Source: Sphingobacteriales bacterium
GTDB taxonomy: Bacteria; Bacteroidota; Bacteroidia; Chitinophagales; CAIOSU01
DNA: 64,000 nucleotides
NCBI GenBank assembly: GCA_027486795.1
Contig: JAIXOI010000023.1
Span: forward strand, 186,001 to 250,000
Direction: 5' to 3'
Shown: positions 1-64,000 of the stretch, piece by piece
Layout of the letters: the number at the start of each line of letters is the position of its first letter
Numbering within the stretch: position 1 is the first letter of the stretch
Notes under the pieces: model-generated
What the model saw: the letters and a program-made list of their open reading frames with translations, nothing else
Told to the model about the DNA's origin: nothing
The model's database searches: none
Position numbers and translations under genes: made by a program

Positions 1-64
1 TTGCGTCTTTTCCTACCAGTGCAAGCACCATAACTAAGAGCAGTAGTTGCGAAATCTTTTTCAT
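1..64 (-). CDS. N-terminal fragment of a secreted protein (cut by window edge)
   Basis: Only the first 21 codons are inside the window, read leftward from an ATG at 64. They encode two lysines followed by a leucine/valine-rich stretch (MKKISQLLLLVMVLALVG), which is a typical signal peptide start. The gene begins 18 bases after the stop of the SprB-repeat adhesin, on the same strand, so the two are probably cotranscribed. In Bacteroidota the gene directly downstream of an SprB-like adhesin is often a PorP/SprF-family outer membrane protein; that identity is inferred from position only, as no mature sequence is visible. Confidence 0.6.
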   Translation of the reverse strand, partial: MKKISQLLLLVMVLALVGKDA

Positions 65-82
65 GAGACCTAAAATACAAAA

Positions 83-3000
83 TTATTTTACAATTGTAAT
101 ACTTCCTTCCTTAGCAATTTTTTGCCCGTCTTGATAAATTACTTCTACATAGTAAATATAAACATCAACTTGAGCCAAATCTCCTTTATAGAAGCCATTC
201 CAGCCATCGGTAAAGTCACCTTCGTAGTCATAAACTTTTTCTCCCCAGCGGTTAAATATTTTCATTTGCACGCCTGTAGCACCTGGTGCATACACCTGGA
301 ACAGGTCGTTCAATCCATCTCCATTTGGCGAAAAGGCATTGGGTATGTACAGCAGCAACTGATTTTGAACGAACAAGGTAAACTGCGCCAATCGTGGGCA
401 ATTGTTTTCATCGAACACAGTAAGCTGATACACCGTTGTTTGTATCGGGCTTGCCTCTGGGTTTTGGCAAGTGTCGCAATCCAATGAGTTGGCTGGTTGC
501 CAGCTATAGCTATAATTGCCCACACTTGGCACTAGTATAGGATCCATGGTATAAGTTTGACCTAGCTGTATGCTGTCAAACTTAGGGTCGAACATTAACT
601 CAAAGCCATCAGGTGCCGTAATTTCAATTTCGCCAGTTGCTTGGCAGCCGTTGGCATCAATTACTGCCAATTCATAAACGCCTTCTTGCAGCGTTAAGAA
701 ATTTCCGTCGGCATTGGTAAAGTTGCCGTTGTTGAGGCTAAAAATATATGGCGGTGTGCCACCTAAAGCCGTTACAAATATAGCTCCGTCGTTTTTGCCA
801 GGGCACGATACGTTTACCACCGTAGTATCCCAAGTTATTGGGGTAAGTGGCTCATCAATATTAATATTGTTGAATGCCGATGAGCAACCATTGTTATCCG
901 TAATAGTTACTGAGTAACTACCGGTAGGTAAGTTGCTCTGCTGAAAACTCTGCCCACCATTACTCCAACTATAACTATATGGTGGTGTTCCACCGGCAAC
1001 ATCCACGCGAATGCTACCATCAGTTTCGCCAAAGCACGATACTGGCGTGCTATTTAGGTTAATAGTAAGCGAATCGGGTTGTGGCACGGTAATGGTATCA
1101 AACTCAGGGCATCCTGCAGCCGAAGCGTCGGTTACTGTTACATAATAAGTCTGACCACCAAATAGGTTAACTGCCTGTGCCGTTTGCTGACCGTTACTCC
1201 ATTGGAAATAGAATGGAGGTGTGCCGCCAGTTGCCGATACCGTTACTTCAGCCTCGCCATCGGCACCGCCATAACATATAGGGGCAGTAACGGTAGTAGT
1301 TAAGGTAAAGCGTGGTGGATAGGTAATGTTTATAGCTTTGGTTTGCACGCAACTACTTGAGTCAACGGTAACGGTAACAAAGTTATTACCGTAAGGCAAT
1401 GAATCGGCTACCGAGCCCACCTCGCCATTGCTCCAGACAAAGCTATAACCAGTTGTTACACCTCCTACCGTGGCCGTTGCCGAGCCATCAGAAGTATTAA
1501 AGCAACTTGCATTTACTACACTGGTAACGTCAATTATGAAACTATCGGGAGCAGTTATAGTATAACTGGCATTTACGAAGCAACCTTCGCTATCAAAAGC
1601 AGTTACATTGTAAATACCTGCTGACAAGCCTTGTATAGAGTTAGTTGTCTGCGAACCCGACCACAGATAAGTGTACGGTGCAGTGCCACCGCCAGTTATG
1701 GTTATGGTAGCACTGCCATCAGTGCCTTGGTAACAAGAAATAAGGGTAGAGTCCTCGATAAAGAAAATTTCAGTTGGTTCTATTACCGTAGTAGAATCTA
1801 CAGCTGTGCAGCCGCTGGCATCGGTTACGGTAAGCACATAGGTACCTGCAGCAAGAGATGTTAATGAGTCGATAGTAACGCCGTTGCTCCAATCGTATAG
1901 GTAAGGCGCTGAGCCACCAGAAACATAAGCTCGCGCTTCACCATTATTCAGGCCAAAGCAAGTAACATCGGCACTGGTAATGCTGTCAATAGTTAACTGG
2001 CTTGGCACAGTGATCACAGCCGTATCGGTTCTGAAACAACCGTTTGAATCAGAAAGTAGCACAAAATAAGTACCAACAGGAAGTGCCAATAACGTATCGG
2101 TGCTTTGACCAGTAGTTGTTTTTATAACAGTACCCGCTGCATCAGTCCAAACGAAGTCGAACGGTGCATATCCGCCAACTGGTTCGGCAATTATATCGCC
2201 ATCGTTGCTTCCAAAGCAACCCACATTGCGGATGCTTATATTAGCTGTAAAATTCGAATAAAAATCGACCAAAACGGTGTCGTAAGCCACACAGTTTCCG
2301 TCAGTTACATCAACCACATAGCTAGTTGTAACACCTGGGTTGGCAATCACCACTTGTCCCGAATCGGTAGGCAACCCTGTGATAGGGTCGGTAAGGCCTA
2401 TTGATGGCGTCCAGTGGTAAGTAAACTGTCCTGGAGGTGGAGGACAAATACCAAAACGCACATCGGGCCTTGCGGTTGACCTAGTAAGTGGGGTAGATGG
2501 GCCACCAAAGAAGGTAGTTTCGAAAAGCACCGAACCAAATGCGGTTGGGGTAGCTTGTACAATATCTTCGCCTACCGACGAGCCTAGTGCATTTTGGAAA
2601 GATACTTCAACAATAATATTCGAAAACCCGTCCCAATCAAAATTACTGGTAAGGGTGTGGGTATTCCATCCGGCAGCGGTGGTTACGTTTGCAGGACCAA
2701 ACACAGTAGTAAGACCAGGTTGAAAACCCGTGGCTGTTGAGAGACTATCGGCTGAGGTGCAACCTATTTTAATAGTAAACGCTTGCAAAGGCCCTGTGGT
2801 ATTTTTGTTGTTCACGTTCCACGAAATGGCCGATATAATACCTGCGCTAACACCTGTGGACGAAATTTCATTACCCCTGAACAAGTATTGCAATCTTGCC
2901 TGGTCATCAATGCCTTTGTAAGGGGTGGTATTGCTGGTTATTTGTGCATTGGTGCCCAATGTATAGTTGGTTGATGGCCCACCGCAAGCAGTGCCATTTA

Positions 3001-5665
3001 CCCCACACGAAAGCGTAATTGGCCCAGGTGTGCCTATAGCGTTGGCGGTAAGTCTTACAGGCGCGGGAGTACAAATACTGGTATCGGGTCCGGCAGTTAG
3101 CTGCAAGCTATTATCGGTGGTTACGGTTACAAACGACGAACCTGTACAAGCTCCTTCTACCACATTAACAATGTAGTTGGTAGTATTAAATACCCTTACC
3201 AACGGGTTGGCAATATTAGGGTTGTTCATGTTGGCAGTTGGGGTCCAGCTTATGGTAGTGCCGGGCAACAAACCTTGTTGGCAAATACCAAAACGGGTAT
3301 TGGGCCTTTCGGCGCTGGTGCCGTCAACAATATTTGAGCCACAAACACTAGAGCCATCTTGGTTCACATAAATCACAGAATTGTAGCCCGTAGTAGTAAA
3401 TTGATGTTGGCTATTGAGCGAGAAGGATGCCAAAGCCGTGGTATTGTCAAAACAAACTTCTACCACCAAGTTGCTGGTTCCATCCCAATCGTAACTATTG
3501 TCAAAAGCATTATTGTTCCAACCGGTAGTTATATTTACGGTGCGAGGGTTTACCACAGTGGTTAAGCCACTTTGCCATGTAGATAAACTAGTAGCGCTTG
3601 TACAACCTACTTTAATTGTAAAGTTATAATATGCTTGGGTCCCGTTCAACTGGGCAACATTAAAGGCTATACTATTTAGCGTACCACCCGATAAACCAAG
3701 AGCTTGCAATTCTGATGCACGGTACAAAATTTGGTGCTTACCCGACTCCCAAAAGTGGCCATAAATTGCAGGGTAGCCGGTGTTACTTGAATTGAAGCTT
3801 GCACCTGTGCCTATCGTATAGTCAACGCTGGTGGTAGTGCAAGGCCTAGTGCTTGGGCCACATACTGTAGGCGAAGCTGTTAAGTCTAATTGAACGGTAC
3901 CGCCCGGGCAAACAGTATCTTCGCTAGCAAGAGCTGTAATGTTTGGCGCTACTCCTTGCACGGTAACTGTTAAAGAATCGGCACGAAAGCACCCATTAGA
4001 TGCCGTAGCTTCTACCAAATAGGTAGTAGTTACACTCGGCGATGCTGGTGGATTGGCTATATTAGGCGTAGTAATGCCACTACCTGTACCATTGGGGCTC
4101 CAAACGTAGGCAAATGGTGCACCCGGACCTGTAGTAACAGCATTCAATTGGGCTATACCGTTCAAACAAATCGTGTCGTTAGCTCCAGCATCAAACGTAA
4201 ATGGCTGTGCAATATTAATGGTAATGGTATCAACACCACAATCAGAAGTTACGGTATAAAATGTTGGTGTGTTGGGTGTAGCAACAGGATTGGAAATAGT
4301 GGTACTTGAAAGCCCGTTTGGCGGCGACCAGTTGAACACAGAGCCACCAATGGCTTGCAATTGAACTGGTATACCACAAAAAGTGTTGCTGTTAGTTAAA
4401 ATACTTACCTCATTGTAAACAAATATTTGAATTGTGCTAACCCCACCACCTTGAATTGGGCATGCGTTGTTGGCATAGTTAACCGTAAAGAATTGCAGGC
4501 CTGAGTCGGCCGCGGTTGGGGTCCAAGTAAACCTTAAAGTAGCAGTATCGTTTGTACCAGCACAAGTAAGGCAGTTGGTAGTTGCACCTGGTATTGATTG
4601 GGACACGTTGCTTGTAACGGTCATAAAACTACCCCCCGCATCAATATACGGCAAATCAAAACTTAATGGTGATCCGGGGCAAACTTGAATAACTTGAGTA
4701 CCGTTTGGTCCTGTAACCACGCCACCTCCTGTAAGATTTATTGGTGCGGTAGGCAAAATATTATTGGGGCTACAGCCAGTAGTAACAATTTTAAACTGGA
4801 TATCGCGCATGGTTGAGCCAATCAACACTCCGTTTCGATATTCTTCAACCAACACAGTTATAACTGCTGCTTGTGCACCAACGGGTGTAAAGGTCATTTG
4901 GCCCGTTGCTGGGTCAAATTGGAATCCGCTAGCGGTGTTCAAGGGAGTGTTAACGTTTAAGCCGCCAGAATAAGCTACGGGTGCACCTGCCGCACCCAAA
5001 GGCTGTATCAAGCTAAAAACCAACGAGTCACCGTCAATATCAACCGCACCGTGGTTATAGTTTACCGGAAAACCAGAACAAAAAGTACGGGTTGCAGGTG
5101 AGGTGAAGAAAGGCGCATTGTTGCATACGTTGTTGGTATTATTCAGCAGCGCATATACGTATTGGTCGAAGCTCGATGCGTTGGCAAGGTTGGTTATTTG
5201 GCTATTGCGGCAGCACTCTGAATAGCTCAATACCCAATCAGGGCATTGACCCGGCAGGGTAATGGTACCACAATAGGTATACACTTCGGCACCCGGAAGG
5301 GCGCCACCGTTGCATGATGTTTGGTTCAATGAAGCCCCACAAATACCCGTATTGGCTTGCGTGCCTTGACCTGGTTGGTTATCAGGAGTGCGGCATCCAG
5401 CACTTTGGTTAAGGGTTACATTGAATGGGCCCAAACCACAAGATGCAGATTGATAGCTAAGGGAGATACTAGTTGGTGCACCAATGGCTCCGCCTCCACA
5501 CTCCCTATAGAATGTTACGATAACGTTATATTGGTTGGGGTTGGTGGTACTAGCGCACGAATAATAAATATCTGCGCCCAACGCGTGGGATGCCTTTGCT
5601 TGTGATGGCAATAAGAACATTAGGATGGCTGTAAAAACAGCAAAAACCAGGTACGACTTTTTCAT
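83..5665 (-). CDS. Giant SprB-repeat cell-surface adhesin, T9SS type B sorting domain
   Basis: A secreted 1860-residue protein. A signal peptide (about residues 1-25) is followed by an N-terminal module of about 300 residues containing the words SECCRNS and EYRNGVLIG. Ig-like units with 'SPNG/NPxAxP' patterns follow. Two copies of a roughly 200-residue module (about 595-800 and 885-1100) share IKxGCTSA, WDGxSN and RFGIC. Seven SprB repeats, each starting near VxCFG/SCFN and ending YxWSNG, fill about 1150-1700. The last 90 residues are a gliding-motility-associated C-terminal domain (IPNAFSPNGDGLNDLF, IFNRWGEKVYD), the type B T9SS signal. By family, such proteins are exported by T9SS and displayed on the surface as mobile adhesins. 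Ligand unknown. The repeats make assembly errors possible, but the frame is intact throughout. Confidence 0.93.
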   Translation of the reverse strand: MKKSYLVFAVFTAILMFLLPSQAKASHALGADIYYSCASTTNPNQYNVIVTFYRECGGGAIGAPTSISLSYQSASCGLGPFNVTLNQSAGCRTPDNQPGQGTQANTGICGASLNQTSCNGGALPGAEVYTYCGTITLPGQCPDWVLSYSECCRNSQITNLANASSFDQYVYALLNNTNNVCNNAPFFTSPATRTFCSGFPVNYNHGAVDIDGDSLVFSLIQPLGAAGAPVAYSGGLNVNTPLNTASGFQFDPATGQMTFTPVGAQAAVITVLVEEYRNGVLIGSTMRDIQFKIVTTGCSPNNILPTAPINLTGGGVVTGPNGTQVIQVCPGSPLSFDLPYIDAGGSFMTVTSNVSQSIPGATTNCLTCAGTNDTATLRFTWTPTAADSGLQFFTVNYANNACPIQGGGVSTIQIFVYNEVSILTNSNTFCGIPVQLQAIGGSVFNWSPPNGLSSTTISNPVATPNTPTFYTVTSDCGVDTITINIAQPFTFDAGANDTICLNGIAQLNAVTTGPGAPFAYVWSPNGTGSGITTPNIANPPASPSVTTTYLVEATASNGCFRADSLTVTVQGVAPNITALASEDTVCPGGTVQLDLTASPTVCGPSTRPCTTTSVDYTIGTGASFNSSNTGYPAIYGHFWESGKHQILYRASELQALGLSGGTLNSIAFNVAQLNGTQAYYNFTIKVGCTSATSLSTWQSGLTTVVNPRTVNITTGWNNNAFDNSYDWDGTSNLVVEVCFDNTTALASFSLNSQHQFTTTGYNSVIYVNQDGSSVCGSNIVDGTSAERPNTRFGICQQGLLPGTTISWTPTANMNNPNIANPLVRVFNTTNYIVNVVEGACTGSSFVTVTTDNSLQLTAGPDTSICTPAPVRLTANAIGTPGPITLSCGVNGTACGGPSTNYTLGTNAQITSNTTPYKGIDDQARLQYLFRGNEISSTGVSAGIISAISWNVNNKNTTGPLQAFTIKIGCTSADSLSTATGFQPGLTTVFGPANVTTAAGWNTHTLTSNFDWDGFSNIIVEVSFQNALGSSVGEDIVQATPTAFGSVLFETTFFGGPSTPLTRSTARPDVRFGICPPPPGQFTYHWTPSIGLTDPITGLPTDSGQVVIANPGVTTSYVVDVTDGNCVAYDTVLVDFYSNFTANISIRNVGCFGSNDGDIIAEPVGGYAPFDFVWTDAAGTVIKTTTGQSTDTLLALPVGTYFVLLSDSNGCFRTDTAVITVPSQLTIDSITSADVTCFGLNNGEARAYVSGGSAPYLYDWSNGVTIDSLTSLAAGTYVLTVTDASGCTAVDSTTVIEPTEIFFIEDSTLISCYQGTDGSATITITGGGTAPYTYLWSGSQTTNSIQGLSAGIYNVTAFDSEGCFVNASYTITAPDSFIIDVTSVVNASCFNTSDGSATATVGGVTTGYSFVWSNGEVGSVADSLPYGNNFVTVTVDSSSCVQTKAINITYPPRFTLTTTVTAPICYGGADGEAEVTVSATGGTPPFYFQWSNGQQTAQAVNLFGGQTYYVTVTDASAAGCPEFDTITVPQPDSLTINLNSTPVSCFGETDGSIRVDVAGGTPPYSYSWSNGGQSFQQSNLPTGSYSVTITDNNGCSSAFNNINIDEPLTPITWDTTVVNVSCPGKNDGAIFVTALGGTPPYIFSLNNGNFTNADGNFLTLQEGVYELAVIDANGCQATGEIEITAPDGFELMFDPKFDSIQLGQTYTMDPILVPSVGNYSYSWQPANSLDCDTCQNPEASPIQTTVYQLTVFDENNCPRLAQFTLFVQNQLLLYIPNAFSPNGDGLNDLFQVYAPGATGVQMKIFNRWGEKVYDYEGDFTDGWNGFYKGDLAQVDVYIYYVEVIYQDGQKIAKEGSITIVK

Positions 5666-5709
5666 CTTCCTTTAACTATAAAATAATGAAGAGATAAAAT
5701 TAAACATTC

Positions 5710-5726
5710 CTAGCCATTTAGGCTAG
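5710..5726. promoter_or_regulatory. Inverted repeat CTAGCC-N5-GGCTAG upstream of the adhesin gene
   Basis: Perfect 6-base arms separated by 5 bases, 45 bases before the adhesin start codon. It could be an operator or a hairpin in the 5' leader. No promoter element with the TAnnTTTG form was found beside it, so its role is inferred only from symmetry and position. Confidence 0.3.
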
Positions 5727-5738
5727 AAAATTTAACGG

Positions 5739-5813
5739 TACGTGGTTCTGTAACTAGAAAATTAATATTCCGTTCTACGTGGTATATTCTTTTTCTCAAT
5801 AATTTCTACGTGG
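5739..5813. repeat. Three direct TACGTGG words in the adhesin/aspS divergent spacer
   Basis: TACGTGG occurs at 5739-5745, 5776-5782 and 5807-5813. The last two copies are identical over 10 bases (TTCTACGTGG). Start-to-start spacing is 37 and 31 bases. The repeats lie between two divergent genes and could be binding sites for one regulator. Chance recurrence is not excluded. Confidence 0.3.
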
Positions 5814-5836
5814 GCAACTAATTTTGGCCGTTGCAA

Positions 5837-5865
5837 TTGCGTAATCAATAAACTTGATAACTTTG
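5837..5865 (+). promoter_or_regulatory. Candidate Bacteroidota promoter for aspS
   Basis: TAACTTTG at 5858-5865 matches the TAnnTTTG -7 consensus. A TTG at 5837-5839 lies 18 bases upstream, in place for the -33 element. The implied 5' leader is about 70 bases. Confidence 0.5.
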
Positions 5866-5938
5866 CTAATGCTAACCTTAGTCGAAATTAAAGATAAGGT
5901 TATTTTTTTTACGAAGCAATACTATATTCAAAATTTCT

Positions 5939-7705
5939 ATGTACAGGAGTCATACTAATGGTCAGTTACGAATAAACAATGTAGGCGAAACAGTTACCTT
6001 ATCGGGCTGGGTGCAAACCGTTCGGGATATGGGAGAATTGTTGTTTATTGACTTACGAGACCGGTATGGCATCACCCAACTTTCTTTCCGTAAAGAGGTT
6101 GATGCTGCGCTATTTGCTCAAAGCAGGGTGTTGGGCCGCGAGTTTGTGGTGCAAGCCACTGGCAAAGTATTAGAGCGCGAAAGCAAAAACAAGAAAATTG
6201 AAACCGGCGAGATAGAAGTATTGGTAAGCGAGCTTAAAGTATTGAACGCCGCCAAAACCCCACCTTTTACGATAGAAGACGAATCGGATGGTGGAGACGA
6301 CCTTCGAATGAAGTTCCGTTACCTTGATCTTCGCCGCGGCCCGTTGAAGAAAAACCTCATGTTGCGCCACCAAGTAAACATGGAGGCCCGCAATTATTTG
6401 AACGGTCAAGGGTTTATTGAAGTAGAAACACCGTTCCTTATCAAAAGCACCCCAGAAGGCGCCCGCGATTTTGTGGTGCCTAGCCGCATGAACCCTGGTA
6501 CCTTCTATGCTTTGCCGCAAAGCCCACAAACCTTTAAGCAGTTATTGATGGTAGCTGGCTACGACCGCTATTACCAAATGGTAAAATGTTTCCGCGATGA
6601 GGATTTACGCGCCGACCGTCAACCGGAGTTTAGCCAGATAGACTGCGAAATGTCGTTTGTGGAGCAAAAAGACATTTTGTTTATGTTCGAAGGTTTGGTG
6701 CGCCACGTGTTTAACAGGGTTAAAGGTTTTGATATTGGCGAAGTACCCCACATGACTTATGCCGATGCCATAAAACACTATGGCAGCGACAAGCCTGATA
6801 TCCGTTTCGGTATGTTGTTCAAAGATTTGGACGATTTAGTAAAAGGCAAAGGTTTCCCAGTGTTTGACGGAGCTGAGAGCGTAGTGGGTATAAATGCCGA
6901 TGGCTGCGCCGAATACACCCGCAAGCAGTTGGATGCCTTGACCGATTTTGTAAAACGTCCGCAAGTAGGTGCTACGGGTTTGGTTTACATCCGCTACAAT
7001 GCCGACGGTACGTTGAAATCGAGCGTAGATAAATTTTATACAGAAGAAGATTTGAAAGCCATCGCTGAGCGTTTTGAAGCTAAGCCTGGCGACTTAATGC
7101 TAATATTAGCCGGCGATGGCGAAAAGACCCGCAAGGCTTTGAACACCTTGCGCCTTGAAGTGGCCGAACAACGCGGCCTTCGCGACCCTAACCATTACAA
7201 ATTCCTTTGGGTTATCGACTTCCCGCTGTTGGAATGGGCCGAAGACGACAACCGCTGGGTTGCTCGCCACCACCCATTTACCCGCCCTAAGATTGAGGAC
7301 CTACCCCTGTTGGCCACTAACCCTGGCGAAGTGCGTGCCGATGCCTATGATATGGTGTTGAACGGCACCGAAATCGGTGGCGGCTCTATTCGCATTCATG
7401 AGCGCCAATTGCAGGAAGAAATGTTTGATGCCCTAGGCCTAAGCCGTGAAGAAGCGGAACATAAATTCGGTTTCTTGCTACGCGCCTTTGAATACGGTGC
7501 ACCGCCACACGGTGGCTTAGCATTTGGCTTCGACCGCTTGGTAGCCCTCATTGGGGGTGCTGAGAGTATTAGAGACTTTATCGCTTTTCCTAAAAACAAC
7601 TCTGGCCGCGACACCATGCTCGATGCACCATCTGTTATTGATGAGCACCAGTTGAAAGAGTTAAGCTTGAAGGTGAACATCGCTGCCACTGAGCCGAAGG
7701 GGTAA
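5939..7705 (+). CDS. aspS: Aspartyl-tRNA synthetase
   Basis: Charges tRNA-Asp with aspartate in the cytoplasm (class II synthetase). The 588 residues match the usual bacterial-type length. An OB-fold anticodon-binding domain occupies about residues 1-105 ([20 protein letters not shown]). The catalytic core carries motif 2 ([18 protein letters not shown]), then the bacterial GAD insertion domain, then [10 protein letters not shown] and motif 3 (GLAFGFDRL) near the C-terminus. The chosen ATG gives the standard N-terminus just before the OB fold. It stands alone on its strand with a plausible promoter upstream. I cannot tell from the sequence whether it is the discriminating or non-discriminating form; no gatB/gatA is in the window. 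Confidence 0.98.
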
Positions 7706-7765
7706 GCTTTTGTAGCTCCTCTCCTTTTTTCAAGAGGAGGTAAAGAGGGGGTAGTGGACGAGCAA

Positions 7766-8173
7766 TTAAATTAGCTTATATATAATACTAGCTGCTATTC
7801 GAATACTTCCGTCGGGGAAAGATACCCGAATGTTGTCAATATATACCACATCTCCAGGCTTGGATTTCGTAACATCCGCAAGAACCTCAATTGTGAAGTT
7901 TGCCCCTTTCACAGTAATCTCTCTAAGTTTTGCTTTCGGGCTAGCACGCATGTAACTGAAACTCATAACAGTTGAACCATAAATGGGTGAGTCTTCAGTT
8001 ACATTTATCCTAAGTCCTGTTTGCTGTCTAAACAAATCTGCCGTTACCTCCTGCTGGGTAAGATTACCCACTGTAACTACAGATTCAATTTTTTGTAGTA
8101 AATAATCAATCGGTTGGGAAACAGAGGGCACGATAATAGCAAATACTACTAAAATGAGATAAATGGCTTTCAT
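7766..8173 (-). CDS. Small secreted protein with GldM C-terminal-like segment
   Basis: A 135-residue protein with a signal peptide (MKAIYLILVVFAIIVPSVSQ). Its second half reads KPGDVVYIDNIRVSFPDGSIR, which resembles the C-terminal end of the gliding protein GldM ('GD.I.F..I.A.GPDG..R'). The resemblance is from memory of the family, not from a search. No catalytic motif is visible. It lies convergent to aspS and 74 bases upstream of the SDR gene on the same strand. It may be a periplasmic or surface accessory protein; function unknown. Confidence 0.75.
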   Translation of the reverse strand: MKAIYLILVVFAIIVPSVSQPIDYLLQKIESVVTVGNLTQQEVTADLFRQQTGLRINVTEDSPIYGSTVMSFSYMRASPKAKLREITVKGANFTIEVLADVTKSKPGDVVYIDNIRVSFPDGSIRIAASIIYKLI

Positions 8174-8247
8174 GGATTAGTAGCTTTAGTTAAAAAAGGT
8201 TTCCCGTTTAAGCAAAACGCAATAATAATACTCTTAGTATATCAATA

Positions 8248-9282
8248 TTACTTAGAGACAGCAGCTTTTACATCCCCCAGCACCCCATAATCCAACCCAT
8301 CCGCCTTACTTTGTTGATAAGCTGCAACCGTTTCATTGATGGTTTGCTCAAAAGGAAGATAGATAAAGTTTAAGGCTTCGCGCAGCTTATCATCATTATA
8401 AACATATGGGTGCGAAGAGATATTGAGCACTTCGCGGGTAATGATGGCTTCGTTGCCGGTAAGCAGACTGCGCACTTTATCATAACCAATACTAATCGTT
8501 TTCCAGAAATCGGTAACGGGTATAGTAGGCGGCTTTTGGCCTAGCTCCGTTGCTATCTGGGTCATAAGTTCCTTAAAACTCCTATTAACAGCATTGATAA
8601 CATAACGCTCTCCGCTAGTTGCAGGGCTATCCATGAGCATTATAGCAACGCGCACTACATCCCTTACATCAACAAAACCGTTGCTGCCCGTAGGATAAAA
8701 AGGTACGCCTCTGGCAACCTGGTGAAATATTTGAATTGAGCCATCGGCCCAGCGGCCTGCACCTAGTATGGTTGATGGGTTGATGATAACCGCATCCAGC
8801 CCTTCGGCTATGCCGCGCCATATTTCCAGTTCGCCCAAATACTTAGTGTGCCCATATTGCGACTCCATGGGAGCCAACTCCCAATCACCACTCTCGTCAA
8901 TGGGGCTATTGTCCTTACTTTTACCCAAAGCAGTTATTGAGCTTACATATAACAGTTTCCGTACTCCTAGGCTCAGGGCAACATTTACCACATTGGCAGT
9001 TCCCTCCACATTTATCTTTAACATTTTTTGAAAACTGTTGCCACCAAATGCCAGCATAGCAGCCGCATGATATACCAGTTCTGCACCCTCCATAGCCTCT
9101 TCAAGCGACAATATGTCGGTTACATCGCCTTCGTGCCACTGTACCTGTTTAGCTGCATCGCCCAGCAACGACAAATCGCTAGTCGCGCGCTTTAGGGCGC
9201 TTACTTCGTGTCCTTGCAACAGTAGTGCCTTGGTAAGATACGAGCCTAGAAATCCGTTGGCCCCAGTGACAAAAACCTTCAC
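8248..9282 (-). CDS. Extended SDR family NAD(P)-dependent reductase/epimerase
   Basis: A 344-residue Rossmann protein. The nucleotide-binding motif GANGFLG is at residues 7-13 and the catalytic pair is in YGHTKYLGE. INPSTILGAG and the DVRDV region match the dihydroflavonol-4-reductase/3-beta-HSD-like branch of extended SDRs. This branch reduces or epimerises small molecules or sugar nucleotides; the substrate is not predictable here. Its start overlaps the stop of anmK by 4 bases, so the two are translationally coupled, anmK first. Confidence 0.88.
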   Translation of the reverse strand: MKVFVTGANGFLGSYLTKALLLQGHEVSALKRATSDLSLLGDAAKQVQWHEGDVTDILSLEEAMEGAELVYHAAAMLAFGGNSFQKMLKINVEGTANVVNVALSLGVRKLLYVSSITALGKSKDNSPIDESGDWELAPMESQYGHTKYLGELEIWRGIAEGLDAVIINPSTILGAGRWADGSIQIFHQVARGVPFYPTGSNGFVDVRDVVRVAIMLMDSPATSGERYVINAVNRSFKELMTQIATELGQKPPTIPVTDFWKTISIGYDKVRSLLTGNEAIITREVLNISSHPYVYNDDKLREALNFIYLPFEQTINETVAAYQQSKADGLDYGVLGDVKAAVSK

Positions 9283-10400
9283 GAGATAACCGTTTTAAGC
9301 TGCTTTTCGTGGCCTTGATAAATGGCCCCGCCAATATTGTTGCGACTAGCACCAGTAACACTTGCAAGGCAGTTTGCTTCGTTTCGCACCCTTAGCACAC
9401 CCACAAGCGCCATCAATATAGCCTCTTTAAACTCCACTGTTTGCCTGTCAGGTACTACAATCTGCAAAGGAAGTTTCTCTTGCAACTGCTCAATGAGGAA
9501 AGTATTGAACGCACCACCGCCCGTTACCAGCATTTTGGCGTCGTGTGGCACAGTAATGCCCTCGGTAAGTGCTATCTGTTTTAATGATTCTGCAGTTTGC
9601 AGTGCAATAACCTCCACCACGGTTCGTAACTTATCGGCCACGCTTGCTTGGTGGCGCTGAACTACTGGCAGCATAACCTTGCTTACCCAACCCCCGCTCA
9701 ACGATTTTGGATACTCTTTGGCATAATACCAGCTGGCGTTTAGCTCAGCCATCAAACCTTTATTTACGCTACCGCTTCTTGCCAGTTCACCGTCTTTATC
9801 ATAGTCTTTGCCTACTTGGCTGGCAAGTTTGTTCAGCACCAAATTAACAGGCACGATATCAAAAGCGACAAACTTGTCACCGGTGTTGGCAGCTATATTA
9901 GCTATACCGCCAAGGTTCAGAAAGAAATTATAATCCGGGAAAAATAACTTATTGGCTATCGGGGCAATGGGGGTGCCCTGTCCGCCAAGAGCTACGTCGG
10001 TGGTTCTAAAATCGCACACTACTGGAAAACCGCTGCGCACAGCAATGGCTGCTCCATCTCCAATTTGACTGGTAAAATGATTCTCTGGTTGATGGAAAAT
10101 GGTTTGCCCGTGCGAAGCAATAAAATCCAAATCGCCGGCAATGTTGTTAGCATCAATAAACTTACGCACTTCCTCACCCATGAAGTGGCCAAAAAAGGTA
10201 TGGGTTTTAATGTAGGTTACCGCATTTTGCATCACCAGTTTCTCTAATCTTAGCTTCCATTTATCTGGCATGGGCACGCACTCTGCCTTTAGCACTTTGT
10301 AGAGATATTTACCGTTGTCCACGGTTATATCGCAGTAGGCAAAATCCAACCCATCCAATGAGCTGCCCGTCATTATTCCGATCACTTTATAGTGCTCCAT
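9279..10400 (-). CDS. anmK: Anhydro-N-acetylmuramic acid kinase
   Basis: Phosphorylates 1,6-anhydro-MurNAc with ring opening to give MurNAc-6-phosphate, a cytoplasmic step of peptidoglycan recycling. Diagnostic motifs are GIMTGSSLDGLDFAYCDI at the N-terminus, GGQGTPIAPIANKLFF, LNLGGIANIA and VTGGGAFNTFL, in the usual order. The length of 373 is normal. It is first in a two-gene leftward unit with the SDR gene (4-base overlap). No murQ or ampG is in the window. Confidence 0.96.
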   Translation of the reverse strand: MEHYKVIGIMTGSSLDGLDFAYCDITVDNGKYLYKVLKAECVPMPDKWKLRLEKLVMQNAVTYIKTHTFFGHFMGEEVRKFIDANNIAGDLDFIASHGQTIFHQPENHFTSQIGDGAAIAVRSGFPVVCDFRTTDVALGGQGTPIAPIANKLFFPDYNFFLNLGGIANIAANTGDKFVAFDIVPVNLVLNKLASQVGKDYDKDGELARSGSVNKGLMAELNASWYYAKEYPKSLSGGWVSKVMLPVVQRHQASVADKLRTVVEVIALQTAESLKQIALTEGITVPHDAKMLVTGGGAFNTFLIEQLQEKLPLQIVVPDRQTVEFKEAILMALVGVLRVRNEANCLASVTGASRNNIGGAIYQGHEKQLKTVIS

Positions 10401-10471
10401 TGCCTAACGGTTTATTGAACCTTAGATACGCCAATCCTTAAAATAGTACCAAACCTGCTAAATATAGTAAT

Positions 10472-10801
10472 TTATTGCCTCAAAGTGAGCACATAACCTG
10501 CTACTGCATCTATCTCCTCAGCACTCAAAATCGATTTGTAGGGCGCCATAAGCTTTCGTCCGTTGGTAATAACTTGCACGGCCTCATCTTTGGTGAGGGT
10601 GCTAATGGCCAAATTGGCGGCCCCATTCAGCCCCATTTTGCCATCAGCACCATGGCAACTAGTGCAATATTTTTTAAAAGTAGATGCTCCAAGTGCAGCA
10701 GGCACCGATGATGAGGTGCTGCCAGAGTTATCGCTGCAACTATATAAGGATAGCATCAAAATCGTTAAGCCAAACGCAACAAGTAAAAGGATATTTTTCA
10801 T
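10472..10801 (-). CDS. Lipoprotein monoheme cytochrome c
   Basis: A 109-residue c-type cytochrome. Covalent heme-binding motif CTSCH is at residues 46-50. A likely axial methionine lies in GRKLMAPY, and the C-terminal helix AVAGYVLTL is typical of class I cytochromes. The N-terminus (MKNILLLVAFGLTILMLSLYSC) ends in a lipobox-like cysteine, so it is probably anchored in a membrane facing the periplasm. I chose the ATG at 10801 because it starts the signal peptide directly; an upstream in-frame start adds 12 residues that do not fit. It carries electrons, partner unknown. It sits 75 bases downstream of the 948-residue T9SS protein. Confidence 0.88.
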   Translation of the reverse strand: MKNILLLVAFGLTILMLSLYSCSDNSGSTSSSVPAALGASTFKKYCTSCHGADGKMGLNGAANLAISTLTKDEAVQVITNGRKLMAPYKSILSAEEIDAVAGYVLTLRQ

Positions 10802-10876
10802 TTTCTGGCAATGAGCGTTCAAGAATAAACTTTTCACCCTAAATCGTACCTCGTCAATCGCAAAACGTAAATGGCA

Positions 10877-13723
10877 CTATCGCAGCAAAGTTACGTTACC
10901 TGTTTCGGTTATTTCATCTCCATCGCGAGTAAGGGCCTTAATAACATACACATAAACGCCAAGATCTGCTTGGCTACTGCCAACGGTACCGTCCCAAAAC
11001 ACAGCACTGTTGTGCCCTTCAAACACTTTTTGACCCCAACGGTTAAACACGAAAACATCATCAACCCGCTCTATGTTCAAGGTTTTAATAATGCGGAACA
11101 CATCGTTCAGGCCATCTTGGTTGGGGGTAAAGGCATTAGGTACCAGAATTAGCGTTTTAACCTCTACATTTACGCGCACCGTATCGCTAGCCACGCAGCC
11201 AAACTCAGTTGTGGCGGTCAACACGTAGTTAACTGAGTTAAATGGAAAGCTAATCGGATTGAGAATGGTTGGGTCATCGAGATAATCAACTGGCGTCCAA
11301 GCAAACGAAACTCCGTTGCTGTTGCCCATAAGCATAGTAGACTCGTCTCTATAAACGGTAGTATCCAATCCAGCATTAACCAACGGCAATGGGTGCACCA
11401 CTATGTCCACCTCTAAGGTATCGGCAAACTGCGGACAGTCGTTGGTAACATATACCGTGTAGCTAGTATTTTGCAGTGGCGATGCGGTTGGATTGTAAAT
11501 GGTATCGCTGCTTAAGCCATCGGCAGGCACCCACAAGTAGTACTTGCCATCTTGCACTTCTAATTGAATGGTATCGTAAATACAAACATCGGGCGGACCG
11601 CTTAGCGATGCATTGATGGGATATTGCACTTCAATAAAAACGCTATCCACGTTGTCACACCCAAAGCTATTGAATGTGGTAAGATAAAATGTGGTAGCAC
11701 TATCTAGGTTAGTGGTTGGGTTTGCAATATTAGGATTGGAGACCAAACTATCGGGTTCCCAAAAGAAACTGATACCGTTCTGCCCTGTAAGCTGGTAAGA
11801 CGAGCCCAAACACAAAAAATCATCGGGCCCGGCATCGGTATTGGGAAGTGGGTTTACCGTTACGTTTATGTTCCCAGCATTGCTGCAACCATTGCTATCG
11901 GTAACATTTACCACATAACTAGTGTTTTGTGCTGGCGAAGCTAAAGGATTAGAAACGTTATTTGCCGAAAGCCCATTACTGGGTGCCCAAACATATTGGT
12001 TGCCGCCGCTAGCCGTAAGTTGAATGGTATCGAAAATACAAAGCGACGTGTCTGGCGAAAGTGTTACCGTTGGTAATGGAAACACCGTAAAACTTTTCTC
12101 GAGAGAATCAATACAGCCAAAGGATGACTGCACCACCAACTTCATGGTTTTTGCACCTAATACCGAATCAGCATAACTGAAAATAGGGTCGTTACCCGAA
12201 GGCTGTCCGTTCAAATACCATTGCCTACTGCCAAAACTACCAAAGTTTATGAGGGTTTGGTCAGCTATAAGAACGCTTTCATTCAAACAAGCTGGCGAAA
12301 TGGTAAAATCTACATCAGGCTTTGAGTAAACCGTTACTGATTGGGTTAAAGAGTCTCGGCATCCATTGGAGTCTTGGGCAATAAACTTAACGGTATAAAT
12401 ACCATCTTGCGCGTATAATTTCACTGGGCTTTGATTGCTGCTGGAAGTATTGTCTCCAAACTGCCACGTCCATGACACTAAAGAGCCATATTGAGCACTC
12501 GATTGATCATTAAACTGCATCGGTAGCCCCTCACAAACGGGTTGAAATGCATAATCAACATCGAAACCTGGATAAACCCGAATGTAAACCTTCGTTGTAT
12601 CGGCACAAAACAGGCCAGGGTTAGCTACCAGCGTTACAATATATTGGCCCGTATCAGGGTACAAATACGTTGGATTTCTAATTGTAGAAGTATCGGTATT
12701 AGTAGTGTTATCCCCAAAATTCCAGAGGTAAGATGTGGCATTGCGGCTAAGGTTTGCAAACGAAACATCGAAACCCTTGCAAGCATATGTATATAGCCCC
12801 GAAGTACCAGTTGCACCCGCACCTGTGGTATCAATCACCGGCACCTTGGCCTCCAAATCGATTATACAGCTTACTACATTGAACTGAAAATCCCTTCGGA
12901 TGGTCCCAATGAGCACCCCATTTCTATATTCGTTGGCACAAACACCCACAACATATTGCCCTTGCAATTGCGGCGTGCCCGTAAGTATGCCAGTATTTGG
13001 GTCGATGCTTAAAGCAACGCCGCCTAGCAAGTTATTAAGCGAATAAGGGCTTTGCCACACTACGTTTCCAAAAGGTGGTGGGGTAGGTATTGGCTTAGGG
13101 TCATTCTGGTCGCCACCCGTAAACGGCGTACAAAGTTCATACACTATCACATCCCCATCGGGATCGGTAGCAGAGTGGTCAAAAACCAACGGTTCGCCGG
13201 CACAAATTACAATGGGCGGAAAATCGTTGTATTCAGGGCTATTGTTGCAAGGAGTGCCTAGTGGATCAATGCGCACCGTATAAGTTGCCCCAACCGTACC
13301 TGGAGCCACCACATTGCCAATGGTAGAATTGCGGCAACAGCGCATATACACAATATCGTAGCCCCCGCTTTGAGGTGTTAAGAAATAATCAAAAACATAG
13401 CTAGCCTCTTCAACGCAAACATTGGATGGCGGAGACAAACAGGGGTTGCTAGTTTCAGGAGGTACATTCCTTCGGTTTTGATATATAACATCCAGCATAT
13501 CCACCTCATTGCCCGAAGCATCAAAGATGCCAATAAAAGCTGGGTCGTCGTAGTCGGCAACGTTGGGGCCGTTAGAGAAACAGTCCCTGTACACCTTCAG
13601 CGTTATCCGATACTGGTTGTTGCCCAAACACTCATAGTACATGTCGCCGCCAACTATATGCGCACCCCTAGCAGCCATTGGCACCAAGACAACAAGGAGT
13701 AAATATATCAGCAGCGTGCGCAT
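10877..13723 (-). CDS. Large PKD/Ig-like surface protein, T9SS type B sorting domain
   Basis: A 948-residue secreted protein. The signal peptide covers about residues 1-20. An N-terminal module of about 280 residues (HIVGGDMYYEC, RCCRNS, EYRNGVLIGTIRRDFQF) is homologous to that of the 1860-residue adhesin. Two PKD domains follow (YLWNFGDNT; WTWQFGDNTSSS), then a disulfide-type insert and four Ig-like units ending in 'NPxASP..NTSY' patterns. The C-terminus is the gliding-associated domain (VPNAFTPNQDGLNDVF, FNRWGQKVFEG). It is probably exported through T9SS to the cell surface. Its start is 3 bases from the stop of the upstream alpha/beta hydrolase gene, so they form one operon. Confidence 0.93.
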   Translation of the reverse strand: MRTLLIYLLLVVLVPMAARGAHIVGGDMYYECLGNNQYRITLKVYRDCFSNGPNVADYDDPAFIGIFDASGNEVDMLDVIYQNRRNVPPETSNPCLSPPSNVCVEEASYVFDYFLTPQSGGYDIVYMRCCRNSTIGNVVAPGTVGATYTVRIDPLGTPCNNSPEYNDFPPIVICAGEPLVFDHSATDPDGDVIVYELCTPFTGGDQNDPKPIPTPPPFGNVVWQSPYSLNNLLGGVALSIDPNTGILTGTPQLQGQYVVGVCANEYRNGVLIGTIRRDFQFNVVSCIIDLEAKVPVIDTTGAGATGTSGLYTYACKGFDVSFANLSRNATSYLWNFGDNTTNTDTSTIRNPTYLYPDTGQYIVTLVANPGLFCADTTKVYIRVYPGFDVDYAFQPVCEGLPMQFNDQSSAQYGSLVSWTWQFGDNTSSSNQSPVKLYAQDGIYTVKFIAQDSNGCRDSLTQSVTVYSKPDVDFTISPACLNESVLIADQTLINFGSFGSRQWYLNGQPSGNDPIFSYADSVLGAKTMKLVVQSSFGCIDSLEKSFTVFPLPTVTLSPDTSLCIFDTIQLTASGGNQYVWAPSNGLSANNVSNPLASPAQNTSYVVNVTDSNGCSNAGNINVTVNPLPNTDAGPDDFLCLGSSYQLTGQNGISFFWEPDSLVSNPNIANPTTNLDSATTFYLTTFNSFGCDNVDSVFIEVQYPINASLSGPPDVCIYDTIQLEVQDGKYYLWVPADGLSSDTIYNPTASPLQNTSYTVYVTNDCPQFADTLEVDIVVHPLPLVNAGLDTTVYRDESTMLMGNSNGVSFAWTPVDYLDDPTILNPISFPFNSVNYVLTATTEFGCVASDTVRVNVEVKTLILVPNAFTPNQDGLNDVFRIIKTLNIERVDDVFVFNRWGQKVFEGHNSAVFWDGTVGSSQADLGVYVYVIKALTRDGDEITETGNVTLLR

Positions 13724-13726
13724 TAT

Positions 13727-14500
13727 TCAAATAATAGGGTAATCAAGTAACTCTTCAATAGCCTTTTTTGTTTCGGCGGGGGCTTCAAAGATACCCATAT
13801 GTGCCACACCATCAAGCATTTCCACAAACGAAATATCGGGTATATCCAACTGCGCCAAACTGTTTTTTGATGATATGGCGGCATCTTCATTACCAACAAT
13901 AAACAACACTGGCCCTTTAAACTGTTCCAGCACTGCAGCCCTATCACTGCGATTCATTAAAGCCCTTAATGTGTTAATGACGTTGTTTTGGTCAATTTGG
14001 ATGCCTTGGTCAAACAAAAGTTTAATTGTTCCAGATAATTTATCCCGATTCCTTTCGGCAAACAGCCCCGCATAAAACTCTTCCATCAATGCCGCTGTGC
14101 CGTTTTTTTCGATAAAGGCTATCAATTTTTTACGGTCGGCCTTTTTCTCTTCGTCATCGGCAAAAGGCTGCGAGTGGAACATACACAACCGAGTAACCAA
14201 ACCTGGGTAAAGCTCCATTAATGCCAAGGCTACATAACCACCCATAGAGTGGCCTACAACGCTTACCTGCGCCACACCCAACTCATCCAACAAGGCCTTT
14301 ATACCGCGTGCTATATCCTCCAGGTTATCGGGCGCCGGTAATCTGGCACTTTTACCAAAGCCCGGCATATCAATACATAAGTGCTTGTATTTACTAGCGA
14401 AATTGCGGGTAAACTCATCCCACATGTTACCGTCCAGGGCCAAGCCATGGAGCCACAGCACCGCCGCCCCGTTGCCTTTTATTGTGTATGCTAATGCCAT
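13727..14500 (-). CDS. Alpha/beta hydrolase
   Basis: A 257-residue hydrolase fold protein. The oxyanion-hole motif LHGLALDG is near residue 18. The nucleophile elbow GHSMGGY gives the catalytic serine, the acid is probably in GNEDA, and the histidine in VAHMGIFEAP. It has no signal peptide, so it is cytoplasmic. Substrate unknown; this branch includes carboxylesterases and MenH-like enzymes. It precedes the large T9SS type B gene by 3 bases on the same strand. Confidence 0.9.
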   Translation of the reverse strand: MALAYTIKGNGAAVLWLHGLALDGNMWDEFTRNFASKYKHLCIDMPGFGKSARLPAPDNLEDIARGIKALLDELGVAQVSVVGHSMGGYVALALMELYPGLVTRLCMFHSQPFADDEEKKADRKKLIAFIEKNGTAALMEEFYAGLFAERNRDKLSGTIKLLFDQGIQIDQNNVINTLRALMNRSDRAAVLEQFKGPVLFIVGNEDAAISSKNSLAQLDIPDISFVEMLDGVAHMGIFEAPAETKKAIEELLDYPII

Positions 14501-14578
14501 TGCGCACTGGTAACTTTCCCAAAAGTAGGGCTGTGATAAAATTTGTGTTATTTTCGTTAGTCTAAGTTACGTAGAAAT

Positions 14579-17500
14579 ATGAGAAGTTTATTGCTTATTT
14601 TATCTGTTGGTCTTATCTCAATCGTTTCGTTATCGGCCCAAACCACGTTTCACACCAACGGGGTACAAGACGAGCGCCCAGGCCTATATGCCCTTACCGG
14701 GGTTACGCTTCACGTTGATTACAAAACCGTAATTGAAGATGCTACTCTATTAGTGCGCGATGGTAAGATTGAGCAAGCGGGCAAAACCGTAACCTTACCA
14801 AAGGGCGTGGTTACTTACGACCTAGCTGGGCACCATATTTACCCTTCATTTATCGATTTGCAAAGCGAATATGGCATTTCGCCCGTAAAACCAGGGAACG
14901 ACTATGACCGCGGCCCGCAATTGGAAACCAACAAAAAAGGTGCTTACGGTTGGAACCAAGCGATAAAGCCCGAAACAAGCGCTATTGATTTGTTCCATGT
15001 AGACGGCAAGGCCGCAAAAAGCCTTCGCGATATTGGGTTTGGCCTAGTGCTTACCCACCAAAATGATGGCATTGCCCGTGGTTCGGGCACTTTAGTATCT
15101 ACTGCTAGCAGCAAAGACAACGAAGTAATTATCAAAAGCCAAGCATCGGCGCACTATTCGTTTGACAAGGGCACGTCAACCCAAGACTACCCTGGCTCAT
15201 TGATGGGTGTAATTGCCTTGTTGAAGCAGACTTATTTAGATGCTAAATGGTATGCCAGCCAAAAGAACCCGGAAGAGTATAACATCTCATTGGAGGCTTG
15301 GAACAAACTGCAGCAATTGCCACAAATTATGGATGCCCAAGGTATTTTAAACAACCTTCGGGCCGATTTGCTGGGCGATGCCTTTGGGGTACAATACATC
15401 CTATTGGGTAATGGCACCGAGTACCAGCGCTTGAAAGACTTAAAGGCTACCAATGCCACTGTTGTTATCCCCGTCGATTTCCCCAAACCGTTTGATGTTG
15501 AGGACCCTTTTGATGCCCTTAACGTAAGCTTTACCGAAATGAAACACTGGGAATTAGCCCCAGCTAACCCCTATTTCTTGCAAAAAGAGGGCATTCCGTT
15601 TGTGTTTACGGCCAATGGATTGGAAGACCAAGGCAAATTTTTGGAACAGATATACAAAGCCCTTGAACATGGCCTAACCGAAGCCGAAGCCTTGAAAGCC
15701 CTTACCACCACCCCAGCCCAACTTTTGGGTGTAACCGATGTAGCCGGTAGTTTGGAGAAAGGCAAATGGGCAAACTTTTTGGTAACCGACGGTCCCATTT
15801 TCGGCAAAGAAACCCAAATACTGGAAAACTGGGTGCAGGGCAACAAATATACCATCAACCCCAAAAAACCTGAGAGCATTAATGGCAAGTACAAACTTAC
15901 CGTGGGTGCCCAAATTTACATACTTGAAGTAAAAGGAGAACCCACCGCGCCTAAATTCATCATTAAAACCAATGAGGCCGATACTGCTAAAACCAAGGTG
16001 GGTTTTGTTAAAAAGGATCAGTTGGTTACCCTTACGTATAGCCTCACCAACGATAGTACTTTGGTAACCCGCTTGAGCGGATTAATGGAAGGCCAAAAAT
16101 GGAGCGGCAAGGCAGAGTTGCCCGGCGGCATATGGACCAACTGGGCCGTTGAGTATACTGCAGCCATACCCGATACGAGCAAACCTGCCGAAAAAGATAG
16201 CTTAAAAGTGATGTTGTTTTCGCAAGAGGATATTATCTATCCCTTTTTGGCTTATGGTTCGCCGGAGTTGCCCAAGCAGCAAACCATTTTGGTACAAAAT
16301 GTAACTGTTTGGACCAATACCAGCAAGGGCATCTTAAAAAATACCGATGTGCTAATTAAGGGCGGCAAAATAGCCCAAGTGGGCAGCAACCTGCCAACCG
16401 CAGGGGTTGATAAGGTAATTGATGGCAAAGGCAAGCACCTAACCAACGGAATTATCGACGAGCACTCGCATATTGCCATTTCGGCGGGTGTAAACGAATG
16501 GACTGAGGCCAGCAGTGCCGAAGTAAGCATTGCCGATGTGGTGAACTCCGAAGACATCAACATTTACCGCCAATTGAGTGGTGGGGTAACTTCTGCACAA
16601 TTGCTGCATGGTTCGGCAAACCCTATTGGTGGCCAATCGGCATTAATAAAGCTACGCTGGGGCTATACACCTGAGCAGATGAAGATTGCCAATATGCCCA
16701 AATTCATCAAATTTGCCCTTGGCGAAAACGTGAAACAGGCCAACTGGGGCGAAGATAACACCATCCGTTTCCCGCAAACCCGAATGGGTGTTGAGCAAGT
16801 ATTTATCGACCATTTTACGCAAGCCCGCGAGTATGAGGCTGCCTGGAAAACTTACAATGGCTTATCGGCCAAATTAAAAGTTGGTGCCACCCCGCCACGC
16901 CGCGATTTGGAGATGGAAACCTTGCTGGAAATATTAAACAGCGAGCGCTTTATATCTTGCCACAGCTATGTACAAAGCGAAATAAATATGCTGATGAAGG
17001 TGGCCGAGCAGTTTGGTTTCCGCATCAATACGTTTACACACATACTAGAAGGATATAAAGTAGCCGACAAAATGCTTAAACATGGCGCTTTTGCTAGCAC
17101 TTTTGCCGATTGGTGGGCCTATAAAATGGAAGTACAAGATGCCATCCCTTACAATGCCGCCCTGCTAAGTATGGTAGGCGTAGTTACGGCCATCAATAGC
17201 GATGATGCTGAAATGGGCCGCCGCCTGAATCAAGAGGCTGCCAAAGGTGTGAAATATGGCGGTATGACCGAAGAGGAAGCGTGGAAAATGGTAACCCTGA
17301 ACCCAGCCAAAATGCTTCATTTGGATGCTACTTTGGGTACTATTGAGCCAGGTAAAGATGGTGATGTGGTATTGTGGAGTGAAAACCCGCTATCGGTTTA
17401 CGCTAAAGTGGAGTATACGCTAATTGATGGTACTATATTCTATAGCCAAGAGCACGACGAGCAATTGCGTCAAACCCTTGCCACCGAACGCAACCGATTA

Positions 17501-17641
17501 ATACAGGATATGCTATCAGCCAAAAACGGCGGTGCACCTACCCAAAGGCCAGTGAAAAAAGTGCAAAAACTTTGGCACTGCGACGATTTGGAAGGACTTG
17601 GCGAGCTGAGCGGTGATTTGCATAGTGGCCACGGACATTGA
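14579..17641 (+). CDS. Secreted tandem amidohydrolase (imidazolonepropionase-like)
   Basis: A 1020-residue protein with a signal peptide (residues 1-20) and two amidohydrolase-type halves. The N-terminal half has the usual beta-sandwich entry (LAGHHIYPSFIDL) but lacks the metal-binding HxH, so it looks catalytically dead. The C-terminal half keeps IDEHSHIAI near residue 627, a later histidine in CHSYVQSE, THILEGY, and the metal aspartate in NSDDAEMGRR, followed by the standard TLNPAKMLHLD...IEPGKDGDVVLW ending. It probably hydrolyses an amide or cyclic amide bond in the periplasm. A Cys/His-rich tail (LWHCDDLEG, SGHGH) closes the protein. A strong terminator follows. Confidence 0.9.
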   Translation: MRSLLLILSVGLISIVSLSAQTTFHTNGVQDERPGLYALTGVTLHVDYKTVIEDATLLVRDGKIEQAGKTVTLPKGVVTYDLAGHHIYPSFIDLQSEYGISPVKPGNDYDRGPQLETNKKGAYGWNQAIKPETSAIDLFHVDGKAAKSLRDIGFGLVLTHQNDGIARGSGTLVSTASSKDNEVIIKSQASAHYSFDKGTSTQDYPGSLMGVIALLKQTYLDAKWYASQKNPEEYNISLEAWNKLQQLPQIMDAQGILNNLRADLLGDAFGVQYILLGNGTEYQRLKDLKATNATVVIPVDFPKPFDVEDPFDALNVSFTEMKHWELAPANPYFLQKEGIPFVFTANGLEDQGKFLEQIYKALEHGLTEAEALKALTTTPAQLLGVTDVAGSLEKGKWANFLVTDGPIFGKETQILENWVQGNKYTINPKKPESINGKYKLTVGAQIYILEVKGEPTAPKFIIKTNEADTAKTKVGFVKKDQLVTLTYSLTNDSTLVTRLSGLMEGQKWSGKAELPGGIWTNWAVEYTAAIPDTSKPAEKDSLKVMLFSQEDIIYPFLAYGSPELPKQQTILVQNVTVWTNTSKGILKNTDVLIKGGKIAQVGSNLPTAGVDKVIDGKGKHLTNGIIDEHSHIAISAGVNEWTEASSAEVSIADVVNSEDINIYRQLSGGVTSAQLLHGSANPIGGQSALIKLRWGYTPEQMKIANMPKFIKFALGENVKQANWGEDNTIRFPQTRMGVEQVFIDHFTQAREYEAAWKTYNGLSAKLKVGATPPRRDLEMETLLEILNSERFISCHSYVQSEINMLMKVAEQFGFRINTFTHILEGYKVADKMLKHGAFASTFADWWAYKMEVQDAIPYNAALLSMVGVVTAINSDDAEMGRRLNQEAAKGVKYGGMTEEEAWKMVTLNPAKMLHLDATLGTIEPGKDGDVVLWSENPLSVYAKVEYTLIDGTIFYSQEHDEQLRQTLATERNRLIQDMLSAKNGGAPTQRPVKKVQKLWHCDDLEGLGELSGDLHSGHGH

Positions 17642-17660
17642 TACCTAAGCTACAGATGCC

Positions 17661-17701
17661 AAAAAAGAACGCCGCGCAAGTTTTGCGCGGCGTTCTTTTT
17701 T
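17661..17701. terminator. Strong bidirectional rho-independent terminator
   Basis: A perfect 19-base stem (17661-17679 with 17683-17701), GC-rich in the centre, with a 3-base loop. Its A and T runs make it functional in both directions. It lies between the convergent amidohydrolase and DUF1761 genes. Confidence 0.93.
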
Positions 17702-17777
17702 AACGAAATCCGTAAATTCTTCGCTCTACAGAAGAAATTTATCCGAGGCGAAACCGAAGCTGGCCAAGCAAGCGCTT

Positions 17778-18284
17778 TTAAGAAAACTGGCAAATAACCC
17801 CGCCCATGAGTGCAAGGCTTACTACCCAATAGCCAACGTGTATGGCAATATACTTAAAGCCTCGGCGCTCAAACAATGCGTTGATTGCAACAATAGGCAG
17901 CGCTAAAGTAATGCCAGCAATAGTGCCATGCAGTGCCCCATGTTTAAAGGTGCGGAAGCGATCGCCATAGGTTGCCATAAAGTTGTTAAAGTAAGTGGTA
18001 ACCTCCGCATTCGGGTCGGTAAGAAAACCAGGCTCACTGGCTAACGTTGAGTAAAAACCCATTTGATGGATAGTAATACTCAATAGGGCAGCACTGATAA
18101 AGAAACTGAAAAGATAGGTTAAACCAGCAATAACAATCATGTTGGAGCCTTTTATCTTATCCTCGTTTATCTCGGCTGCCTTCATCCAAGCATTACCAAA
18201 ACCGATTTTGGGATTGTACCACACAAAGCCTACAGCTAGTGGTATTAGTGCCGCAAGGGCAACAAACAAAAAATTGGGCATCAT
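17778..18284 (-). CDS. DUF1761 family membrane protein
   Basis: A 168-residue protein with about four membrane segments. The first (LFVALAALIPLAVGFVWYNP) contains the WYxP pattern typical of DUF1761, followed by GxxWMKAAEI. The remaining segments are near residues 50-70, 115-135 and 145-165. Function of the family is unknown. It stands alone, convergent to the amidohydrolase and divergent from dnaN. Confidence 0.82.
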   Translation of the reverse strand: MMPNFLFVALAALIPLAVGFVWYNPKIGFGNAWMKAAEINEDKIKGSNMIVIAGLTYLFSFFISAALLSITIHQMGFYSTLASEPGFLTDPNAEVTTYFNNFMATYGDRFRTFKHGALHGTIAGITLALPIVAINALFERRGFKYIAIHVGYWVVSLALMGGVICQFS

Positions 18285-18513
18285 AGGGAGTAGATTTTTA
18301 TTTAAAATTAAAATTTTTCCCTACAAAATAGCAATCACTGCTATACTTAAAGTGCACCTTTGGAGCATCAACATCGAAACCCTTAGCCAAGAATAAATTG
18401 ATTTATTACGAACCTGCCACAACAAAACCATGTTTTCAAGCACTACGGGCGGCTAATTATCAGTGTCTATCGTTTAGTTCTCCACACCTTTCTCAATTTA
18501 AAACGCAATACAC

Positions 18514-18521
18514 TATATTTG
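18514..18521 (+). promoter_or_regulatory. Candidate -7 promoter element for dnaN
   Basis: TATATTTG matches TAnnTTTG and lies 22 bases before the dnaN ATG, giving a short leader. No clear TTG was seen at the -33 position. Confidence 0.4.
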
Positions 18522-18543
18522 CTAGCTTAAAGTTGTAGACAAA

Positions 18544-19662
18544 ATGAAGTTCATCGTATCCACCCAAGCCCTGCTAAAACAATTGCAAACCATCAGCGGG
18601 GTTATTGCTTCCAGCTCTGTATTGCCAATTCTGGAAAACTTCCTTTTCGAGATTAAGGACGGTAAGCTTACTGCTTTCTCTACTGACTTAGAAACCAGCA
18701 TGAGCACTAGCCTTAGCGTTGAGGCCAAGCAAAATGGACGAGTGGCTATACCTGCCAAAATTTTGTTGGATACCTTGAAAACCTTACCCGATCAGCCACT
18801 AACCTTTACCGTTGACGACAAGAACTTTGGCGTGGAAATAACCAGCGAGAACGGTAAATACCGTTTGGCCGGCGAAAATGGCGATGATTTTCCGAAAATA
18901 CCAGTTGCAGAAGATGTAACTAGTTTGCAACTGCCTACCAATGTCTTGCTTAAAGCTATTACCAAAACCTTGTTTGCGGTTAGTAACGATGAACTTCGCC
19001 CAGCCATGACGGGGGTATTTTTTCAACTAAGCCCCGAAGGTACCACGTTTGTGGCCACCGATGCACACAAACTGGTACGCTACAGCCGCACCGACGCCCG
19101 TAGCGAAAAGGCTACTTCGTTTATTGTACCGAAGAAAGCTTTGAACCTGTTGAAATCGGCACTGCCAAACGACGATAACTCAGTAAACATTAGCTACAAC
19201 AACTCAAATGCATTTTTTGAGTTTAACAACATCAACCTTATCTGCCGATTGATTGATGCCCGCTACCCAGATTACAACGCTGTAATACCGGTAAATAACA
19301 ATAGCAAACTAAACATCGATCGCAGCGAGCTTCAAGGCTCATTGCGTCGTATCTCTATTTATTCTAACAAAACTACCAACCAAGTTGTACTGAAAATCAG
19401 TGGCAGCGAGTTGCAAGTTTCTGCCCAAGATTTGGACTTTAGCAACGAAGCCAATGAGCGCCTAAATTGCACTTACGACGGTGGGGATGTGGAAATTGGT
19501 TTCAATGCCAAATTTTTGATAGAGATATTAAACGTGTTGGAAAGCGATGAAGTGGTTTTTGAATTGAGCGGCCCAACCCGCGCCGGTATTATACTGCCAA
19601 CCGAAAAAGATGACAACGAGGATATACTAATGTTGGTAATGCCAGTGATGTTGAATTCGTAA
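18544..19662 (+). CDS. dnaN: DNA polymerase III beta sliding clamp
   Basis: Ring-forming processivity clamp that tethers DNA polymerase to DNA. The 372 residues fit the family and contain three tandem clamp domains of about 120 residues. Recognisable segments are SSVLPILENFLFE, VAIPAKILLDTLKTLP, AGENGDDFPKIP, FVATDAHKLVRY, SFIVPKKALNLL and the C-terminal VLVMPVML-type hydrophobic end (LMLVMPVMLNS). It is monocistronic here, not beside dnaA or recF. Confidence 0.98.
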   Translation: MKFIVSTQALLKQLQTISGVIASSSVLPILENFLFEIKDGKLTAFSTDLETSMSTSLSVEAKQNGRVAIPAKILLDTLKTLPDQPLTFTVDDKNFGVEITSENGKYRLAGENGDDFPKIPVAEDVTSLQLPTNVLLKAITKTLFAVSNDELRPAMTGVFFQLSPEGTTFVATDAHKLVRYSRTDARSEKATSFIVPKKALNLLKSALPNDDNSVNISYNNSNAFFEFNNINLICRLIDARYPDYNAVIPVNNNSKLNIDRSELQGSLRRISIYSNKTTNQVVLKISGSELQVSAQDLDFSNEANERLNCTYDGGDVEIGFNAKFLIEILNVLESDEVVFELSGPTRAGIILPTEKDDNEDILMLVMPVMLNS

Positions 19663-19876
19663 TAGTTGTTACCACCAAACGTTTTAAAAAAGAGACCAGC
19701 TAAAACTATTTTTTTGACCATTAACATTGCCTGTAAACGGTGGTTCTGAGTGCTTTTTTTACAAACTGCCAATTAAAAAGCAACATAAAGCACCCTAAAC
19801 CCATCTTACAAGTAACTAGTGACAAACACCCGATAACTTTTACCTTTAACCGTCTCTTAAAACACAAGCTCGACAA

Positions 19877-21706
19877 ATGATTCGTTTACTCCTCGTATTG
19901 CTTTGCTGTAACATTTTGTTTTTTGCTAATGCCCAAATAACCATTGTAAGCACTGATTTGCCAACGGCACCAAGGGTACTCAACAATGCAGTTGATACTG
20001 TTCCGGTTGGCTTTTCTGCTGGCCCTAAAGGTGCCAACCAAACCTGGAATTTCGCTGGCTTAGTGCAAGACATTGCCGAAACATCGACCCATGCCGTGCC
20101 TTCAAGCACCCCATTAGGTAGCAACTACCCAGGCACCACTAATGCTGTTACGCCAGATAACGCCAATTATGGTTATTTTACCAACAGCTCAAGTGCTTTT
20201 AATTGCAAAGGATTAGCAGGCGACCTACTTGGAACTGGCACTCCAATTTCAGTACAATTTAGCCCTACATTTGACTTGTACCGTTTCCCTACCCAATTTG
20301 GTGGCGCATTTTCGAGTAACTACGGTTTTGTACAATCTGCTAACAACGTAACGGTACCAGGCTCTCCTATCCCAGTTTACCAAGTAAGGGTTACCTTTAC
20401 CTCTACTTTTTTTGATAGTATCGACGGCTGGGGCACTGTAATTACCCCAGTTGGAAGCTATAACAGCTTGCGCCAAGAACGTATTGAGCAAAGCCGTACT
20501 TTAATCGAGTTTAAATTGACCGCCATTAGCCCTTGGTCAACGGCCGACGACATCAGGGACACCACCACCACTTACACTTGGTTGGCCAAGGAAAGCAAAG
20601 GCCCCGTTTTGACTATTGCCTACAATAGCACATCAGGTGCTATTAGCCGCATTACCTACTCGCTTATTCCGCCAGCGCCAGTTGCCGATTTCTCATGGAC
20701 CAACCCATCAGGCGGCTTGGTGCAGTTTACCGACCTAACCACCAACAATCCTAATGCTTGGAGCTGGAACTATGATGATGCTTCGGCTCTGGGCACTACC
20801 CAAAACCCTTCACATATTTATGGGGCAAATGGCACGTATAACGTATGCCTTACTGCCACCAACGTTACTGGCAGCGATACTGTTTGCAAGAATGTTGTAG
20901 TTACCAACTTTGTGGCAGGCAATAGTGCTCCTGTAGCTGTAAATGACAGCATCACTACCCCATTTGAAACACTAGTAACAGTTGATGTGATTGACAATGA
21001 CCTTGACCCAAATGCCGGTGACGTAATTACCGTAACCAGCGTATTTGGCGCTACTAATGGCGCTGCAAGTAACAATGGTAATGGTACGGTTGATTTTACA
21101 CCAACTGCTGGCTTTAGCGGGCAAGCTACATTCCAGTATACCCTTTGCGACAATGCTACCCCAAGCTTATGTGATACTGCAACTGTTTATGTAACAGTTT
21201 TGCCTTCGCCTGCATTTGCAGACTTTAACTACACCGATACTTGCCTTACTGTAGAATTTACCAATACTTCGACCGGCTATACTGGCTTAGTGGCTTGGAC
21301 ATTTGGCGACGGAAGCAACAGCATTGGCGAAACTGCAACGCACGATTATGCCGAAGCTGGCACCTACCTTGCCTGCGTGACCGTAAATGGCGCTACTGGC
21401 ACCGATAGCACTTGCTACAGCATTACTGTTGATACTTGCGTTACGATTGGCATTGGCACTGTAAATACTCTTAGCTTACAGATATACCCTAACCCAGCCC
21501 AAAACCAATTGACCGTGGTGATGCCTACCGGCACGCAAGGCGGCAAATTGGCCATCATTAACAACTTGGGTATGTTGGTTAAGGAAATAACTATAACCGA
21601 TAGCCGTACCACCATTGCTATCAATGAGTTGACCGCGGGCATTTACCACCTCACCTACACTAGTACCGAAGGCACCAAAGGAGCTGGCAAGTTTGTGAAG
21701 CAATAA
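19877..21706 (+). CDS. PKD and cadherin-like surface protein, T9SS type A sorting domain
   Basis: A secreted 609-residue protein. Signal peptide MIRLLLVLLCCNILFFANAQ; a roughly 250-residue N-terminal region of unknown fold; a PKD domain (WSWNYDDASALG, YGANGTYNVCLTATN) near 275-345; a cadherin-like/tandem repeat unit (VDVIDNDLDPNAGD) near 360-440; a second PKD domain (VAWTFGDGSNSIG). The C-terminus is a type A T9SS domain (LQIYPNPAQNQLTV, INELTAGIYHL). It is probably exported across the outer membrane and anchored or released. Ligand unknown. A terminator follows. Confidence 0.9.
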   Translation: MIRLLLVLLCCNILFFANAQITIVSTDLPTAPRVLNNAVDTVPVGFSAGPKGANQTWNFAGLVQDIAETSTHAVPSSTPLGSNYPGTTNAVTPDNANYGYFTNSSSAFNCKGLAGDLLGTGTPISVQFSPTFDLYRFPTQFGGAFSSNYGFVQSANNVTVPGSPIPVYQVRVTFTSTFFDSIDGWGTVITPVGSYNSLRQERIEQSRTLIEFKLTAISPWSTADDIRDTTTTYTWLAKESKGPVLTIAYNSTSGAISRITYSLIPPAPVADFSWTNPSGGLVQFTDLTTNNPNAWSWNYDDASALGTTQNPSHIYGANGTYNVCLTATNVTGSDTVCKNVVVTNFVAGNSAPVAVNDSITTPFETLVTVDVIDNDLDPNAGDVITVTSVFGATNGAASNNGNGTVDFTPTAGFSGQATFQYTLCDNATPSLCDTATVYVTVLPSPAFADFNYTDTCLTVEFTNTSTGYTGLVAWTFGDGSNSIGETATHDYAEAGTYLACVTVNGATGTDSTCYSITVDTCVTIGIGTVNTLSLQIYPNPAQNQLTVVMPTGTQGGKLAIINNLGMLVKEITITDSRTTIAINELTAGIYHLTYTSTEGTKGAGKFVKQ

Positions 21707-21728
21707 GATATACACTACCTATTTTTGG

Positions 21729-21756
21729 AGCCCTGCTAACAGATGTTGGCAGGGCT
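21729..21756 (+). terminator. Rho-independent terminator after the PKD/T9SS gene
   Basis: A 12-base stem (729-740 with 745-756 of this 21 kb segment; one G-T pair), a 4-base loop, then TCTTTGTTT. It ends transcription of the rightward PKD gene. Confidence 0.85.
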
Positions 21757-21785
21757 TCTTTGTTTGGTGGCTATGCGTTTCCAAT

Positions 21786-21828
21786 GTGTCATGGTGAGTC
21801 TCGTTTGAAACGACACTCACCATGACAC
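21786..21828. repeat. Long REP-like intergenic palindrome
   Basis: A 14-base arm (21786-21799) pairs perfectly with 21815-21828. Inside, after one C-C mismatch, TCGTTT pairs with AAACGA. The whole 43 bases can form one long hairpin without a T-run on either side, so it is not an ordinary terminator. The CATGGTGAG arm resembles REP-type intergenic palindromes known in many bacteria. No second copy was noticed in the window. Confidence 0.6.
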
Positions 21829-21932
21829 GGTACTAAATAACTACCAGTCTGCGACTGGCACATAACACGCACAAGGCAAAGTATATGCTTAATATCGCCT
21901 GATGCAGTCTTGCTGCACAGAGTCTTAAAACA

Positions 21933-21971
21933 AAAAATCCCCGTCTCGTTTTAAGCGAGACGGGGATTTTT
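21933..21971 (-). terminator. Bidirectional terminator downstream of rpoD
   Basis: A 16-base perfect stem (21933-21948 with 21956-21971), loop of 7, flanked by A5 and T5. In the leftward direction the T-run follows the rpoD stop by about 25 bases. Confidence 0.9.
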
Positions 21972-21995
21972 ATAAACTTACCTTTTCACACCATG

Positions 21996-22865
21996 TTATT
22001 GGCAAAGGTATTCTTTCAACGATCCGCTGCGGGCCTCGGCACGTAGCTTGTTAATTGATTTGTCTTTAATTTGACGTACGCGCTCACGGGTAAGACCAAG
22101 GGTCTCGCCAATGTCGCTAAGCGTCATTGCATTATCAACACCAATACCATAGAACAATTTCAATACTTCGCGCTCGCGCTCAGTAAGCAATGAAAGACTG
22201 CGCTCGGTTTCTACGCTCAAAGAGTAAGTGTAGTCCATTTCAAAGTCGGCGTTCTGAGCATCTGGGTTTTCCAATACGTCAATCAATGAGTTGCTCTCGC
22301 CTTCTTCAAAAGGAGCATCCATTGATACGTGACGAGAAGCTACTGCCAAAGTGGTTTTCACTTCATCTTCGCCAATGTCAAGGCTATTTGCCAATTCTTC
22401 TGCGGTTGGTTCACGCTCAAACTCTTGCTCTAATGCAGAGAAAGCTTTGTTGATTTTAGTAAGCGAGCCCACTTTATTAAGCGGCAAGCGCACCAAACGG
22501 CTGTTTTCGGCTATAGCTTGGATAATGCTTTGGCGAATCCACCATACAGCATAAGAGATGAATTTGAAACCGCGAGTTTCGTCGAAACGCTGTGCAGCTT
22601 TTACCAAGCCAAGGTTGCCCTCATTAATAAGGTCGTTGAGCGGCAAGCCCAAGTTTTGGTATTTTTTGGCTACAGATACTACGAAACGTAAGTTGGCACT
22701 AACCAATCTCTCCAGAGATTGTTGGTCTCCCATGCGAATACGGCGTGCAAGCTCAACTTCCTCTTCAGGGGTCACCATGTCTACACGTCCGATTTCTTGG
22801 AGATACTTTTCAATGGATTGGCTATCACGATTAGTGATAGATTTTGTAATTTTTAACTGTCGCAT
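21996..22865 (-). CDS. rpoD: Primary (housekeeping) sigma factor, short Bacteroidota type
   Basis: Directs RNA polymerase to promoters. At 289 residues it lacks region 1.1 and the long insert of proteobacterial RpoD. Region 1.2 is [20 protein letters not shown]. Region 2 covers [17 protein letters not shown] through [17 protein letters not shown], the core-binding and -10-recognition helices. Region 3 is near 135-210 and region 4 ends with the helix-turn-helix [19 protein letters not shown]. In Bacteroidota this sigma recognises TTG/TAnnTTTG, which agrees with elements seen elsewhere in the window. It is monocistronic, with a strong terminator downstream. Confidence 0.97.
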
Positions 22866-23205
22866 TCAACTACGTTTAGTGAACGAATAATGTGGTATTC
22901 GCAATGATTAAAGTCTTGCCCTATCAATAAAGTACCGGTTGGGCGTTGTTAAATATGGCAAACAAGTTTTATAAAGCGCATCTCTAAATATCCACACAGG
23001 GTGGATAATGCTTCGGGGTATTTGTTGCATACTAAAGTTAACGTGCAATGTATCCGATATATTGTACAACAGACTCAAATTCCTACTACTAACCTAACAG
23101 ACACCTATTTGGTTCCTGTATAGGTTCAATTTAGTCATTTATTCCCAATTATTAATGTGTTTTTGATATTTAGTTGAAAATTAAAAACCAGCGTAATTTT
23201 AATGT
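22866..23205. other. 340-base spacer upstream of rpoD
   Basis: This is the longest gene-free stretch. It holds the rpoD leader and promoter region and the 3' flank of the antiporter gene. No convincing ORF, RNA gene, terminator or exact TAnnTTTG element was found. An imperfect hairpin with ACCTAT/ATAGGT arms lies near 23105-23130. A regulatory RNA or complex rpoD promoter cannot be excluded by eye. Confidence 0.4.
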
Positions 23206-25200
23206 CTATGCTTCAATAAGCTGATTAAACGCTGCAATGTGCTCAGGTCTGCCAAACACAAACAGTATGTCGTCGGTTTCTATTTGGGTTTCAATGTCAA
23301 TGTCGGTAAGGTACATATCGTTTCGCTTAATAGCCAATAAAGTTACGTGATGCTTTTTGCGCAGCTGGCAATCGGCAATGCTTTTGCCTACAACCTCGTT
23401 GCTATTGCTGGTTACTTTTAGGGTAGATATCTCAATATCAGGTATTTGCAGTGCAGCACCCTTTTCTTCATTACCGTTTGCCACTGGTCGAAACATTCTA
23501 TAGCTGCCCTCTCTAATTTGCCCAATAAACTGCTCCACTTCATCTTGTGGCACCAAATACTTGCTCAATACCCTTGAGAAAATTTCTATAGAGGTCTCGA
23601 ATTCTTCAGGTATCACCTCATTAGCGCCTAAGCTATAATTATCGGCCATTTCCTGAATAAACCTCGTGCGGATAATGATGTGTGGTTTTTGTGATATGCC
23701 ACGGATGCTTACAATAATGCGTTTGGTAGCCTCTGGGTCGCTAATGGCTACTACTACTACCCTTGCCAACTGTATGTTAATGTGCGTGAGTATAGGCTCT
23801 TGCGTGGCATCGCCAAAGTAAATGGGTTCTCCCTTGGCCCGTTCATCACGCACTGTGTCGGGGTTAAGTTCTAATATTACGTAGGGGATGTTGGCAAATC
23901 GGGCGGCCTTGGCCACGTTTTTACCGTTAATGCCATAGCCAATAATAACAAGGTGGTCGTTAAAGTCATACGCTGCGTGTTCGGCATCCGATGCATGCCT
24001 AGGATGGTACATGATACGGCTAAAATTCTTCGGCAATGGGGTTTTAACCAGCACGGCCAATATAACATCGGAGTATTTAAATACAAATGGCGTAGCGGCC
24101 ATAGTCATTAGCGATATGGCAAGGAAATACTGGTACAACTCGTCGCTCAGCAAGTTATACTCCAAACCGGTTTTGCTAAGGATAAAGGCAAACTCGCCCA
24201 CCTGAAACAACGCCAAACCAGTAAGTAGCACCGTGCGTATGGGGTAGCGCAGCACCAATGCCGCCAAGGAGGCAATCAGCGCTTTGGCCACCATAACCGT
24301 AAAAGCAAACAATAGCACCCAACCTAAGTGGCTTACAAAAAATTGCACATCCAATAGCATCCCTATTGATACAAAGAAGAAACTGGTAAATATTTCGCGG
24401 AAGGGCAAAATGTTGGCAGTGGCCTGATGGCTATATTCGCTTTCGGAGATAATTAACCCAGCCATAAAAGCGCCTAATGCCAGCGATAGACCGGCTATTG
24501 ACGTCATCCATGCTACCGAAAAGCACAGCACCACAACGGTAAGCACAAACAGCTCTTTACTTTTGGTGCGAGCCACGGCATAAAGTAGGCGAGGCACTAC
24601 ATAACGGGAACCCATTATTACTGCCAATATTACGGCAAAGGCTTTGCCAACAAGTATTAATATAGCCTCCCATAAATTGCCGCCATCACCAACCATTAAA
24701 GGCGTAACCAACATCATGGGCACCACAATAATATCTTGATAGATAAGTATAGCCAACGATATTTTACCGTGCGGGGTATTCATTGCACCGCTTTCTTGCA
24801 ATAGCTTTAGTACAATGGCAGTACTACTGAGCGCAAACAAAAAGCCCATGAATATGGAAGAGGTAAGCGCCTGTCCCGTAAGATAGAAGCTGAGTGCCGT
24901 AACACCAATGGTAGCAAACACCTGCACCGAGCCGCCCACAAAAACGGTCTTTTTGATGGCCATCAAACTCTTGAGCGAAAACTCCAACCCGATGACAAAA
25001 AGCAGCAGTATGACCCCTATTTCTGCCAATACTTCAACCTCATGGGTAGCCTTTATCAAACTAAAGCCAGAAGGGCCAATTAAAACGCCGGTAAGCAAAA
25101 AACCCAATATAGTAGGCAGCTTCAATCGCTGGAAAATCAATATTACCAGCACCGAAAGGCCCAAAATAATTACTACCTCTTGCAGTAAAGGTATTTGCAT
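23206..25200 (-). CDS. Monovalent cation:proton antiporter-2 (KefB/CPA2 type)
   Basis: A 664-residue protein of the CPA2 family that exchanges K+ or Na+ for protons across the inner membrane. Residues 1-385 form about 12 membrane segments of the Na+/H+ exchanger fold (LPTILGFLLTGVLIGPSG; the QDIIVVPMML region). A TrkA-N/RCK nucleotide-binding domain starts at VIIGYGINGKNVAKAARF near 415, and a TrkA-C domain occupies about 580-664. This RCK-N/RCK-C layout fits ligand-gated KefB/C-like transport. It was probably once the downstream neighbour of the VOC gene (see the fragment at 25291). Confidence 0.93.
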   Translation of the reverse strand: MQIPLLQEVVIILGLSVLVILIFQRLKLPTILGFLLTGVLIGPSGFSLIKATHEVEVLAEIGVILLLFVIGLEFSLKSLMAIKKTVFVGGSVQVFATIGVTALSFYLTGQALTSSIFMGFLFALSSTAIVLKLLQESGAMNTPHGKISLAILIYQDIIVVPMMLVTPLMVGDGGNLWEAILILVGKAFAVILAVIMGSRYVVPRLLYAVARTKSKELFVLTVVVLCFSVAWMTSIAGLSLALGAFMAGLIISESEYSHQATANILPFREIFTSFFFVSIGMLLDVQFFVSHLGWVLLFAFTVMVAKALIASLAALVLRYPIRTVLLTGLALFQVGEFAFILSKTGLEYNLLSDELYQYFLAISLMTMAATPFVFKYSDVILAVLVKTPLPKNFSRIMYHPRHASDAEHAAYDFNDHLVIIGYGINGKNVAKAARFANIPYVILELNPDTVRDERAKGEPIYFGDATQEPILTHINIQLARVVVVAISDPEATKRIIVSIRGISQKPHIIIRTRFIQEMADNYSLGANEVIPEEFETSIEIFSRVLSKYLVPQDEVEQFIGQIREGSYRMFRPVANGNEEKGAALQIPDIEISTLKVTSNSNEVVGKSIADCQLRKKHHVTLLAIKRNDMYLTDIDIETQIETDDILFVFGRPEHIAAFNQLIEA

Positions 25201-25290
25201 CCGCTTTTACGTTTGCGGTAAAAATACGGAATTGGAGCGTTGGGTGTGGTTAAAATGGTATTAACTAACCTTGTTTAACCAAACTGGCAA

Positions 25291-25362
25291 TTACAACTGC
25301 TGCGTTATCCACCAAGTATTGCCCCAAGGGTCGGTAACGTCGTAAATGTAGTATTTAAACAT
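25291..25362 (-). pseudogene. Detached 3' end of a VOC (glyoxalase-like) gene
   Basis: The 23 codons read MFKYYIYDVTDPWGNTWWITQQL then stop. The segment VTDPWGNTWWITQQL is identical to the C-terminus of the intact VOC protein encoded 2.5 kb away (27843-28229), and the DNA matches at 44 of 45 bases. The first seven residues are unrelated to that protein. It is either a leftover 3' end displaced by an insertion, or the remains of a second VOC gene. It is not expected to be a working gene. Confidence 0.75.
25295..25339. repeat. 45-base direct repeat, left copy
   Basis: Matches 27850-27894 at 44 of 45 bases, in the same orientation; the only difference is C for T at the ninth base. The two copies bracket the AT-rich three-gene block. 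Similarity stops abruptly on the side facing the antiporter gene. Confidence 0.9.
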
Positions 25363-25443
25363 GATGAAAATAATTTAACATCATAAAATTTTGTTGTTAT
25401 AATAAACTTGCTTTTATTTACAATAAACTAAAAACTTAACTGT

Positions 25444-26028
25444 ATGAAAAACAATTTTCCTATCGTTGCTATTGTAGGATGCATAGTAATGTTATTTGCC
25501 GGCTGCGCAAAAGAAGAGCCTAAGGAAGAGTTAACTGTTTTTTTAAGCACGACACTTAAAAAAGATGGTAACTGGCGCATTTGGATTGAAGGAGGCCAAT
25601 CCAAATTCAAGTGCGATGTTATTGGAAACACTTGCAAATTAAACTCGGGTCTAGTAATTGGGCTGAATGAAGAGCTTCAAGAAACTTATTTTCCTGGATT
25701 AACACTTGAGGAAATTGAAGTAGAAGACCCAGCATCTAATCAGGATTTACTTGACTTTTTGGCAGAGGAGGAAGATTACTATATCAGTTATGTTAAAAAC
25801 GGTACGTGGCGCATTTGGATAGTAGGCGGCGAAGTTGAAATGAGGTGCGATGTTATTGGAAATAAATGTAAACTTAATTCCGGCTTGGTTGTGGCACTTG
25901 GACAGACAGAGTTGGATTTGTTTTTCCCTGAAATGGAGATTGAAGAAATTGAGCTAGAAGACCCTGAGAACAGCATTGCACTATTGAACTATTTAGACGA
26001 ACAGGAAGAAGCATATTTTTTTGAATAA
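25444..26028 (+). CDS. Lipoprotein with an internal tandem duplication
   Basis: A 194-residue protein of unknown function. Signal peptide with lipobox LFAGC (Cys21). It consists of two copies of a 78-residue unit starting at about residues 41 and 119. Each has WRIWIxGG, a CDVIGNxCKLNSGLV core with two cysteines (57/64 and 135/142), FPxxxxEEIExEDP and an acidic end. The paired cysteines could form a disulfide in each unit. Base composition is low in G+C (21 of 60 bases at 25681-25740), unlike the flanking genes. First of three rightward genes in the repeat-bounded block. I do not recognise the family. Confidence 0.8.
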   Translation: MKNNFPIVAIVGCIVMLFAGCAKEEPKEELTVFLSTTLKKDGNWRIWIEGGQSKFKCDVIGNTCKLNSGLVIGLNEELQETYFPGLTLEEIEVEDPASNQDLLDFLAEEEDYYISYVKNGTWRIWIVGGEVEMRCDVIGNKCKLNSGLVVALGQTELDLFFPEMEIEEIELEDPENSIALLNYLDEQEEAYFFE

Positions 26029-26040
26029 AGACTCAAATAG

Positions 26041-26078
26041 AAGGGTTAGAGTCTTTAAACAATAGCTCTAACCCTTTT
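26041..26078 (+). terminator. Terminator-like hairpin after the duplicated lipoprotein
   Basis: Arms 26041-26051 and 26066-26076 pair perfectly over 11 bases with a 14-base loop and are followed by T-rich sequence. It would separate this gene from the next two. Confidence 0.65.
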
Positions 26079-26163
26079 AATTTTAATAATGTATTACTCT
26101 AAGTTTTCTGTTAAGCATAAGATAGTAATTTTAACTCCCTAAACTAAATAGCAAACCGTCAAT

Positions 26164-27342
26164 ATGCATCAAAGAATCTTACAGTTAATTTTTATAACAG
26201 TATTTGTTTCTGGCTGTGTGTCTAATGATACCCCTAGCGATACTTTAGAAAAGATGGAAACTACTAATTACACTTGGTATCTTGATTTAGGATATGAAAA
26301 GAACGCTATCGAAATCCCTTTCAATCATCAAGGCAAACCTCTTAGCTATTACACTTTCCAAGTTTATGGTGATACCTTATATCTTCACGACCAAAACGGC
26401 AATGTAGTATTATTGTTTAATTGGAGGTCAAACTCTCATTTAGGCTCGATTAGTTTGGCTCATTTGGTGAACAAAAATGGTTCTTTCCCCGGTAAGGTAC
26501 ATAATGCTTTGATTATCGGAAGGGATTCTATCATGGTAGTTCAAGACTATCGTTTAGTATTGGTTAATGGCAATGGCGACTTGCTAAATGAATGGAAAAC
26601 AGATGATCCAGATGTTGAGGATGTGCAATTTGGGCACGGTCAGTGGTATTCAAATTTCCCTATAGTATTTAAACCACAAGGAAAAGTTTACATGCAGAGG
26701 ATGCATGCAGCATGTGGCGGGGAAAATTTTGCACAATGTCCTGAATATAGCGTTGAATCTGTGTTTGATATAACGACAGGCTCTTTTGACACATTACCGA
26801 TTAAGTTCTCCTCACTATACAAAACTCGAAACTATGGACAACACCGAGAAATATCCAGAGTAGAGGTTGATGGCAACCATATCTTTTCTTTTGAGAGTGA
26901 CCCTAATTTATATAAACTTAACCTTCAAACCGAAAAGATAGATGTTGTTAATGCCCAAAGTAAGTTTCAGGTAGATGATACATTATATCGAACGTATGAG
27001 AAGGAAATGGAGATGCAAGAGATATTGGATATGTACATGCGCAGCCATCAATATGTAGGTTTATGGTACGACCCCTATCAAAATTTGATTTTTCGCTTTT
27101 TTAAAGCTCAGCAGCCGCTGATAAACGAAAATGATGAGTTTAACGGCATATCTGACAAAGAGCTATACTTGATGGTGTTTAACTCTGATTTGCAATTGCT
27201 TGGTGAAATACACGTAGGTACAACGTATCTACCTTGGGCATTTGTAACTCCAGAGGGATTTATGGTGTCTAAAATGTCTCCCAACAACAAGGAATATGAT
27301 GAAACCAGTTTATTGTTTGACGGATTTAAAATCATCCAATAA
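26164..27342 (+). CDS. DUF4221-like lipoprotein, probable beta-propeller
   Basis: A 392-residue protein. The signal peptide ends in a lipobox (FVSGC, Cys17). The body has regularly spaced beta-rich segments (HIFSFESDPNLYKLNL, WYDPYQNLIFRFF, LYLMVFNSDLQLLGEI), which resemble the DUF4221/6-bladed propeller lipoproteins of Bacteroidota. No enzyme motif is visible. Its stop codon is one base before the start of the next gene, so the two are cotranscribed. G+C is low (20 of 60 bases at 26401-26460). The family call is from memory of the pattern and should be checked. Confidence 0.75.
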   Translation: MHQRILQLIFITVFVSGCVSNDTPSDTLEKMETTNYTWYLDLGYEKNAIEIPFNHQGKPLSYYTFQVYGDTLYLHDQNGNVVLLFNWRSNSHLGSISLAHLVNKNGSFPGKVHNALIIGRDSIMVVQDYRLVLVNGNGDLLNEWKTDDPDVEDVQFGHGQWYSNFPIVFKPQGKVYMQRMHAACGGENFAQCPEYSVESVFDITTGSFDTLPIKFSSLYKTRNYGQHREISRVEVDGNHIFSFESDPNLYKLNLQTEKIDVVNAQSKFQVDDTLYRTYEKEMEMQEILDMYMRSHQYVGLWYDPYQNLIFRFFKAQQPLINENDEFNGISDKELYLMVFNSDLQLLGEIHVGTTYLPWAFVTPEGFMVSKMSPNNKEYDETSLLFDGFKIIQ

Positions 27343-27343
27343 T

Positions 27344-27832
27344 ATGCAAGGCATTTATTTTGGGGCGATACTTTTATTATTGGTTTCTTGTAACCAGCAA
27401 ACGCAAGAAAAAACAATTGTTGGTGAGAAACCATTTGCTAAGGAGAAATATTTAGTTCGTTATTTGAAGCAAGAAGTTAAAAATACCGGCTGTAAGGCCG
27501 CTATTGATGCTAAATGGACAATAATTATTCAAGCCGCTAACTGCGGGAACTGTGATATCAGAACCCTAAGATTACTTGAAAAGGTACTGGAGCTAAGTAA
27601 TGATGGCTATGTTGTGTTTACCTCAAAATTATCTGGTGCCGAAAAAATAGATTCAACAATCAGCCATAACTGTGTTTATTATGATGAGGGAAATTATAGT
27701 AAATATGGATTATTCCACAAGGAAAACTATTTTTTCTTGATGGAAGACTCTGCAATCAAGCATTGGGCATATCTTACCGATGAAAATGCAGATAGCATTT
27801 CAGCTTGGTTGCAAGCATCAAACCAGCGTTAA
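27344..27832 (+). CDS. Small lipoprotein with a CxxC pair
   Basis: A 162-residue protein starting at the ATG one base after the preceding stop; a longer frame upstream adds 16 residues that overlap the previous gene and precede the signal peptide. The lipobox is LVSC (Cys16). IIIQAANCGNC at 61-70 puts a CxxC after a beta strand, as in thioredoxin-fold proteins, but the rest is not clearly thioredoxin-like. Such genes paired with DUF4221-type propellers are plausible surface or periplasmic partners. Low G+C (20 of 60 at 27601-27660). Function unknown. Confidence 0.75.
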   Translation: MQGIYFGAILLLLVSCNQQTQEKTIVGEKPFAKEKYLVRYLKQEVKNTGCKAAIDAKWTIIIQAANCGNCDIRTLRLLEKVLELSNDGYVVFTSKLSGAEKIDSTISHNCVYYDEGNYSKYGLFHKENYFFLMEDSAIKHWAYLTDENADSISAWLQASNQR

Positions 27833-27842
27833 TAGACTTCTT

Positions 27843-28229
27843 TTATCCTAACTGCTGTGTTATCCACCAAGTATTGCCCCAAGGGTCGGTAACGCCGCAG
27901 GTGCGACCATAGGGTTGGTTGCTAATGGGCATTACGCTGGTAGCGCCATTGTCCAATGCTTTTTGGTACGTTTCATCTGTATTGGCTACATAGATAAACA
28001 TGCCCGCATTAGCCACCTTCCACTGGTCGGTGGCCTCGCCAACCATTATATAACTATCATCCAAGCGCAGCTCACCGTGCATTAAGGTTTTACCATCTTC
28101 TTTGTAATGTATTTCAGCTTTCTCGGCACCTAAAACGGTTTCAGCAAAATCAAGAAAGGCTGCTCCGTTCTCCAAAATCAAATAGGGTATTACACGGTTG
28201 AAGCCCTCTGGCCTTGGCACATTGCCCAT
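27843..28229 (-). CDS. VOC family protein (PhnB/glyoxalase-like)
   Basis: A 128-residue single-domain VOC-fold protein: VIPYLILENGAAFLDFAE at the start, LMHGELRLDDSYIMVGEA in the middle, VTDPWGNTWWITQQLG at the end. This PhnB-like branch is cytoplasmic and usually of unknown substrate. Its 3' end is the source or twin of the 45-base repeat at 25295. The ancestral downstream neighbour was probably the antiporter gene, now separated by the three-lipoprotein block. Confidence 0.9.
   Translation of the reverse strand: MGNVPRPEGFNRVIPYLILENGAAFLDFAETVLGAEKAEIHYKEDGKTLMHGELRLDDSYIMVGEATDQWKVANAGMFIYVANTDETYQKALDNGATSVMPISNQPYGRTCGVTDPWGNTWWITQQLG
27850..27894. repeat. 45-base direct repeat, right copy (inside the VOC gene 3' end)
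   Basis: Encodes the last residues before the final glycine of the VOC protein. Matches 25295-25339 at 44 of 45 bases. Together the copies bound a 2.5 kb segment. Confidence 0.9.
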
Positions 28230-28447
28230 AGCTATAGGTTTAAAAGTTTGGCAAATATCGACAGCGCAAGATAGGGAAAATTGTAAATATGGCGGGCTTC
28301 TCTGGTCGAAAATCGATTGTTAATCCAATAGAAGCAAAGGTCAGATAGTGTGGTACCATGTTGCGTGCTAACCTCCCCCTACCCCCTCCTTTCCCAATCG
28401 CTCAAAAAAAGCCGAGCCAATGAGGGGAGCGAGTTATGTGCTATATA

Positions 28448-29794
28448 CTAGTACACAATCACCGTGTCCTGGTTTTTGCGGCCCATCCAATTGCGGATGA
28501 TGCGGTGGGCATCGGGGGTATCGGGCTTGCGGTTTACGGCTTCTTTAAGCGAGTCTACATCGTTTTCAATGTACTCCGGCTCAAAGTAGCCAATGCCCAT
28601 AAACCGGTGGTTCTCTATCCAAACAATACTCTGTTCGTGGTGCGAGCGGCCTTCGCCAACAATAAAGAAATTGGGGTTATTGTATTGGTATTTGCTCAGC
28701 AACCGGTTCAGCTTATTGTTGTACAACACCGGCGGAATGTCGGGCAATTTACTTTCACCGTTTTCAATAAAACCACACAGTGCACTGTATAGGCCATTGC
28801 GGCTAACCATGCGCTTTAGTACCGCTACAGCGCTCTTCCGCGTGGTAAACTCCACCAGCGGACGCTCTTCGCTGCGGTTGGCAATAGCATCTACATGAAG
28901 GTTAACATACCCGTAGTCATCGGTAAAATGATACACTCCATACCTATAATTTCGGCGGCGCTGTGCAGGGTTGTAAATGGGTTGTTGCCTTATTACCTCT
29001 TCGGTTTCTATTAGTTGGGCCACCAATTCGCTACCCGTTACGTCATACGATATATCGGCAATGGCGCTTCGCAAAGCACTATACTTATGGTCGGCCAAAT
29101 CTTTGGTGAGCAGCTCAACAATGCGCTTACGCAGGTTGCGCCCTTTGCCAAGGTAAAGTACCTTGCCCTCCTTGTCGTGCAGCGTAAACACACCTGTATC
29201 TTCCGGTAGGTCTTCAACAATCTCAAAGTTAAGGTTAGGCACCTCTTCTAGCCCAGTCAACTCCAACTCCAGCATATTGTGTAGCACCTTGTCTTTATCT
29301 TCATGCAACAAGCGCGTAAACAACTCGGCAGTGGCAGCCGCATCGCCGTATGCGCGGTGCCGCCCTTCTAGGTTGATGCCTATCTCACGGCAAAGCTTGC
29401 CAAGGCTATAGCTTTGGCAACCTGGCAATACTCGGCGGCTAAATTTTACAGTACACAATTGTTTGCGGTCGAACCTCACGCCCATGCGCCTAAACTCGTT
29501 GCGCAGCACTCCATAATCGAAGCTTACGTTGTGGGCTACAAAAATGCGGCCCTTGGTCATTTCCAATATTCGCTCAGCTACCTCCTCAAATGTTGGGGAG
29601 TTCTTCACCATCGCATCATTTATGCCCGTAAGTTTTTTGATAAATGGCGCAATGGGCACTTTTGGGTTGATAAGGGTAGAAAATTCCTCCACCACTCGAG
29701 TTCCGTCGTGCACAATGATGGCAATTTCCATCACTTTATCTTTGGCAGGATTACCGCCCGTAGTTTCTGTATCTATTATAGCAAACATAATCAC
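28448..29794 (-). CDS. DnaQ-type exonuclease fused to a GIY-YIG nuclease domain
   Basis: A 448-residue protein. Residues 1-165 are a DEDD 3'-5' exonuclease like DNA polymerase III epsilon (FAIIDTETTGG, FVAHNVSFDYGVLRNEF, HRAYGDAAATAELF). From about 200 a GIY-YIG/UvrC-N-like domain begins (GVFTLHDKEGKVLYLGKG). The rest (DDYGYVNL, SRNGLYSALCGF) has no motif I recognise. It is probably a DNA repair or processing nuclease; this fusion is known in Bacteroidota and other phyla. ATG codons at 29794 and 29788 are both possible. It begins 13 bases after the upstream lipase-like gene stops. Confidence 0.92.
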   Translation of the reverse strand: MIMFAIIDTETTGGNPAKDKVMEIAIIVHDGTRVVEEFSTLINPKVPIAPFIKKLTGINDAMVKNSPTFEEVAERILEMTKGRIFVAHNVSFDYGVLRNEFRRMGVRFDRKQLCTVKFSRRVLPGCQSYSLGKLCREIGINLEGRHRAYGDAAATAELFTRLLHEDKDKVLHNMLELELTGLEEVPNLNFEIVEDLPEDTGVFTLHDKEGKVLYLGKGRNLRKRIVELLTKDLADHKYSALRSAIADISYDVTGSELVAQLIETEEVIRQQPIYNPAQRRRNYRYGVYHFTDDYGYVNLHVDAIANRSEERPLVEFTTRKSAVAVLKRMVSRNGLYSALCGFIENGESKLPDIPPVLYNNKLNRLLSKYQYNNPNFFIVGEGRSHHEQSIVWIENHRFMGIGYFEPEYIENDVDSLKEAVNRKPDTPDAHRIIRNWMGRKNQDTVIVY

Positions 29795-29807
29795 GTAGCC
29801 GGTTGGC

Positions 29808-30656
29808 TTACTCCTCTTCTTCGTTACCTACTCTGGAGTCCAACCAGTTTATCATCAAATCAAACAATTCTTGTTTGCATAGGTCGTTGTGTATTTCATG
29901 GTACGCACCATTAAACAAGCGGAAAGTAACTAAATCGCCTGCTTTCTTGGCAAATTCCTTGCTAGCTTCATACGAAGTTAGCTGGTCTTCGGTTCCATGA
30001 AACAGTAGTAAAGGTAAATGCAATTCATCGGCATGGTCCAGGGCCCAAAGGCCTGCCTGATAAGTAGAGAGGTAAAACCCACTGCTTATTTTATCATGCA
30101 CAAGTGGGTCGTCTTCGTAGGCTTTCACCACGGCTTGGTCTCGCGAAATGGCTTTAGCATCCAGCTTAGTGCTTTGGCTAAAACTAGGCAAAACCTTATT
30201 AACCACTTTGGCTAGGGTTACCAATGCTTTGGGCGGCTCAAATGCTAGCTTCAACCAAGGCGATGAGGCTATAACGCCTGCTATTTGAGGTTGCCACTGC
30301 AAAGCATAGTTAAGCACCAAGCCACCGCCCATACTATGGCCGTAGAGTATTTGGGGTATTTCCGGAAAATACTCTTGTGCTTTACTCAGTAAGTCATCCA
30401 CTGAGTTTAATAAATAGTCGTAAGAGGGAGTATGGCCCCGTTGCCCTTCGCTTTGCCCGTGGCCACGGTGGTCGTATCCAATTAGGGCATAACCATGGTC
30501 GGTTAGCATTTCGGCAACATGCTCGTAGCGGTTAATATGCTCACCCATACCATGAACAAGGCATACAACTCCTTTAATACCATTATCTGGCGCCCAATAC
30601 TTGCCATATATTTTTAGGCCATCAATGGTTTTCCACGAAAACTCCCGCGTGCTCAT
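29808..30656 (-). CDS. Monoacylglycerol-lipase-like alpha/beta hydrolase
   Basis: A 282-residue cytoplasmic hydrolase. Motifs are the oxyanion region LVHGMGEHINRYEHVAE, YDHRGHGQSEGQRGH, the nucleophile elbow YGHSMGGGL, the acid in HGTEDQLTS and the histidine in GAYHEIHND. This set is typical of the monoglyceride lipase/lysophospholipase group, which cleaves acyl esters. It is first in a two-gene leftward unit with the DnaQ/GIY-YIG gene. Confidence 0.92.
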   Translation of the reverse strand: MSTREFSWKTIDGLKIYGKYWAPDNGIKGVVCLVHGMGEHINRYEHVAEMLTDHGYALIGYDHRGHGQSEGQRGHTPSYDYLLNSVDDLLSKAQEYFPEIPQILYGHSMGGGLVLNYALQWQPQIAGVIASSPWLKLAFEPPKALVTLAKVVNKVLPSFSQSTKLDAKAISRDQAVVKAYEDDPLVHDKISSGFYLSTYQAGLWALDHADELHLPLLLFHGTEDQLTSYEASKEFAKKAGDLVTFRLFNGAYHEIHNDLCKQELFDLMINWLDSRVGNEEEE

Positions 30657-30703
30657 GCAACGAGAGTTTCGTTAACAATAGGATATGGTGTGTACATAAG
30701 GTA

Positions 30704-30711
30704 CAAAGATA
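30704..30711 (-). promoter_or_regulatory. Candidate -7 element for the lipase-like gene
   Basis: On the minus strand the bases read TATCTTTG, an exact TAnnTTTG match, 48 bases before the start codon. No clear -33 TTG was seen. Confidence 0.35.
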
Positions 30712-30792
30712 TAGCATTTCGCATTCTGCTGATATTCTTTCTAATTTAGGCCTCGATATAAAGACCTCGTTGTTAAATTTATAAAATCTGGC

Positions 30793-31866
30793 ATGAAAAA
30801 AACAATAATTAGGGTACTACTAGTGCTAATTATCCCGATTTTAATTTTTGGGCTCTATGTAGGGGGTGTTATCGCCTACGGCACGGCTACCGATTATCAG
30901 CCTGAAGAGACCATTCCGCTTACCTTTTGGGGTAACAGCGAGGAAACTATCGCCAGCAATAATTTTTCTTTCCTTATCTGGAATATTGGTTACGGCGGTT
31001 TGGGAGAAAAAGAAGATTTTTTTTATGACGGTGGCGAAAAGGTGCGCCCCAGCCAAGAACAACATGAAGTTTATATGGGTGGCATTGAACGCACTTTGGC
31101 CGAATATGCAGGAACCGACTTTATATTGATACAAGAAATTGACACTAACAGCAAGCGCAGCTATTACAACAACGAACTGCACAGGGTAGCCGCCAGCCTC
31201 CCAGGATACGTATATACTTATGCCACCAACTATCATGTAGGATTTGTGCCTATGCCATTGGGCAACCCAGCCAATGCCTTGGGCAAGGTAGAAGCGGGCT
31301 TGAGCACCTACAGTAAATACACCCCGAGCAGCGCTACCCGATTGCAATACCCTGGAGAGTTTTCTTGGCCTACCAAGGTTTTCTTTTTGGATAGGTGTAT
31401 GCTAGTAATGCGTTACCCATTGGCAAGTGGCAAAGAACTATTGGTAATAAACACTCACAATAGTGCCTACGATAGCGATGGCAAACTTAAAGGAGAGGAG
31501 ATGGCGTACCTCAAGAAATTTGTAACCACTGAATACGAAAAAGGCAATTACGTTGTAGTTGGTGGCGACTGGAACCAAAATCCCCCGAGTTTTCCGCAAA
31601 ACCACTTTAATCAAGGCAAAGACACTTACGACCAAGGCATTATTGCCAAAGACTTTATGCCTGAAGGTTGGACTTTTGCCTACGACATGAGCCACCCAAC
31701 CAACCGTAACTTGCTAAAGGCATACATTGCTGGTGAAACCACCACCGACTTGATTGACTACTACCTTTTAAGCCCTAATGTAGAGATGCTGAATGTGCAA
31801 ACCATTGATATGCAGTTTGCCTACAGCGACCACCAGCCTGTGAAACTAGAAGTGAGATTGAAATAA
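30793..31866 (+). CDS. Endonuclease/exonuclease/phosphatase family protein
   Basis: A 357-residue protein with an N-terminal membrane anchor (residues 5-28). The EEP fold is shown by FLIWNIGYGGLG, DFILIQEID (metal-binding Glu), VVVGGDWNQNPP (Asp/Asn pair) and the terminal YSDHQPVKLEV (catalytic His). Members hydrolyse phosphodiesters of DNA, lipids or phosphoinositides; the anchored form suggests an extracytoplasmic substrate. It ends 10 bases before the next gene on the strand. Confidence 0.9.
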   Translation: MKKTIIRVLLVLIIPILIFGLYVGGVIAYGTATDYQPEETIPLTFWGNSEETIASNNFSFLIWNIGYGGLGEKEDFFYDGGEKVRPSQEQHEVYMGGIERTLAEYAGTDFILIQEIDTNSKRSYYNNELHRVAASLPGYVYTYATNYHVGFVPMPLGNPANALGKVEAGLSTYSKYTPSSATRLQYPGEFSWPTKVFFLDRCMLVMRYPLASGKELLVINTHNSAYDSDGKLKGEEMAYLKKFVTTEYEKGNYVVVGGDWNQNPPSFPQNHFNQGKDTYDQGIIAKDFMPEGWTFAYDMSHPTNRNLLKAYIAGETTTDLIDYYLLSPNVEMLNVQTIDMQFAYSDHQPVKLEVRLK

Positions 31867-31876
31867 AAAACTACCC

Positions 31877-32350
31877 ATGAAATTGTTTTTCACCTCAACG
31901 ATACTCTTATTTGCCCTTACCATGATGGGGCAAAAAGTAAAAGAGAAAGGCGATATAGTGTTTGTTGACGACTCAGCCTTTGTGAAAAAGGAGTGCAAAA
32001 AGGTATTGCACGACCCCTGTGCATTTACCACAGCCGATGGCAAACAACCGCTTTTTGTGATAGTGCCATACGCTTACAGTAAAAGCATACAGGTGCGTGA
32101 AGGCAATACTTGGGTAGAAAAAAGCCTACCTGCGTATTACTACATGGTGCAGTTCTCATTAGTAAACAAAGACTTTATTACACTAAGAGACCCCAAAGAC
32201 CTTTTGAAGGAAATGTACCTTTCTGGTTTTATATTGCCGAATGGCTCCCTCGACCCAGACCGCATGGATAAATTCCTAAAGGCAAACACTGACCAAGCCC
32301 CAGGCCCCGGCAACAGCAGCCCCGATTTGCTGAATAATACACGGTGGTAA
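31877..32350 (+). CDS. Secreted protein of unknown function
   Basis: A 157-residue protein. The first 17 residues are a plausible signal peptide (MKLFFTSTILLFALTMM). The body contains KGDIVFVDDSAFVKKECKK and a PYAYSKSIQVREG segment; no catalytic or binding motif was recognised. It is the second gene of a likely operon with the EEP phosphatase. Confidence 0.72.
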   Translation: MKLFFTSTILLFALTMMGQKVKEKGDIVFVDDSAFVKKECKKVLHDPCAFTTADGKQPLFVIVPYAYSKSIQVREGNTWVEKSLPAYYYMVQFSLVNKDFITLRDPKDLLKEMYLSGFILPNGSLDPDRMDKFLKANTDQAPGPGNSSPDLLNNTRW

Positions 32351-32372
32351 AATGCAATTGTAGTTAGGAAGT

Positions 32373-32690
32373 CTAATCGTCATGGTTATCGCCACCCAAA
32401 CTGTAGTAGTTATTTTCCTCGTCTTCGCTGCCGATTTCTTCTTGAGCATTATCCAACTCGGCGCCGGGAACGTCTAAGTCTTCGCCCATAAACTCACCAT
32501 CCGATTCCATCTCATTGAGCTGGTTGGTAGGAACGTTTTTGCTCTTCCTGTGTGCAAGGTCGCTTGGGTCTATATTTTCAAGCTCGTCTTCGTTATTGTA
32601 AATGTCGTTTTTGCTATCGTAAGGCGGGTAGCCCGGAAATTTTTTATCGTCTTCTTTATCTTCTCTTTTGGTATTATCTGCAGTGTTCAT
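32373..32690 (-). CDS. Conserved acidic Bacteroidota protein
   Basis: A 105-residue, very acidic protein without signal peptide or membrane segment, probably disordered. The words FPGYPPYDSKNDIYN and DLDVPGAELDNAQEEIG, then EDEENNYYSLGGDNH, are a pattern I recognise from many Bacteroidota genomes as an unnamed conserved family. Function unknown. Monocistronic, convergent with the preceding gene. Confidence 0.75.
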   Translation of the reverse strand: MNTADNTKREDKEDDKKFPGYPPYDSKNDIYNNEDELENIDPSDLAHRKSKNVPTNQLNEMESDGEFMGEDLDVPGAELDNAQEEIGSEDEENNYYSLGGDNHDD

Positions 32691-32902
32691 GGTAATTATT
32701 TTTTTAAATTTGCCTCTATTAAAATGTAAAACTTGTATTTATTATCATGCTCAAGCCTAAGATTCATCAGTGCGTTTAAACATGGCAGCAGTTTATTTGG
32801 CCATCACTTCTTATTGCAATTAAAGAATTGACTCAACGATTACACATGCGCATTTTATTTAATTGTAGGCAATAATCCAACTTTCTTTTACCTTTACCCT
32901 AT

Positions 32903-33850
32903 ATGTTTCCTGAACTTCGCTACAAAGCCGACAGACGCACCTTGGCGTTTGTGTTTATTTACTTCGCTGCAACCATTGCGGCTTGGTTCTTTTTTCCGGA
33001 ACAGTGGTATCTGCGAGTGCCTATCGTGATGTTTTTAAGTGTATGGTCGTTTTTTTGTGCGGTTATCGTGCACAATACCATTCATCATCCTATTTTCCGC
33101 AGTCGGGGCTGGAACAAAGCCTTCCAAGTGCTTATGAGCTTTACTTACGGTCATAGCGTTAGCGCTTATGTACCTGGGCACAACTTTAGCCACCACAACC
33201 ACACCCAAACCGATAAGGACCGCATACGTACCCAAAAGGCCCGTTTCAAGTGGAATTTCTTGAACCAGCTGTTGTTCTTTTTTATCATGGCGCCGGGCAT
33301 CATGAAGGACGAGCAAGTTTTTAGCAACATGATGCGCAAGGAGCGCCCTAATTGGTATCGGCAATATGTGCTAGAAATGGTAATAGTGATGGGCGTAAAA
33401 ATAGCCTTACTAATAATTGATTGGCCAAAAGCATTGATGCTATTGGTTATACCTCACTTTTATGCTGCTTGGGGTATAGTGGGCACCAACTACTGGCAAC
33501 ACGATGGCTGCGACGAAACCCATGAGTATAACCATTCCCGCAATTTCGTTTCGCCCTTCCTTAACTTTTTTGCTTTCAACAATGGTTTCCATGGCATACA
33601 CCACGAAAAGCCAGGTCTTCACTGGAGTTTGCTGCCCGAATACCACAAAAAAGAAATAGCACCATACATCCACCCAAATCTTAACCAACAATCGTTGGCT
33701 GGCTACCTTTGGGCAACGCATATATACCCAGGTAAACGCGTCGATTATTTGGGAAACCCACTAATACTGCCGCCCAAGCAGAAAGATGGCAACTGGATGG
33801 AAGACGTAGATTTAGAAAAGAAAAAGCTACAATTGGGTGTTGAAGGATAA
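32903..33850 (+). CDS. Membrane fatty acid desaturase family protein
   Basis: A 315-residue integral membrane protein with the three histidine boxes of di-iron desaturases/hydroxylases: HNTIHH at 57-62, HNFSHHNH at 93-100 and HGIHHEKPGLHW near 230. Hydrophobic segments occur at about 15-55 and 155-195. It probably desaturates or hydroxylates an acyl chain in the inner membrane; chain position is not predictable. Monocistronic. Confidence 0.92.
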   Translation: MFPELRYKADRRTLAFVFIYFAATIAAWFFFPEQWYLRVPIVMFLSVWSFFCAVIVHNTIHHPIFRSRGWNKAFQVLMSFTYGHSVSAYVPGHNFSHHNHTQTDKDRIRTQKARFKWNFLNQLLFFFIMAPGIMKDEQVFSNMMRKERPNWYRQYVLEMVIVMGVKIALLIIDWPKALMLLVIPHFYAAWGIVGTNYWQHDGCDETHEYNHSRNFVSPFLNFFAFNNGFHGIHHEKPGLHWSLLPEYHKKEIAPYIHPNLNQQSLAGYLWATHIYPGKRVDYLGNPLILPPKQKDGNWMEDVDLEKKKLQLGVEG

Positions 33851-33881
33851 TTAATCCAAAACCCCAATCCCAATTGAATTC

Positions 33882-35768
33882 TTATTGCAAAGCCAACCTA
33901 GTGTAAGTGCGCTGTCCGTTAACTTCTAGCTGGGCTACATAAAAGCCCTTGCTCAAGCTAGACAAGTCAACCGAAAATTCAACCTGACCGCTCATCGTGC
34001 CAGTATTGCCTTCGGCAACCAGCTTGCCCGTTAGGTCAACCACCGACCAGTGCGCCTGATGGTTTTGTTGCAACTGGTAACTAAAGTTTACCAAACCCGT
34101 TGATGGGTTAGGATATAGCTTTAAATCAACGCTAAGGCCATTTACATCCTCAATGCCCACACAGCCCACCGTTATGGTTTTGGTGGCCCATCCGTAGTGG
34201 TAAACCAGCTCATGCACGCCTGGGCCAGCAGCTACTGGGTCAAACACGTTGCCGGTTACGCCTGGGCCAGTAAAAAAGCCTGGTGCTGGGGTAGCGGTAA
34301 GGGTTACGGGTTGCAAATTGCTACCACAAAAGGTATCAACTACTGCAAAAGATATAGCAGGTGGCGCTGCATACAATGAGGCAATGCTATAAGCGCGGTA
34401 AAGCACTTCGCTATGGTTCATTTCTAACACCTTATTCTGGCGGGTAGCATCTAGCTCAATAATAGAACTACCCGTGCCAGTGCCAATCAATATATTATCA
34501 TTCTCCAACTGGTAGGCACTGCCCAACACTGGGCTATACAGCGGAAGTACATACTCCCATTGCTGCCTAAAAGAGTTATCATAACCACTTGCAAAGTACT
34601 CTACCACTCGGCTTACGGTATCCTTACTCAAATTGTCGTATACCATATATCGGTTGCCTCCTGTAACGGTTACGCAGTGCTGACCTTTAAACCTGTTGCT
34701 CACTGGGTATATATCAAATGAGCCTGGGTTACCCGCTGTAAAAATGATACTCTTATTGTTTGGATTGATTTTGAAAACCTGGCTCGATTTACGGGCAGAA
34801 AGCAGTACGCCCCCATCCAAATCAATATCCAAAGAATTGGTATGCAACCAACTATACGAACCTGGGAACTTGTTAAACCAGTAGTTGCCTTGTGCGTTTT
34901 CCACAAAACTTGCAGTATCCAATTGGTTCTTAGCATCCCACTGCCACACCAAGCTGCCCGCTGGGGTAAGCTCCAAAATACTCTCTGATATTACCAAGCT
35001 ATCTGCAGTACCACCAGTACCGCTAAAATCTAAACGAATAGGGTTAGCGGCAATGGCCAAGAAGTTACCGTTTGGCTTTTTGATTACATCGTGGTGAAAG
35101 TAATAATTGGTATCGGCACCTTGAAGCGCAATACGGGTAATCTCCTCACCAGCCAATGATATTTCTACCAACTCGTGGCAGCTGGTAAGCACTACACGCT
35201 GCTCGCCACTTGGGTATGCGTATTTGCATTGATAAAAGCCTGGGGCAGTAACGGCATCAATAAACTGGTACCAAACTAAGTTGCCTTTGCGGTCGAAAAT
35301 CTGAGCAGTCTCTCCTTCATTATTGAAAAACAAACCAGCACGGGCAGTATTGGTAAAAATGTAACCCTCAGTAGTTGAGGTATTAGGCACCGGTAACGAT
35401 GTAATGGAAGGTAAGGCATTTGGCAAGGCACCGGTGGTGAAGCTCGCCCAAGCGCCATAACTAATACCTGAAGCATCAAATGCCGCTGGGCGGAAACGAT
35501 AGGCCGTTGATGATACCAACCCAACTAGCGTAAAATCGTGCGTGGCGGCAGAATCTTGTATCTCAGTATAGCCCCAAATGGTATCTGTGCCATCTAAATA
35601 ATAATACTCCACATAAGCCCTCGCATCTGGCGATACGCTGAAACTAACATCGTAGCGCAACACATTGGCTGCTTGTACATTGTAGCTTAAATTGCTAATG
35701 GCAACACTGGCGGTGCAATAGGCAACAACCAGCATGGTAAAAATTAATGTGGCAGTTAATTTTTTCAT
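33882..35768 (-). CDS. Arylsulfotransferase-like protein, T9SS type A sorting domain
   Basis: A 628-residue secreted protein. Signal peptide 1-20; a fibronectin-like N-terminal domain (25-115); a beta-propeller resembling bacterial arylsulfate sulfotransferase (ASST) from 120 to 480; a C-terminal T9SS type A domain (LKLYPNPSTGLVNFSY, LSSLSKGFYVAQL). The ASST active-site pattern is kept: HHD at 225-227, WLHTNS with His309, Arg326 in LSARKSS, and QHC with His364. By family it would move sulfate from an aryl donor to a phenol without PAPS, here outside the outer membrane. It is related to the 48624 protein, about 15 kb away. Confidence 0.85.
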   Translation of the reverse strand: MKKLTATLIFTMLVVAYCTASVAISNLSYNVQAANVLRYDVSFSVSPDARAYVEYYYLDGTDTIWGYTEIQDSAATHDFTLVGLVSSTAYRFRPAAFDASGISYGAWASFTTGALPNALPSITSLPVPNTSTTEGYIFTNTARAGLFFNNEGETAQIFDRKGNLVWYQFIDAVTAPGFYQCKYAYPSGEQRVVLTSCHELVEISLAGEEITRIALQGADTNYYFHHDVIKKPNGNFLAIAANPIRLDFSGTGGTADSLVISESILELTPAGSLVWQWDAKNQLDTASFVENAQGNYWFNKFPGSYSWLHTNSLDIDLDGGVLLSARKSSQVFKINPNNKSIIFTAGNPGSFDIYPVSNRFKGQHCVTVTGGNRYMVYDNLSKDTVSRVVEYFASGYDNSFRQQWEYVLPLYSPVLGSAYQLENDNILIGTGTGSSIIELDATRQNKVLEMNHSEVLYRAYSIASLYAAPPAISFAVVDTFCGSNLQPVTLTATPAPGFFTGPGVTGNVFDPVAAGPGVHELVYHYGWATKTITVGCVGIEDVNGLSVDLKLYPNPSTGLVNFSYQLQQNHQAHWSVVDLTGKLVAEGNTGTMSGQVEFSVDLSSLSKGFYVAQLEVNGQRTYTRLALQ

Positions 35769-35891
35769 GGGTATCTAATTTAACGTAGTCATTTGGGGGT
35801 GATAGAAACTTAACCCCGTTCGAGTTACTAAGATACTTGTTTTTGTATAATGGTTGCTTACTGCTGCCTATCGTAAACGGGCGTTTTTGTG

Positions 35892-35899
35892 TAGCTTTG
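35892..35899 (+). promoter_or_regulatory. -7 element almost touching a start codon (possible leaderless mRNA)
   Basis: TAGCTTTG, an exact TAnnTTTG match, ends 4 bases before the ATG at 35904. If used, transcription would start at or next to the ATG. No -33 TTG at normal spacing was found. Confidence 0.4.
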
Positions 35900-35903
35900 C
35901 ACC

Positions 35904-36557
35904 ATGAAGAAGTGGCTCATTCGTCTTGCAATAGTATTGGTAGTGCTTTTTGGCGCCTATCAAGCGTTTCACCAACTATATTTTCTGCGTTTACCTGACA
36001 GGAACATACCCAATGACCCTACCGTATTTGTGAGCCCAGCCGATGGCCTAGTTTACGCAGTAAAAGAATGGGATAAGGATGTTGAAATTGTGCCTAAAGA
36101 CCTAAACGGTGCCATACAGGTAATGACCGACGGTATGGGTGCTACTCGTGGCACTTTGGTATCCATTACCCTCAACCTGCACAACATACACTATCAGCGC
36201 AGTATGATTGCTGGCAAATACTTAAGCAGTGTATATACAAAAGGGGAGTTTCACAACGCACTAGTGCACGAAAACGATTATGGCATGCGCTATGAAAACG
36301 AGCACAACACCATGCTATTCGAATCGACGAAAGGTACCAAATACAAAATCATTCAATTAGCAGGTTTTGCTGCGCGCCGCATCGAAGATTTTATGGTAGC
36401 TGGTGGCACCAAAGAGGTAGCCCAAGGCGATGTAATTGGGGTAATAAAACTTGGTAGCCAAGTAACGGTTATTTTTCCTGAAGGTGTTGAGGTTATTGCC
36501 AAACCCGGCGATAGGGTTTATGATGGCGAAACCGTGCTGGCAAAGGAAGTTCAGTAG
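35904..36557 (+). CDS. Phosphatidylserine decarboxylase-like protein
   Basis: A 217-residue protein with one N-terminal membrane segment (5-27). The core follows the PSD family: TLNLHNIHYQRSMIAGK (the His/Arg-rich active-site region), LAGFAARRI at 152-160, and KLGSQVTVIFP at 182-192. Gly184-Ser185 matches the self-cleavage site where serine becomes the pyruvoyl group. PSD makes phosphatidylethanolamine from phosphatidylserine. No pssA is nearby, and the single anchor and short length resemble the small Psd form. It could be a paralog acting on another lipid. Confidence 0.8.
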   Translation: MKKWLIRLAIVLVVLFGAYQAFHQLYFLRLPDRNIPNDPTVFVSPADGLVYAVKEWDKDVEIVPKDLNGAIQVMTDGMGATRGTLVSITLNLHNIHYQRSMIAGKYLSSVYTKGEFHNALVHENDYGMRYENEHNTMLFESTKGTKYKIIQLAGFAARRIEDFMVAGGTKEVAQGDVIGVIKLGSQVTVIFPEGVEVIAKPGDRVYDGETVLAKEVQ

Positions 36558-36560
36558 TTA

Positions 36561-36863
36561 TCAAACCACCTTCAGCAAGGTTCTAAATGCCACAAACTTA
36601 TCAGGGTAGCGGTCGGCAACTTCTTGCCTAAGCGCCGGGGCATGGTCGGCTTCATAGGTAAAGTAATCTTGCAGGTTTTTGGCAGTGTATTGCACTGCAT
36701 ATGATATGCCATCTCTTTGGTCTTCTTCCAAAATACGTAGCATACGGTGGTCGTGAAAATAGCCAGTGGCCAACACACGGGGTATGTGTTCCAATTTCAT
36801 CCAAGCCAGCCATTCGTCATGAACGTCTAAGTCAATTTTTATGGTAACGTTGTAAATAATCAT
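36561..36863 (-). CDS. DUF4286 family protein
   Basis: A 100-residue cytoplasmic protein (MIIYNVTIKIDLDVHDEWLA, HIPRVLATGYF, KFVAFRTLL) with the ferredoxin-like alpha/beta pattern of DUF4286, a small Bacteroidota family of unknown function. It lies 33 bases downstream of the TPR gene on the same strand, probably cotranscribed. Confidence 0.85.
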   Translation of the reverse strand: MIIYNVTIKIDLDVHDEWLAWMKLEHIPRVLATGYFHDHRMLRILEEDQRDGISYAVQYTAKNLQDYFTYEADHAPALRQEVADRYPDKFVAFRTLLKVV

Positions 36864-36896
36864 ATCGGTAAACTGATAATAAGGTCTTATTACAAA

Positions 36897-38708
36897 TTAT
36901 AGTTCGTCGCCGCGCAAAATTCTGAAACGTTTGCGGGCTTCGACAACTAAAACACTGCTTTTGTAGGTAACCAATATATCTTGGTAAAGTTCCATTGCCT
37001 TAGCCTTATCATCCAATACAGTTTCGTATAGTTCGGCAAGCATAAAGGTGGCATCGTCGGCCAGTATATCTTCCCCATATTTGGTGCGAATAGCAGTGAA
37101 ATATTCGGCAGCTTTGGTATAGTCCCTTCGCTTTAACTCAATTTTGGCGCGCATCATTACAATATCATCGGCCAAAGTATGCTGCGGATATATCATACTG
37201 ATGCTATCCAATGAAGACATGGCCTTATCAAACTCATTTTGAAATACTAACAGCTCTGCCTCAGCATACTTTTGCATTGGATAAAGCGTAGTATCTAGTC
37301 CCATATTATCCATAATAAAGGTGGACAGTGATATGGCATCGTTTGATATGAGGTGCGTTGTAGCACCTTTCAAAATATTTAATTGTGCCTGCGCCCATTC
37401 AAAATCGGCCATATAATAGCTCAACTGGGCGTTTTTGTAGCGCGCCAATTCGCCCAAAGGGTCATCTTTCATGGCTTTGTCAACCTGACTGTATAGCAAC
37501 GTACTTTCCCATACCTCGCCTTTAAGTAGGTAATAATCTCCTAGTTCCAGTTTTGCTTTGCTGTTTACGGTATTATCAAGCCCAGGTATCAGTATCAAGC
37601 GCTCCACTATAAGTATTGCCGAATCAATATCGTGCATATAAAATGCCTTCAACTGGGCCTTATCAAGCATTACTTGCACCGTTTGTTTGTTTAAGCCAAA
37701 CTCATCAATAAACGAGTTGTAGCCCAGTAGCAGTTGACTCAAATCGTCATCGGTGTAGTTAAAACCTTTGGTCACCTTCAATTTTCGGGTATCCAGTAGT
37801 TCCTGCTTGCTTACTTGGTAAAGGGCACTGATGTTTCCTTTCTCAACAATGTATTGGTATGCTTCAATAGCAGCATCAAGTTCACCACTGCCTTTGGCTG
37901 CCCTTGCCAAGGTTATAACCCTAAACCCGTTCTCCTTAAAGCGTTTGTCAAGTGCCTTGGTTTGAATAAAGGCCGCCTTATAGTTGTTGCGCTGTATGTA
38001 TTGCCAAATAAGCATTTCCGAATACACCACATCACCTACTTTCTGGATGCGACCCAGCAACTGCAGTTGTAGCTCATCGTACCAAGCATCTTCTTGGATA
38101 AGGTCTTGCAACCGGCTCTGTACATCTTGTATGAGGTGCGGGTTATACTTTACAAAATCCAAGTAGCTTTCAATGGTTTCAGGCTTCTTGTTCATCCGTT
38201 GGTACAAATCGGCTAAATCGAATGTAAATAATGCTGGGTCGGCACCATTGCTTATCAACAACTTGCGCCCCCTTAGGTAAGCTTGCGCTGCTTGTTCGTT
38301 TTCGCCATAAGAAATGAAAGCATTGGCAAGCTCCCTTACAGTTCGCTCGTCGGGTATCAATTTGTCCAAAGCCTTGCCATATTCGGCTTGGCTACCGGCA
38401 ATATTTCCGGTTTCCTTGTACAGGTAACCAAGGTCGACAAGGTAAAATAGTGTTTCGGGATGTTTTTTGATATTGCGCTTCACTACCTTCTCTAGCTTGT
38501 CGTACTCTTTTGTTTTGAGCCAACAATTGTAGAGGTAACGGTAATAGATGTCTGATTGGGGGTTTTTATCGTACAGTTTTTCGTAAAGCTCGGCAGCTTT
38601 CTCGTATTCGCTATTTTGGTAGTACTGCAAAGCTAGGCTTTGGTCAGTACCTACCTGCGCCTGTGCCGTAAAGGTGCAGGCTATAAGTAGTGTAAAAATG
38701 ACTTTCAT
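36897..38708 (-). CDS. Tetratricopeptide-repeat protein, secreted
   Basis: A 603-residue helical repeat protein with a signal peptide (MKVIFTLLIACTFTAQAQ). TPR units are clear at the start (QYYQNSEYEKAAELYEKLYD), in the middle (LAQYKN-type helices near 400) and the end (YTKAAEYFTAIRTKYGEDI, KAMELYQDILVTY). It is probably a periplasmic scaffold. I used the ATG at 38708; an upstream TTG adds 5 residues before the signal peptide. Partner unknown; DUF4286 follows. Confidence 0.88.
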   Translation of the reverse strand: MKVIFTLLIACTFTAQAQVGTDQSLALQYYQNSEYEKAAELYEKLYDKNPQSDIYYRYLYNCWLKTKEYDKLEKVVKRNIKKHPETLFYLVDLGYLYKETGNIAGSQAEYGKALDKLIPDERTVRELANAFISYGENEQAAQAYLRGRKLLISNGADPALFTFDLADLYQRMNKKPETIESYLDFVKYNPHLIQDVQSRLQDLIQEDAWYDELQLQLLGRIQKVGDVVYSEMLIWQYIQRNNYKAAFIQTKALDKRFKENGFRVITLARAAKGSGELDAAIEAYQYIVEKGNISALYQVSKQELLDTRKLKVTKGFNYTDDDLSQLLLGYNSFIDEFGLNKQTVQVMLDKAQLKAFYMHDIDSAILIVERLILIPGLDNTVNSKAKLELGDYYLLKGEVWESTLLYSQVDKAMKDDPLGELARYKNAQLSYYMADFEWAQAQLNILKGATTHLISNDAISLSTFIMDNMGLDTTLYPMQKYAEAELLVFQNEFDKAMSSLDSISMIYPQHTLADDIVMMRAKIELKRRDYTKAAEYFTAIRTKYGEDILADDATFMLAELYETVLDDKAKAMELYQDILVTYKSSVLVVEARKRFRILRGDEL

Positions 38709-38824
38709 GTATCTCACCTGCAAGAGTTAACGCGGGGGTTACGAAAAAAGTGTTGCACGCCGATAATTTAGCTCGATATAAATTTGATTGGCACTGCCAT
38801 TTGCATGCTAACCTGGCTCCCCAC

Positions 38825-39047
38825 TTAGAATGGTTTTAAGGTGCGCAAAACTGTATCTTCCAAAATTCTATTACCAGATGAACGAGTAATGGACGTGTCT
38901 CTAATTTTACCACTTTTGTTGATTGCCAAAATTGCTTTCCCGTTTGCTGGCATTTGCATCAACTGCAGTTTCAGGCTATTTGTTGAACATTTACAATCGG
39001 ATATATCCGATGGCCAAAAAACAAAAGATTGCTACATCAAAAAACAT
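38825..39047 (-). pseudogene. Frameshifted TonB C-terminal-like remnant after VanZ
   Basis: An ATG overlapping the VanZ stop (TAATG) opens a frame that stops after 18 codons. The other minus frame continues with CKCSTNS, then residues AILAINKSGKI, DTSITRSSGN and RILEDTVLRTLKPF up to a stop at 38825. This resembles the middle of a TonB C-terminal domain ('V.F.I.k.G.i.d....SsG...Ld..a'). The span is 223 bases, one more than 74 codons. Removing one T from the T6 run (39016-39021) joins both frames into a 73-residue product. The end of the TonB domain is missing. Identity is from memory only. Confidence 0.45.
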
Positions 39048-39427
39048 TACTGCAATTTGAAATAAACCAACCGAAACAACCCATAGCCGATTAAGGCACC
39101 CGAGAAATTTGCAACAAGGTCGTAAATGTCAAAATGCCTCTGTACCATATCCGATTCCTGTAAGAGTTCTATTACTAGTCCGTATAAACAGGCAAGGGTA
39201 ATAGCAAACCTAGCGGGATAATACCGAAGCATTGGTTGCGAATGTTGCTTACTAAAGCCTACCATCAACAAAAACACCAAAACCGAATAAAACGTAATAT
39301 GCACCGCACTATCTAATGGTAAAAAACCAAATAAGTTCGTTTGCTTCGTTTCTCCGAGGGGCAAAACACAAGCAAACAAAATAAATGCTGCCCAAAGTAT
39401 AGCTGGAATGCTAAATTTCAGCAGCAT
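39047..39427 (-). CDS. VanZ-like membrane protein
   Basis: A 126-residue protein with four membrane segments (residues 4-24, 35-55, 72-92, 103-123). It shows the VanZ family layout: LPLGETKQTNLFGF, then DSAVHITFYSVLVFLL, and YGLVIELLQE with a conserved Glu. Function is unclear in this branch; VanZ itself gives teicoplanin resistance. It starts 9 bases after gcvH stops. This gcvH-VanZ pair is, as I recall, a common arrangement in Bacteroidota. Confidence 0.88.
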   Translation of the reverse strand: MLLKFSIPAILWAAFILFACVLPLGETKQTNLFGFLPLDSAVHITFYSVLVFLLMVGFSKQHSQPMLRYYPARFAITLACLYGLVIELLQESDMVQRHFDIYDLVANFSGALIGYGLFRLVYFKLQ

Positions 39428-39436
39428 ATTGGTTTG

Positions 39437-39814
39437 TTACAATTGTGCCTCGTACGCGGCGTTGTCAAACAACTCATCCAACTCTGCTTTGTTGGTAAGC
39501 GCAATTTTAATCATCCAACCTTTTCCATAAGGGTCAGTGTTCACTTGCTCGGGCTCGTTGTTGAGGTCTTCGTTAAACTCCAATACTTTGCCAGATACAG
39601 GCATAAACAGGTCAGAAACGGTTTTAACAGCTTCTACGGTTCCAAACACGGCATCTTTTACAATCTGGTCGCCAACGGTTGCTACGTCTACATACACAAT
39701 GTCGCCCAACTCGCGCTGTGCAAAGTATGTAATACCAATGTAGGCTTCGTCACCTTCAACACGAACCCACTCATGTTCTTTGCTATACTTCAGGTTAGCA
39801 GGATAGTTGCTCAT
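39437..39814 (-). CDS. gcvH: Glycine cleavage system H protein
   Basis: A 125-residue lipoyl carrier that shuttles the aminomethyl group between the P, T and L proteins of glycine cleavage. The N-terminus [21 protein letters not shown] is diagnostic. The lipoylated lysine is K64 in [12 protein letters not shown]. The length is standard. gcvP and gcvT are not in the window. It is first in a unit with VanZ and the TonB-like remnant, behind a good promoter match. Confidence 0.97.
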
Positions 39815-39832
39815 TATTCTCTATTTTGTTCT

Positions 39833-39862
39833 CAAAAATAACGGAAAAAATCGGGACGGCAA
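39833..39862 (-). promoter_or_regulatory. Promoter of the gcvH operon
   Basis: On the minus strand TTG (39862-39860), a 19-base spacer and TATTTTTG (39840-39833) match the Bacteroidota -33/-7 consensus. The leader to the gcvH ATG is about 15 bases. One of the two best promoter matches in the window. Confidence 0.6.
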
Positions 39863-40009
39863 TCTTAAATATTGGCACAAACAAAATGATTGCTCAACAA
39901 TGCCCTGAATACGGCAAGCAAATTGACTCCAGCAGCCGATTAAGTTGGTTAAAAAGCCCGTATCGCTAACAAACGTGCCTATTTGTGTAATTTAGTGTTT
40001 GCCAATACT

Positions 40010-41548
40010 ATGTTAGAGCCGAAACTAATAACCGCTTACAATGCCACCCGAGCTAATAAAGCCACGGAGAAGCTCTGCCATGCGCCGTTTGTAAATATGA
40101 ATTTTGAGCAAAATGGCGATGTTACTGCTTGTTGCTTCAATCGCACGCATGTATTGGGTAGCTACCCCAAAACGAGCCTAGTAGATATTTGGTTTAGCAG
40201 TAAGGCCGATGAATTGCGAAACTATATTAATGCCAACGATTTAGGCGGTGGTTGCGAAATATGTGCCAAGCAGCTTTTAGCTCACAACTTTATGGGCAGC
40301 CGCGCCCGAGGGTTTGATGAAAATGCCAGCAGCAACTGGGAAAATATACCTGAAAAACTGCGCAACAAACTTAAACACGGCCAATGGCAGCAAATGCCTC
40401 GCAGCATGGAGTTTGAGCTTAGCAACACTTGCAACCTAGAGTGCGCAATGTGCCACGGTTATTTCTCGTCTTCCATTCGCAAAAACAGGGAGCACCTGCC
40501 CCCTATCCACCAACCCTATGATGCGGGGTTTGTGGAGCAGCTAAAATCTTTTTTGCCTTATCTCCAAGAGGCCAAATTTTTGGGTGGGGAGCCGTTTTTG
40601 ATTGACATTTATTACCAAATATGGGAGGCTATTGCCGAAGTAAACCCGAACATAAACATTTACATTACTACTAATGCCACCGTGTATAACAACAAGGTGC
40701 GTGTTCTTTTAAATAGGCTAAAAGTAAACCCTGTTATATCCATTGATAGCTTGGTGGAGGGTACGTATAATGTAATTCGCAAGAATGCATCATTTATCAG
40801 GGTGATGGAAAATGTTGGGCAGCTGAGGGCTTATTGCGAAGAGAAAGGTACACAACTAAGCTTTGCCGTTTGCCCAATGACACTTAACAAGAATGAGCTA
40901 CCGGCTATGGTGCAGTATGCCAATAAAGAGGGCATCAGGTTATTTTTTAATACCGTCTTTCAGCCTGAGATATATAGCCTCAAGTTTTTACAAATTGATG
41001 AGTTAACCTCGATAATTGAAACCTACAAGCAAACCACACTGTCCAATGACAATGAAATAGCCCGCCACAATGCTTCGGTATTTAACGACTTGGTAAACCA
41101 ATTGGAGGCGTGGCTGGAACAGGCACAATCAAAACCTTTTAAAATATCCCTTAATACTTTTGAGCACTGGAGGAAGATAAAGGCTATAGTTATCGCAGAG
41201 CCTTGGCAGATAACCATGTTTGAAACCACCCTTACTCACCTTAACAACAATAGCGGCACCGCCCTAGAGCAACAACTTGAACAAATACTAGCCCAGCAAG
41301 GTGCTCAGCAATTTGTTATGGCCTATTTCGAACAATTGGAATGGTTATATACCTCCTTTACCGGTAAGGAAAGTGAAGAACTGAAAGACAAAATGTTGAC
41401 GTTGAAATCAATTCTTACACCCGAGCTGCGCTATGAATTTATAGCAAGCGAGTTGATACGCATGCGGCCCGATCAATTGCTAGAAACCATTATGGAGTTT
41501 AGCACGGAGCGCTTGCTGCACGAAGTAAACGTGAGATTTAATAGTTAG
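40010..41548 (+). CDS. Radical SAM protein with N-terminal twitch/SPASM-like domain
   Basis: A 512-residue cytoplasmic enzyme; the ATG at 40010 replaces an upstream TTG. The radical SAM [4Fe-4S] site is Cys141, Cys145 and Cys148 in NTCNLECAMCHG. Before it lies a segment like an auxiliary-cluster domain: Cys23, Cys41/42 (GDVTACCFN), LVDIWFSS and Cys82/85 (GCEICAKQ). In most SPASM/twitch enzymes this domain follows the radical SAM core; here it comes first. The C-terminal 200 residues are helical. The substrate is unknown. It borders the glycan locus, and its end overlaps the convergent glycosyltransferase by 11 bases. Confidence 0.9.
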   Translation: MLEPKLITAYNATRANKATEKLCHAPFVNMNFEQNGDVTACCFNRTHVLGSYPKTSLVDIWFSSKADELRNYINANDLGGGCEICAKQLLAHNFMGSRARGFDENASSNWENIPEKLRNKLKHGQWQQMPRSMEFELSNTCNLECAMCHGYFSSSIRKNREHLPPIHQPYDAGFVEQLKSFLPYLQEAKFLGGEPFLIDIYYQIWEAIAEVNPNINIYITTNATVYNNKVRVLLNRLKVNPVISIDSLVEGTYNVIRKNASFIRVMENVGQLRAYCEEKGTQLSFAVCPMTLNKNELPAMVQYANKEGIRLFFNTVFQPEIYSLKFLQIDELTSIIETYKQTTLSNDNEIARHNASVFNDLVNQLEAWLEQAQSKPFKISLNTFEHWRKIKAIVIAEPWQITMFETTLTHLNNNSGTALEQQLEQILAQQGAQQFVMAYFEQLEWLYTSFTGKESEELKDKMLTLKSILTPELRYEFIASELIRMRPDQLLETIMEFSTERLLHEVNVRFNS

Positions 41549-42512
41549 CCGCCTTATTAATTTCGCCTTGGCTATCAGACTTATTTTGTATCACCTTATC
41601 AATAATAAAAGTAGGCCGATTGCGAGACTCTTCAATAGCCTTCCACATATACTCACCCAAAATACCTAGAAACACCATCATTACACCCGAGAAGGACATA
41701 AACATTAAAGCGAGCCAATCAAATTGCGGCATTGAGGAGGAGAATATAAAGACCCCACTAAGCAACAAAACGAAGTAAATGAAGCTGCAAAGTAATACAA
41801 GTAGCCCTGCGAAAAGACTAAAGCGCAAAGGTATATTGGTAAAAGATACAAGCGAATTAAGAAACAGGTTGAACTTCTTCTTAAAGGTCCACATAGATTT
41901 ACCCTTTTCGCGCTTGCGGCGAATGTAAGGTATGGCCACATAATCAAAATCGAGCCAAGCCAGTAAATAAATAATGTTGGTGTTGGGCTCGTTTATCTTT
42001 ACAATCTCTTCGCGAAGCTGTTTATCAAAAAGAATTAAGTCAAACCCACCCTCTGGCACGTCTTTTAAGGCGAGCGTACGGATAAGAAAATGATAGATAT
42101 TGGAAAGGAAGCTCTGAAAAAATGATTCGTCTCTGCCTACACGATTGGCCACTACAAACTTTACTCCTTTGCGCCAGTGCTCATACATCTTGGGTATCAG
42201 TTCAGGTGGATCTTGTAAGTCGGGGGCCAGCATAATATTACAATCACCAGTAGCATAGTTCATACCTGCGAGTAGGGCATGATACGAACCCACATTTTTT
42301 GCTAGCTTCACTACTTTGGTCTTAAGTGGATACTTGTCGTAGAATTTCATGATTTCGGCAAACGTGTTGTCGCGCGAGTCATCATCTACAAACACATATT
42401 CAAACTCCACATCGGCTGGAAACAGCGCCTCGTTACCGATTAATATCTCGGTAGTTTCGGCTATGTTTTCCTCGCTAAAATAGCAAGGCATAATGATGGA
42501 AATTTTGGGCAT
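41538..42512 (-). CDS. Family 2 glycosyltransferase, polyprenyl-phosphate type, with two C-terminal membrane segments
   Basis: A 324-residue membrane glycosyltransferase of the DPM1/GtrB/ArnC type, which moves a sugar from a nucleotide to undecaprenyl phosphate on the cytoplasmic face. The GT-A core has ISIIMPCYFSEEN, VFVDDDSRDN and the catalytic DLQDPPELI; the two membrane segments (about 230-255 and 265-290) are followed by EYMWKAIEESRNRPTFII. The ATG at 42512 is preferred over a TTG 21 bases upstream. It is the last gene of the first leftward glycan operon. Confidence 0.92.
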   Translation of the reverse strand: MPKISIIMPCYFSEENIAETTEILIGNEALFPADVEFEYVFVDDDSRDNTFAEIMKFYDKYPLKTKVVKLAKNVGSYHALLAGMNYATGDCNIMLAPDLQDPPELIPKMYEHWRKGVKFVVANRVGRDESFFQSFLSNIYHFLIRTLALKDVPEGGFDLILFDKQLREEIVKINEPNTNIIYLLAWLDFDYVAIPYIRRKREKGKSMWTFKKKFNLFLNSLVSFTNIPLRFSLFAGLLVLLCSFIYFVLLLSGVFIFSSSMPQFDWLALMFMSFSGVMMVFLGILGEYMWKAIEESRNRPTFIIDKVIQNKSDSQGEINKAANY

Positions 42513-42564
42513 TGAGCAGGTTTCGTCCGTCAATAATATCTAAAAAAACGGCCGTTGTCAAACT

Positions 42565-42969
42565 TTATCTCCCTAGCGAGAAAAAATCAGACAGGTTTTT
42601 AATGTAATCATCCTCCTCGTACAGGTGGGAGGTAAGGCAAACCAATATGGCATCGGGGCTAAAAATGAGCTTTTTCCAAAACATGGGTGGCACAAATAAG
42701 CCGGTTCTCGAACTGTCCAAGACAAATGATTGCTCGTTGCCTGAAACATCGGTAAGCGACACCTCTATTTTACCAGAAACAGCAACAAATACCTGCGACA
42801 ACTTTCGGTGAGCATGATTACCCACTTCAAGTTTTGGAATTGCTGGGGTTATCCAATAAGTCCGCTTCACGTCAAACGGAATCTGCTTACCTACTTCCGC
42901 TACGTGAATGGCTTTTTCGTTGGTAGCAATTTCTTGCAGCGTAATTAAATATGGTTTTAGTAAATTCAA
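42565..42969 (-). CDS. FdtA/QdtA-like sugar 3,4-ketoisomerase (cupin)
   Basis: A 134-residue single-cupin protein. TYWITP, the metal or catalytic histidines in VGNHAHRKLSQVF, SGKIEVSLTD and VPPMFWKKLIFSP match FdtA/QdtA, which convert a nucleotide-4-keto-6-deoxyglucose to the 3-keto sugar before transamination. The known enzymes use dTDP-sugars; the neighbours here make a CDP-sugar. An FdtB-like aminotransferase lies at 61376. Confidence 0.85.
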   Translation of the reverse strand: MNLLKPYLITLQEIATNEKAIHVAEVGKQIPFDVKRTYWITPAIPKLEVGNHAHRKLSQVFVAVSGKIEVSLTDVSGNEQSFVLDSSRTGLFVPPMFWKKLIFSPDAILVCLTSHLYEEDDYIKNLSDFFSLGR

Positions 42970-43002
42970 GTGGTGGGTGTTCTGTTGCTAAAGATATTGC
43001 TT

Positions 43003-43929
43003 TCACGGTTTAATTGTGGTCAGCAGCTTAAAAATTTCGATTACCTGCGATTCAAAATAGGGATGGGTGTCATATGACACTTGCGATTGAAGTTTGCCGC
43101 AGTCAAACTTCAAACCAACAATATTCCCTACCGTTTCGGGCATATTTATCGTTAACTCCTTTCCAAAATAACCCTGATAAGCAGATGCCACAGCCTCGGC
43201 AACTTTACTAATAGTTACGCTTGTGCCGGACCCAAGGTTATAGATTCCGGTTATGCTATTGTTACTTATTGCCTTCAATATCACCTGGCAAACACTGCCA
43301 AGCCATATCATATCAAGTTGCGTATCGGGCGGCGATTTGAGGATAATCTCGCCCCTTGCAAATGCACCATGGCTTAGATTGTTAAACAACAAGTGCCATG
43401 CATCTACATCAGCGTTCTTGGGTGCGCCGTATACATTGCTCAATCGCAGCGAAACCTTGCGGGTATTATCCCATTCGACGGGAAGGCCTAGCAGGTATTT
43501 TTCAGCCGCCAATTTTGAACGACCATAAGAACTTGATCCGATTAAATTTGGTACTGAATGCTCCGTTATTCGGCCATTAACTGGGCCATATACTTTTATA
43601 GTGGATAAATAGATGAATAGTTTTGGCTTAGCACGTTGCAGCGCAACAATCAGGTTTTGAGTGCCCTTAACATTTACAAGTTCTATGGTTTCTTCATCTG
43701 CCAGTTGGTTTGCAGCCGCAAGGTGCAATACGGTATCAAAGTATTGATTGGATAGAGCTTCTTGAAGCGCCTCTCGGTCCGTTATACAGGCAATCATACT
43801 TTCAACATTTGGATTTGAGTGCGCCTTCCGGCCTAGGTTGGTTACCTCATAGCCAGCATTAAGTAATGATTGTACCACCCAGCCACCAACGTAGCCCGTG
43901 CCACCAGTTATCAATACTTTACCACGCAT
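43003..43929 (-). CDS. Nucleotide-sugar SDR (epimerase/reductase)
   Basis: A 308-residue extended SDR. The NAD(P) motif is TGGTGYVGG, the active site SSYGRSKLAAEKYLL (Tyr/Lys). It resembles 4-reductases and C4-epimerases acting on 4-keto-6-deoxy sugars. The ATG at 43929 is used instead of a TTG two codons upstream. Its 5' end overlaps the 3' end of the RmlC-like gene by 11 bases, so the pair are coupled and may act in sequence: epimerise, then reduce. Confidence 0.88.
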   Translation of the reverse strand: MRGKVLITGGTGYVGGWVVQSLLNAGYEVTNLGRKAHSNPNVESMIACITDREALQEALSNQYFDTVLHLAAANQLADEETIELVNVKGTQNLIVALQRAKPKLFIYLSTIKVYGPVNGRITEHSVPNLIGSSSYGRSKLAAEKYLLGLPVEWDNTRKVSLRLSNVYGAPKNADVDAWHLLFNNLSHGAFARGEIILKSPPDTQLDMIWLGSVCQVILKAISNNSITGIYNLGSGTSVTISKVAEAVASAYQGYFGKELTINMPETVGNIVGLKFDCGKLQSQVSYDTHPYFESQVIEIFKLLTTIKP

Positions 43930-44359
43930 ACTCAATGGCTGAAAGTTCTTTGGTATCGGCTTCAGCCGGGTTATGAACTTGGTTTATGGCATTCCAAAGC
44001 AAATTCTCCCCTTCTGACAGGCCCTCAAACGCCATCCAAATGCCCGGCGGAACAGTTAGCCTTTGGTAATTGTCCGACCCTAAAATAATATCTTCAAACA
44101 AGGCAAACCCAGCACTACCGATTCTAGTATCGTAAAGCACGAAGCGTATTTGCCCCACTGGCACAACTATGTTCAGCGTAATTTCATTGTGCCTACGCCA
44201 ACCTTTTTTTGCACCCTGTTTTATGAACGAGCCATAAACCTCGGCAATGCCCATATAGCCGCGTTCGCCTTCTTTTATAAAGGTAATGGCATCGCCAGCC
44301 TCTACCGGTATTCGGCTGGCCGCCGACAACAAAAGGCCTGGTATACTCAGCTCGCCCAT
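43919..44359 (-). CDS. dTDP-4-dehydrorhamnose 3,5-epimerase-like (RmlC-like) protein
   Basis: A 146-residue cupin of RmlC type. The strand patterns KKGWRRHNEITLNIVVPVGQ and LTVPPGIWMAFEGLSEGEN align with RmlC 'G.LRG.H.Q' and 'iPpGfaHGF', but the usual second His-Gly is MA here. The catalytic set may therefore be altered, giving single-carbon epimerisation or isomerase activity. It overlaps rfbG (13-base overlap at its start) and the SDR gene, so it belongs to the CDP-sugar operon. Confidence 0.78.
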   Translation of the reverse strand: MGELSIPGLLLSAASRIPVEAGDAITFIKEGERGYMGIAEVYGSFIKQGAKKGWRRHNEITLNIVVPVGQIRFVLYDTRIGSAGFALFEDIILGSDNYQRLTVPPGIWMAFEGLSEGENLLWNAINQVHNPAEADTKELSAIEYAW

Positions 44360-45450
44360 ACCAGTTTTTGGTTAACGGCTTTTTGGTAATACCCTTCAAT
44401 CTGTTGCTGTGTAACGGTTAGCATTCCGTCGCCAGCTAAATACGCACGATACCAATCGGCCGTAAGGTCTATAGTCTCATTAAACGACAATACGGGTGCC
44501 CATTGCAATTGAGCATGCGCCTTATCCCAAGTCAGTTTCAAAAGGCCCGCTTCACGGTGGTCTCTGTTTTCGCTTTGGGTAACTACTTCCGAGAGCGGTT
44601 TGTCAGTCATGCGCTTGTTGAGCGTTTCCAGCAGGGTTGCCACGGTTATACTATTGGCATACCCAGGCCCAAAATTAAATGCCTCTCCATGTATATGGTT
44701 ACCCGTTTGTAGTACCTGTCCTAAACGTAGATAAGCACTTACTGGCTCAAGTACAAACTGCCAAGGTCTTGTAGCTTCTGGGTGGCGAAGCTCCATTTTA
44801 GTTTTAGCCTCAATAGCCCTAATAAAATCGGGAACAATACGATGGTCGGACCAATCGCCACCACCTATTACATTACCTGAACGAGCCGTAACCACTTTAA
44901 TATCATCATTGTTGCCGAAAAATGAAGCCACATAAGCATGGGTAATGTGCTCGGCACTTGCCTTGCTGGCACTATATATATCCCGACCGCCTAGGGCATC
45001 GGTTTCGCGGTAGCCCCAAGGCCATTCTTTATTATCATAGCATTTATCGCTGGTTACCACTACCACGCTGCATGGCTTGGCTATTTGGCGCACCGCCTCC
45101 AATACGTTGGCAGTGCCCATGGCATTTACGGCAAGGGTGCCTAGCGGGTCGGTAAACCCATGGCGCACCACCGAGCGCGCGGCCATGTGAAACACAATAT
45201 CGGGAGCTTCGGCGCGCACTGCCTTTAGAACGGCATCGGCGTTACGCACATCAACCCAATATTGCTTTATTGTCCTTTCAAGTTTTAACAGCTCATACAT
45301 TGCCGGACTAGTAGGTAGGGCATCGGCCAAGCCTACAACTTCGGCACCTAGCTGTTGCAGCCACAAGCATAACCAGCTTCCTTTGAAGCCTGTGTTACCA
45401 GTAACTAGTACCTTGGCACCTTTATATTTTCCAGCGAACATTACTTCCAT
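44347..45450 (-). CDS. rfbG: CDP-glucose 4,6-dehydratase
   Basis: Converts CDP-glucose to CDP-4-keto-6-deoxyglucose, the branch point for CDP-linked deoxysugars. About 367 residues. The NAD motif is VTGNTGFKGSWLCLWLQ, the active site YSASKASAEHI, with the RfbG words YDNKEWPWGYRE and RSGNVIGGGDWS. Starts at 45450 and 45441 are both possible; the latter begins MFAGKYKGAKVLVTG and overlaps the rfbF stop as TAATG. Directly follows rfbF. Confidence 0.95.
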   Translation of the reverse strand: MEVMFAGKYKGAKVLVTGNTGFKGSWLCLWLQQLGAEVVGLADALPTSPAMYELLKLERTIKQYWVDVRNADAVLKAVRAEAPDIVFHMAARSVVRHGFTDPLGTLAVNAMGTANVLEAVRQIAKPCSVVVVTSDKCYDNKEWPWGYRETDALGGRDIYSASKASAEHITHAYVASFFGNNDDIKVVTARSGNVIGGGDWSDHRIVPDFIRAIEAKTKMELRHPEATRPWQFVLEPVSAYLRLGQVLQTGNHIHGEAFNFGPGYANSITVATLLETLNKRMTDKPLSEVVTQSENRDHREAGLLKLTWDKAHAQLQWAPVLSFNETIDLTADWYRAYLAGDGMLTVTQQQIEGYYQKAVNQKLVWAS

Positions 45451-46217
45451 ACTTTCCAAAAGGCCCCCTGGTTGTTCCAAATATCGTTTAGCTGAATATT
45501 ATCGCGTTGTGTATCCATACATTTCCAACTGCCATAATGTTTCCGAGCGTGCATTTTGCCTTCATGGGCAAGGTTTCGCATTGGCTGCTGTTCAAAAACA
45601 ACCTCTGGACCATCGCCAATATAATCAAACACTTCGGGCTCGCACACAAAAAAACCCCCGTTTATCCAACTTCCATTGTCTGCTGGCTTTTCCGTAAACG
45701 ACGATACATTGCCATCTTCGTCCATGGTAAGCACCCCAAAGCGGCTTTCGGGCTGCACTGCCGTAACAGTAAGCACCTTGCCACTTTGCTTGTGGCTAGT
45801 TAACAAGGCTGCTAGATCAACATCGGCCAATCCATCTCCGTAAGTAAGCATAAAGGTTTGGTTGCCTACATGGTCCTTGGCCATTTTAATACGAGCGCCA
45901 GTCATGGTTTCAAGGCCTGTTTCTAGCAGTGTCACTTTCCAAGGTTCAGTGTTGTTTTTAAAAGTGCTGAGTTCGTTGCTGCCTAAATCGATAGAAACAT
46001 CGTTTTGGTGCAACGAATAGTTGGCAAAGTACTCCTTTATTTGGTAGCCTTTGTAGCCAAGCAAAATCACAAACTCATTTAAGCCAAACGTGGAATAGTA
46101 CTTCATGATATGCCATAAAATAGGCTTATCACCAATTTGCACCATCGGCTTCGGCATTACGCCCGTTTCTTCCAATAGCCGTGTGCCTTTGCCACCTGCC
46201 AGTATCAATACCTTCAT
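45441..46217 (-). CDS. rfbF: Glucose-1-phosphate cytidylyltransferase
   Basis: Makes CDP-glucose from CTP and glucose-1-phosphate. A 258-residue nucleotidyltransferase: LAGGKGTRLLEETGVMPKPM at the N-terminus (activation loop and Lys), GDKPILWHIMKYYS, and the ending CMDTQRDNIQLNDIWN typical of RfbF. Next gene rfbG overlaps by about 10 bases. No rfbH (3-dehydratase for 3,6-dideoxyhexoses) is in the window. Confidence 0.96.
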   Translation of the reverse strand: MKVLILAGGKGTRLLEETGVMPKPMVQIGDKPILWHIMKYYSTFGLNEFVILLGYKGYQIKEYFANYSLHQNDVSIDLGSNELSTFKNNTEPWKVTLLETGLETMTGARIKMAKDHVGNQTFMLTYGDGLADVDLAALLTSHKQSGKVLTVTAVQPESRFGVLTMDEDGNVSSFTEKPADNGSWINGGFFVCEPEVFDYIGDGPEVVFEQQPMRNLAHEGKMHARKHYGSWKCMDTQRDNIQLNDIWNNQGAFWKVWK

Positions 46218-46271
46218 ATCAACATCTTGATGATGTGTAGTGCTAATATAGCTAAAATATACTGCAACTGC

Positions 46272-46916
46272 CTACCGAAAGCGTTCGCGGGCTATGCGCC
46301 AAAGTATGGAAAAGCCATCGCTGTATTTTACCTTGCTTTGTCCTTTGCGGTCGGCATATTGTATGGGTATCTCCAAATATTTAATGCGGTGTTTTAAAGT
46401 TATGCAGCTTATTTGGGTTTCTACATCAAAATTATTGGCATCAATCAAGGGCAAAAAAGTTTTTACATCGAGGGCGCGCATACCTGAGTTGATATCTTTC
46501 AATTTGCCCCAAAATAGGGTATTAATCAAAAAATTAAACCCATGGTTGCCCAGTCCATTGATAAAAGCGACCTGTTTTTGGTTGCGCGCACCTACCACCA
46601 TTTTGTACTCACCCATGTGCGAGAGCAGCTTGGGTATATCGTGCACAGGATAAGTTTCGTCGCAATCAATAAACAACACCGAATCATAACCCTCATCATT
46701 ACTATATCGTAAAGTTTTTTGAACGCCAGAGCCTTTTCCGGGAGCATCGCGATACAAAACTGTTATGCCCTTCGCCTTTGCAATTTCTACAGTGCCATCG
46801 GTAGAACCAGCATCACAAATAACCAAATCCAGACCTAGTGCCTTTATCTGGTCAATCATAAGGGCAATACTTTGCTTCTCATTTAAAGTAGGTAGGCAAA
46901 CTAGAGCCTTGCTCAT
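46272..46916 (-). CDS. Family 2 glycosyltransferase (DPM1-like, soluble)
   Basis: A 214-residue GT-A protein without membrane segment. LVCLPTLNEKQSI, LVICDAGSTDGT and LFIDCDETYPVHDI give the nucleotide and metal (DxD) sites. Similar to dolichol/polyprenyl-phosphate mannosyl or glucosyl transferases. It overlaps the upstream GT-C-like gene by 4 bases, suggesting that it makes the lipid-linked sugar donor for that protein. Confidence 0.9.
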   Translation of the reverse strand: MSKALVCLPTLNEKQSIALMIDQIKALGLDLVICDAGSTDGTVEIAKAKGITVLYRDAPGKGSGVQKTLRYSNDEGYDSVLFIDCDETYPVHDIPKLLSHMGEYKMVVGARNQKQVAFINGLGNHGFNFLINTLFWGKLKDINSGMRALDVKTFLPLIDANNFDVETQISCITLKHRIKYLEIPIQYADRKGQSKVKYSDGFSILWRIARERFR

Positions 46917-48601
46917 GGTAGCGGTTTTATGCGGTAGATGATAGTATTGTGCGTTTCAAGCTCCATTTGCAAACCACTGTGATTTCTTAAATACGCTTCT
47001 ATTCGCTTATCGTCTTCAAGCAAAGTTAAGTTTTTATGAAAAACTACTACACTTGTACCAAACTGTTGCACCAGCAAACTTAAGGTATTGTCATCAACCA
47101 ACCGGCAAAGCATATCGTCCAACACCAAGCGCGTTTCAGGAAGAAATCCGTTACATCCATTTACCAAATTCAGGTTGTGCTTAGTTTGCCAAAACATGTA
47201 AATATACTCCCTAGAGAATTCATTCAACCCTTTTGGCCAATCGCCACGAGTATACACTGCCGATGGCAGCTCAAGCACCACAGCATCGGTTTCGGCTGTC
47301 AATACATCCAAATAACCTTTATCAGGGTATATGTAGGCCGCAGCATTGTATTTATGCGCTTTGAACGGCACATTCTCAAGCACATAAACACCAATAATTA
47401 GCACCAACAGCAAAATACCCCTCGGCCTGTCTAATAGTCTATCAATAGCAGGCAAGGTTAAACCTATTAGCCCCACGAGCACCAAATACCATAAGCGCAC
47501 AGGATTGCGAATTGACCCATCGAGCCCAGCATACTTATACAATATTTCCATGGGCATTGGTATGCGCACACCAGCAATGTGAATGCAGGGCCCAACGGCC
47601 ATTATAAAACCAATAACCGACAACATCAACCAAATTCTGCTGCGCGCTGGAGCGATAGAATAACCCGCCACGGCCAACACAAAAAACAAAATACCCGGAA
47701 ACACGGCGTGTTGGGCGTAAAAAAACGGATGGTCTTGCAATCCATCTTTCAACGTCGGATAAATTAAATTACCCTCTAGCGGCCGCACCAAGTCGGGCAA
47801 ATCCAAACTTAGCTTGTCAATCATATTAAAGCTATCCACTGGGTTCCAGGCTGTTGATATGCCCCCAGCAGCCCACAGAAACCCAAACAAATAAGGCGCA
47901 ACCAGTAAAGTGGCCAAAACAATTGCACTTGCCAGTTTCTTTATTAACCCTTCAACAGCCAAAGCTTTGCTATAGTAGTATACCCAAAGAAATAGCAGTA
48001 ATAACGCTTGAAACACGAAAATATAAGCCGAAAAATATAACGTGCTGGCCCCTAACAACACCGCAAACAGAAGAAATTTCCATTGACCACCATTTAAAAA
48101 CTTGTTGGAATAGTGTAAACAAAAGAACATGGTACCCAAGTAGAAGGCATTAGGGCTATCCATGTTACCGAAACTAAACACCGATGCGCCTAGCGCCAGC
48201 CCTGCCCAAAAGGCCGTTATGTTTTTCCGAGCCCAATTGCGAAAAAACAAATAAGCCCCAAAAGCATTGGTAGCATATACTACTACCAGCATACTGCACC
48301 AAGCCCAAAGCTCGTTCATGCCTAGCCAACAAAAAGGACGATACAATATTGCGCCAAAAAAACAGGGGTCACCGTACATAAAACCTGGCCCACTAGGGTA
48401 GAGCGCTTCACCCATCCGTAAATCTACAAAAAGCGACAAAACATACGACTCGTATAATTTAAATGCCCCTACATAAAACCAACTATCGGTATTGCCTGTT
48501 AAAGATTCATTGAGCGGGTACTGTAGAAATACAACAGCGAAAAATATTAGGTATAGCCCTAAGAAAAGTATGGATTTTTGGAAGTGAGTTTGTATATTCA
48601 T
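46913..48601 (-). CDS. Polytopic membrane protein, probable GT-C glycosyltransferase (pair A, copy 1)
   Basis: A 562-residue protein with about 11-12 membrane segments and a large C-terminal soluble part. It begins with one segment, then NTDSWFYVGAF and ALYPSGPGFMYGDP in the first loop. Acidic residues there fit the GT-C fold, which uses polyprenyl-phosphate sugars outside the inner membrane. FSREYIYMFWQTKHN and CNGFLPETRLV near the end are shared with the 54320 protein of exactly the same length. First gene of the leftward operon, 22 bases from the divergent sulfotransferase-like gene. Confidence 0.85.
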   Translation of the reverse strand: MNIQTHFQKSILFLGLYLIFFAVVFLQYPLNESLTGNTDSWFYVGAFKLYESYVLSLFVDLRMGEALYPSGPGFMYGDPCFFGAILYRPFCWLGMNELWAWCSMLVVVYATNAFGAYLFFRNWARKNITAFWAGLALGASVFSFGNMDSPNAFYLGTMFFCLHYSNKFLNGGQWKFLLFAVLLGASTLYFSAYIFVFQALLLLFLWVYYYSKALAVEGLIKKLASAIVLATLLVAPYLFGFLWAAGGISTAWNPVDSFNMIDKLSLDLPDLVRPLEGNLIYPTLKDGLQDHPFFYAQHAVFPGILFFVLAVAGYSIAPARSRIWLMLSVIGFIMAVGPCIHIAGVRIPMPMEILYKYAGLDGSIRNPVRLWYLVLVGLIGLTLPAIDRLLDRPRGILLLVLIIGVYVLENVPFKAHKYNAAAYIYPDKGYLDVLTAETDAVVLELPSAVYTRGDWPKGLNEFSREYIYMFWQTKHNLNLVNGCNGFLPETRLVLDDMLCRLVDDNTLSLLVQQFGTSVVVFHKNLTLLEDDKRIEAYLRNHSGLQMELETHNTIIYRIKPLP

Positions 48602-48623
48602 TTGGAATTGCTAAAATACCCAA

Positions 48624-50327
48624 ATGCCACACAAATTGAAGCAATTATTTATCATCATATTGCACGTGGCGATATTTAGCCACAGTGCACTGCTTGCGCA
48701 AACCATCCGCAACTTTACCTTACCAGTTGGTCCGGACTATACCTTTACCGAGCATAAAAGGCCCGCGGCTGGCTATACTTTTATTGGCTCTTACCGATTT
48801 TCGTTGGCGGCCAACTTCCCTTCAACTATTTTGATAATTGATGAGGATGGAGCCCCAGCTTTTGTTAAGGAACGCACACTAGGCCAAGGTTTACTTGCCG
48901 ACTTTAGAGTTTATGACAATGGATTGATGTCGTATTACAGATACGACGAACCTACAGACAAAGGTAAGTACATGGTAATGGATTCGACCTTTACGATTAT
49001 CGACTCAGTAGAATGTGCCAACGGTCTTAAAACTGATGGGCACGACATGCTTATACTCGAAAATGGTAACTACTTGATCCTTTGCCTTGAGGAAAAAATA
49101 ATGGACCTGCGCTCCCTCACCACCGACGATGGCTTTCCGGGTTTGGCCAATGGTAATGTTGTTGCGCCTGTTATTCAAGAGCTTGATGCGAATAGAAATG
49201 TACTGTTCGGTTGGCACGGATTGGAATATTACACTTTTGCCGATGTAAATGCTTATTTTTTTTTGGACCCTGACTTTCTCGATTTTGGCCATCCAAATGC
49301 CTTAACAATGGACTTGGATGGTAACATACTTATGTCGCTGCGGTTTTTTAACGAAATTACCAAAATAAACCGTGCCGACTCGAGCATTGTATGGCGCTTG
49401 GGAGGCAAAAGCAATGATTTTACTTTTGTAAACGATTCTCAACCATTTACCACCCAACACCATTGTACAATATTGCCCAATGGCAATTTGACCTTATACG
49501 ACAATAGTGAATTGGGCACTACACCCAGGCCAAGAGGGGTTGAATATGAACTAAATATTGCAAACATGACCGCCACCAATGTTTGGGAGTACGCTTATGA
49601 TACCAGCAGGTTTAGCTACTCGTTAGGTAGTATGGATAGAATTGGAACTAATGGCAATAGCATCATCAATTGGGGGGCAGGATATAACCCAGGTTTCGAG
49701 AATGACATTGTTGAAGTAACCTATGATGGCGACCTAGTTTCGGAATTTGATTGGCCTCAAGACTATTTTGCATACAAGGCCTACAAACGCACCCCTATTT
49801 GGAGTTTGGAAGCGTTGAGGCCAACAATTACCTGTGATACCTCTCAAGGTGTAACAACGCTTACCGCAACAGCTGGGTATGGTAACTACTTGTGGAATAC
49901 TGGAGACACCACACAAACCATAACCATAAACCAATTGGGCAACTATTATGTAATGGTAAGCAACTTTGACGAGAAAGGGTATTTTGGCTCTCGGATGAAA
50001 ACGATTGTAGACTTATCGAACCCGTGTTTTGTGCCCGACTCCACTAACGATACTACTTCCGTTTTTAGCCCGTTTGAGCCATCGGTTCAATTTAAATGCT
50101 ATCCAAACCCCGCCCAAAAAAATCTTACATTAGCAAATTATGGTCATTCAGGCCAAGAGCATTTAGCGCTGTATAACGCTTTAGGGGCTGTTGTTTTTAG
50201 CCAACCATTAACTGTTGAGGGTGACCCAATAAATGTTGCCGAACTGCCGAATGGCAGCTACATAGGTGTAGTTACTAGCTCAGAAGGCAAGCTGGTTAAG
50301 CGATTTAAATTTTTGGTATTGCACTAA
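48624..50327 (+). CDS. Arylsulfotransferase-like protein in the glycan locus, T9SS type A domain
   Basis: A 567-residue secreted protein with a signal peptide (1-25), an ASST-like propeller (40-400), an Ig-like segment (410-460) and a T9SS type A domain (FKCYPNPAQKNLTL, ELPNGSYIGVV). Candidate active-site residues: His140 (GHD), His223 (GHPNA), Arg240 and His279/280 (QHH). The N-terminal region lacks the fibronectin-like part of the 33882 protein. Placed inside a glycan locus, it may sulfate a surface glycan, but ASST usually acts on phenols. Its stop overlaps the convergent SGNH gene by 4 bases. Confidence 0.83.
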   Translation: MPHKLKQLFIIILHVAIFSHSALLAQTIRNFTLPVGPDYTFTEHKRPAAGYTFIGSYRFSLAANFPSTILIIDEDGAPAFVKERTLGQGLLADFRVYDNGLMSYYRYDEPTDKGKYMVMDSTFTIIDSVECANGLKTDGHDMLILENGNYLILCLEEKIMDLRSLTTDDGFPGLANGNVVAPVIQELDANRNVLFGWHGLEYYTFADVNAYFFLDPDFLDFGHPNALTMDLDGNILMSLRFFNEITKINRADSSIVWRLGGKSNDFTFVNDSQPFTTQHHCTILPNGNLTLYDNSELGTTPRPRGVEYELNIANMTATNVWEYAYDTSRFSYSLGSMDRIGTNGNSIINWGAGYNPGFENDIVEVTYDGDLVSEFDWPQDYFAYKAYKRTPIWSLEALRPTITCDTSQGVTTLTATAGYGNYLWNTGDTTQTITINQLGNYYVMVSNFDEKGYFGSRMKTIVDLSNPCFVPDSTNDTTSVFSPFEPSVQFKCYPNPAQKNLTLANYGHSGQEHLALYNALGAVVFSQPLTVEGDPINVAELPNGSYIGVVTSSEGKLVKRFKFLVLH

Positions 50328-51436
50328 TGGCAAGCCGAAAGCTGCGTACTTAGCGCTTGTTGCATGGCTTGCTTTATCAGTTGATTTGCATGGGCATTGA
50401 AATGATAATCAACTAGCACTGGTGGGTTGCCGTGCCAAAAACAATATGCACGCTCGTATGCACTTTTATCGGTAATGCTTGGTTGCGCCCAAAGCACTTC
50501 ATCGGCATCTACCAACAATACATTTTCGTTCAATACTTGTGAGAAAAGTTGTCCAAATCGTCCAATTTGGTCTTTTTCAAACCCCATCACCAAGAGCACC
50601 AATTTACGGTCTTGGCTAAGCGAGATGATTTCCTCTACTGCCAAAGCGGTGGCCTTTTCAGCATTGTTTAAAGGGATTGCATTATCGCTTGCAAAAGAAA
50701 AGTTGAGTTTCAATTCTTCCCAATATTGTTTCTGGAACACCAAGCGTGTAAAATGCCAAACAAACACAAACTTATCAAAAAATGATATCGGGCTTTGCCT
50801 ATACTTATCGAGTAAGCGATTTTGAGTAAGCTCAAAAATTGGGGTGGTATACAAAGGAGGAGTAATTGCACCGCTTTGATCGTAGTAAGGTGAGGGCACT
50901 TTGAAAAACAAGGCCGGCATATAAGGCGTTACAGCTCGTTCGGCTAACCATGGCGACACTTGGAAAACCACAGCACTAGGCTGTACCTGCTTAATATAAG
51001 TGCGCGCCTTTAAAATCATTTGAGCATAACCATAACCGCTCACAGCAGCATTCTGAACTGGCTGACATAGGGCATCACCGATTAAATACGGATACGCTTG
51101 GCTATAATCCAACTCCTCGCAAAGTGTAAATGAATCGCCTAAAAACAGCAGTCCCCCCTCGGCAGGCGCAATGCCCGTTCTTATCCTAAAACCCCTACTA
51201 TCTGTTTTTATTTCCACTGAGTCGCCATGGCCCCAAATATAATGCCCTTGGGTATTGGGTATGATGGTATGGCCCAAGCTTTCATCAGCGGCATATAAAC
51301 TAGAAGTATAGCTATTGGCTTCCTTTGTAAAATGGTAAATGGGCATAGAAACGTGCCATAAGTAAGCAAACCAAACACCGTAAAGCAGTATGCCCGTTAA
51401 AGCTATTAAAACAAGAAGGAAAGCATTTCTTTTCAT
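50324..51436 (-). CDS. Membrane-anchored SGNH/GDSL hydrolase-like protein
   Basis: A 370-residue protein with one N-terminal membrane segment (MKRNAFLLVLIALTGILLYG). GGLLFLGDSFTLCEEL is the SGNH block I (catalytic Ser); DYHFNAHANQLI near the end supplies the Asp/His. These proteins esterify or deacetylate glycans in the periplasm, for example O-acetylation partners. The ATG at 51436 overlaps the stop of the preceding gene (TAATG); a TTG 27 bases upstream is less likely. Confidence 0.85.
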   Translation of the reverse strand: MKRNAFLLVLIALTGILLYGVWFAYLWHVSMPIYHFTKEANSYTSSLYAADESLGHTIIPNTQGHYIWGHGDSVEIKTDSRGFRIRTGIAPAEGGLLFLGDSFTLCEELDYSQAYPYLIGDALCQPVQNAAVSGYGYAQMILKARTYIKQVQPSAVVFQVSPWLAERAVTPYMPALFFKVPSPYYDQSGAITPPLYTTPIFELTQNRLLDKYRQSPISFFDKFVFVWHFTRLVFQKQYWEELKLNFSFASDNAIPLNNAEKATALAVEEIISLSQDRKLVLLVMGFEKDQIGRFGQLFSQVLNENVLLVDADEVLWAQPSITDKSAYERAYCFWHGNPPVLVDYHFNAHANQLIKQAMQQALSTQLSACH

Positions 51437-52812
51437 TACAGAGGGCTTTGGTTTTTGAGCCAAGAAGAAAAACGCTCCCCAAATAAAATGGCCCCTTTTT
51501 GATTCCAGTGCAAATCGTATTGATAATAGTATTTTTCAGCGTCCTCTTTAGGCATGGCATTGAAGCAGCTAAACCCATTAAAATATGAGATATTGAACGA
51601 TTGGGCAAGCACTTGCATTTCAGCATGAGTGTGGTTAGCCCATGCTGTATCTTTTACACCCGATACATCTGGTATGCCTACTAGTATTACTTCTTTACCG
51701 GTTTGCTGGCAATGCACAACAATTTGTTCAAGCAGGTTTATGTATGAGTACTTTTGTTTTAAATCAGCCAAACTCGTCACTTTCTTATTCTCCGGAAACC
51801 GTTCGGCAACTTTTAGCTTATAGGCTTTAAAATCATCTTCCAGCTTAAAATAAGTCCCCAATTGCTTAAAGATAATAATGGAGGTATGCAAAAAATACAA
51901 ATCAAGCGGTTGAAGTGATAGTTTTCTTTTACAATTAGGTTGATAAGTGCAGATAACCTCATCCAATTTATTTTCAGCTATCAAGGAGTATCCCTTGGTC
52001 ATTTGCGGTAACTGGCGGTAAAAATAATCTGGTGGTGGCATGGTATCATACTGACCTATTAAGGTAGCCCCGTTGGCAGAATGCATAATCATAAGCTTCC
52101 TATCCAAGTCTGATATACCAAATCGCTCATTGCTGGTAGCAATTATAAGCCCATCAAATTCGTACTTCAATATTTCATTGAAATAGATTCGGAACCAATT
52201 GTTTATGCCGATTCCTTCCAAAGCAAAATTATATAGCTCAACAGAATCCAACATACCCATGGCCAAATCGGGCCAGGCGTTTGCAACATTAAACCCTGCT
52301 GAAAAAGAGTCGCCTAATACAGCATATCTTTTTACTCCTGCTCTTTTCTGAGGAATATAATCAGTACTGCTAAACCAACCTTGATTATTGATATGCGATA
52401 TGTGATCATACTCTAGCACTCCGTTGCTGCACTTTACGTTTCTAAAACTACCCGGAATGCCTCTATAGCCAATAACACTATCGAACTGTGCCCAAGGTTG
52501 GGTGTTGGCTTCAAACCTATTATCTAGAAACTGGGCATCGGTGCGCACCACGTTTAATGTAAAAAGCACGTAAACCAATACTTCAGCAAAAAGATAAAAC
52601 ATGTGCAGCATTACAACATAAAAATATCGCTTTCGTGCCGTTGCACTATCCGACCTAAAAAGCCATACTTGGGCTATGGCCGAAACCAGCGCAAAACTCA
52701 TAATCAGCCTAGATAAAATAGAAACCGGCATTAAAAAAAACACGTACGCCCATATCAAAACCGAGAAGGCAAGGTTGATGACAAACACCCACTGATTGAT
52801 TCTATTGGTCAA
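51436..52812 (-). CDS. Membrane-anchored SGNH/GDSL hydrolase-like protein, longer paralog
   Basis: A 458-residue protein with three or four N-terminal membrane segments (about 10-30, 35-52, 65-90), then a periplasmic SGNH domain: RYAVLGDSFSAGFN (Ser), ALEGIGINN and YQYDLHWNQKGAILF (Asp-x-x-His). Possible O-acetyl transfer or deacetylation of glycans, as for AlgJ/AlgX-type proteins. It precedes the shorter SGNH gene with a 1-base overlap, so the two probably act together. Confidence 0.83.
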   Translation of the reverse strand: MTNRINQWVFVINLAFSVLIWAYVFFLMPVSILSRLIMSFALVSAIAQVWLFRSDSATARKRYFYVVMLHMFYLFAEVLVYVLFTLNVVRTDAQFLDNRFEANTQPWAQFDSVIGYRGIPGSFRNVKCSNGVLEYDHISHINNQGWFSSTDYIPQKRAGVKRYAVLGDSFSAGFNVANAWPDLAMGMLDSVELYNFALEGIGINNWFRIYFNEILKYEFDGLIIATSNERFGISDLDRKLMIMHSANGATLIGQYDTMPPPDYFYRQLPQMTKGYSLIAENKLDEVICTYQPNCKRKLSLQPLDLYFLHTSIIIFKQLGTYFKLEDDFKAYKLKVAERFPENKKVTSLADLKQKYSYINLLEQIVVHCQQTGKEVILVGIPDVSGVKDTAWANHTHAEMQVLAQSFNISYFNGFSCFNAMPKEDAEKYYYQYDLHWNQKGAILFGERFSSWLKNQSPL

Positions 52813-52813
52813 C

Positions 52814-53542
52814 TTATTTCTTTTTAAAAAAACGGTAATAAAATAAGTTGTAGATAAACTCTATAACCGTGTCGTAACCTACCAATGTTTTTCTGCGTTC
52901 GTTTTCGTAAAATATGGTAGAGAGCTCGCCTATGCTAAGTTTATTGTTCAAGGCCTCAATCATTATCTCCGCATCGGTAAACCAGTCGCTCGAAACGAGG
53001 TTAAATTTTTCATAACACGCACGTGTCATTACTTTGGGCTTTGAGTTGATATCATGCAATGGGTAACCCGGCATGTACAGCACTTTAAAAAGCAAATTGT
53101 AAACTGATGATAAGGCAGTTCGGTAATAACCATCGTGGCGCTGAGCACGGTATGTTTTCACCAAATCGTAATTTCCAGCTTGCAGCATACGGTATACTTT
53201 CACCACATCGCTAATAGGCATTTGCCCATCGCCATCAATCACCGCTATGTGCTTGCCCTTAGCACTTTCAAGTCCAGAACGCATATCCCAACCCATACGA
53301 CCCTTCTTTTCTTTCGACACCACCCTAAACCTTGGCTTGTTTTCAGCCATTTGCGTTACTATGGTTGGGGTATTGTCAGCGCTTCCCGAGTCGTAATTGG
53401 CCACCAAAATCAGTTCATAATCAATTTGGTCGTCTTCTAGCTCTTTTTCAAGCTGAGCCACAAAATCTTTAATATAGTAACCTGCCCGGTAGCAAAGCAC
53501 TACTACCGACAATTCGGGCACAGATATAATTGAGTGGGGCAT
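52814..53542 (-). CDS. Family 2 glycosyltransferase (DPM1-like)
   Basis: A 242-residue GT-A enzyme without membrane segment. LSVVVLCYRAGYYIKDF, the nucleotide site, IAVIDGDGQMPISDV (DxD) and LHDINSKPKVMTR match polyprenyl-phosphate sugar transferases. The ATG at 53542 overlaps the upstream SDR stop as TGATG; a TTG one codon earlier is dismissed. Sits between the SDR and SGNH genes of the second leftward glycan operon. Confidence 0.9.
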   Translation of the reverse strand: MPHSIISVPELSVVVLCYRAGYYIKDFVAQLEKELEDDQIDYELILVANYDSGSADNTPTIVTQMAENKPRFRVVSKEKKGRMGWDMRSGLESAKGKHIAVIDGDGQMPISDVVKVYRMLQAGNYDLVKTYRAQRHDGYYRTALSSVYNLLFKVLYMPGYPLHDINSKPKVMTRACYEKFNLVSSDWFTDAEIMIEALNNKLSIGELSTIFYENERRKTLVGYDTVIEFIYNLFYYRFFKKK

Positions 53543-54270
53543 CAACGGCGGGCTTTGTTCATCAAGGCGGTGTACATGCTATTGGGAAGGTAGCGCAAAA
53601 TTTGGTAAACAACACTGCTACTCAATGGATAAATATGGGTAACTCCCGTTTTTCTGGACAAATGCCTTAAAAATCGGGCCACTTGGGCGGGCTCAATGGC
53701 CAAAAGGCTCTTGTTACGCTTCGCATATCGGTTAATGGTAGTATTTACAGGGCCCAGATATATTACCTTGGTTTCGATACCGCCGTTGCCATTTGCTTGG
53801 ATAAAAAAATCAGCCAACGCTCTTTTGGCAGCAGCATAGGATGGGTTTAGCGGATCGGGCAATAAGGCAAACATGGATGATATAGCCACAAAACAGGTTG
53901 GTGAATGGGGCCTATGCACCAATAAGTCGTATAGTTTTACGGGTGCGGTATAGTTACAATCCAGCATCATTTGCCGGTGCTGCGGCGTGCTGAAAGTTTC
54001 GTCATCAGTGCTGTAAACCCCTGCCACTAAAAACACCCTCTTCGGATAAAAGCCTGCATCGTCAAGCGCCGAAATAATGGTTTCTAAGCCTTTGTCGCTC
54101 GTTAAATCAGCGGCTATGTAATTAAACTTATCGCCCAACTCGTTTTTCAACGATTGCAAAGTATCTATTGAACGGGCTATGCCCCACACCTCGTGCCCTG
54201 CATGCACCAGTTCACGAACCAGCGCCATACCAATGCCTTTAGATGCTCCGGTAACTAATGCTTTCAACAT
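53542..54270 (-). CDS. Classical SDR family oxidoreductase
   Basis: A 242-residue short-chain dehydrogenase: NAD(P) motif TGASKGIGMALV, NYTAPVKL-type loop, SSMFALLPDPLNPSYAAAKRAL (Ser-Tyr-Lys catalytic set). It reduces or oxidises a hydroxyl; in a glycan locus this could be a sugar or lipid. The ATG at 54270 starts MLKALVTGASKG; the upstream TTG adds 24 poorly fitting residues. Confidence 0.88.
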   Translation of the reverse strand: MLKALVTGASKGIGMALVRELVHAGHEVWGIARSIDTLQSLKNELGDKFNYIAADLTSDKGLETIISALDDAGFYPKRVFLVAGVYSTDDETFSTPQHRQMMLDCNYTAPVKLYDLLVHRPHSPTCFVAISSMFALLPDPLNPSYAAAKRALADFFIQANGNGGIETKVIYLGPVNTTINRYAKRNKSLLAIEPAQVARFLRHLSRKTGVTHIYPLSSSVVYQILRYLPNSMYTALMNKARR

Positions 54271-54319
54271 AGGTGGGTTACACTGTTCAACAATAGATGT
54301 TAAAAATAAGGCTTCGTGG

Positions 54320-56008
54320 TCAATTTTTGCCGATGACCGCAAACATCTGATAGCTACTGGTGCTATCTATGCGCTCCAAGTAGTCACATTGGTTCAGCAA
54401 GTTTAAGACTGAAACCTCGCCGGGTAGCTCCAACCTGGTATGGTACACAATGTAGTTAACCCCATTTTTAAACACCACTTCGCGCAAAGCTTCAGCGTCG
54501 GGCAATTTCTCGGTCAATTTTGAATTAGCCAAACGCTGTGGCGGAAAGAAAGCCACCGCCCCATTGAGGCTGTTTTGCTTATGCTTGCTCTGCCAATACA
54601 TGTATATGTACTCGCGAGAAAACTGATTGATCGGTTTGCCCAAATCGATGTTGTTAAAATTAAGCGTCGAAGGCAAATCAAGCAACACGGCCAAACTATC
54701 GTGACCCGCTATTGCTGGGTATGGGTTGTCATCTATAATGTATTGCCTCGATTGGTATTTCTCGAATGGGAAAGGAATATTTTCGAGTATAAACATTCCT
54801 CCAGCCATTAATAAGATTAAGAGCGCTGGCAGCCTAATGCGGGCTGCAATGACCATGATACCAAAGCCCGCAAACAGCCCCAGCATAAGGCTAGTAATAA
54901 AAAACATCCGCGCTGAGTGACGGATAAAGGCCCCCAAATCGGTTACTTGATATAGCCAGCCCATAGGCATGGTTATCACTTGCCCATCAATAGTGATAGA
55001 TGGGCCCAATGCAATAAAAAACGAAACTAGAGCTATAATACCCACTTCCCAGCGGAATGATGGGCGAGCTAAAATGCCGATAACGGCTAAAGCATAAAAA
55101 GCAAACCCAAGTGATGCCGACCTCAGATTATAGATAAATATTTGTGGCAAATCGTGTTGAATGCCATATAGCAGGTTGTTGGGCAGCACACGGTAGAGGT
55201 CGTTTACATTTAGGCTCAAGGCCTCAAGAGCACTCATATCGCCACGCGAGGGATTATAAAAATCGTTCAATTCAGGGTTTAACAAGTACACCACCATATA
55301 TGGCAAAGCTAACAATACATGCAAGGGTAAAGCCAGTAAAACCTTAATCCAAGCATTGGCCATAAACATCTGCCTATAATGCACCAACCCTATTATAAGC
55401 AGCACAAACGATTGGAAGATAAAAGTATAGGTGCCAAAATATATCTGCACACCACCCACAACCATTGCCAATATCAGATTGACACTTTTGCGGTGCAATA
55501 GATACTCCCTAAAATGATAGATACAGATAATGGCTGGAAAGTAGGTGAGGGTATTTTGGTTCTCAATATTGCCAAACGCAAAGCTACTTGCGGCGAAAGC
55601 CAGTGCAGTAAATATTGCCGGTACTTGCTGCTTTAAATATTGACGGGCCAATACAAAGGCAGCCGTGGCATTTAGGGTAAATATGCTTACCAAAAAGCCA
55701 TAATACGCCCACAAATCATTAAACCGAAGCAACTTAAAAAATAAAAAGAAGGCAGCAGAAGCAAAGGAAGGCTCTAAATATGCATATGGGGCACCTGCAG
55801 GATAAAGGCAGTGACCTAACGCCTCACCAGTAAAAACGCGCTCAATATGGTTGCCATAATCATTGAATAATGCAAGGTAAAGCCAAGTATCAATATAGCC
55901 TGGCAGTGAGCCTGCTAATGGAAATTGCACGAACAGCAAGCCAAAAAATAGCAAGAATAAGCAAAACACCTGCAGTGTAAAGGAAGACGGTTTGAATGCT
56001 GCTGCCAT
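54320..56008 (-). CDS. Polytopic membrane protein, probable GT-C glycosyltransferase (pair A, copy 2)
   Basis: A 562-residue polytopic protein, paralog of the 46913 protein. Start chosen at MAAAFKPSSF because this aligns with the paralog and gives the same length; an upstream frame adds 45 residues. Shared landmarks: YIDTWLYLALF and LYPAGAPYAYLEP in the first loop, FIRHSARMFF, and FSREYIYMYWQSKHK near the C-terminus. About 11 membrane segments. First gene of the second leftward operon, followed by SDR, GT2 and two SGNH genes. Confidence 0.85.
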   Translation of the reverse strand: MAAAFKPSSFTLQVFCLFLLFFGLLFVQFPLAGSLPGYIDTWLYLALFNDYGNHIERVFTGEALGHCLYPAGAPYAYLEPSFASAAFFLFFKLLRFNDLWAYYGFLVSIFTLNATAAFVLARQYLKQQVPAIFTALAFAASSFAFGNIENQNTLTYFPAIICIYHFREYLLHRKSVNLILAMVVGGVQIYFGTYTFIFQSFVLLIIGLVHYRQMFMANAWIKVLLALPLHVLLALPYMVVYLLNPELNDFYNPSRGDMSALEALSLNVNDLYRVLPNNLLYGIQHDLPQIFIYNLRSASLGFAFYALAVIGILARPSFRWEVGIIALVSFFIALGPSITIDGQVITMPMGWLYQVTDLGAFIRHSARMFFITSLMLGLFAGFGIMVIAARIRLPALLILLMAGGMFILENIPFPFEKYQSRQYIIDDNPYPAIAGHDSLAVLLDLPSTLNFNNIDLGKPINQFSREYIYMYWQSKHKQNSLNGAVAFFPPQRLANSKLTEKLPDAEALREVVFKNGVNYIVYHTRLELPGEVSVLNLLNQCDYLERIDSTSSYQMFAVIGKN

Positions 56009-56056
56009 AGTTGCCTGAACGTGGGGTGCACAAACAAATACAAAAACCCACTTTGT

Positions 56057-56064
56057 CAAAGATA
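56057..56064 (-). promoter_or_regulatory. Candidate -7 element for the second glycan operon
   Basis: TATCTTTG on the minus strand, 49 bases before the start. TAGCTTTG at 56081-56074 is a second exact match on the same strand. A TTG lies 23 bases upstream of the first. Confidence 0.4.
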
Positions 56065-56107
56065 ACCAAAATACAAAGCTAACCGCCCAATTGCTTATTT
56101 TCACGAA

Positions 56108-57943
56108 ATGCAAGCGAAAAAACCAGCAACAGAACTCAACCAAAACGGCAAAGGCCAGCTGCCTGCGTTGTTGGTAATGGTTATGATGTTGCTAGCTGCA
56201 ATTAAGCTGGGCCTCCAGGTTTGGGGAGCCAATAAAGGTTTTGACATTTGGGATGAAGGGCTATACATCCTCATGCTCAATTTCTTTGACCAATATCCTA
56301 CTGAGCCACATAATTATTATAGCTATGTAATGGCAATCATACTGCCGCTTAAGGAATATGGGTTGTTACCATTAAGGCTTTTAGCTATTGGCATAGAAAC
56401 CGCAGGCATTGCTTTTTTCTCCTACTGCATTCATCAGTTTTTTGCGCATCGGCCAAGTGCGCCTTTTCGTTTTTCATTGCCACCATTTCCGCTTATGCTG
56501 TTTGTTTTTTTAGGTGCAGCATTCTTGTCGGTTTATGCAAGGGCATTCTCTTACAACGATTTTAGCTACTTCAGCACACTAGTGGTAAGTGGTTTGTTGA
56601 TGTTGTTTTTTAAAGATGGCAAGCCGCTTACTAGGCCTGCACAACTAGGCGGGCTATTGCTGTTTTTTATTATCGGAGGATTGCTAGGTGCGCAGCTAAT
56701 TGTAAAATTTAGCACTTGCATTTTACTGGTGTTTTGGGTGTTGGTTTTCATTGCACTCTTTTCAAAACAATCAAAGAATTATATAGCCCTATTGGCATTA
56801 TTTTTATTTACTGGCTTTGTCGTGTTTTTAACGTCATTACTGGGCGGCTATCAGGGTTTTAGCATTTGGCTGTACAACCTAAACGAAGGTGTGGCTCAAC
56901 TGCGTCAAATTGCCTACGAGCCTTATTACATTATTGTGAAAGGCTACCTATATGTTGATTTAGTATTGAATGGTGTTTATTTTATTGCCCCGTTGGTGAT
57001 AGCATTCTTTGCTTTCAAGAACTTAAACAAAAGGAATGCGGGAAGCAAAACTACGCACCACTTAATGGCTTATGCAGCAGGCACACTTACTTGGCTGGTT
57101 TGCTCGCTAGCTATTCCGCAAGGGTTCTTGGGCGAATTCCATTATCGTTTTATTGCCCTGCACATATTCACGCTACTGTATTGGGGCATTCCCGAGTTTA
57201 AACACCTTTTACAACAAAAGCAATGGCAGTGGTTGTTGTTTTTGGGTTTACTCATAGCCCTTCCGTTTATGTCATTATTGGGCAGCAGCAATACCGCTAC
57301 TCAAACACTCACGCGCTACCTTGCCCCATGGTTTGCTGTCATTATGTTGTTTTTGGGCTGTCAGTTAAAAGAAGACAAGAAGGCATATATTGGCATGTTA
57401 CTGTTTTTAATCACTTTTTCTGGGGTAAACTATGCAGTGGTGCAAGTGTACAACCCCTACGGATTGAATGCCCCGCTAACAGAGCAAAACACGATGGTAA
57501 GTGGTTTGGATTACTTGAACGGCATCTCGTTTGACAAACGTACAGCCACTTTCTTTGAGGAGTTGAAAGATGCAACCATGAAGTCTGGATACCAAAAAGG
57601 TGGCCCCATATTAGCCTTAGGCGACCTATGCGGCGCAGTAACCGCCATGGGTGGTTATATACCCGAAACCTTCTGGTACTTTAGTGATGAGAATGCCATA
57701 TCACCAGCGCATTCCCACAATTTCAGTTGTAAACACCTCAGCAATTTGCGAATAGCAGAGCACTTACGCTTGCCCCTTATTTATATCAATATCGGCATAA
57801 ACCAACATGTGATTGATTGTCTATCGAATAGCGAGGTACCTTTCCCTGAAGCATACTATCTCGAAAGCACTTTTTTCAACCCGTATGCCCAAGAAAGTTT
57901 AGCGGTATGGGTACCCAAGCAATGGAAGTTGCCAAGGCAGTAG
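56108..57943 (+). CDS. Polytopic membrane protein, probable GT-C-type (pair B, copy 1)
   Basis: A 611-residue protein with about 12 membrane segments and a C-terminal globular part. After the first segment comes GFDIWDEGLYILMLNFF; the acidic Asp-Glu pair fits the GT-C catalytic loop. GFLGEFHYRFIALH is shared with copy 2 (PQWHYRFIDL). The cysteine-containing end (NFSCKHLSNLR) has a counterpart in copy 2. Divergent from the 54320 gene by 99 bases. Probably transfers a lipid-linked sugar outside the inner membrane; acceptor unknown. Confidence 0.8.
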   Translation: MQAKKPATELNQNGKGQLPALLVMVMMLLAAIKLGLQVWGANKGFDIWDEGLYILMLNFFDQYPTEPHNYYSYVMAIILPLKEYGLLPLRLLAIGIETAGIAFFSYCIHQFFAHRPSAPFRFSLPPFPLMLFVFLGAAFLSVYARAFSYNDFSYFSTLVVSGLLMLFFKDGKPLTRPAQLGGLLLFFIIGGLLGAQLIVKFSTCILLVFWVLVFIALFSKQSKNYIALLALFLFTGFVVFLTSLLGGYQGFSIWLYNLNEGVAQLRQIAYEPYYIIVKGYLYVDLVLNGVYFIAPLVIAFFAFKNLNKRNAGSKTTHHLMAYAAGTLTWLVCSLAIPQGFLGEFHYRFIALHIFTLLYWGIPEFKHLLQQKQWQWLLFLGLLIALPFMSLLGSSNTATQTLTRYLAPWFAVIMLFLGCQLKEDKKAYIGMLLFLITFSGVNYAVVQVYNPYGLNAPLTEQNTMVSGLDYLNGISFDKRTATFFEELKDATMKSGYQKGGPILALGDLCGAVTAMGGYIPETFWYFSDENAISPAHSHNFSCKHLSNLRIAEHLRLPLIYINIGINQHVIDCLSNSEVPFPEAYYLESTFFNPYAQESLAVWVPKQWKLPRQ

Positions 57944-57965
57944 CCATATTCTTTTGTTAAAAACC

Positions 57966-57973
57966 TAAATTTG
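57966..57973 (+). promoter_or_regulatory. Candidate -7 element for pair B copy 2
   Basis: TAAATTTG, an exact TAnnTTTG match 15 bases before the ATG at 57989. No -33 TTG at normal spacing. Confidence 0.35.
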
Positions 57974-57988
57974 ATGTAATATACCTCA

Positions 57989-59728
57989 ATGCCGAAGAAC
58001 AAAACCAGCATAGCCATTATACTGTTGCTACTATTAGCTGCAATCAAGTTGGCAATTTTGGTATGGTCCGTTGATAAGGGGTTTGAAATGACTGACGAGG
58101 GCTACTACCTGCTCTGGTTTAATAGCGCCCATCTGTATGCGCCTGATATGCACTTAAACTACTACTACCTAGTACAATTGCTTTTTGGTTGGGTTGATTG
58201 GGATATAACCGCCATGCGCATAGGCGGCATAGTTACCGAAGTGGGTGCTGTATTGGCCTTGGGCTGGGGCCTGAGCAAATACCTAAAAGCCAAACTACCT
58301 GAACTGTATTCGCCGGCATTTGTAACTGTGCTTTTAGTTGGCGGTTTTGCGGTACTATTTACCGCCGAGCACCCACGAAGCTTATCATACGACTCGGTTA
58401 CGCATTTGTTAATGGCAATGGGTGGCGGTTCACTTTTAGCTTGGCTATCGTTTGAAGAAAAGCCTAAAGGCTGGCAATTGATTGTATTCTTTGCCCTACT
58501 GGGTGTTATTTTGGCTGCACAATTTATCGTCAAATTTTCAAGCGCTATTCTATTAGCAGGGCTGTGGGCGAGTGTTTCGTTGTTGGCAAAGCGAAAAAGA
58601 GGCACTATTGTTTTAGCCACTTTAGGTACAATGCTAGGTATGGGGCTTTTATTCACGGGTTTATTTGGCACCCAAATAAGCCTTCCTATATTTTTAGAGT
58701 ATTACCGAATAAGTTACGAGCGCATTTCGCAACTAGGGTACTCTCCAATAGATATTGTGCTCAAAACCTACCTAGCTAAAGATACGGTTCACTTTGCGCT
58801 GAATATCGGCCCTGCATTGCTAGTGATGCTAGGGGCATTTTTTGCCTTCAAAAACGAAGAAACTGGCAAGCGCATAACTTGGGCCATGGCATTAGGTTTG
58901 GGGGTGTTTGCAGTGCAAGCATTCTTACTTCCTACCACCTATTTCCCCCAATGGCATTATCGATTTATTGATCTGTTGTTGCTGCTTATTATCAGTGGTA
59001 GTTATGTGGCTTGGCAATTTACAACTGCTAGTAGAGCGGTATTAGTTTTAGTAGTTACATTGTTTTCTATTCCTTTCGTTTGTGCTATTGGCTCGGCGGT
59101 CAATTGGGCCATGTCATTGTTCTCTTATCTACCTGCGTGGATAATGCTCGTAATAGTCCTTTGGCACTACATTGGCCAGCAAACAGGTATGCGCGTTTGG
59201 GCTGGAATAGTCCAGTATAGTATCATTATAGGCAGCTTCCTTATCTTTTTACAAGTGTTTTTTTACCCCAACTATCTGCCACACGGCATGGCTGCATCCA
59301 TGTTTGAGCAAACAGAGCAAGCCGTTGCCTACCACTCAGTAAAACTGGATGCCCCTACTGCCAAATTTGTATCTGAAACCGAACAACTGCTGTCATCAAA
59401 TGGGTTTAAGCAAGGTAATTACTTACTTGCGCTATATGATTTGCCGGGTTTGGTTTACTTGCTACAAGGGTACTCGCCACAAGTGCCATGGTATTTTGGT
59501 GAGACCACCCGTGCTACCGTAAAAGAGGCCGTGGATAATACCTGCTGGCATATAAACGAAATGACAGAGACTAACGTGTTTGTGGTAAAACCCATTACCG
59601 TTCACCCTGATGTAGCGAATTGCTTATCTTCAAGCAAACTCAATTTCCCTGCCAGCTATTTAAAGGCCGGCACCGTGTACAATACCTATTGCAAATGCGA
59701 AATGGAAGTATGGGCTCCGAAGCAGTAA
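57989..59728 (+). CDS. Polytopic membrane protein, probable GT-C-type (pair B, copy 2)
   Basis: A 579-residue paralog of the preceding gene. The shared plan is an N-terminal membrane segment, GFEMTDEGYYLLWFN, about 12 membrane segments, FPQWHYRFIDLLLL, then a periplasmic C-terminal part with LLALYDLPGLVYLLQG and CWHINEM. Lower identity suggests an old tandem duplication. Its end overlaps the next gene by 19 bases. Confidence 0.8.
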   Translation: MPKNKTSIAIILLLLLAAIKLAILVWSVDKGFEMTDEGYYLLWFNSAHLYAPDMHLNYYYLVQLLFGWVDWDITAMRIGGIVTEVGAVLALGWGLSKYLKAKLPELYSPAFVTVLLVGGFAVLFTAEHPRSLSYDSVTHLLMAMGGGSLLAWLSFEEKPKGWQLIVFFALLGVILAAQFIVKFSSAILLAGLWASVSLLAKRKRGTIVLATLGTMLGMGLLFTGLFGTQISLPIFLEYYRISYERISQLGYSPIDIVLKTYLAKDTVHFALNIGPALLVMLGAFFAFKNEETGKRITWAMALGLGVFAVQAFLLPTTYFPQWHYRFIDLLLLLIISGSYVAWQFTTASRAVLVLVVTLFSIPFVCAIGSAVNWAMSLFSYLPAWIMLVIVLWHYIGQQTGMRVWAGIVQYSIIIGSFLIFLQVFFYPNYLPHGMAASMFEQTEQAVAYHSVKLDAPTAKFVSETEQLLSSNGFKQGNYLLALYDLPGLVYLLQGYSPQVPWYFGETTRATVKEAVDNTCWHINEMTETNVFVVKPITVHPDVANCLSSSKLNFPASYLKAGTVYNTYCKCEMEVWAPKQ

Positions 59729-60201
59729 ACCAATATACCAAGCGGGTGCGGGTGGCCTTTATAGTGGTGGCCCTACTGCTGCCATTGCAGCTCTATGTGG
59801 TACTTGCCAAGGGCAACATGTATCCTTGTGTGCACCTGCCTGGGTTTCAACCGGTGTTGGACGATGAAAAGAACCTTTATTACACTGACCGGAAATTGTT
59901 TGCCATAGACGATAACAAGGAGCGCATACCAGTGGTTTATACCGAGCTATTTAATGTGCTACCAGAGTTTTTTGGCCGCCACACCATGAACCGCATTTTT
60001 GTGGGCAACGAAGGAACAGATACAATTTCCCTCGACCTTGAAACCAAAAAAATGCTCTATTCGCGGTTGCTAATATTGACTGGAAAAACCAAAATAAAAG
60101 CACTGGAAGTAGATACTTTTGGCTACCAGCATGATAAAAACAACCCGCAAAATATAGGTAATACATTACAATACACCTTGTTTTTGAACTTTGATGAGTA
60201 G
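59710..60201 (+). CDS. Single-anchor membrane protein of unknown function
   Basis: A 163-residue protein starting at the ATG inside the end of the preceding gene; an upstream frame adds 30 residues overlapping it. One membrane segment (AFIVVALLLPLQLYVVLA) is followed by a soluble part with YPCVHLPGFQPVL and FGRHTMNRIFV. No family recognised. It overlaps the HTTM gene by 8 bases, so it is translationally linked to it and may be its partner. Confidence 0.75.
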   Translation: MGSEAVNQYTKRVRVAFIVVALLLPLQLYVVLAKGNMYPCVHLPGFQPVLDDEKNLYYTDRKLFAIDDNKERIPVVYTELFNVLPEFFGRHTMNRIFVGNEGTDTISLDLETKKMLYSRLLILTGKTKIKALEVDTFGYQHDKNNPQNIGNTLQYTLFLNFDE

Positions 60202-61321
60202 CCCAAAGCCCACATATAACAACTGGCTTGACCGCTGGATTTTCACCTCATTTCCTATGAGCGCTGAGGCAATGGGGCTTTACCGCATATTGTTTGCCTT
60301 ATATCTACTCATATGGGGCGTGCCCAATTTTGAATGGATAGCCGATAGCCCCAATTCGTTTTTCAACCCACCTACCTATTCACTGGGGGCACTGCTAAAC
60401 GGTTTTCCACCTTATTGGTTTTTGCAGGGTTTAAGTTTATTTATAGTAGCATTAACCATGCTACTATTGTTTGGTTGGTATACCCGCTGGGTCTCTATGG
60501 GGCTTTATATTGCTATAGTATTAGGCAAGTCGTTTGCATTTTCGTATGGATTGATAGGCCAAGACTTAATTGTTTGGCTAGTGCCTTTACTAATGTCGTT
60601 CAGCAACTGGGGTAGCAAATATTCTATTGATTCAAGGCGCAGCAACCAAGTGCCATCGGCAAACCATATTTGGCCCATAACCATGATGGCCCTTTTGCTT
60701 GGCTTTGGCATGTTTAGCGCTGGTGTGCCAAAACTAATGGGCGGCTGGCTTGATTTGGGTACTCATGCCACTCGTGGCCACTTTTTTACGCAATACTATG
60801 TTATCGGCAATTTGAAGTTGCTTTCTTCATGGGCAATAAATATTACCAATCCATTCTTTTGGGAAGCCATGGATTGGGGGGCGGTGCTTTTCGAGATTTT
60901 GTTTCTAGCGGCCATTATTAAACCAAAATGGTTCAGGGCTTGGTTGCTTTTGGCAATTGGGTTTCACACTACTACGTTCCTTTTGTTCAATATCTCGTTC
61001 CATTTCCAATATATCGTTTACCTTTTGTTTATCGATTGGGGTAAAATAGCGCCAAGTTTTTATCAGCGTTTTCAAACACTCACGGACAAATTGATCACCA
61101 TTAAAGGTTTGATTATCATTGCGTTGTTTTATATGCCGCTTAACATACTAGCTCAAGAATATACCTTACAACCGACCACCTTAGCACCTAGTCCATTTTT
61201 ATTGGCAACCGATTTATTGGGCCTCGACTACAAATTGGTGGTTGGCACAACCGCATTAATGAGTGCCTATGGCGTGGTTATTTGGCAGCTTACCACCAAG
61301 CGCAATAGCACCACTACTTGA
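60194..61321 (+). CDS. HTTM-like membrane protein
   Basis: A 375-residue polytopic protein. The N-terminal WLDRWIFTSFPMSAEAMGL, followed by YRILFALYLLIWG, and the YSLGALL, WYTRWVSMGLYIA segments resemble the HTTM (vitamin K-dependent carboxylase-like) domain. LSSWAINI and FHTTTFLLFNISFHFQY lie in later segments. The ATG at 60194 follows an in-frame TTG. Enzyme activity is not shown; bacterial HTTM proteins are mostly of unknown function. Cotranscribed with the small anchored protein. Confidence 0.8.
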   Translation: MSSPKPTYNNWLDRWIFTSFPMSAEAMGLYRILFALYLLIWGVPNFEWIADSPNSFFNPPTYSLGALLNGFPPYWFLQGLSLFIVALTMLLLFGWYTRWVSMGLYIAIVLGKSFAFSYGLIGQDLIVWLVPLLMSFSNWGSKYSIDSRRSNQVPSANHIWPITMMALLLGFGMFSAGVPKLMGGWLDLGTHATRGHFFTQYYVIGNLKLLSSWAINITNPFFWEAMDWGAVLFEILFLAAIIKPKWFRAWLLLAIGFHTTTFLLFNISFHFQYIVYLLFIDWGKIAPSFYQRFQTLTDKLITIKGLIIIALFYMPLNILAQEYTLQPTTLAPSPFLLATDLLGLDYKLVVGTTALMSAYGVVIWQLTTKRNSTTT

Positions 61322-61375
61322 TATTAAGGTTGTTTTGTACCTTTATTTAGCCCTCGGCACCAAAAAGCCGCATAT

Positions 61376-62503
61376 ATGAGCAACACCCAATCTAATTTAC
61401 CTACCGCAGCGGCCCAAACAGGGCAAGCAATACCTATGTTTAGTCCTACTAAAGAGCTAGAGCGAATTGGGTACGACAACATTCAGCGGGAAATGGAAAA
61501 GGTGCTTAAAAGCGGCACCTATATAAGTGGCCCTGGAGTGGTAGCATTTGAAGAGGCAGCAGCGGAGTATATGGGTACTAAGTACGCCATTGCCGTTTCA
61601 TCAGGCACTATGGCGCTAGAACTTGGCCTAAAAGCCATTGGCTTATCGCCTAAGGAGCCCGTAACTATTAACGCAAATACCTTTGTAGCAGTTGCCGAAG
61701 CTATAATTGCTGCTGGTGGCACACCCGACTTAGTAGATACTGACCCCAACAATTGGCAAATGCCCAAAGTGGCTACCAGCAATTTAGTGCTAGCTTCGCA
61801 CTTGTATGGTAATGCTTCGGCTGCCATCAATTCCAACACCAAGTTATTGATGGAAGATGCCTCACAATCGTTTGGGGCACGGTTAAATGGGAGGCTACTA
61901 GGTACTTTTGCGCCGATAACGGCTGTAAGCCTTTACCCAACCAAAAACCTATCGGCCAATGGCGATGCGGGTATCATTTTCACGAACAATGAAGATTATG
62001 CCCAAAAGTGCAAAGCCTTGCGTAATCATGGCCAAAGTGGTTATCAAGTGCACCAATACTGCGGTACTACTGGCCGAATGGACGACTTGCTAGCCGTAGT
62101 GCTGAAACTCAAACTCGCCCATTTTGATAGATTCTTGCAAGAGCGCAGGCACTTAGCTGCATTGTACACCCAAAAGCTAAAAGATACCCCACTGCAATTG
62201 CCCGTTATTGAATCAGGCCTGGAGCCAGCCACCAACTTGTTTGTAGTGCGCACCGCAAATAGAGACGCCCTTAAACAACACCTTACAGAAAGCCAAATAG
62301 GCTGCGGTATACATTACCCAACCCCAATACACCAAATGCCTGCATATACTTCGCTACCATGGGCACAAAAAAGCTTACCCGAGGCAGAATTGCTGGCCCA
62401 AGAAACTCTTTCGTTGCCGATTTGGGTGGGCATGACTGAAGAGCAAATAAGCACGGTTTGCAACGAGGTTTATCGTTTTTTCGATGCCACTGAGCGCTTG
62501 TGA
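61376..62503 (+). CDS. DegT/DnrJ/EryC1/StrS sugar aminotransferase
   Basis: A 375-residue PLP enzyme that transfers an amino group to a keto sugar nucleotide. VSSGTMALELGLKAIGL binds the PLP phosphate, LLMEDASQSFGARLNGR carries the PLP Asp, and the Schiff-base lysine is in LYPTKNLSANGDAG. RNHGQSGYQVH and GTTGRMDDLLAVVLKLKL are typical. It is closest in my memory to FdtB/QdtB (3-amino-3,6-dideoxyhexoses), matching the FdtA-like gene at 42565. Confidence 0.92.
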   Translation: MSNTQSNLPTAAAQTGQAIPMFSPTKELERIGYDNIQREMEKVLKSGTYISGPGVVAFEEAAAEYMGTKYAIAVSSGTMALELGLKAIGLSPKEPVTINANTFVAVAEAIIAAGGTPDLVDTDPNNWQMPKVATSNLVLASHLYGNASAAINSNTKLLMEDASQSFGARLNGRLLGTFAPITAVSLYPTKNLSANGDAGIIFTNNEDYAQKCKALRNHGQSGYQVHQYCGTTGRMDDLLAVVLKLKLAHFDRFLQERRHLAALYTQKLKDTPLQLPVIESGLEPATNLFVVRTANRDALKQHLTESQIGCGIHYPTPIHQMPAYTSLPWAQKSLPEAELLAQETLSLPIWVGMTEEQISTVCNEVYRFFDATERL

Positions 62504-62575
62504 TATGTCGTTCATTGAGATTTAATTGATTTTTTGTCTAATTTGCAACTGCACGAGGCGCACACTTCCTGATAT

Positions 62576-63550
62576 ATGAACGGCGAAAAAGTACTGGTAA
62601 CTGGTTGTAATGGTTTCATTGGTAGTCACCTCACTTTGCAGTTGCTTCATGCAGGTTACCAAGTAGTAGGCCTTGATATTTTACCCCTAACCGAAGCGCT
62701 CAACATTCAATCACTTAGCAATAACCCCAACTTCAAATACCTTTCTGGCGATGTAACCGATAAAGCGCTAATTGATAGTGTTATTGATGCTTCTTTCTCC
62801 AAAGTTTTTCACCTTGCAGCCCGCGTTGGTATTGAGCGCTACATGGAAAACCCAATTGATGTAGTGCGCACCAATGTAGTGGGTACGCTGAACGTACTAG
62901 AAGCCGCAATAAGACATAAATGCTACCTTTTTTTTAGCAGTACCAGCGAAGTATATGGCAAAAACCCAAACGTGCCCTGGGCCGAAGATGACGACCGTGT
63001 GCTGGGCTCCACCAGTTTTGAGCGCTGGAGTTATAGCAGCTCAAAAAGCGCTGCTGAGCACGCCGTGCGCGGTGCCTTTAAGCAACAAAACCTAAAAGGC
63101 TGCATTGTAAGGTTCTTCAACATATACGGGCCTGGCCAATCAGAAGCTTTTGTAGTATCGAGAAACATACTATTGGCCGCAAAAGGTCATCCCCTTGTAA
63201 TGCACAACACCGGATCGCAAACACGCTGTTTCACTTTCATTGACGATGCTGTGGCCGCTTGCATAAAATTGGTACAAGATGCTAATACCAACGGCGAGGT
63301 TTACAATGTAGGCAACAATACCGAGCATACCGTGTTGCAAGTACTGAATACCATTATTGAAATATCGGGCAAGCCACTGACCATTGAAACAATCCAAACA
63401 AGCGATAATTTTGGCGATGCTTTTGAAGATATTATGCGCCGGGTGCCACTAACATCCAAAATATACAAAGCCATCGGTTGGGAGGCTACCACAAGCTTAC
63501 GTGAGGGGTTAAGCAAGACCTACCAATGGGCAATTGATAACAATGGTTAG
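62576..63550 (+). CDS. Nucleotide-sugar epimerase/dehydratase (extended SDR)
   Basis: A 324-residue SDR: VTGCNGFIGSHLTLQLL (NAD site), FSSTSEVYGKNPNVPWAEDD, active-site WSYSSSKSAAEHAVRG and VRFFNIYGPGQSE. This pattern resembles UDP-glucuronate decarboxylase and UDP-glucose 4-epimerase. It probably acts on a UDP- or CDP-sugar for the glycan. Last gene of the rightward glycan run. Confidence 0.9.
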   Translation: MNGEKVLVTGCNGFIGSHLTLQLLHAGYQVVGLDILPLTEALNIQSLSNNPNFKYLSGDVTDKALIDSVIDASFSKVFHLAARVGIERYMENPIDVVRTNVVGTLNVLEAAIRHKCYLFFSSTSEVYGKNPNVPWAEDDDRVLGSTSFERWSYSSSKSAAEHAVRGAFKQQNLKGCIVRFFNIYGPGQSEAFVVSRNILLAAKGHPLVMHNTGSQTRCFTFIDDAVAACIKLVQDANTNGEVYNVGNNTEHTVLQVLNTIIEISGKPLTIETIQTSDNFGDAFEDIMRRVPLTSKIYKAIGWEATTSLREGLSKTYQWAIDNNG

Positions 63551-63602
63551 TACCATTATCGGGCTAAAATATACCTTTTAAGAAAATCCAGCATTGTATT
63601 GG

Positions 63603-63633
63603 TTGACCAATCGGCCAATAAACTATAAATTTG
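63603..63633 (+). promoter_or_regulatory. Promoter of the haloperoxidase-like gene
   Basis: TTG at 63603, a 20-base spacer and TAAATTTG at 63626-63633, about 22 bases before the ATG. The -33 TTG lies in an inverted repeat ATTGGT-TG-ACCAAT (63598-63611), which could be an operator. Confidence 0.55.
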
Positions 63634-63654
63634 GTAATCACTAATATCTAAGTA

Positions 63655-64000
63655 ATGAAGGTGTTCAATGTTTTTAGAGTGTCGCTGCTATGCATCGCTG
63701 CGATAGGTATACTAAGTACATACTATGCCTGCACCAACAGCCATGCATCAGAAAAGAATATCTCTTACACTGAAAATGCAGATGTGATAAAAAGGCTCAA
63801 CTGGGCGCTCACAGAAACCCTAATGAAGGATGGGTTTGCACCCCCCGTTGCTAGTAGGGCTTTTGCTTACAGCAACATTGCCGCCTATGAGGCACTTTTG
63901 CCAGCCGATACCGCACGTATATCGTTGGGCGGCCAGCTAAACGAATTGGATACTCTGCCAACGCCCGACCCTAATGTGAAAATTGATGCCACCATATCAA
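63655..64000 (+). CDS. Vanadium-dependent haloperoxidase/PAP2-like lipoprotein (N-terminal part)
   Basis: The first 115 codons are in the window. A signal peptide ends in a lipobox-like cysteine (STYYACTNS). NADVIKRLNWALTETLMKDG and FAPPVASRAFAYSNIAAYEA match the N-terminal helical region of Bacteroidota vanadium-dependent haloperoxidase/PAP2 proteins. The active-site residues lie beyond the window, so halogenating activity cannot be judged. A good promoter precedes it; it is separate from the glycan run. Confidence 0.8.
   Translation, partial: MKVFNVFRVSLLCIAAIGILSTYYACTNSHASEKNISYTENADVIKRLNWALTETLMKDGFAPPVASRAFAYSNIAAYEALLPADTARISLGGQLNELDTLPTPDPNVKIDATIS

Follow-up and report, generated by a model that had tools for sequence, protein, structure and literature searches.

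The window analysed here is a 64,000-nucleotide stretch of a Sphingobacteriales bacterium genome (GCA_027486795.1, contig JAIXOI010000023.1; G000:C28:186001-250000 in our labelling, where G000 is the source genome), which was compared with four other genomes of the genus, designated G001, G002, G003, and G004. The locus of interest consists of three lipoprotein genes enclosed by two copies of a direct repeat, with a Na+/H+ antiporter gene on the left and a VOC gene on the right. The features are given below in window coordinates.

23206–25200, minus strand: Na+/H+ antiporter with TrkA domains; directly adjoins VOC in the empty-site genomes
25295–25342, minus strand: left repeat copy, a detached VOC 3' end (DVTDPWGNTWWITQQL-stop); same junction in G003
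25343–27849, no strand: inserted AT-rich segment, 35.6% G+C; missing from the corresponding place in G004 and G001
25444–26028, plus strand: lp1, lipoprotein with two ~78-aa repeats
26164–27342, plus strand: lp2, DUF4221 lipoprotein (PF13970, E=4.7e-21)
27344–27832, plus strand: lp3, small lipoprotein with a CGNC motif; low-confidence structure model
27850–27897, minus strand: right repeat copy, within the 3' end of the intact VOC gene
27843–28229, minus strand: intact VOC (glyoxalase-fold) gene, C-terminus QQLG-stop

The direct repeat is 48 nt long with 46/48 identical positions, and the 45-base repeat (44/45) reported in the original prediction was recovered as its core. Exact direct repeats in the window reach a maximum length of 36 nt, compared with 15–17 nt in ten first-order Markov resamples; the 48-nt repeat is far beyond chance. 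In the stretch of its own contig that was first examined, 224 kb long, no other local direct repeat of this class occurred; a second one, of 89 nt, lies further along on the same contig. As predicted, the right copy belongs to an intact VOC gene, whose 3' end it forms, and the left copy is that same end with its own proper stop codon, detached from any gene body, its match to VOC being limited to residues 112–127. A tandem VOC duplication followed by decay was rejected, as there is no full or decaying second VOC gene and only residues 112–127 are present at the left copy.

The G+C content of the insert, 35.6% against 45.0%, is the lowest of all 2.5-kb windows in the 224 kb, and GC3 is 0.33–0.36 in the block genes as opposed to 0.45–0.56 in the flanking genes, so that the AT-richness first estimated by hand counts was borne out. 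Among the domain matches of the three block ORFs there was no recombinase, in agreement with the earlier reading that integrase and transposase are missing. An insertion sequence or composite transposon was likewise rejected, as no inverted repeat pair occurs at the ends, no transposase is present, and the duplication is 48 nt rather than 2–14 bp.

Two further observations concern the region to the left. In the N-terminal part of the antiporter gene (window 24700-25250), just beside the block, dS between G000 and G003 is 0.50, compared with 0.21 in the rest of the gene, and this stretch is probably a recombined patch. In addition, a long near-perfect palindrome (GTGTCATGGTGAG...CTCACCATGACAC) is located at window 21786-21828, and similar palindromes occur at G003:C3:374832 and G000:C49:27167; these three are perhaps members of a small palindromic intergenic repeat family.

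Gene content and selection

The three rightward genes between the repeat copies all have lipobox-like N-termini (MLFAGC, FVSGC, and LLVSC), consistent with their predicted identity as lipoproteins. The two ~78-aa copies in lp1 carry the motif WRIW...CDVIGN.CKLNSG, and matches to lp1 and lp3 were confined to this genus among the 99 genomes searched. A relative of lp2 has a solved structure (3s9j). The lp3 model (mean pLDDT 52.8) probably has a thioredoxin-like topology, which at this low confidence serves as a topology hint only; the lp1 model (mean pLDDT 39.9) was left out of the interpretation.

Between G000 and G003, dN/dS of the block genes is approximately 0.07–0.15, and on this measure they are under purifying selection and maintained. 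The cassette is therefore not a remnant, and the suggestion that it might be a cargo remnant is disfavoured; the three-gene unit is also present in G001. Synonymous changes between G000 and G003 amount to 27/447 sites in the block and 911/5266 sites in the flanking genes, a low divergence which hints that the two lineages have exchanged the block. A mobile vehicle for the block was sought and rejected, as searches found no relatives of lp1 or lp2 in viral contigs, and none of lp2 in plasmids or phages.

Comparison with related genomes

The sister genome G003 carries the block with both repeat copies and the same junctions as G000, that is, an inherited junction, whereas in G004 and G001 the VOC gene directly adjoins the antiporter gene with a single repeat copy. 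The VOC gene was not found in G002. Because the site is occupied in G003 and empty in G004 and G001, the block is, on comparative grounds, an insertion at the VOC 3' end. No loss of resident DNA is apparent at the site relative to G004 or G001; instead, 48 nt are duplicated. The divergence of VOC from G004 equals that of its neighbour genes, which indicates that VOC is native. Thus, the part of the original prediction stating that the block entered at the VOC end, left the gene intact, and displaced the old end to a position beside the antiporter gene agrees with the related genomes, including the empty site with VOC directly followed by the antiporter gene.

The same three genes occur in the same order at an unrelated place in G001, with protein identities of 54–62%. 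The G001 cassette has a G+C content of 36.8% and neighbours an isocitrate dehydrogenase-like gene; a search for a flanking repeat around it found none, and the cassette is absent from the isocitrate dehydrogenase-like gene locus in G000, G002, and G003. One might suppose that the block was ancestral at the VOC site and was precisely lost through repeat recombination in G004 and G001. Crossing-over between the direct repeats would indeed yield a clean site with one copy, and a homologous cassette does exist in G001. However, the block would have had to be lost twice independently, and neither the repeat itself, nor the AT-rich composition, nor the different place in G001 would be accounted for, so that this reading is hard to credit.

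Both repeat copies of the block share bases absent from G004 and G001. They differ from each other at only two sites, where a test for two alleles is powerless. No genome with the cassette adjoining VOC and lacking the left copy was found among those compared, and the donor arrangement for the block itself was thus unseen. The other presence/absence differences between G000 and G003 in the 224 kb were mostly without long flanking repeats, so most gene gain and loss there proceeds by another route, for example, flanking homology.

Similar inserts in the genus

A scan for local direct repeats covered approximately 1.9 Mb of the genus, and its matches include non-events such as low-complexity sequence, terminators, and repeats inside genes. 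Inserts of 0.4–2.8 kb were found between mutually unrelated repeats of 38–390 nt, many of them placed at gene ends, with cargo including Fic, RhuM-Fic, HsdR_N, and oxidoreductase genes. Empty sites were sought by a joined-flank search. The cases are as follows.

G003:C3, 62-nt repeat: RhuM-Fic gene at the start of a pseudouridine synthase-like gene; also occupied in G000 and G002
G003:C3, 390-nt repeat: clean empty site in G000 and G002
G003:C3, 46-nt repeat: HsdR_N gene; clean empty site in G000 and G002
G003:C3, 43-nt repeat: Fic gene; occupied in G000 and G004
G003:C3, 40-nt repeat: FMN oxidoreductase at a gene end; also occupied in G000 and G002
G003:C5: cases with 54-nt and 57-nt repeats
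G000:C49: second insert at the 40-nt site
G000:C28: 89-nt repeat (case H)

Since the repeats share no sequence, they argue against one site-specific enzyme. The original prediction had proposed that the block entered as integrating elements do. Integrative elements can use gene 3' ends as attachment sites, and the block resembles them in that the gene end is restored and the old end displaced, while it differs in having neither an integrase nor an attachment sequence common to the inserts. Site-specific integration of a degenerate element with the VOC 3' end as its attachment site would account for this geometry and for the AT-rich cargo. It is nevertheless most improbable, given that the block holds no recombinase, that the sibling inserts (38–390 nt) use unrelated repeats, and that viral contigs yielded no match to a degenerate VOC-end pattern. 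Nor is the repeat reused elsewhere: in 60 genomes, the 28-nt core (with up to 3 mismatches) was limited to the pair described here, in G000 and G003, and to a single occurrence in the VOC gene of G004. The alternative that the prediction had left beside this one, a recombination product, is the part of its reading of the origin that holds.

Three loci were noted in addition. At G000:C49:27275-30100 (loci L191-L195), an endonuclease-family gene end of 38-42 nt is present in three copies, and these enclose two separate inserts, one being an FMN oxidoreductase and the other a 492-aa gene; of the two, G003 has only the first. At G003:C3:335000-339400 (loci L126 and L153), a Fic gene sits between 43-nt terminator repeats together with a 173-nt copy of the start of an EamA-type transporter gene, in a nested arrangement; as this copy adjoins the Fic gene just as in G004, it is read as donor flank carried along rather than as an independent insertion. 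At G003:C3:312217-314100 (locus L125), a D12-class adenine methyltransferase gene lies beside a duplicated mutL start (92 nt).

The clearest sibling is case H (loci L094, L130, and L131), with repeat copies at G000:C28:91934-92022 and 94809-94897. Its cargo, a thioredoxin-like gene and a cytochrome-like secreted gene, shares 95.5–97.8% identity with G001, beginning at the repeat boundary, whereas the DUF1015-like host gene is only 84–89% identical. We read the insert as a recent transfer between species of the genus. In G001, too, this cargo directly adjoins the DUF1015-like gene. The two repeat copies belong to the resident type (0 and 1 difference from G002, 14–15 from G001), and G002 has the repeat once, adjoining the downstream flank. 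At the far end is a chimeric ORF (94497-94805) in which the end of an exonuclease gene is fused to the start of a lyase gene, the exonuclease part resembling the gene at window 28448-29794. G000 also carries a small gene pair at the downstream flank, by appearance probably a toxin-antitoxin pair. The pattern fits homologous pairing where the neighbour gene of the donor matches the recipient, with illegitimate joining at the other side.

In the 390-nt case, 10 of the 11 sites at which the copies differ also vary between the empty-site alleles of G000 and G002 (two-allele test, P = 5e-8; permuted within codon positions, P < 1e-4), and the test was also significant for the 173-nt case. This suggests that the 390-nt copies are two natural alleles, a pattern that points to an imported arm, or to exchange at a later time, more readily than to copying of the resident target.

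Discussion

Insertion with long, variable target duplication was described in Helicobacter pylori by Nobusato, Uchiyama, Ohashi, and Kobayashi in 2000, as represented in the papers citing it (PMC1643837, PMC3031569, PMC4978471), and in Helicobacter such inserts often carry restriction-modification genes according to two of these papers (PMC1643837, PMC4978471). As far as those citing papers describe it, the likeness lies in the long variable direct repeat, the one-copy empty allele in relatives, and the lack of a transposase. The 48-nt repeat is in single copy at the G004 and G001 empty sites, and the events differ in both the length (38 to 390 nt) and the sequence of their repeats, which are unrelated. 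The cargo differs, being mainly restriction-modification genes in the cases so described and three lipoproteins here; one sibling insert does carry HsdR_N, and the methyltransferase/mutL arrangement at L125 recalls the restriction-modification link. The block is a case of this known pattern with lipoprotein cargo.

Concerning the route, we consider it more likely than not that the insertion arose by homologous recombination on one side, combined with illegitimate joining on the other. A DNA fragment from a related cell would carry the cassette beside its own VOC 3' end, where it would undergo homologous recombination with the VOC end of the recipient; at its opposite end, the fragment would join illegitimately inside the same short segment. 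The outcome would be an intact VOC gene and a surplus 48-nt copy of its end next to the antiporter gene, so that in the window the intact VOC side would correspond to the homologous side and the detached left copy to the illegitimate one. We infer the donor with its cassette beside VOC, the order of the steps, and the means of DNA entry; a donor-like arrangement, with cargo beside target-homologous DNA, is observed in one sibling, case H. Case H suggests the one-sided route because its cargo adjoins the same host gene in G001. Against this route stand the unseen donor arrangement, the G001 cassette, which lies beside the isocitrate dehydrogenase-like gene without a flanking repeat, and the 390-nt copies, which look like two alleles.

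Homology-facilitated illegitimate recombination shares with this route the homology at one end, the illegitimate joining at the other, and the kilobase size of the inserts. Its usual product involves deletion of resident DNA, and insertions that are homologous at one end or derived from truncated circles can duplicate the locus (PMC3240628 and work cited there). As the present events show duplication (48 nt; 38–390 nt in the other cases) in place of deletion, the block works like homology-facilitated illegitimate recombination and is not to be equated with it.

Two other accounts were weighed against one-sided recombination. A single crossover of a re-circularised donor fragment, holding the cassette and a truncated VOC end, would make the two copies donor and recipient alleles. 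Duplications of 109–950 bp have been made so in E. coli (PMC3240628), the 390-nt copies resemble two alleles, and the similarity of the right VOC copy to the G004 VOC end continues past the stop codon. In case H, however, both copies are resident-type and neither is donor-type, and since both copies in the block share bases absent from G004 and G001, the donor of a circular fragment must have been a very close relative; we consider this account unlikely. Alternatively, a staggered break or a replication template switch could have duplicated 48 nt of the resident VOC end during the capture of foreign DNA. This would agree with the lineage-specific bases common to both block copies and with the resident type of both case H copies, yet it leaves the case H cargo beside the same gene in G001 and the allele differences of the 390-nt case unexplained, and, for a staggered break, repeats reaching 390 nt are long. 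Moreover, a search of seven genomes gave no Ku match in the genus, so classical end joining is disfavoured. We regard such copying of the target as quite improbable.

Returning to one-sided recombination, the sibling inserts allow a tentative generalisation, which we place somewhat below an even chance: cassettes of one to three genes may spread between species of the genus without a recombinase, via one-sided homology to the flanking gene of the donor, and each arrival would be marked by a scar, a 38–390-nt copy of host sequence that is usually a gene end.

Small accessory gene clusters often turn up in bacterial genomes without a visible vehicle. The block looks like one case of a mode of gene acquisition that is known but poorly explained, and this study adds that the pattern recurs in a single uncultured genus and that a sibling case points to a route; two empty sites, one shared occupied site, and the sibling insertions make that route testable. 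If true, recombinase-free spread would supply the missing mechanism behind long target duplications, and the scars, surveyed across a genome, could serve as a record of earlier donor arrangements. Provided that the pattern holds, displaced gene ends are markers of gene gain without an integrase, and they may explain the turnover of defence-like and lipoprotein cassettes between close relatives.

Follow-up and report, generated by a model that had tools for sequence, protein, structure and literature searches.

The window, that is the whole stretch of 64,000 nucleotides of Sphingobacteriales DNA analysed here, contains an open reading frame at 48624-50327 of the plus strand, which starts with ATG and encodes 567 amino acids. 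Its translation was matched by Pfam to the arylsulfotransferase (ASST) family PF05935 (E 5.9e-19, 68.8 bits versus a curated cut-off of 24.2) and to PF14269 (E 1.4e-14), and the predicted membership of the ASST family is well beyond chance. From the N- to the C-terminus the protein comprises a putative signal peptide, a catalytic propeller, a small beta-rich domain and a type IX secretion (T9SS) tail, all encoded on the plus strand. The signal peptide (residues 1-26, 48624-48701) was called by eye from a hydrophobic stretch in the translation, and the structural model has a helix at residues 2-22. Structure superposition places the beta-propeller at about residues 32-396 (48717-49811), including H140, H223, N225, R240 and H279. 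The accessory domain (about residues 397-465, 49812-50018) was delimited by strands of the model between residues 401 and 460, and residues about 391-480 resemble stretches of long open reading frames of relatives. The tail, which had already been named in the original prediction, was confirmed as a T9SS type A C-terminal sorting domain at residues 493-561 (50100-50306; PF18962 E 9e-9, TIGR04183 E 1e-9). The N-terminal Ig-like domain of E. coli-type ASSTs (PF17425) had no Pfam match in this open reading frame; it was present in only 2 of 16 proteins of the order and thus does not define the whole ASST family.

Around the gene, Pfam annotation revealed GT2, nucleotidyltransferase, NDP-sugar dehydratase, epimerase, FdtA-like and DegT genes, in agreement with the glycan locus originally proposed for this region. 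A minus strand block (41538-46916) encodes two GT2 proteins, an FdtA-like protein, an epimerase, a dTDP-sugar isomerase-like protein (below the Pfam cut-off), an NDP-sugar dehydratase-type protein and a nucleotidyltransferase. The region 52814-63550 contains GT2, short-chain dehydrogenase, DegT aminotransferase and epimerase/dehydratase genes together with genes for proteins without a Pfam match. Adjoining the glycan locus, a Twitch-domain radical SAM protein is encoded at 39983-41548 on the plus strand (NF033640 above cut-off). The divergent neighbour of the ASST gene (46913-48601, minus strand) is located 22 bases away and encodes a hydrophobic protein of 562 amino acids without a Pfam match. 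The convergent neighbour (50324-51463, minus strand), which overlaps the ASST gene by 4 bases, may encode an SGNH-type hydrolase, a weak assignment; the protein has no Pfam match, and its PDB matches are weak, including acyl-CoA thioesterase I at E 0.2. For the neighbour at 51436-52812 the PDB search returned no match. Since the ASST gene lies on the plus strand between two minus strand genes, it is not co-transcribed with these two neighbours.

Predicted fold and active-site residues

The protein was modelled with AlphaFold2 using 12 sequences (pLDDT 80.3, pTM 0.73), and the predicted fold is an ASST-type beta-propeller. In comparisons with VIA-align the best match was an intermediate of Cpz4, the caprazamycin ASST of Streptomyces sp. 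(9kf6; Z 42.6, rmsd 2.2, 340 residues aligned). The superposition on the E. coli ASST, which had been suggested as a check together with the original prediction, resulted in Z 31.6 (3ets; rmsd 3.0, 340 residues aligned). The best structure outside the ASSTs was 3no2 (Z 21.9, rmsd 3.4, 262 aligned); TolB, LRP6 and NHL propellers ranked well under the ASSTs and were rejected. At the sequence level the protein is only 15-24% identical to the two solved ASSTs. A search with the single sequence detected Cpz4 at E 3.5e-22 and the E. coli ASST at E 0.4, and a profile of 21 proteins detected them at E 2e-71 and E 6.6e-23, respectively. This set of 21 (A1) was assembled without same-genus and own-genome duplicates, without matches confined to the tail region and without the loci L011, L017 and L045 (L011, the locus of G015, appears as L104 in set A6).

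In the alignment of the profile, H140, H223, N225, R240 and H279 fall on H252, H356, N358, R374 and H436 of the E. coli ASST, whose residues were numbered by counting along the 3elq alignment. The residues match the E. coli site column by column, and the model superposes over residues 32-395. Furthermore, in the H436N mutant structure (4p04) the Asn stands in the column of His279. A 2026 review (PMC13426309) names His252, His356, Asn358, Arg374 and His436 together with Thr501 as the ASST active site. The E. coli numbers given in the original prediction agree with the count along 3elq and with the review. The assignment of His140, His223 and Arg240 was likewise upheld, and Asn225, corresponding to Asn358, is a fifth match that had not been listed before. 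The fourth position had been left between His279 and His280; the column of His280 varies, whereas that of His279, which belongs to a Q-H motif, is invariant, and His280 was rejected as the catalytic residue. Judged from these alignments, the transiently sulfated histidine should be His279 (codon 49458-49460, plus strand; aligned with 3elq and 4p04), the equivalent of E. coli His436.

H140, H223, N225 and H279 are invariant in all 21 proteins of the first set and in all 16 of a second set, which shares five members with the first (the window protein, G006, G007, G008 and G051) and adds 11 new ones. Arg240 is present in 19/21 and 13/16 proteins, respectively. Leu334 stands in the column of E. 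coli Thr501, which is variable among relatives and possibly misaligned. The window protein, its three orthologues and a paralogue of the same genome (paralogue 2, see below) all retain these five residues.

Cpz4 (9kf4, 9kf6) and the E. coli CFT073 ASST (3elq, 3ets, 4p04) thus share the five active-site residues and the propeller fold with the window protein. Cpz4 differs in being an antibiotic-pathway enzyme of Streptomyces and is 24% identical. The T9SS is not known to occur in Streptomyces. The E. coli enzyme is periplasmic, has Thr501 and is 18% identical; its N-terminal beta-sandwich domain has no counterpart in the model, the E. coli chain being aligned from its residue 103. A further enzyme, the AST of Bacteroides vulgatus, is likened to the window protein by its description: in the review it is a PAPS-independent enzyme of a member of the Bacteroidota, which undergoes histidine sulfation and is described with phenolic donors and acceptors (PMC13426309).

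Conservation of the locus and related ASSTs

Orthologues were found in all four same-genus genomes searched, with identities of 95, 92, 61 and about 53-54%. Three of their loci, L036 (ASST 95% identical), L035 (92%) and L037 (about 53-54%), were compared with the window, the fourth orthologue (G004) being outside this comparison. The gene arrangement is the same in all three, and both direct neighbours of the ASST gene are conserved in each of them; the sole difference is that the gene at 51436-52812 is missing from L037. For the ASST gene, dN/dS amounts to 0.079 in the comparison with L036 and to 0.093 with L035; synonymous sites are saturated in the comparison with L037. The gene is under purifying selection. 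Synonymous divergence against L036 is uneven across 46272-52812, ranging from 0.04 (50324-51463) to 1.75 (46272-46916), which suggests recombination within the locus.

The genome encodes four PF05935 genes. Besides the gene described here these are 33882-35768 in the window, a third gene on the same contig, located 12.5 kb past the window (paralogue 2; L047:14550-16211, which is C28:262549-264210), and one on contig C14, the product of which has no Arg240. The gene at 33882-35768 (minus strand) encodes a T9SS protein of the ASST family with 628 amino acids and an intact H/H/N/R/H set (PF05935 E 1.8e-31, PF18962 E 7.4e-12), and it is flanked by genes for a fatty acid desaturase and a phosphatidylserine decarboxylase. 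Its orthologue in G001 is located ~110 kb from the orthologue of the gene at 48624-50327 (~14 kb in the window), and the latter is still in the glycan block. Paralogue 2 is 36% identical to the protein at 48624-50327 over most of its length and is convergent with a GT2 gene. In a tree of the 21 proteins, the group of the window protein clusters with paralogue 2 and with the ASST encoded by a same-family genome, G006; support is moderate (86/90). Genes for GT2, nucleotidyltransferase, acyltransferase and ABC ATPase proteins are found no further than about 11 kb from the G006 ASST. Because paralogue 2 is found beside a GT2 gene and the G006 ASST among glycan-type genes, the clade has a glycan theme.

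Across the order, PF05935 was found in 95 of 198 genomes. Two of these, G008 (L049, L050) and G068, each have at least nine ASST copies of about 700 amino acids, some of them in tandem in G008. The neighbours of ASSTs in the order were compared with those of control T9SS genes at 15 of the 20 ASST loci fetched, the other five genomes having no control place. Neighbours were mechanically called open reading frames within 4.5 kb of the core one, some of which are not genes; proteins from 1500 amino acids upwards were excluded, and contig ends truncated several of the stretches. No glycosyltransferase was among the 25 commonest Pfam families listed for the 93 ASST neighbours, and the same was true for the 94 control neighbours. 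A general enrichment of glycosyltransferases around the ASSTs of the order was therefore rejected, there being no excess over the control, with matches of one or two members still possible. The commonest family among the ASST neighbours was PhyH (7/93), three members of which are assigned to G006 by name; from their lengths and places we infer that the other four come from the same locus. PhyH dioxygenase genes run up to the G006 ASST (L053:4172-9165), and open reading frames of similar size are present at 11675-14095.

A sulfotransferase subfamily associated with ASSTs

Family PF13469 is known for enzymes that use PAPS. Genes of this family were found in 126 genomes, namely 79 of the 95 with PF05935 and 47 of the 103 others, counts that are uncorrected for kinship and genome size. 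PF13469 accounts for two of the 93 ASST neighbours (G006, G116) and is not among the 25 control families listed. At least four ASST-PF13469 pairs lie within 15 kb (150 ASST places versus 38 PF13469 places). In G006 the ASST gene (L053:9166-11526) overlaps a PF13469 sulfotransferase gene, in G116, G098 and G082 such a gene directly precedes the ASST gene on the same strand; the distance in G158 is about 5 kb. When the neighbours were searched with a profile built from six PF13469 loci (L056-L061), both ASST-linked sulfotransferases were missed, an indication that they belong to another subfamily. The PF13469 genes of G006, G116, G098, G082 and G158 do form one subfamily, being 30-50% identical to the first.

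A search with these five added 12 genomes in which the subfamily is matched at E values under 1e-100. The neighbourhoods were compared in 14 of the resulting 17 genomes, G081, G101 and G028 being left aside. Among the nine further places, the subfamily gene of G113 ends 16 bases before a same-strand ASST gene, and a clear ASST lies beside that of G110. G032 and G040 have only a weak ASST match nearby (E 7e-15 and 1.2e-9), and at the other five places no ASST was found within about 4 kb on each side, contig permitting. An ASST is thus encoded beside or within 5 kb of this subfamily in seven genomes (G006, G116, G082, G098, G158, G113 and G110; ASST loci L053:9166-11526, L096, L126, L127, L128, L154 and L156). 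The genome of the window encodes an APS kinase and two other PF13469 genes, both on other contigs than the ASST gene; the ASST-paired subfamily was absent from this genome at E 1e-10.

Export and proposed function

The translocon protein SprA of the T9SS is encoded on the same contig (TIGR04189, E 0, 2605 bits). The protein shares the PF18962/TIGR04183 tail and, judged by eye, a putative signal peptide with T9SS type A cargo, and its export by the T9SS is, on sequence grounds, very probable. T9SS tails were detected on eight of 16 ASSTs in one set of the order, window protein included, and ASST export by this route therefore seems to be common in the order. Each of the 20 relatives searched has between 49 and at least 150 matches to PF18962, which makes a single T9SS gene among glycan genes unremarkable by itself. 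Our literature search, which mostly did not extend to subscription papers and preprints, returned no report of an ASST as T9SS cargo. In the portion of the literature that was searchable, type IX secretion and sulfotransferases were mentioned together only in broiler transcriptome work.

The assignment to the enzyme class is well supported and very likely correct. Taken together, family, fold, residue identities, sorting domain, SprA, purifying selection and conserved position indicate that the protein is probably an ASST-family sulfotransferase that acts outside the cell and independently of PAPS, which we consider the best explanation as a whole. The original prediction of a PAPS-independent, T9SS-exported sulfotransferase is borne out by family, fold, residues, tail and SprA, while its cell-surface location, like the activity, the donor and the acceptor, is inferred. 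The signal peptide would direct the protein across the inner membrane. The type A tail would then make it a substrate of the T9SS, which would deliver it to the surface of the cell or into the medium. There His279, aided by His140, His223, Asn225 and Arg240, would accept the sulfuryl group of an aryl sulfate and hand it on to an acceptor hydroxyl in a ping-pong reaction.

As the original prediction had also considered, the likeliest acceptor, which we propose tentatively, would be a hydroxyl group on the surface glycan that this locus makes; the main alternative is a small phenol or another secreted molecule. The conserved placement of the gene favours the glycan, as does the nearest structure, that of the sugar-sulfating Cpz4, whereas the opposite strand and the missing general link between ASSTs and glycosyltransferases in the order argue against it. 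A surface ASST might instead swap sulfate between aryl sulfates and environmental or cell-made phenols, in detoxification or signalling, with the glycan locus being a mere address, and this has a real, if less than even, chance of being correct. It would fit with the ASSTs of the order in general having no glycan neighbourhood, and, according to PMC13426309, characterised ASSTs have mostly been tested on and are active on phenols, including the Bacteroides vulgatus enzyme. A locus position kept down to 53% identity and a clade found in glycan-type loci speak against a mere address; in addition, the same review describes a preference of Cpz4, the nearest solved structure, for a sugar hydroxyl over phenols as acceptor (PMC13426309). 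Sulfate transfer could also have been lost, leaving a structural or binding T9SS propeller. Many propellers are scaffolds, Arg240 is gone in some relatives, and E. coli Thr501 is not clearly matched, with Leu334 in an uncertain alignment; yet the conservation of the other five active-site residues in orthologues and paralogue 2 and the purifying selection on the gene make this very unlikely.

The ASST-linked sulfotransferases hint at a possible donor route. In caprazamycin synthesis, Cpz6 loads the donor for Cpz4. In a comparable sulfate relay, a cytoplasmic PAPS-dependent sulfotransferase would load a phenolic carrier, which would be exported and used by the surface ASST on the glycan. The overlapping gene pair in G006, whose ASST belongs to the same clade as the window protein, the subfamily members directly before same-strand ASST genes in G098, G082, G116 and G113, the more frequent occurrence of PF13469 in ASST genomes, uncorrected as it is, and the presence of an APS kinase gene and two members of PF13469 in the genome itself are consistent with such a relay. 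This is countered by the distribution of the subfamily, since five of its nine further places are without an ASST and two have a weak match only, and by the location of the genome's own PF13469 genes on other contigs. We consider a relay unlikely here; because the paired subfamily is absent from this genome, it is a lead in the relatives and, for the window, no more than a possibility. In a wider form of the proposal, which we regard as similarly doubtful, some Bacteroidota would add sulfate to their own surface glycan extracellularly, by means of an aryl sulfate that receives its sulfate from PAPS in the cell and is then exported, and of a T9SS-delivered ASST.

According to the 2026 review, neither the natural acceptor nor the physiological role has been established for most ASSTs (PMC13426309). 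A T9SS-exported ASST that is fixed in one glycan locus offers a concrete, testable candidate for an acceptor, and a testable donor route is suggested by the pairing, in relatives, of ASSTs with a single subfamily of sulfotransferases. If the relay to a surface glycan were true, it would provide the ASST family with a natural acceptor and the cell with a way of making sulfated polysaccharide in which PAPS is required in the cytoplasm only.
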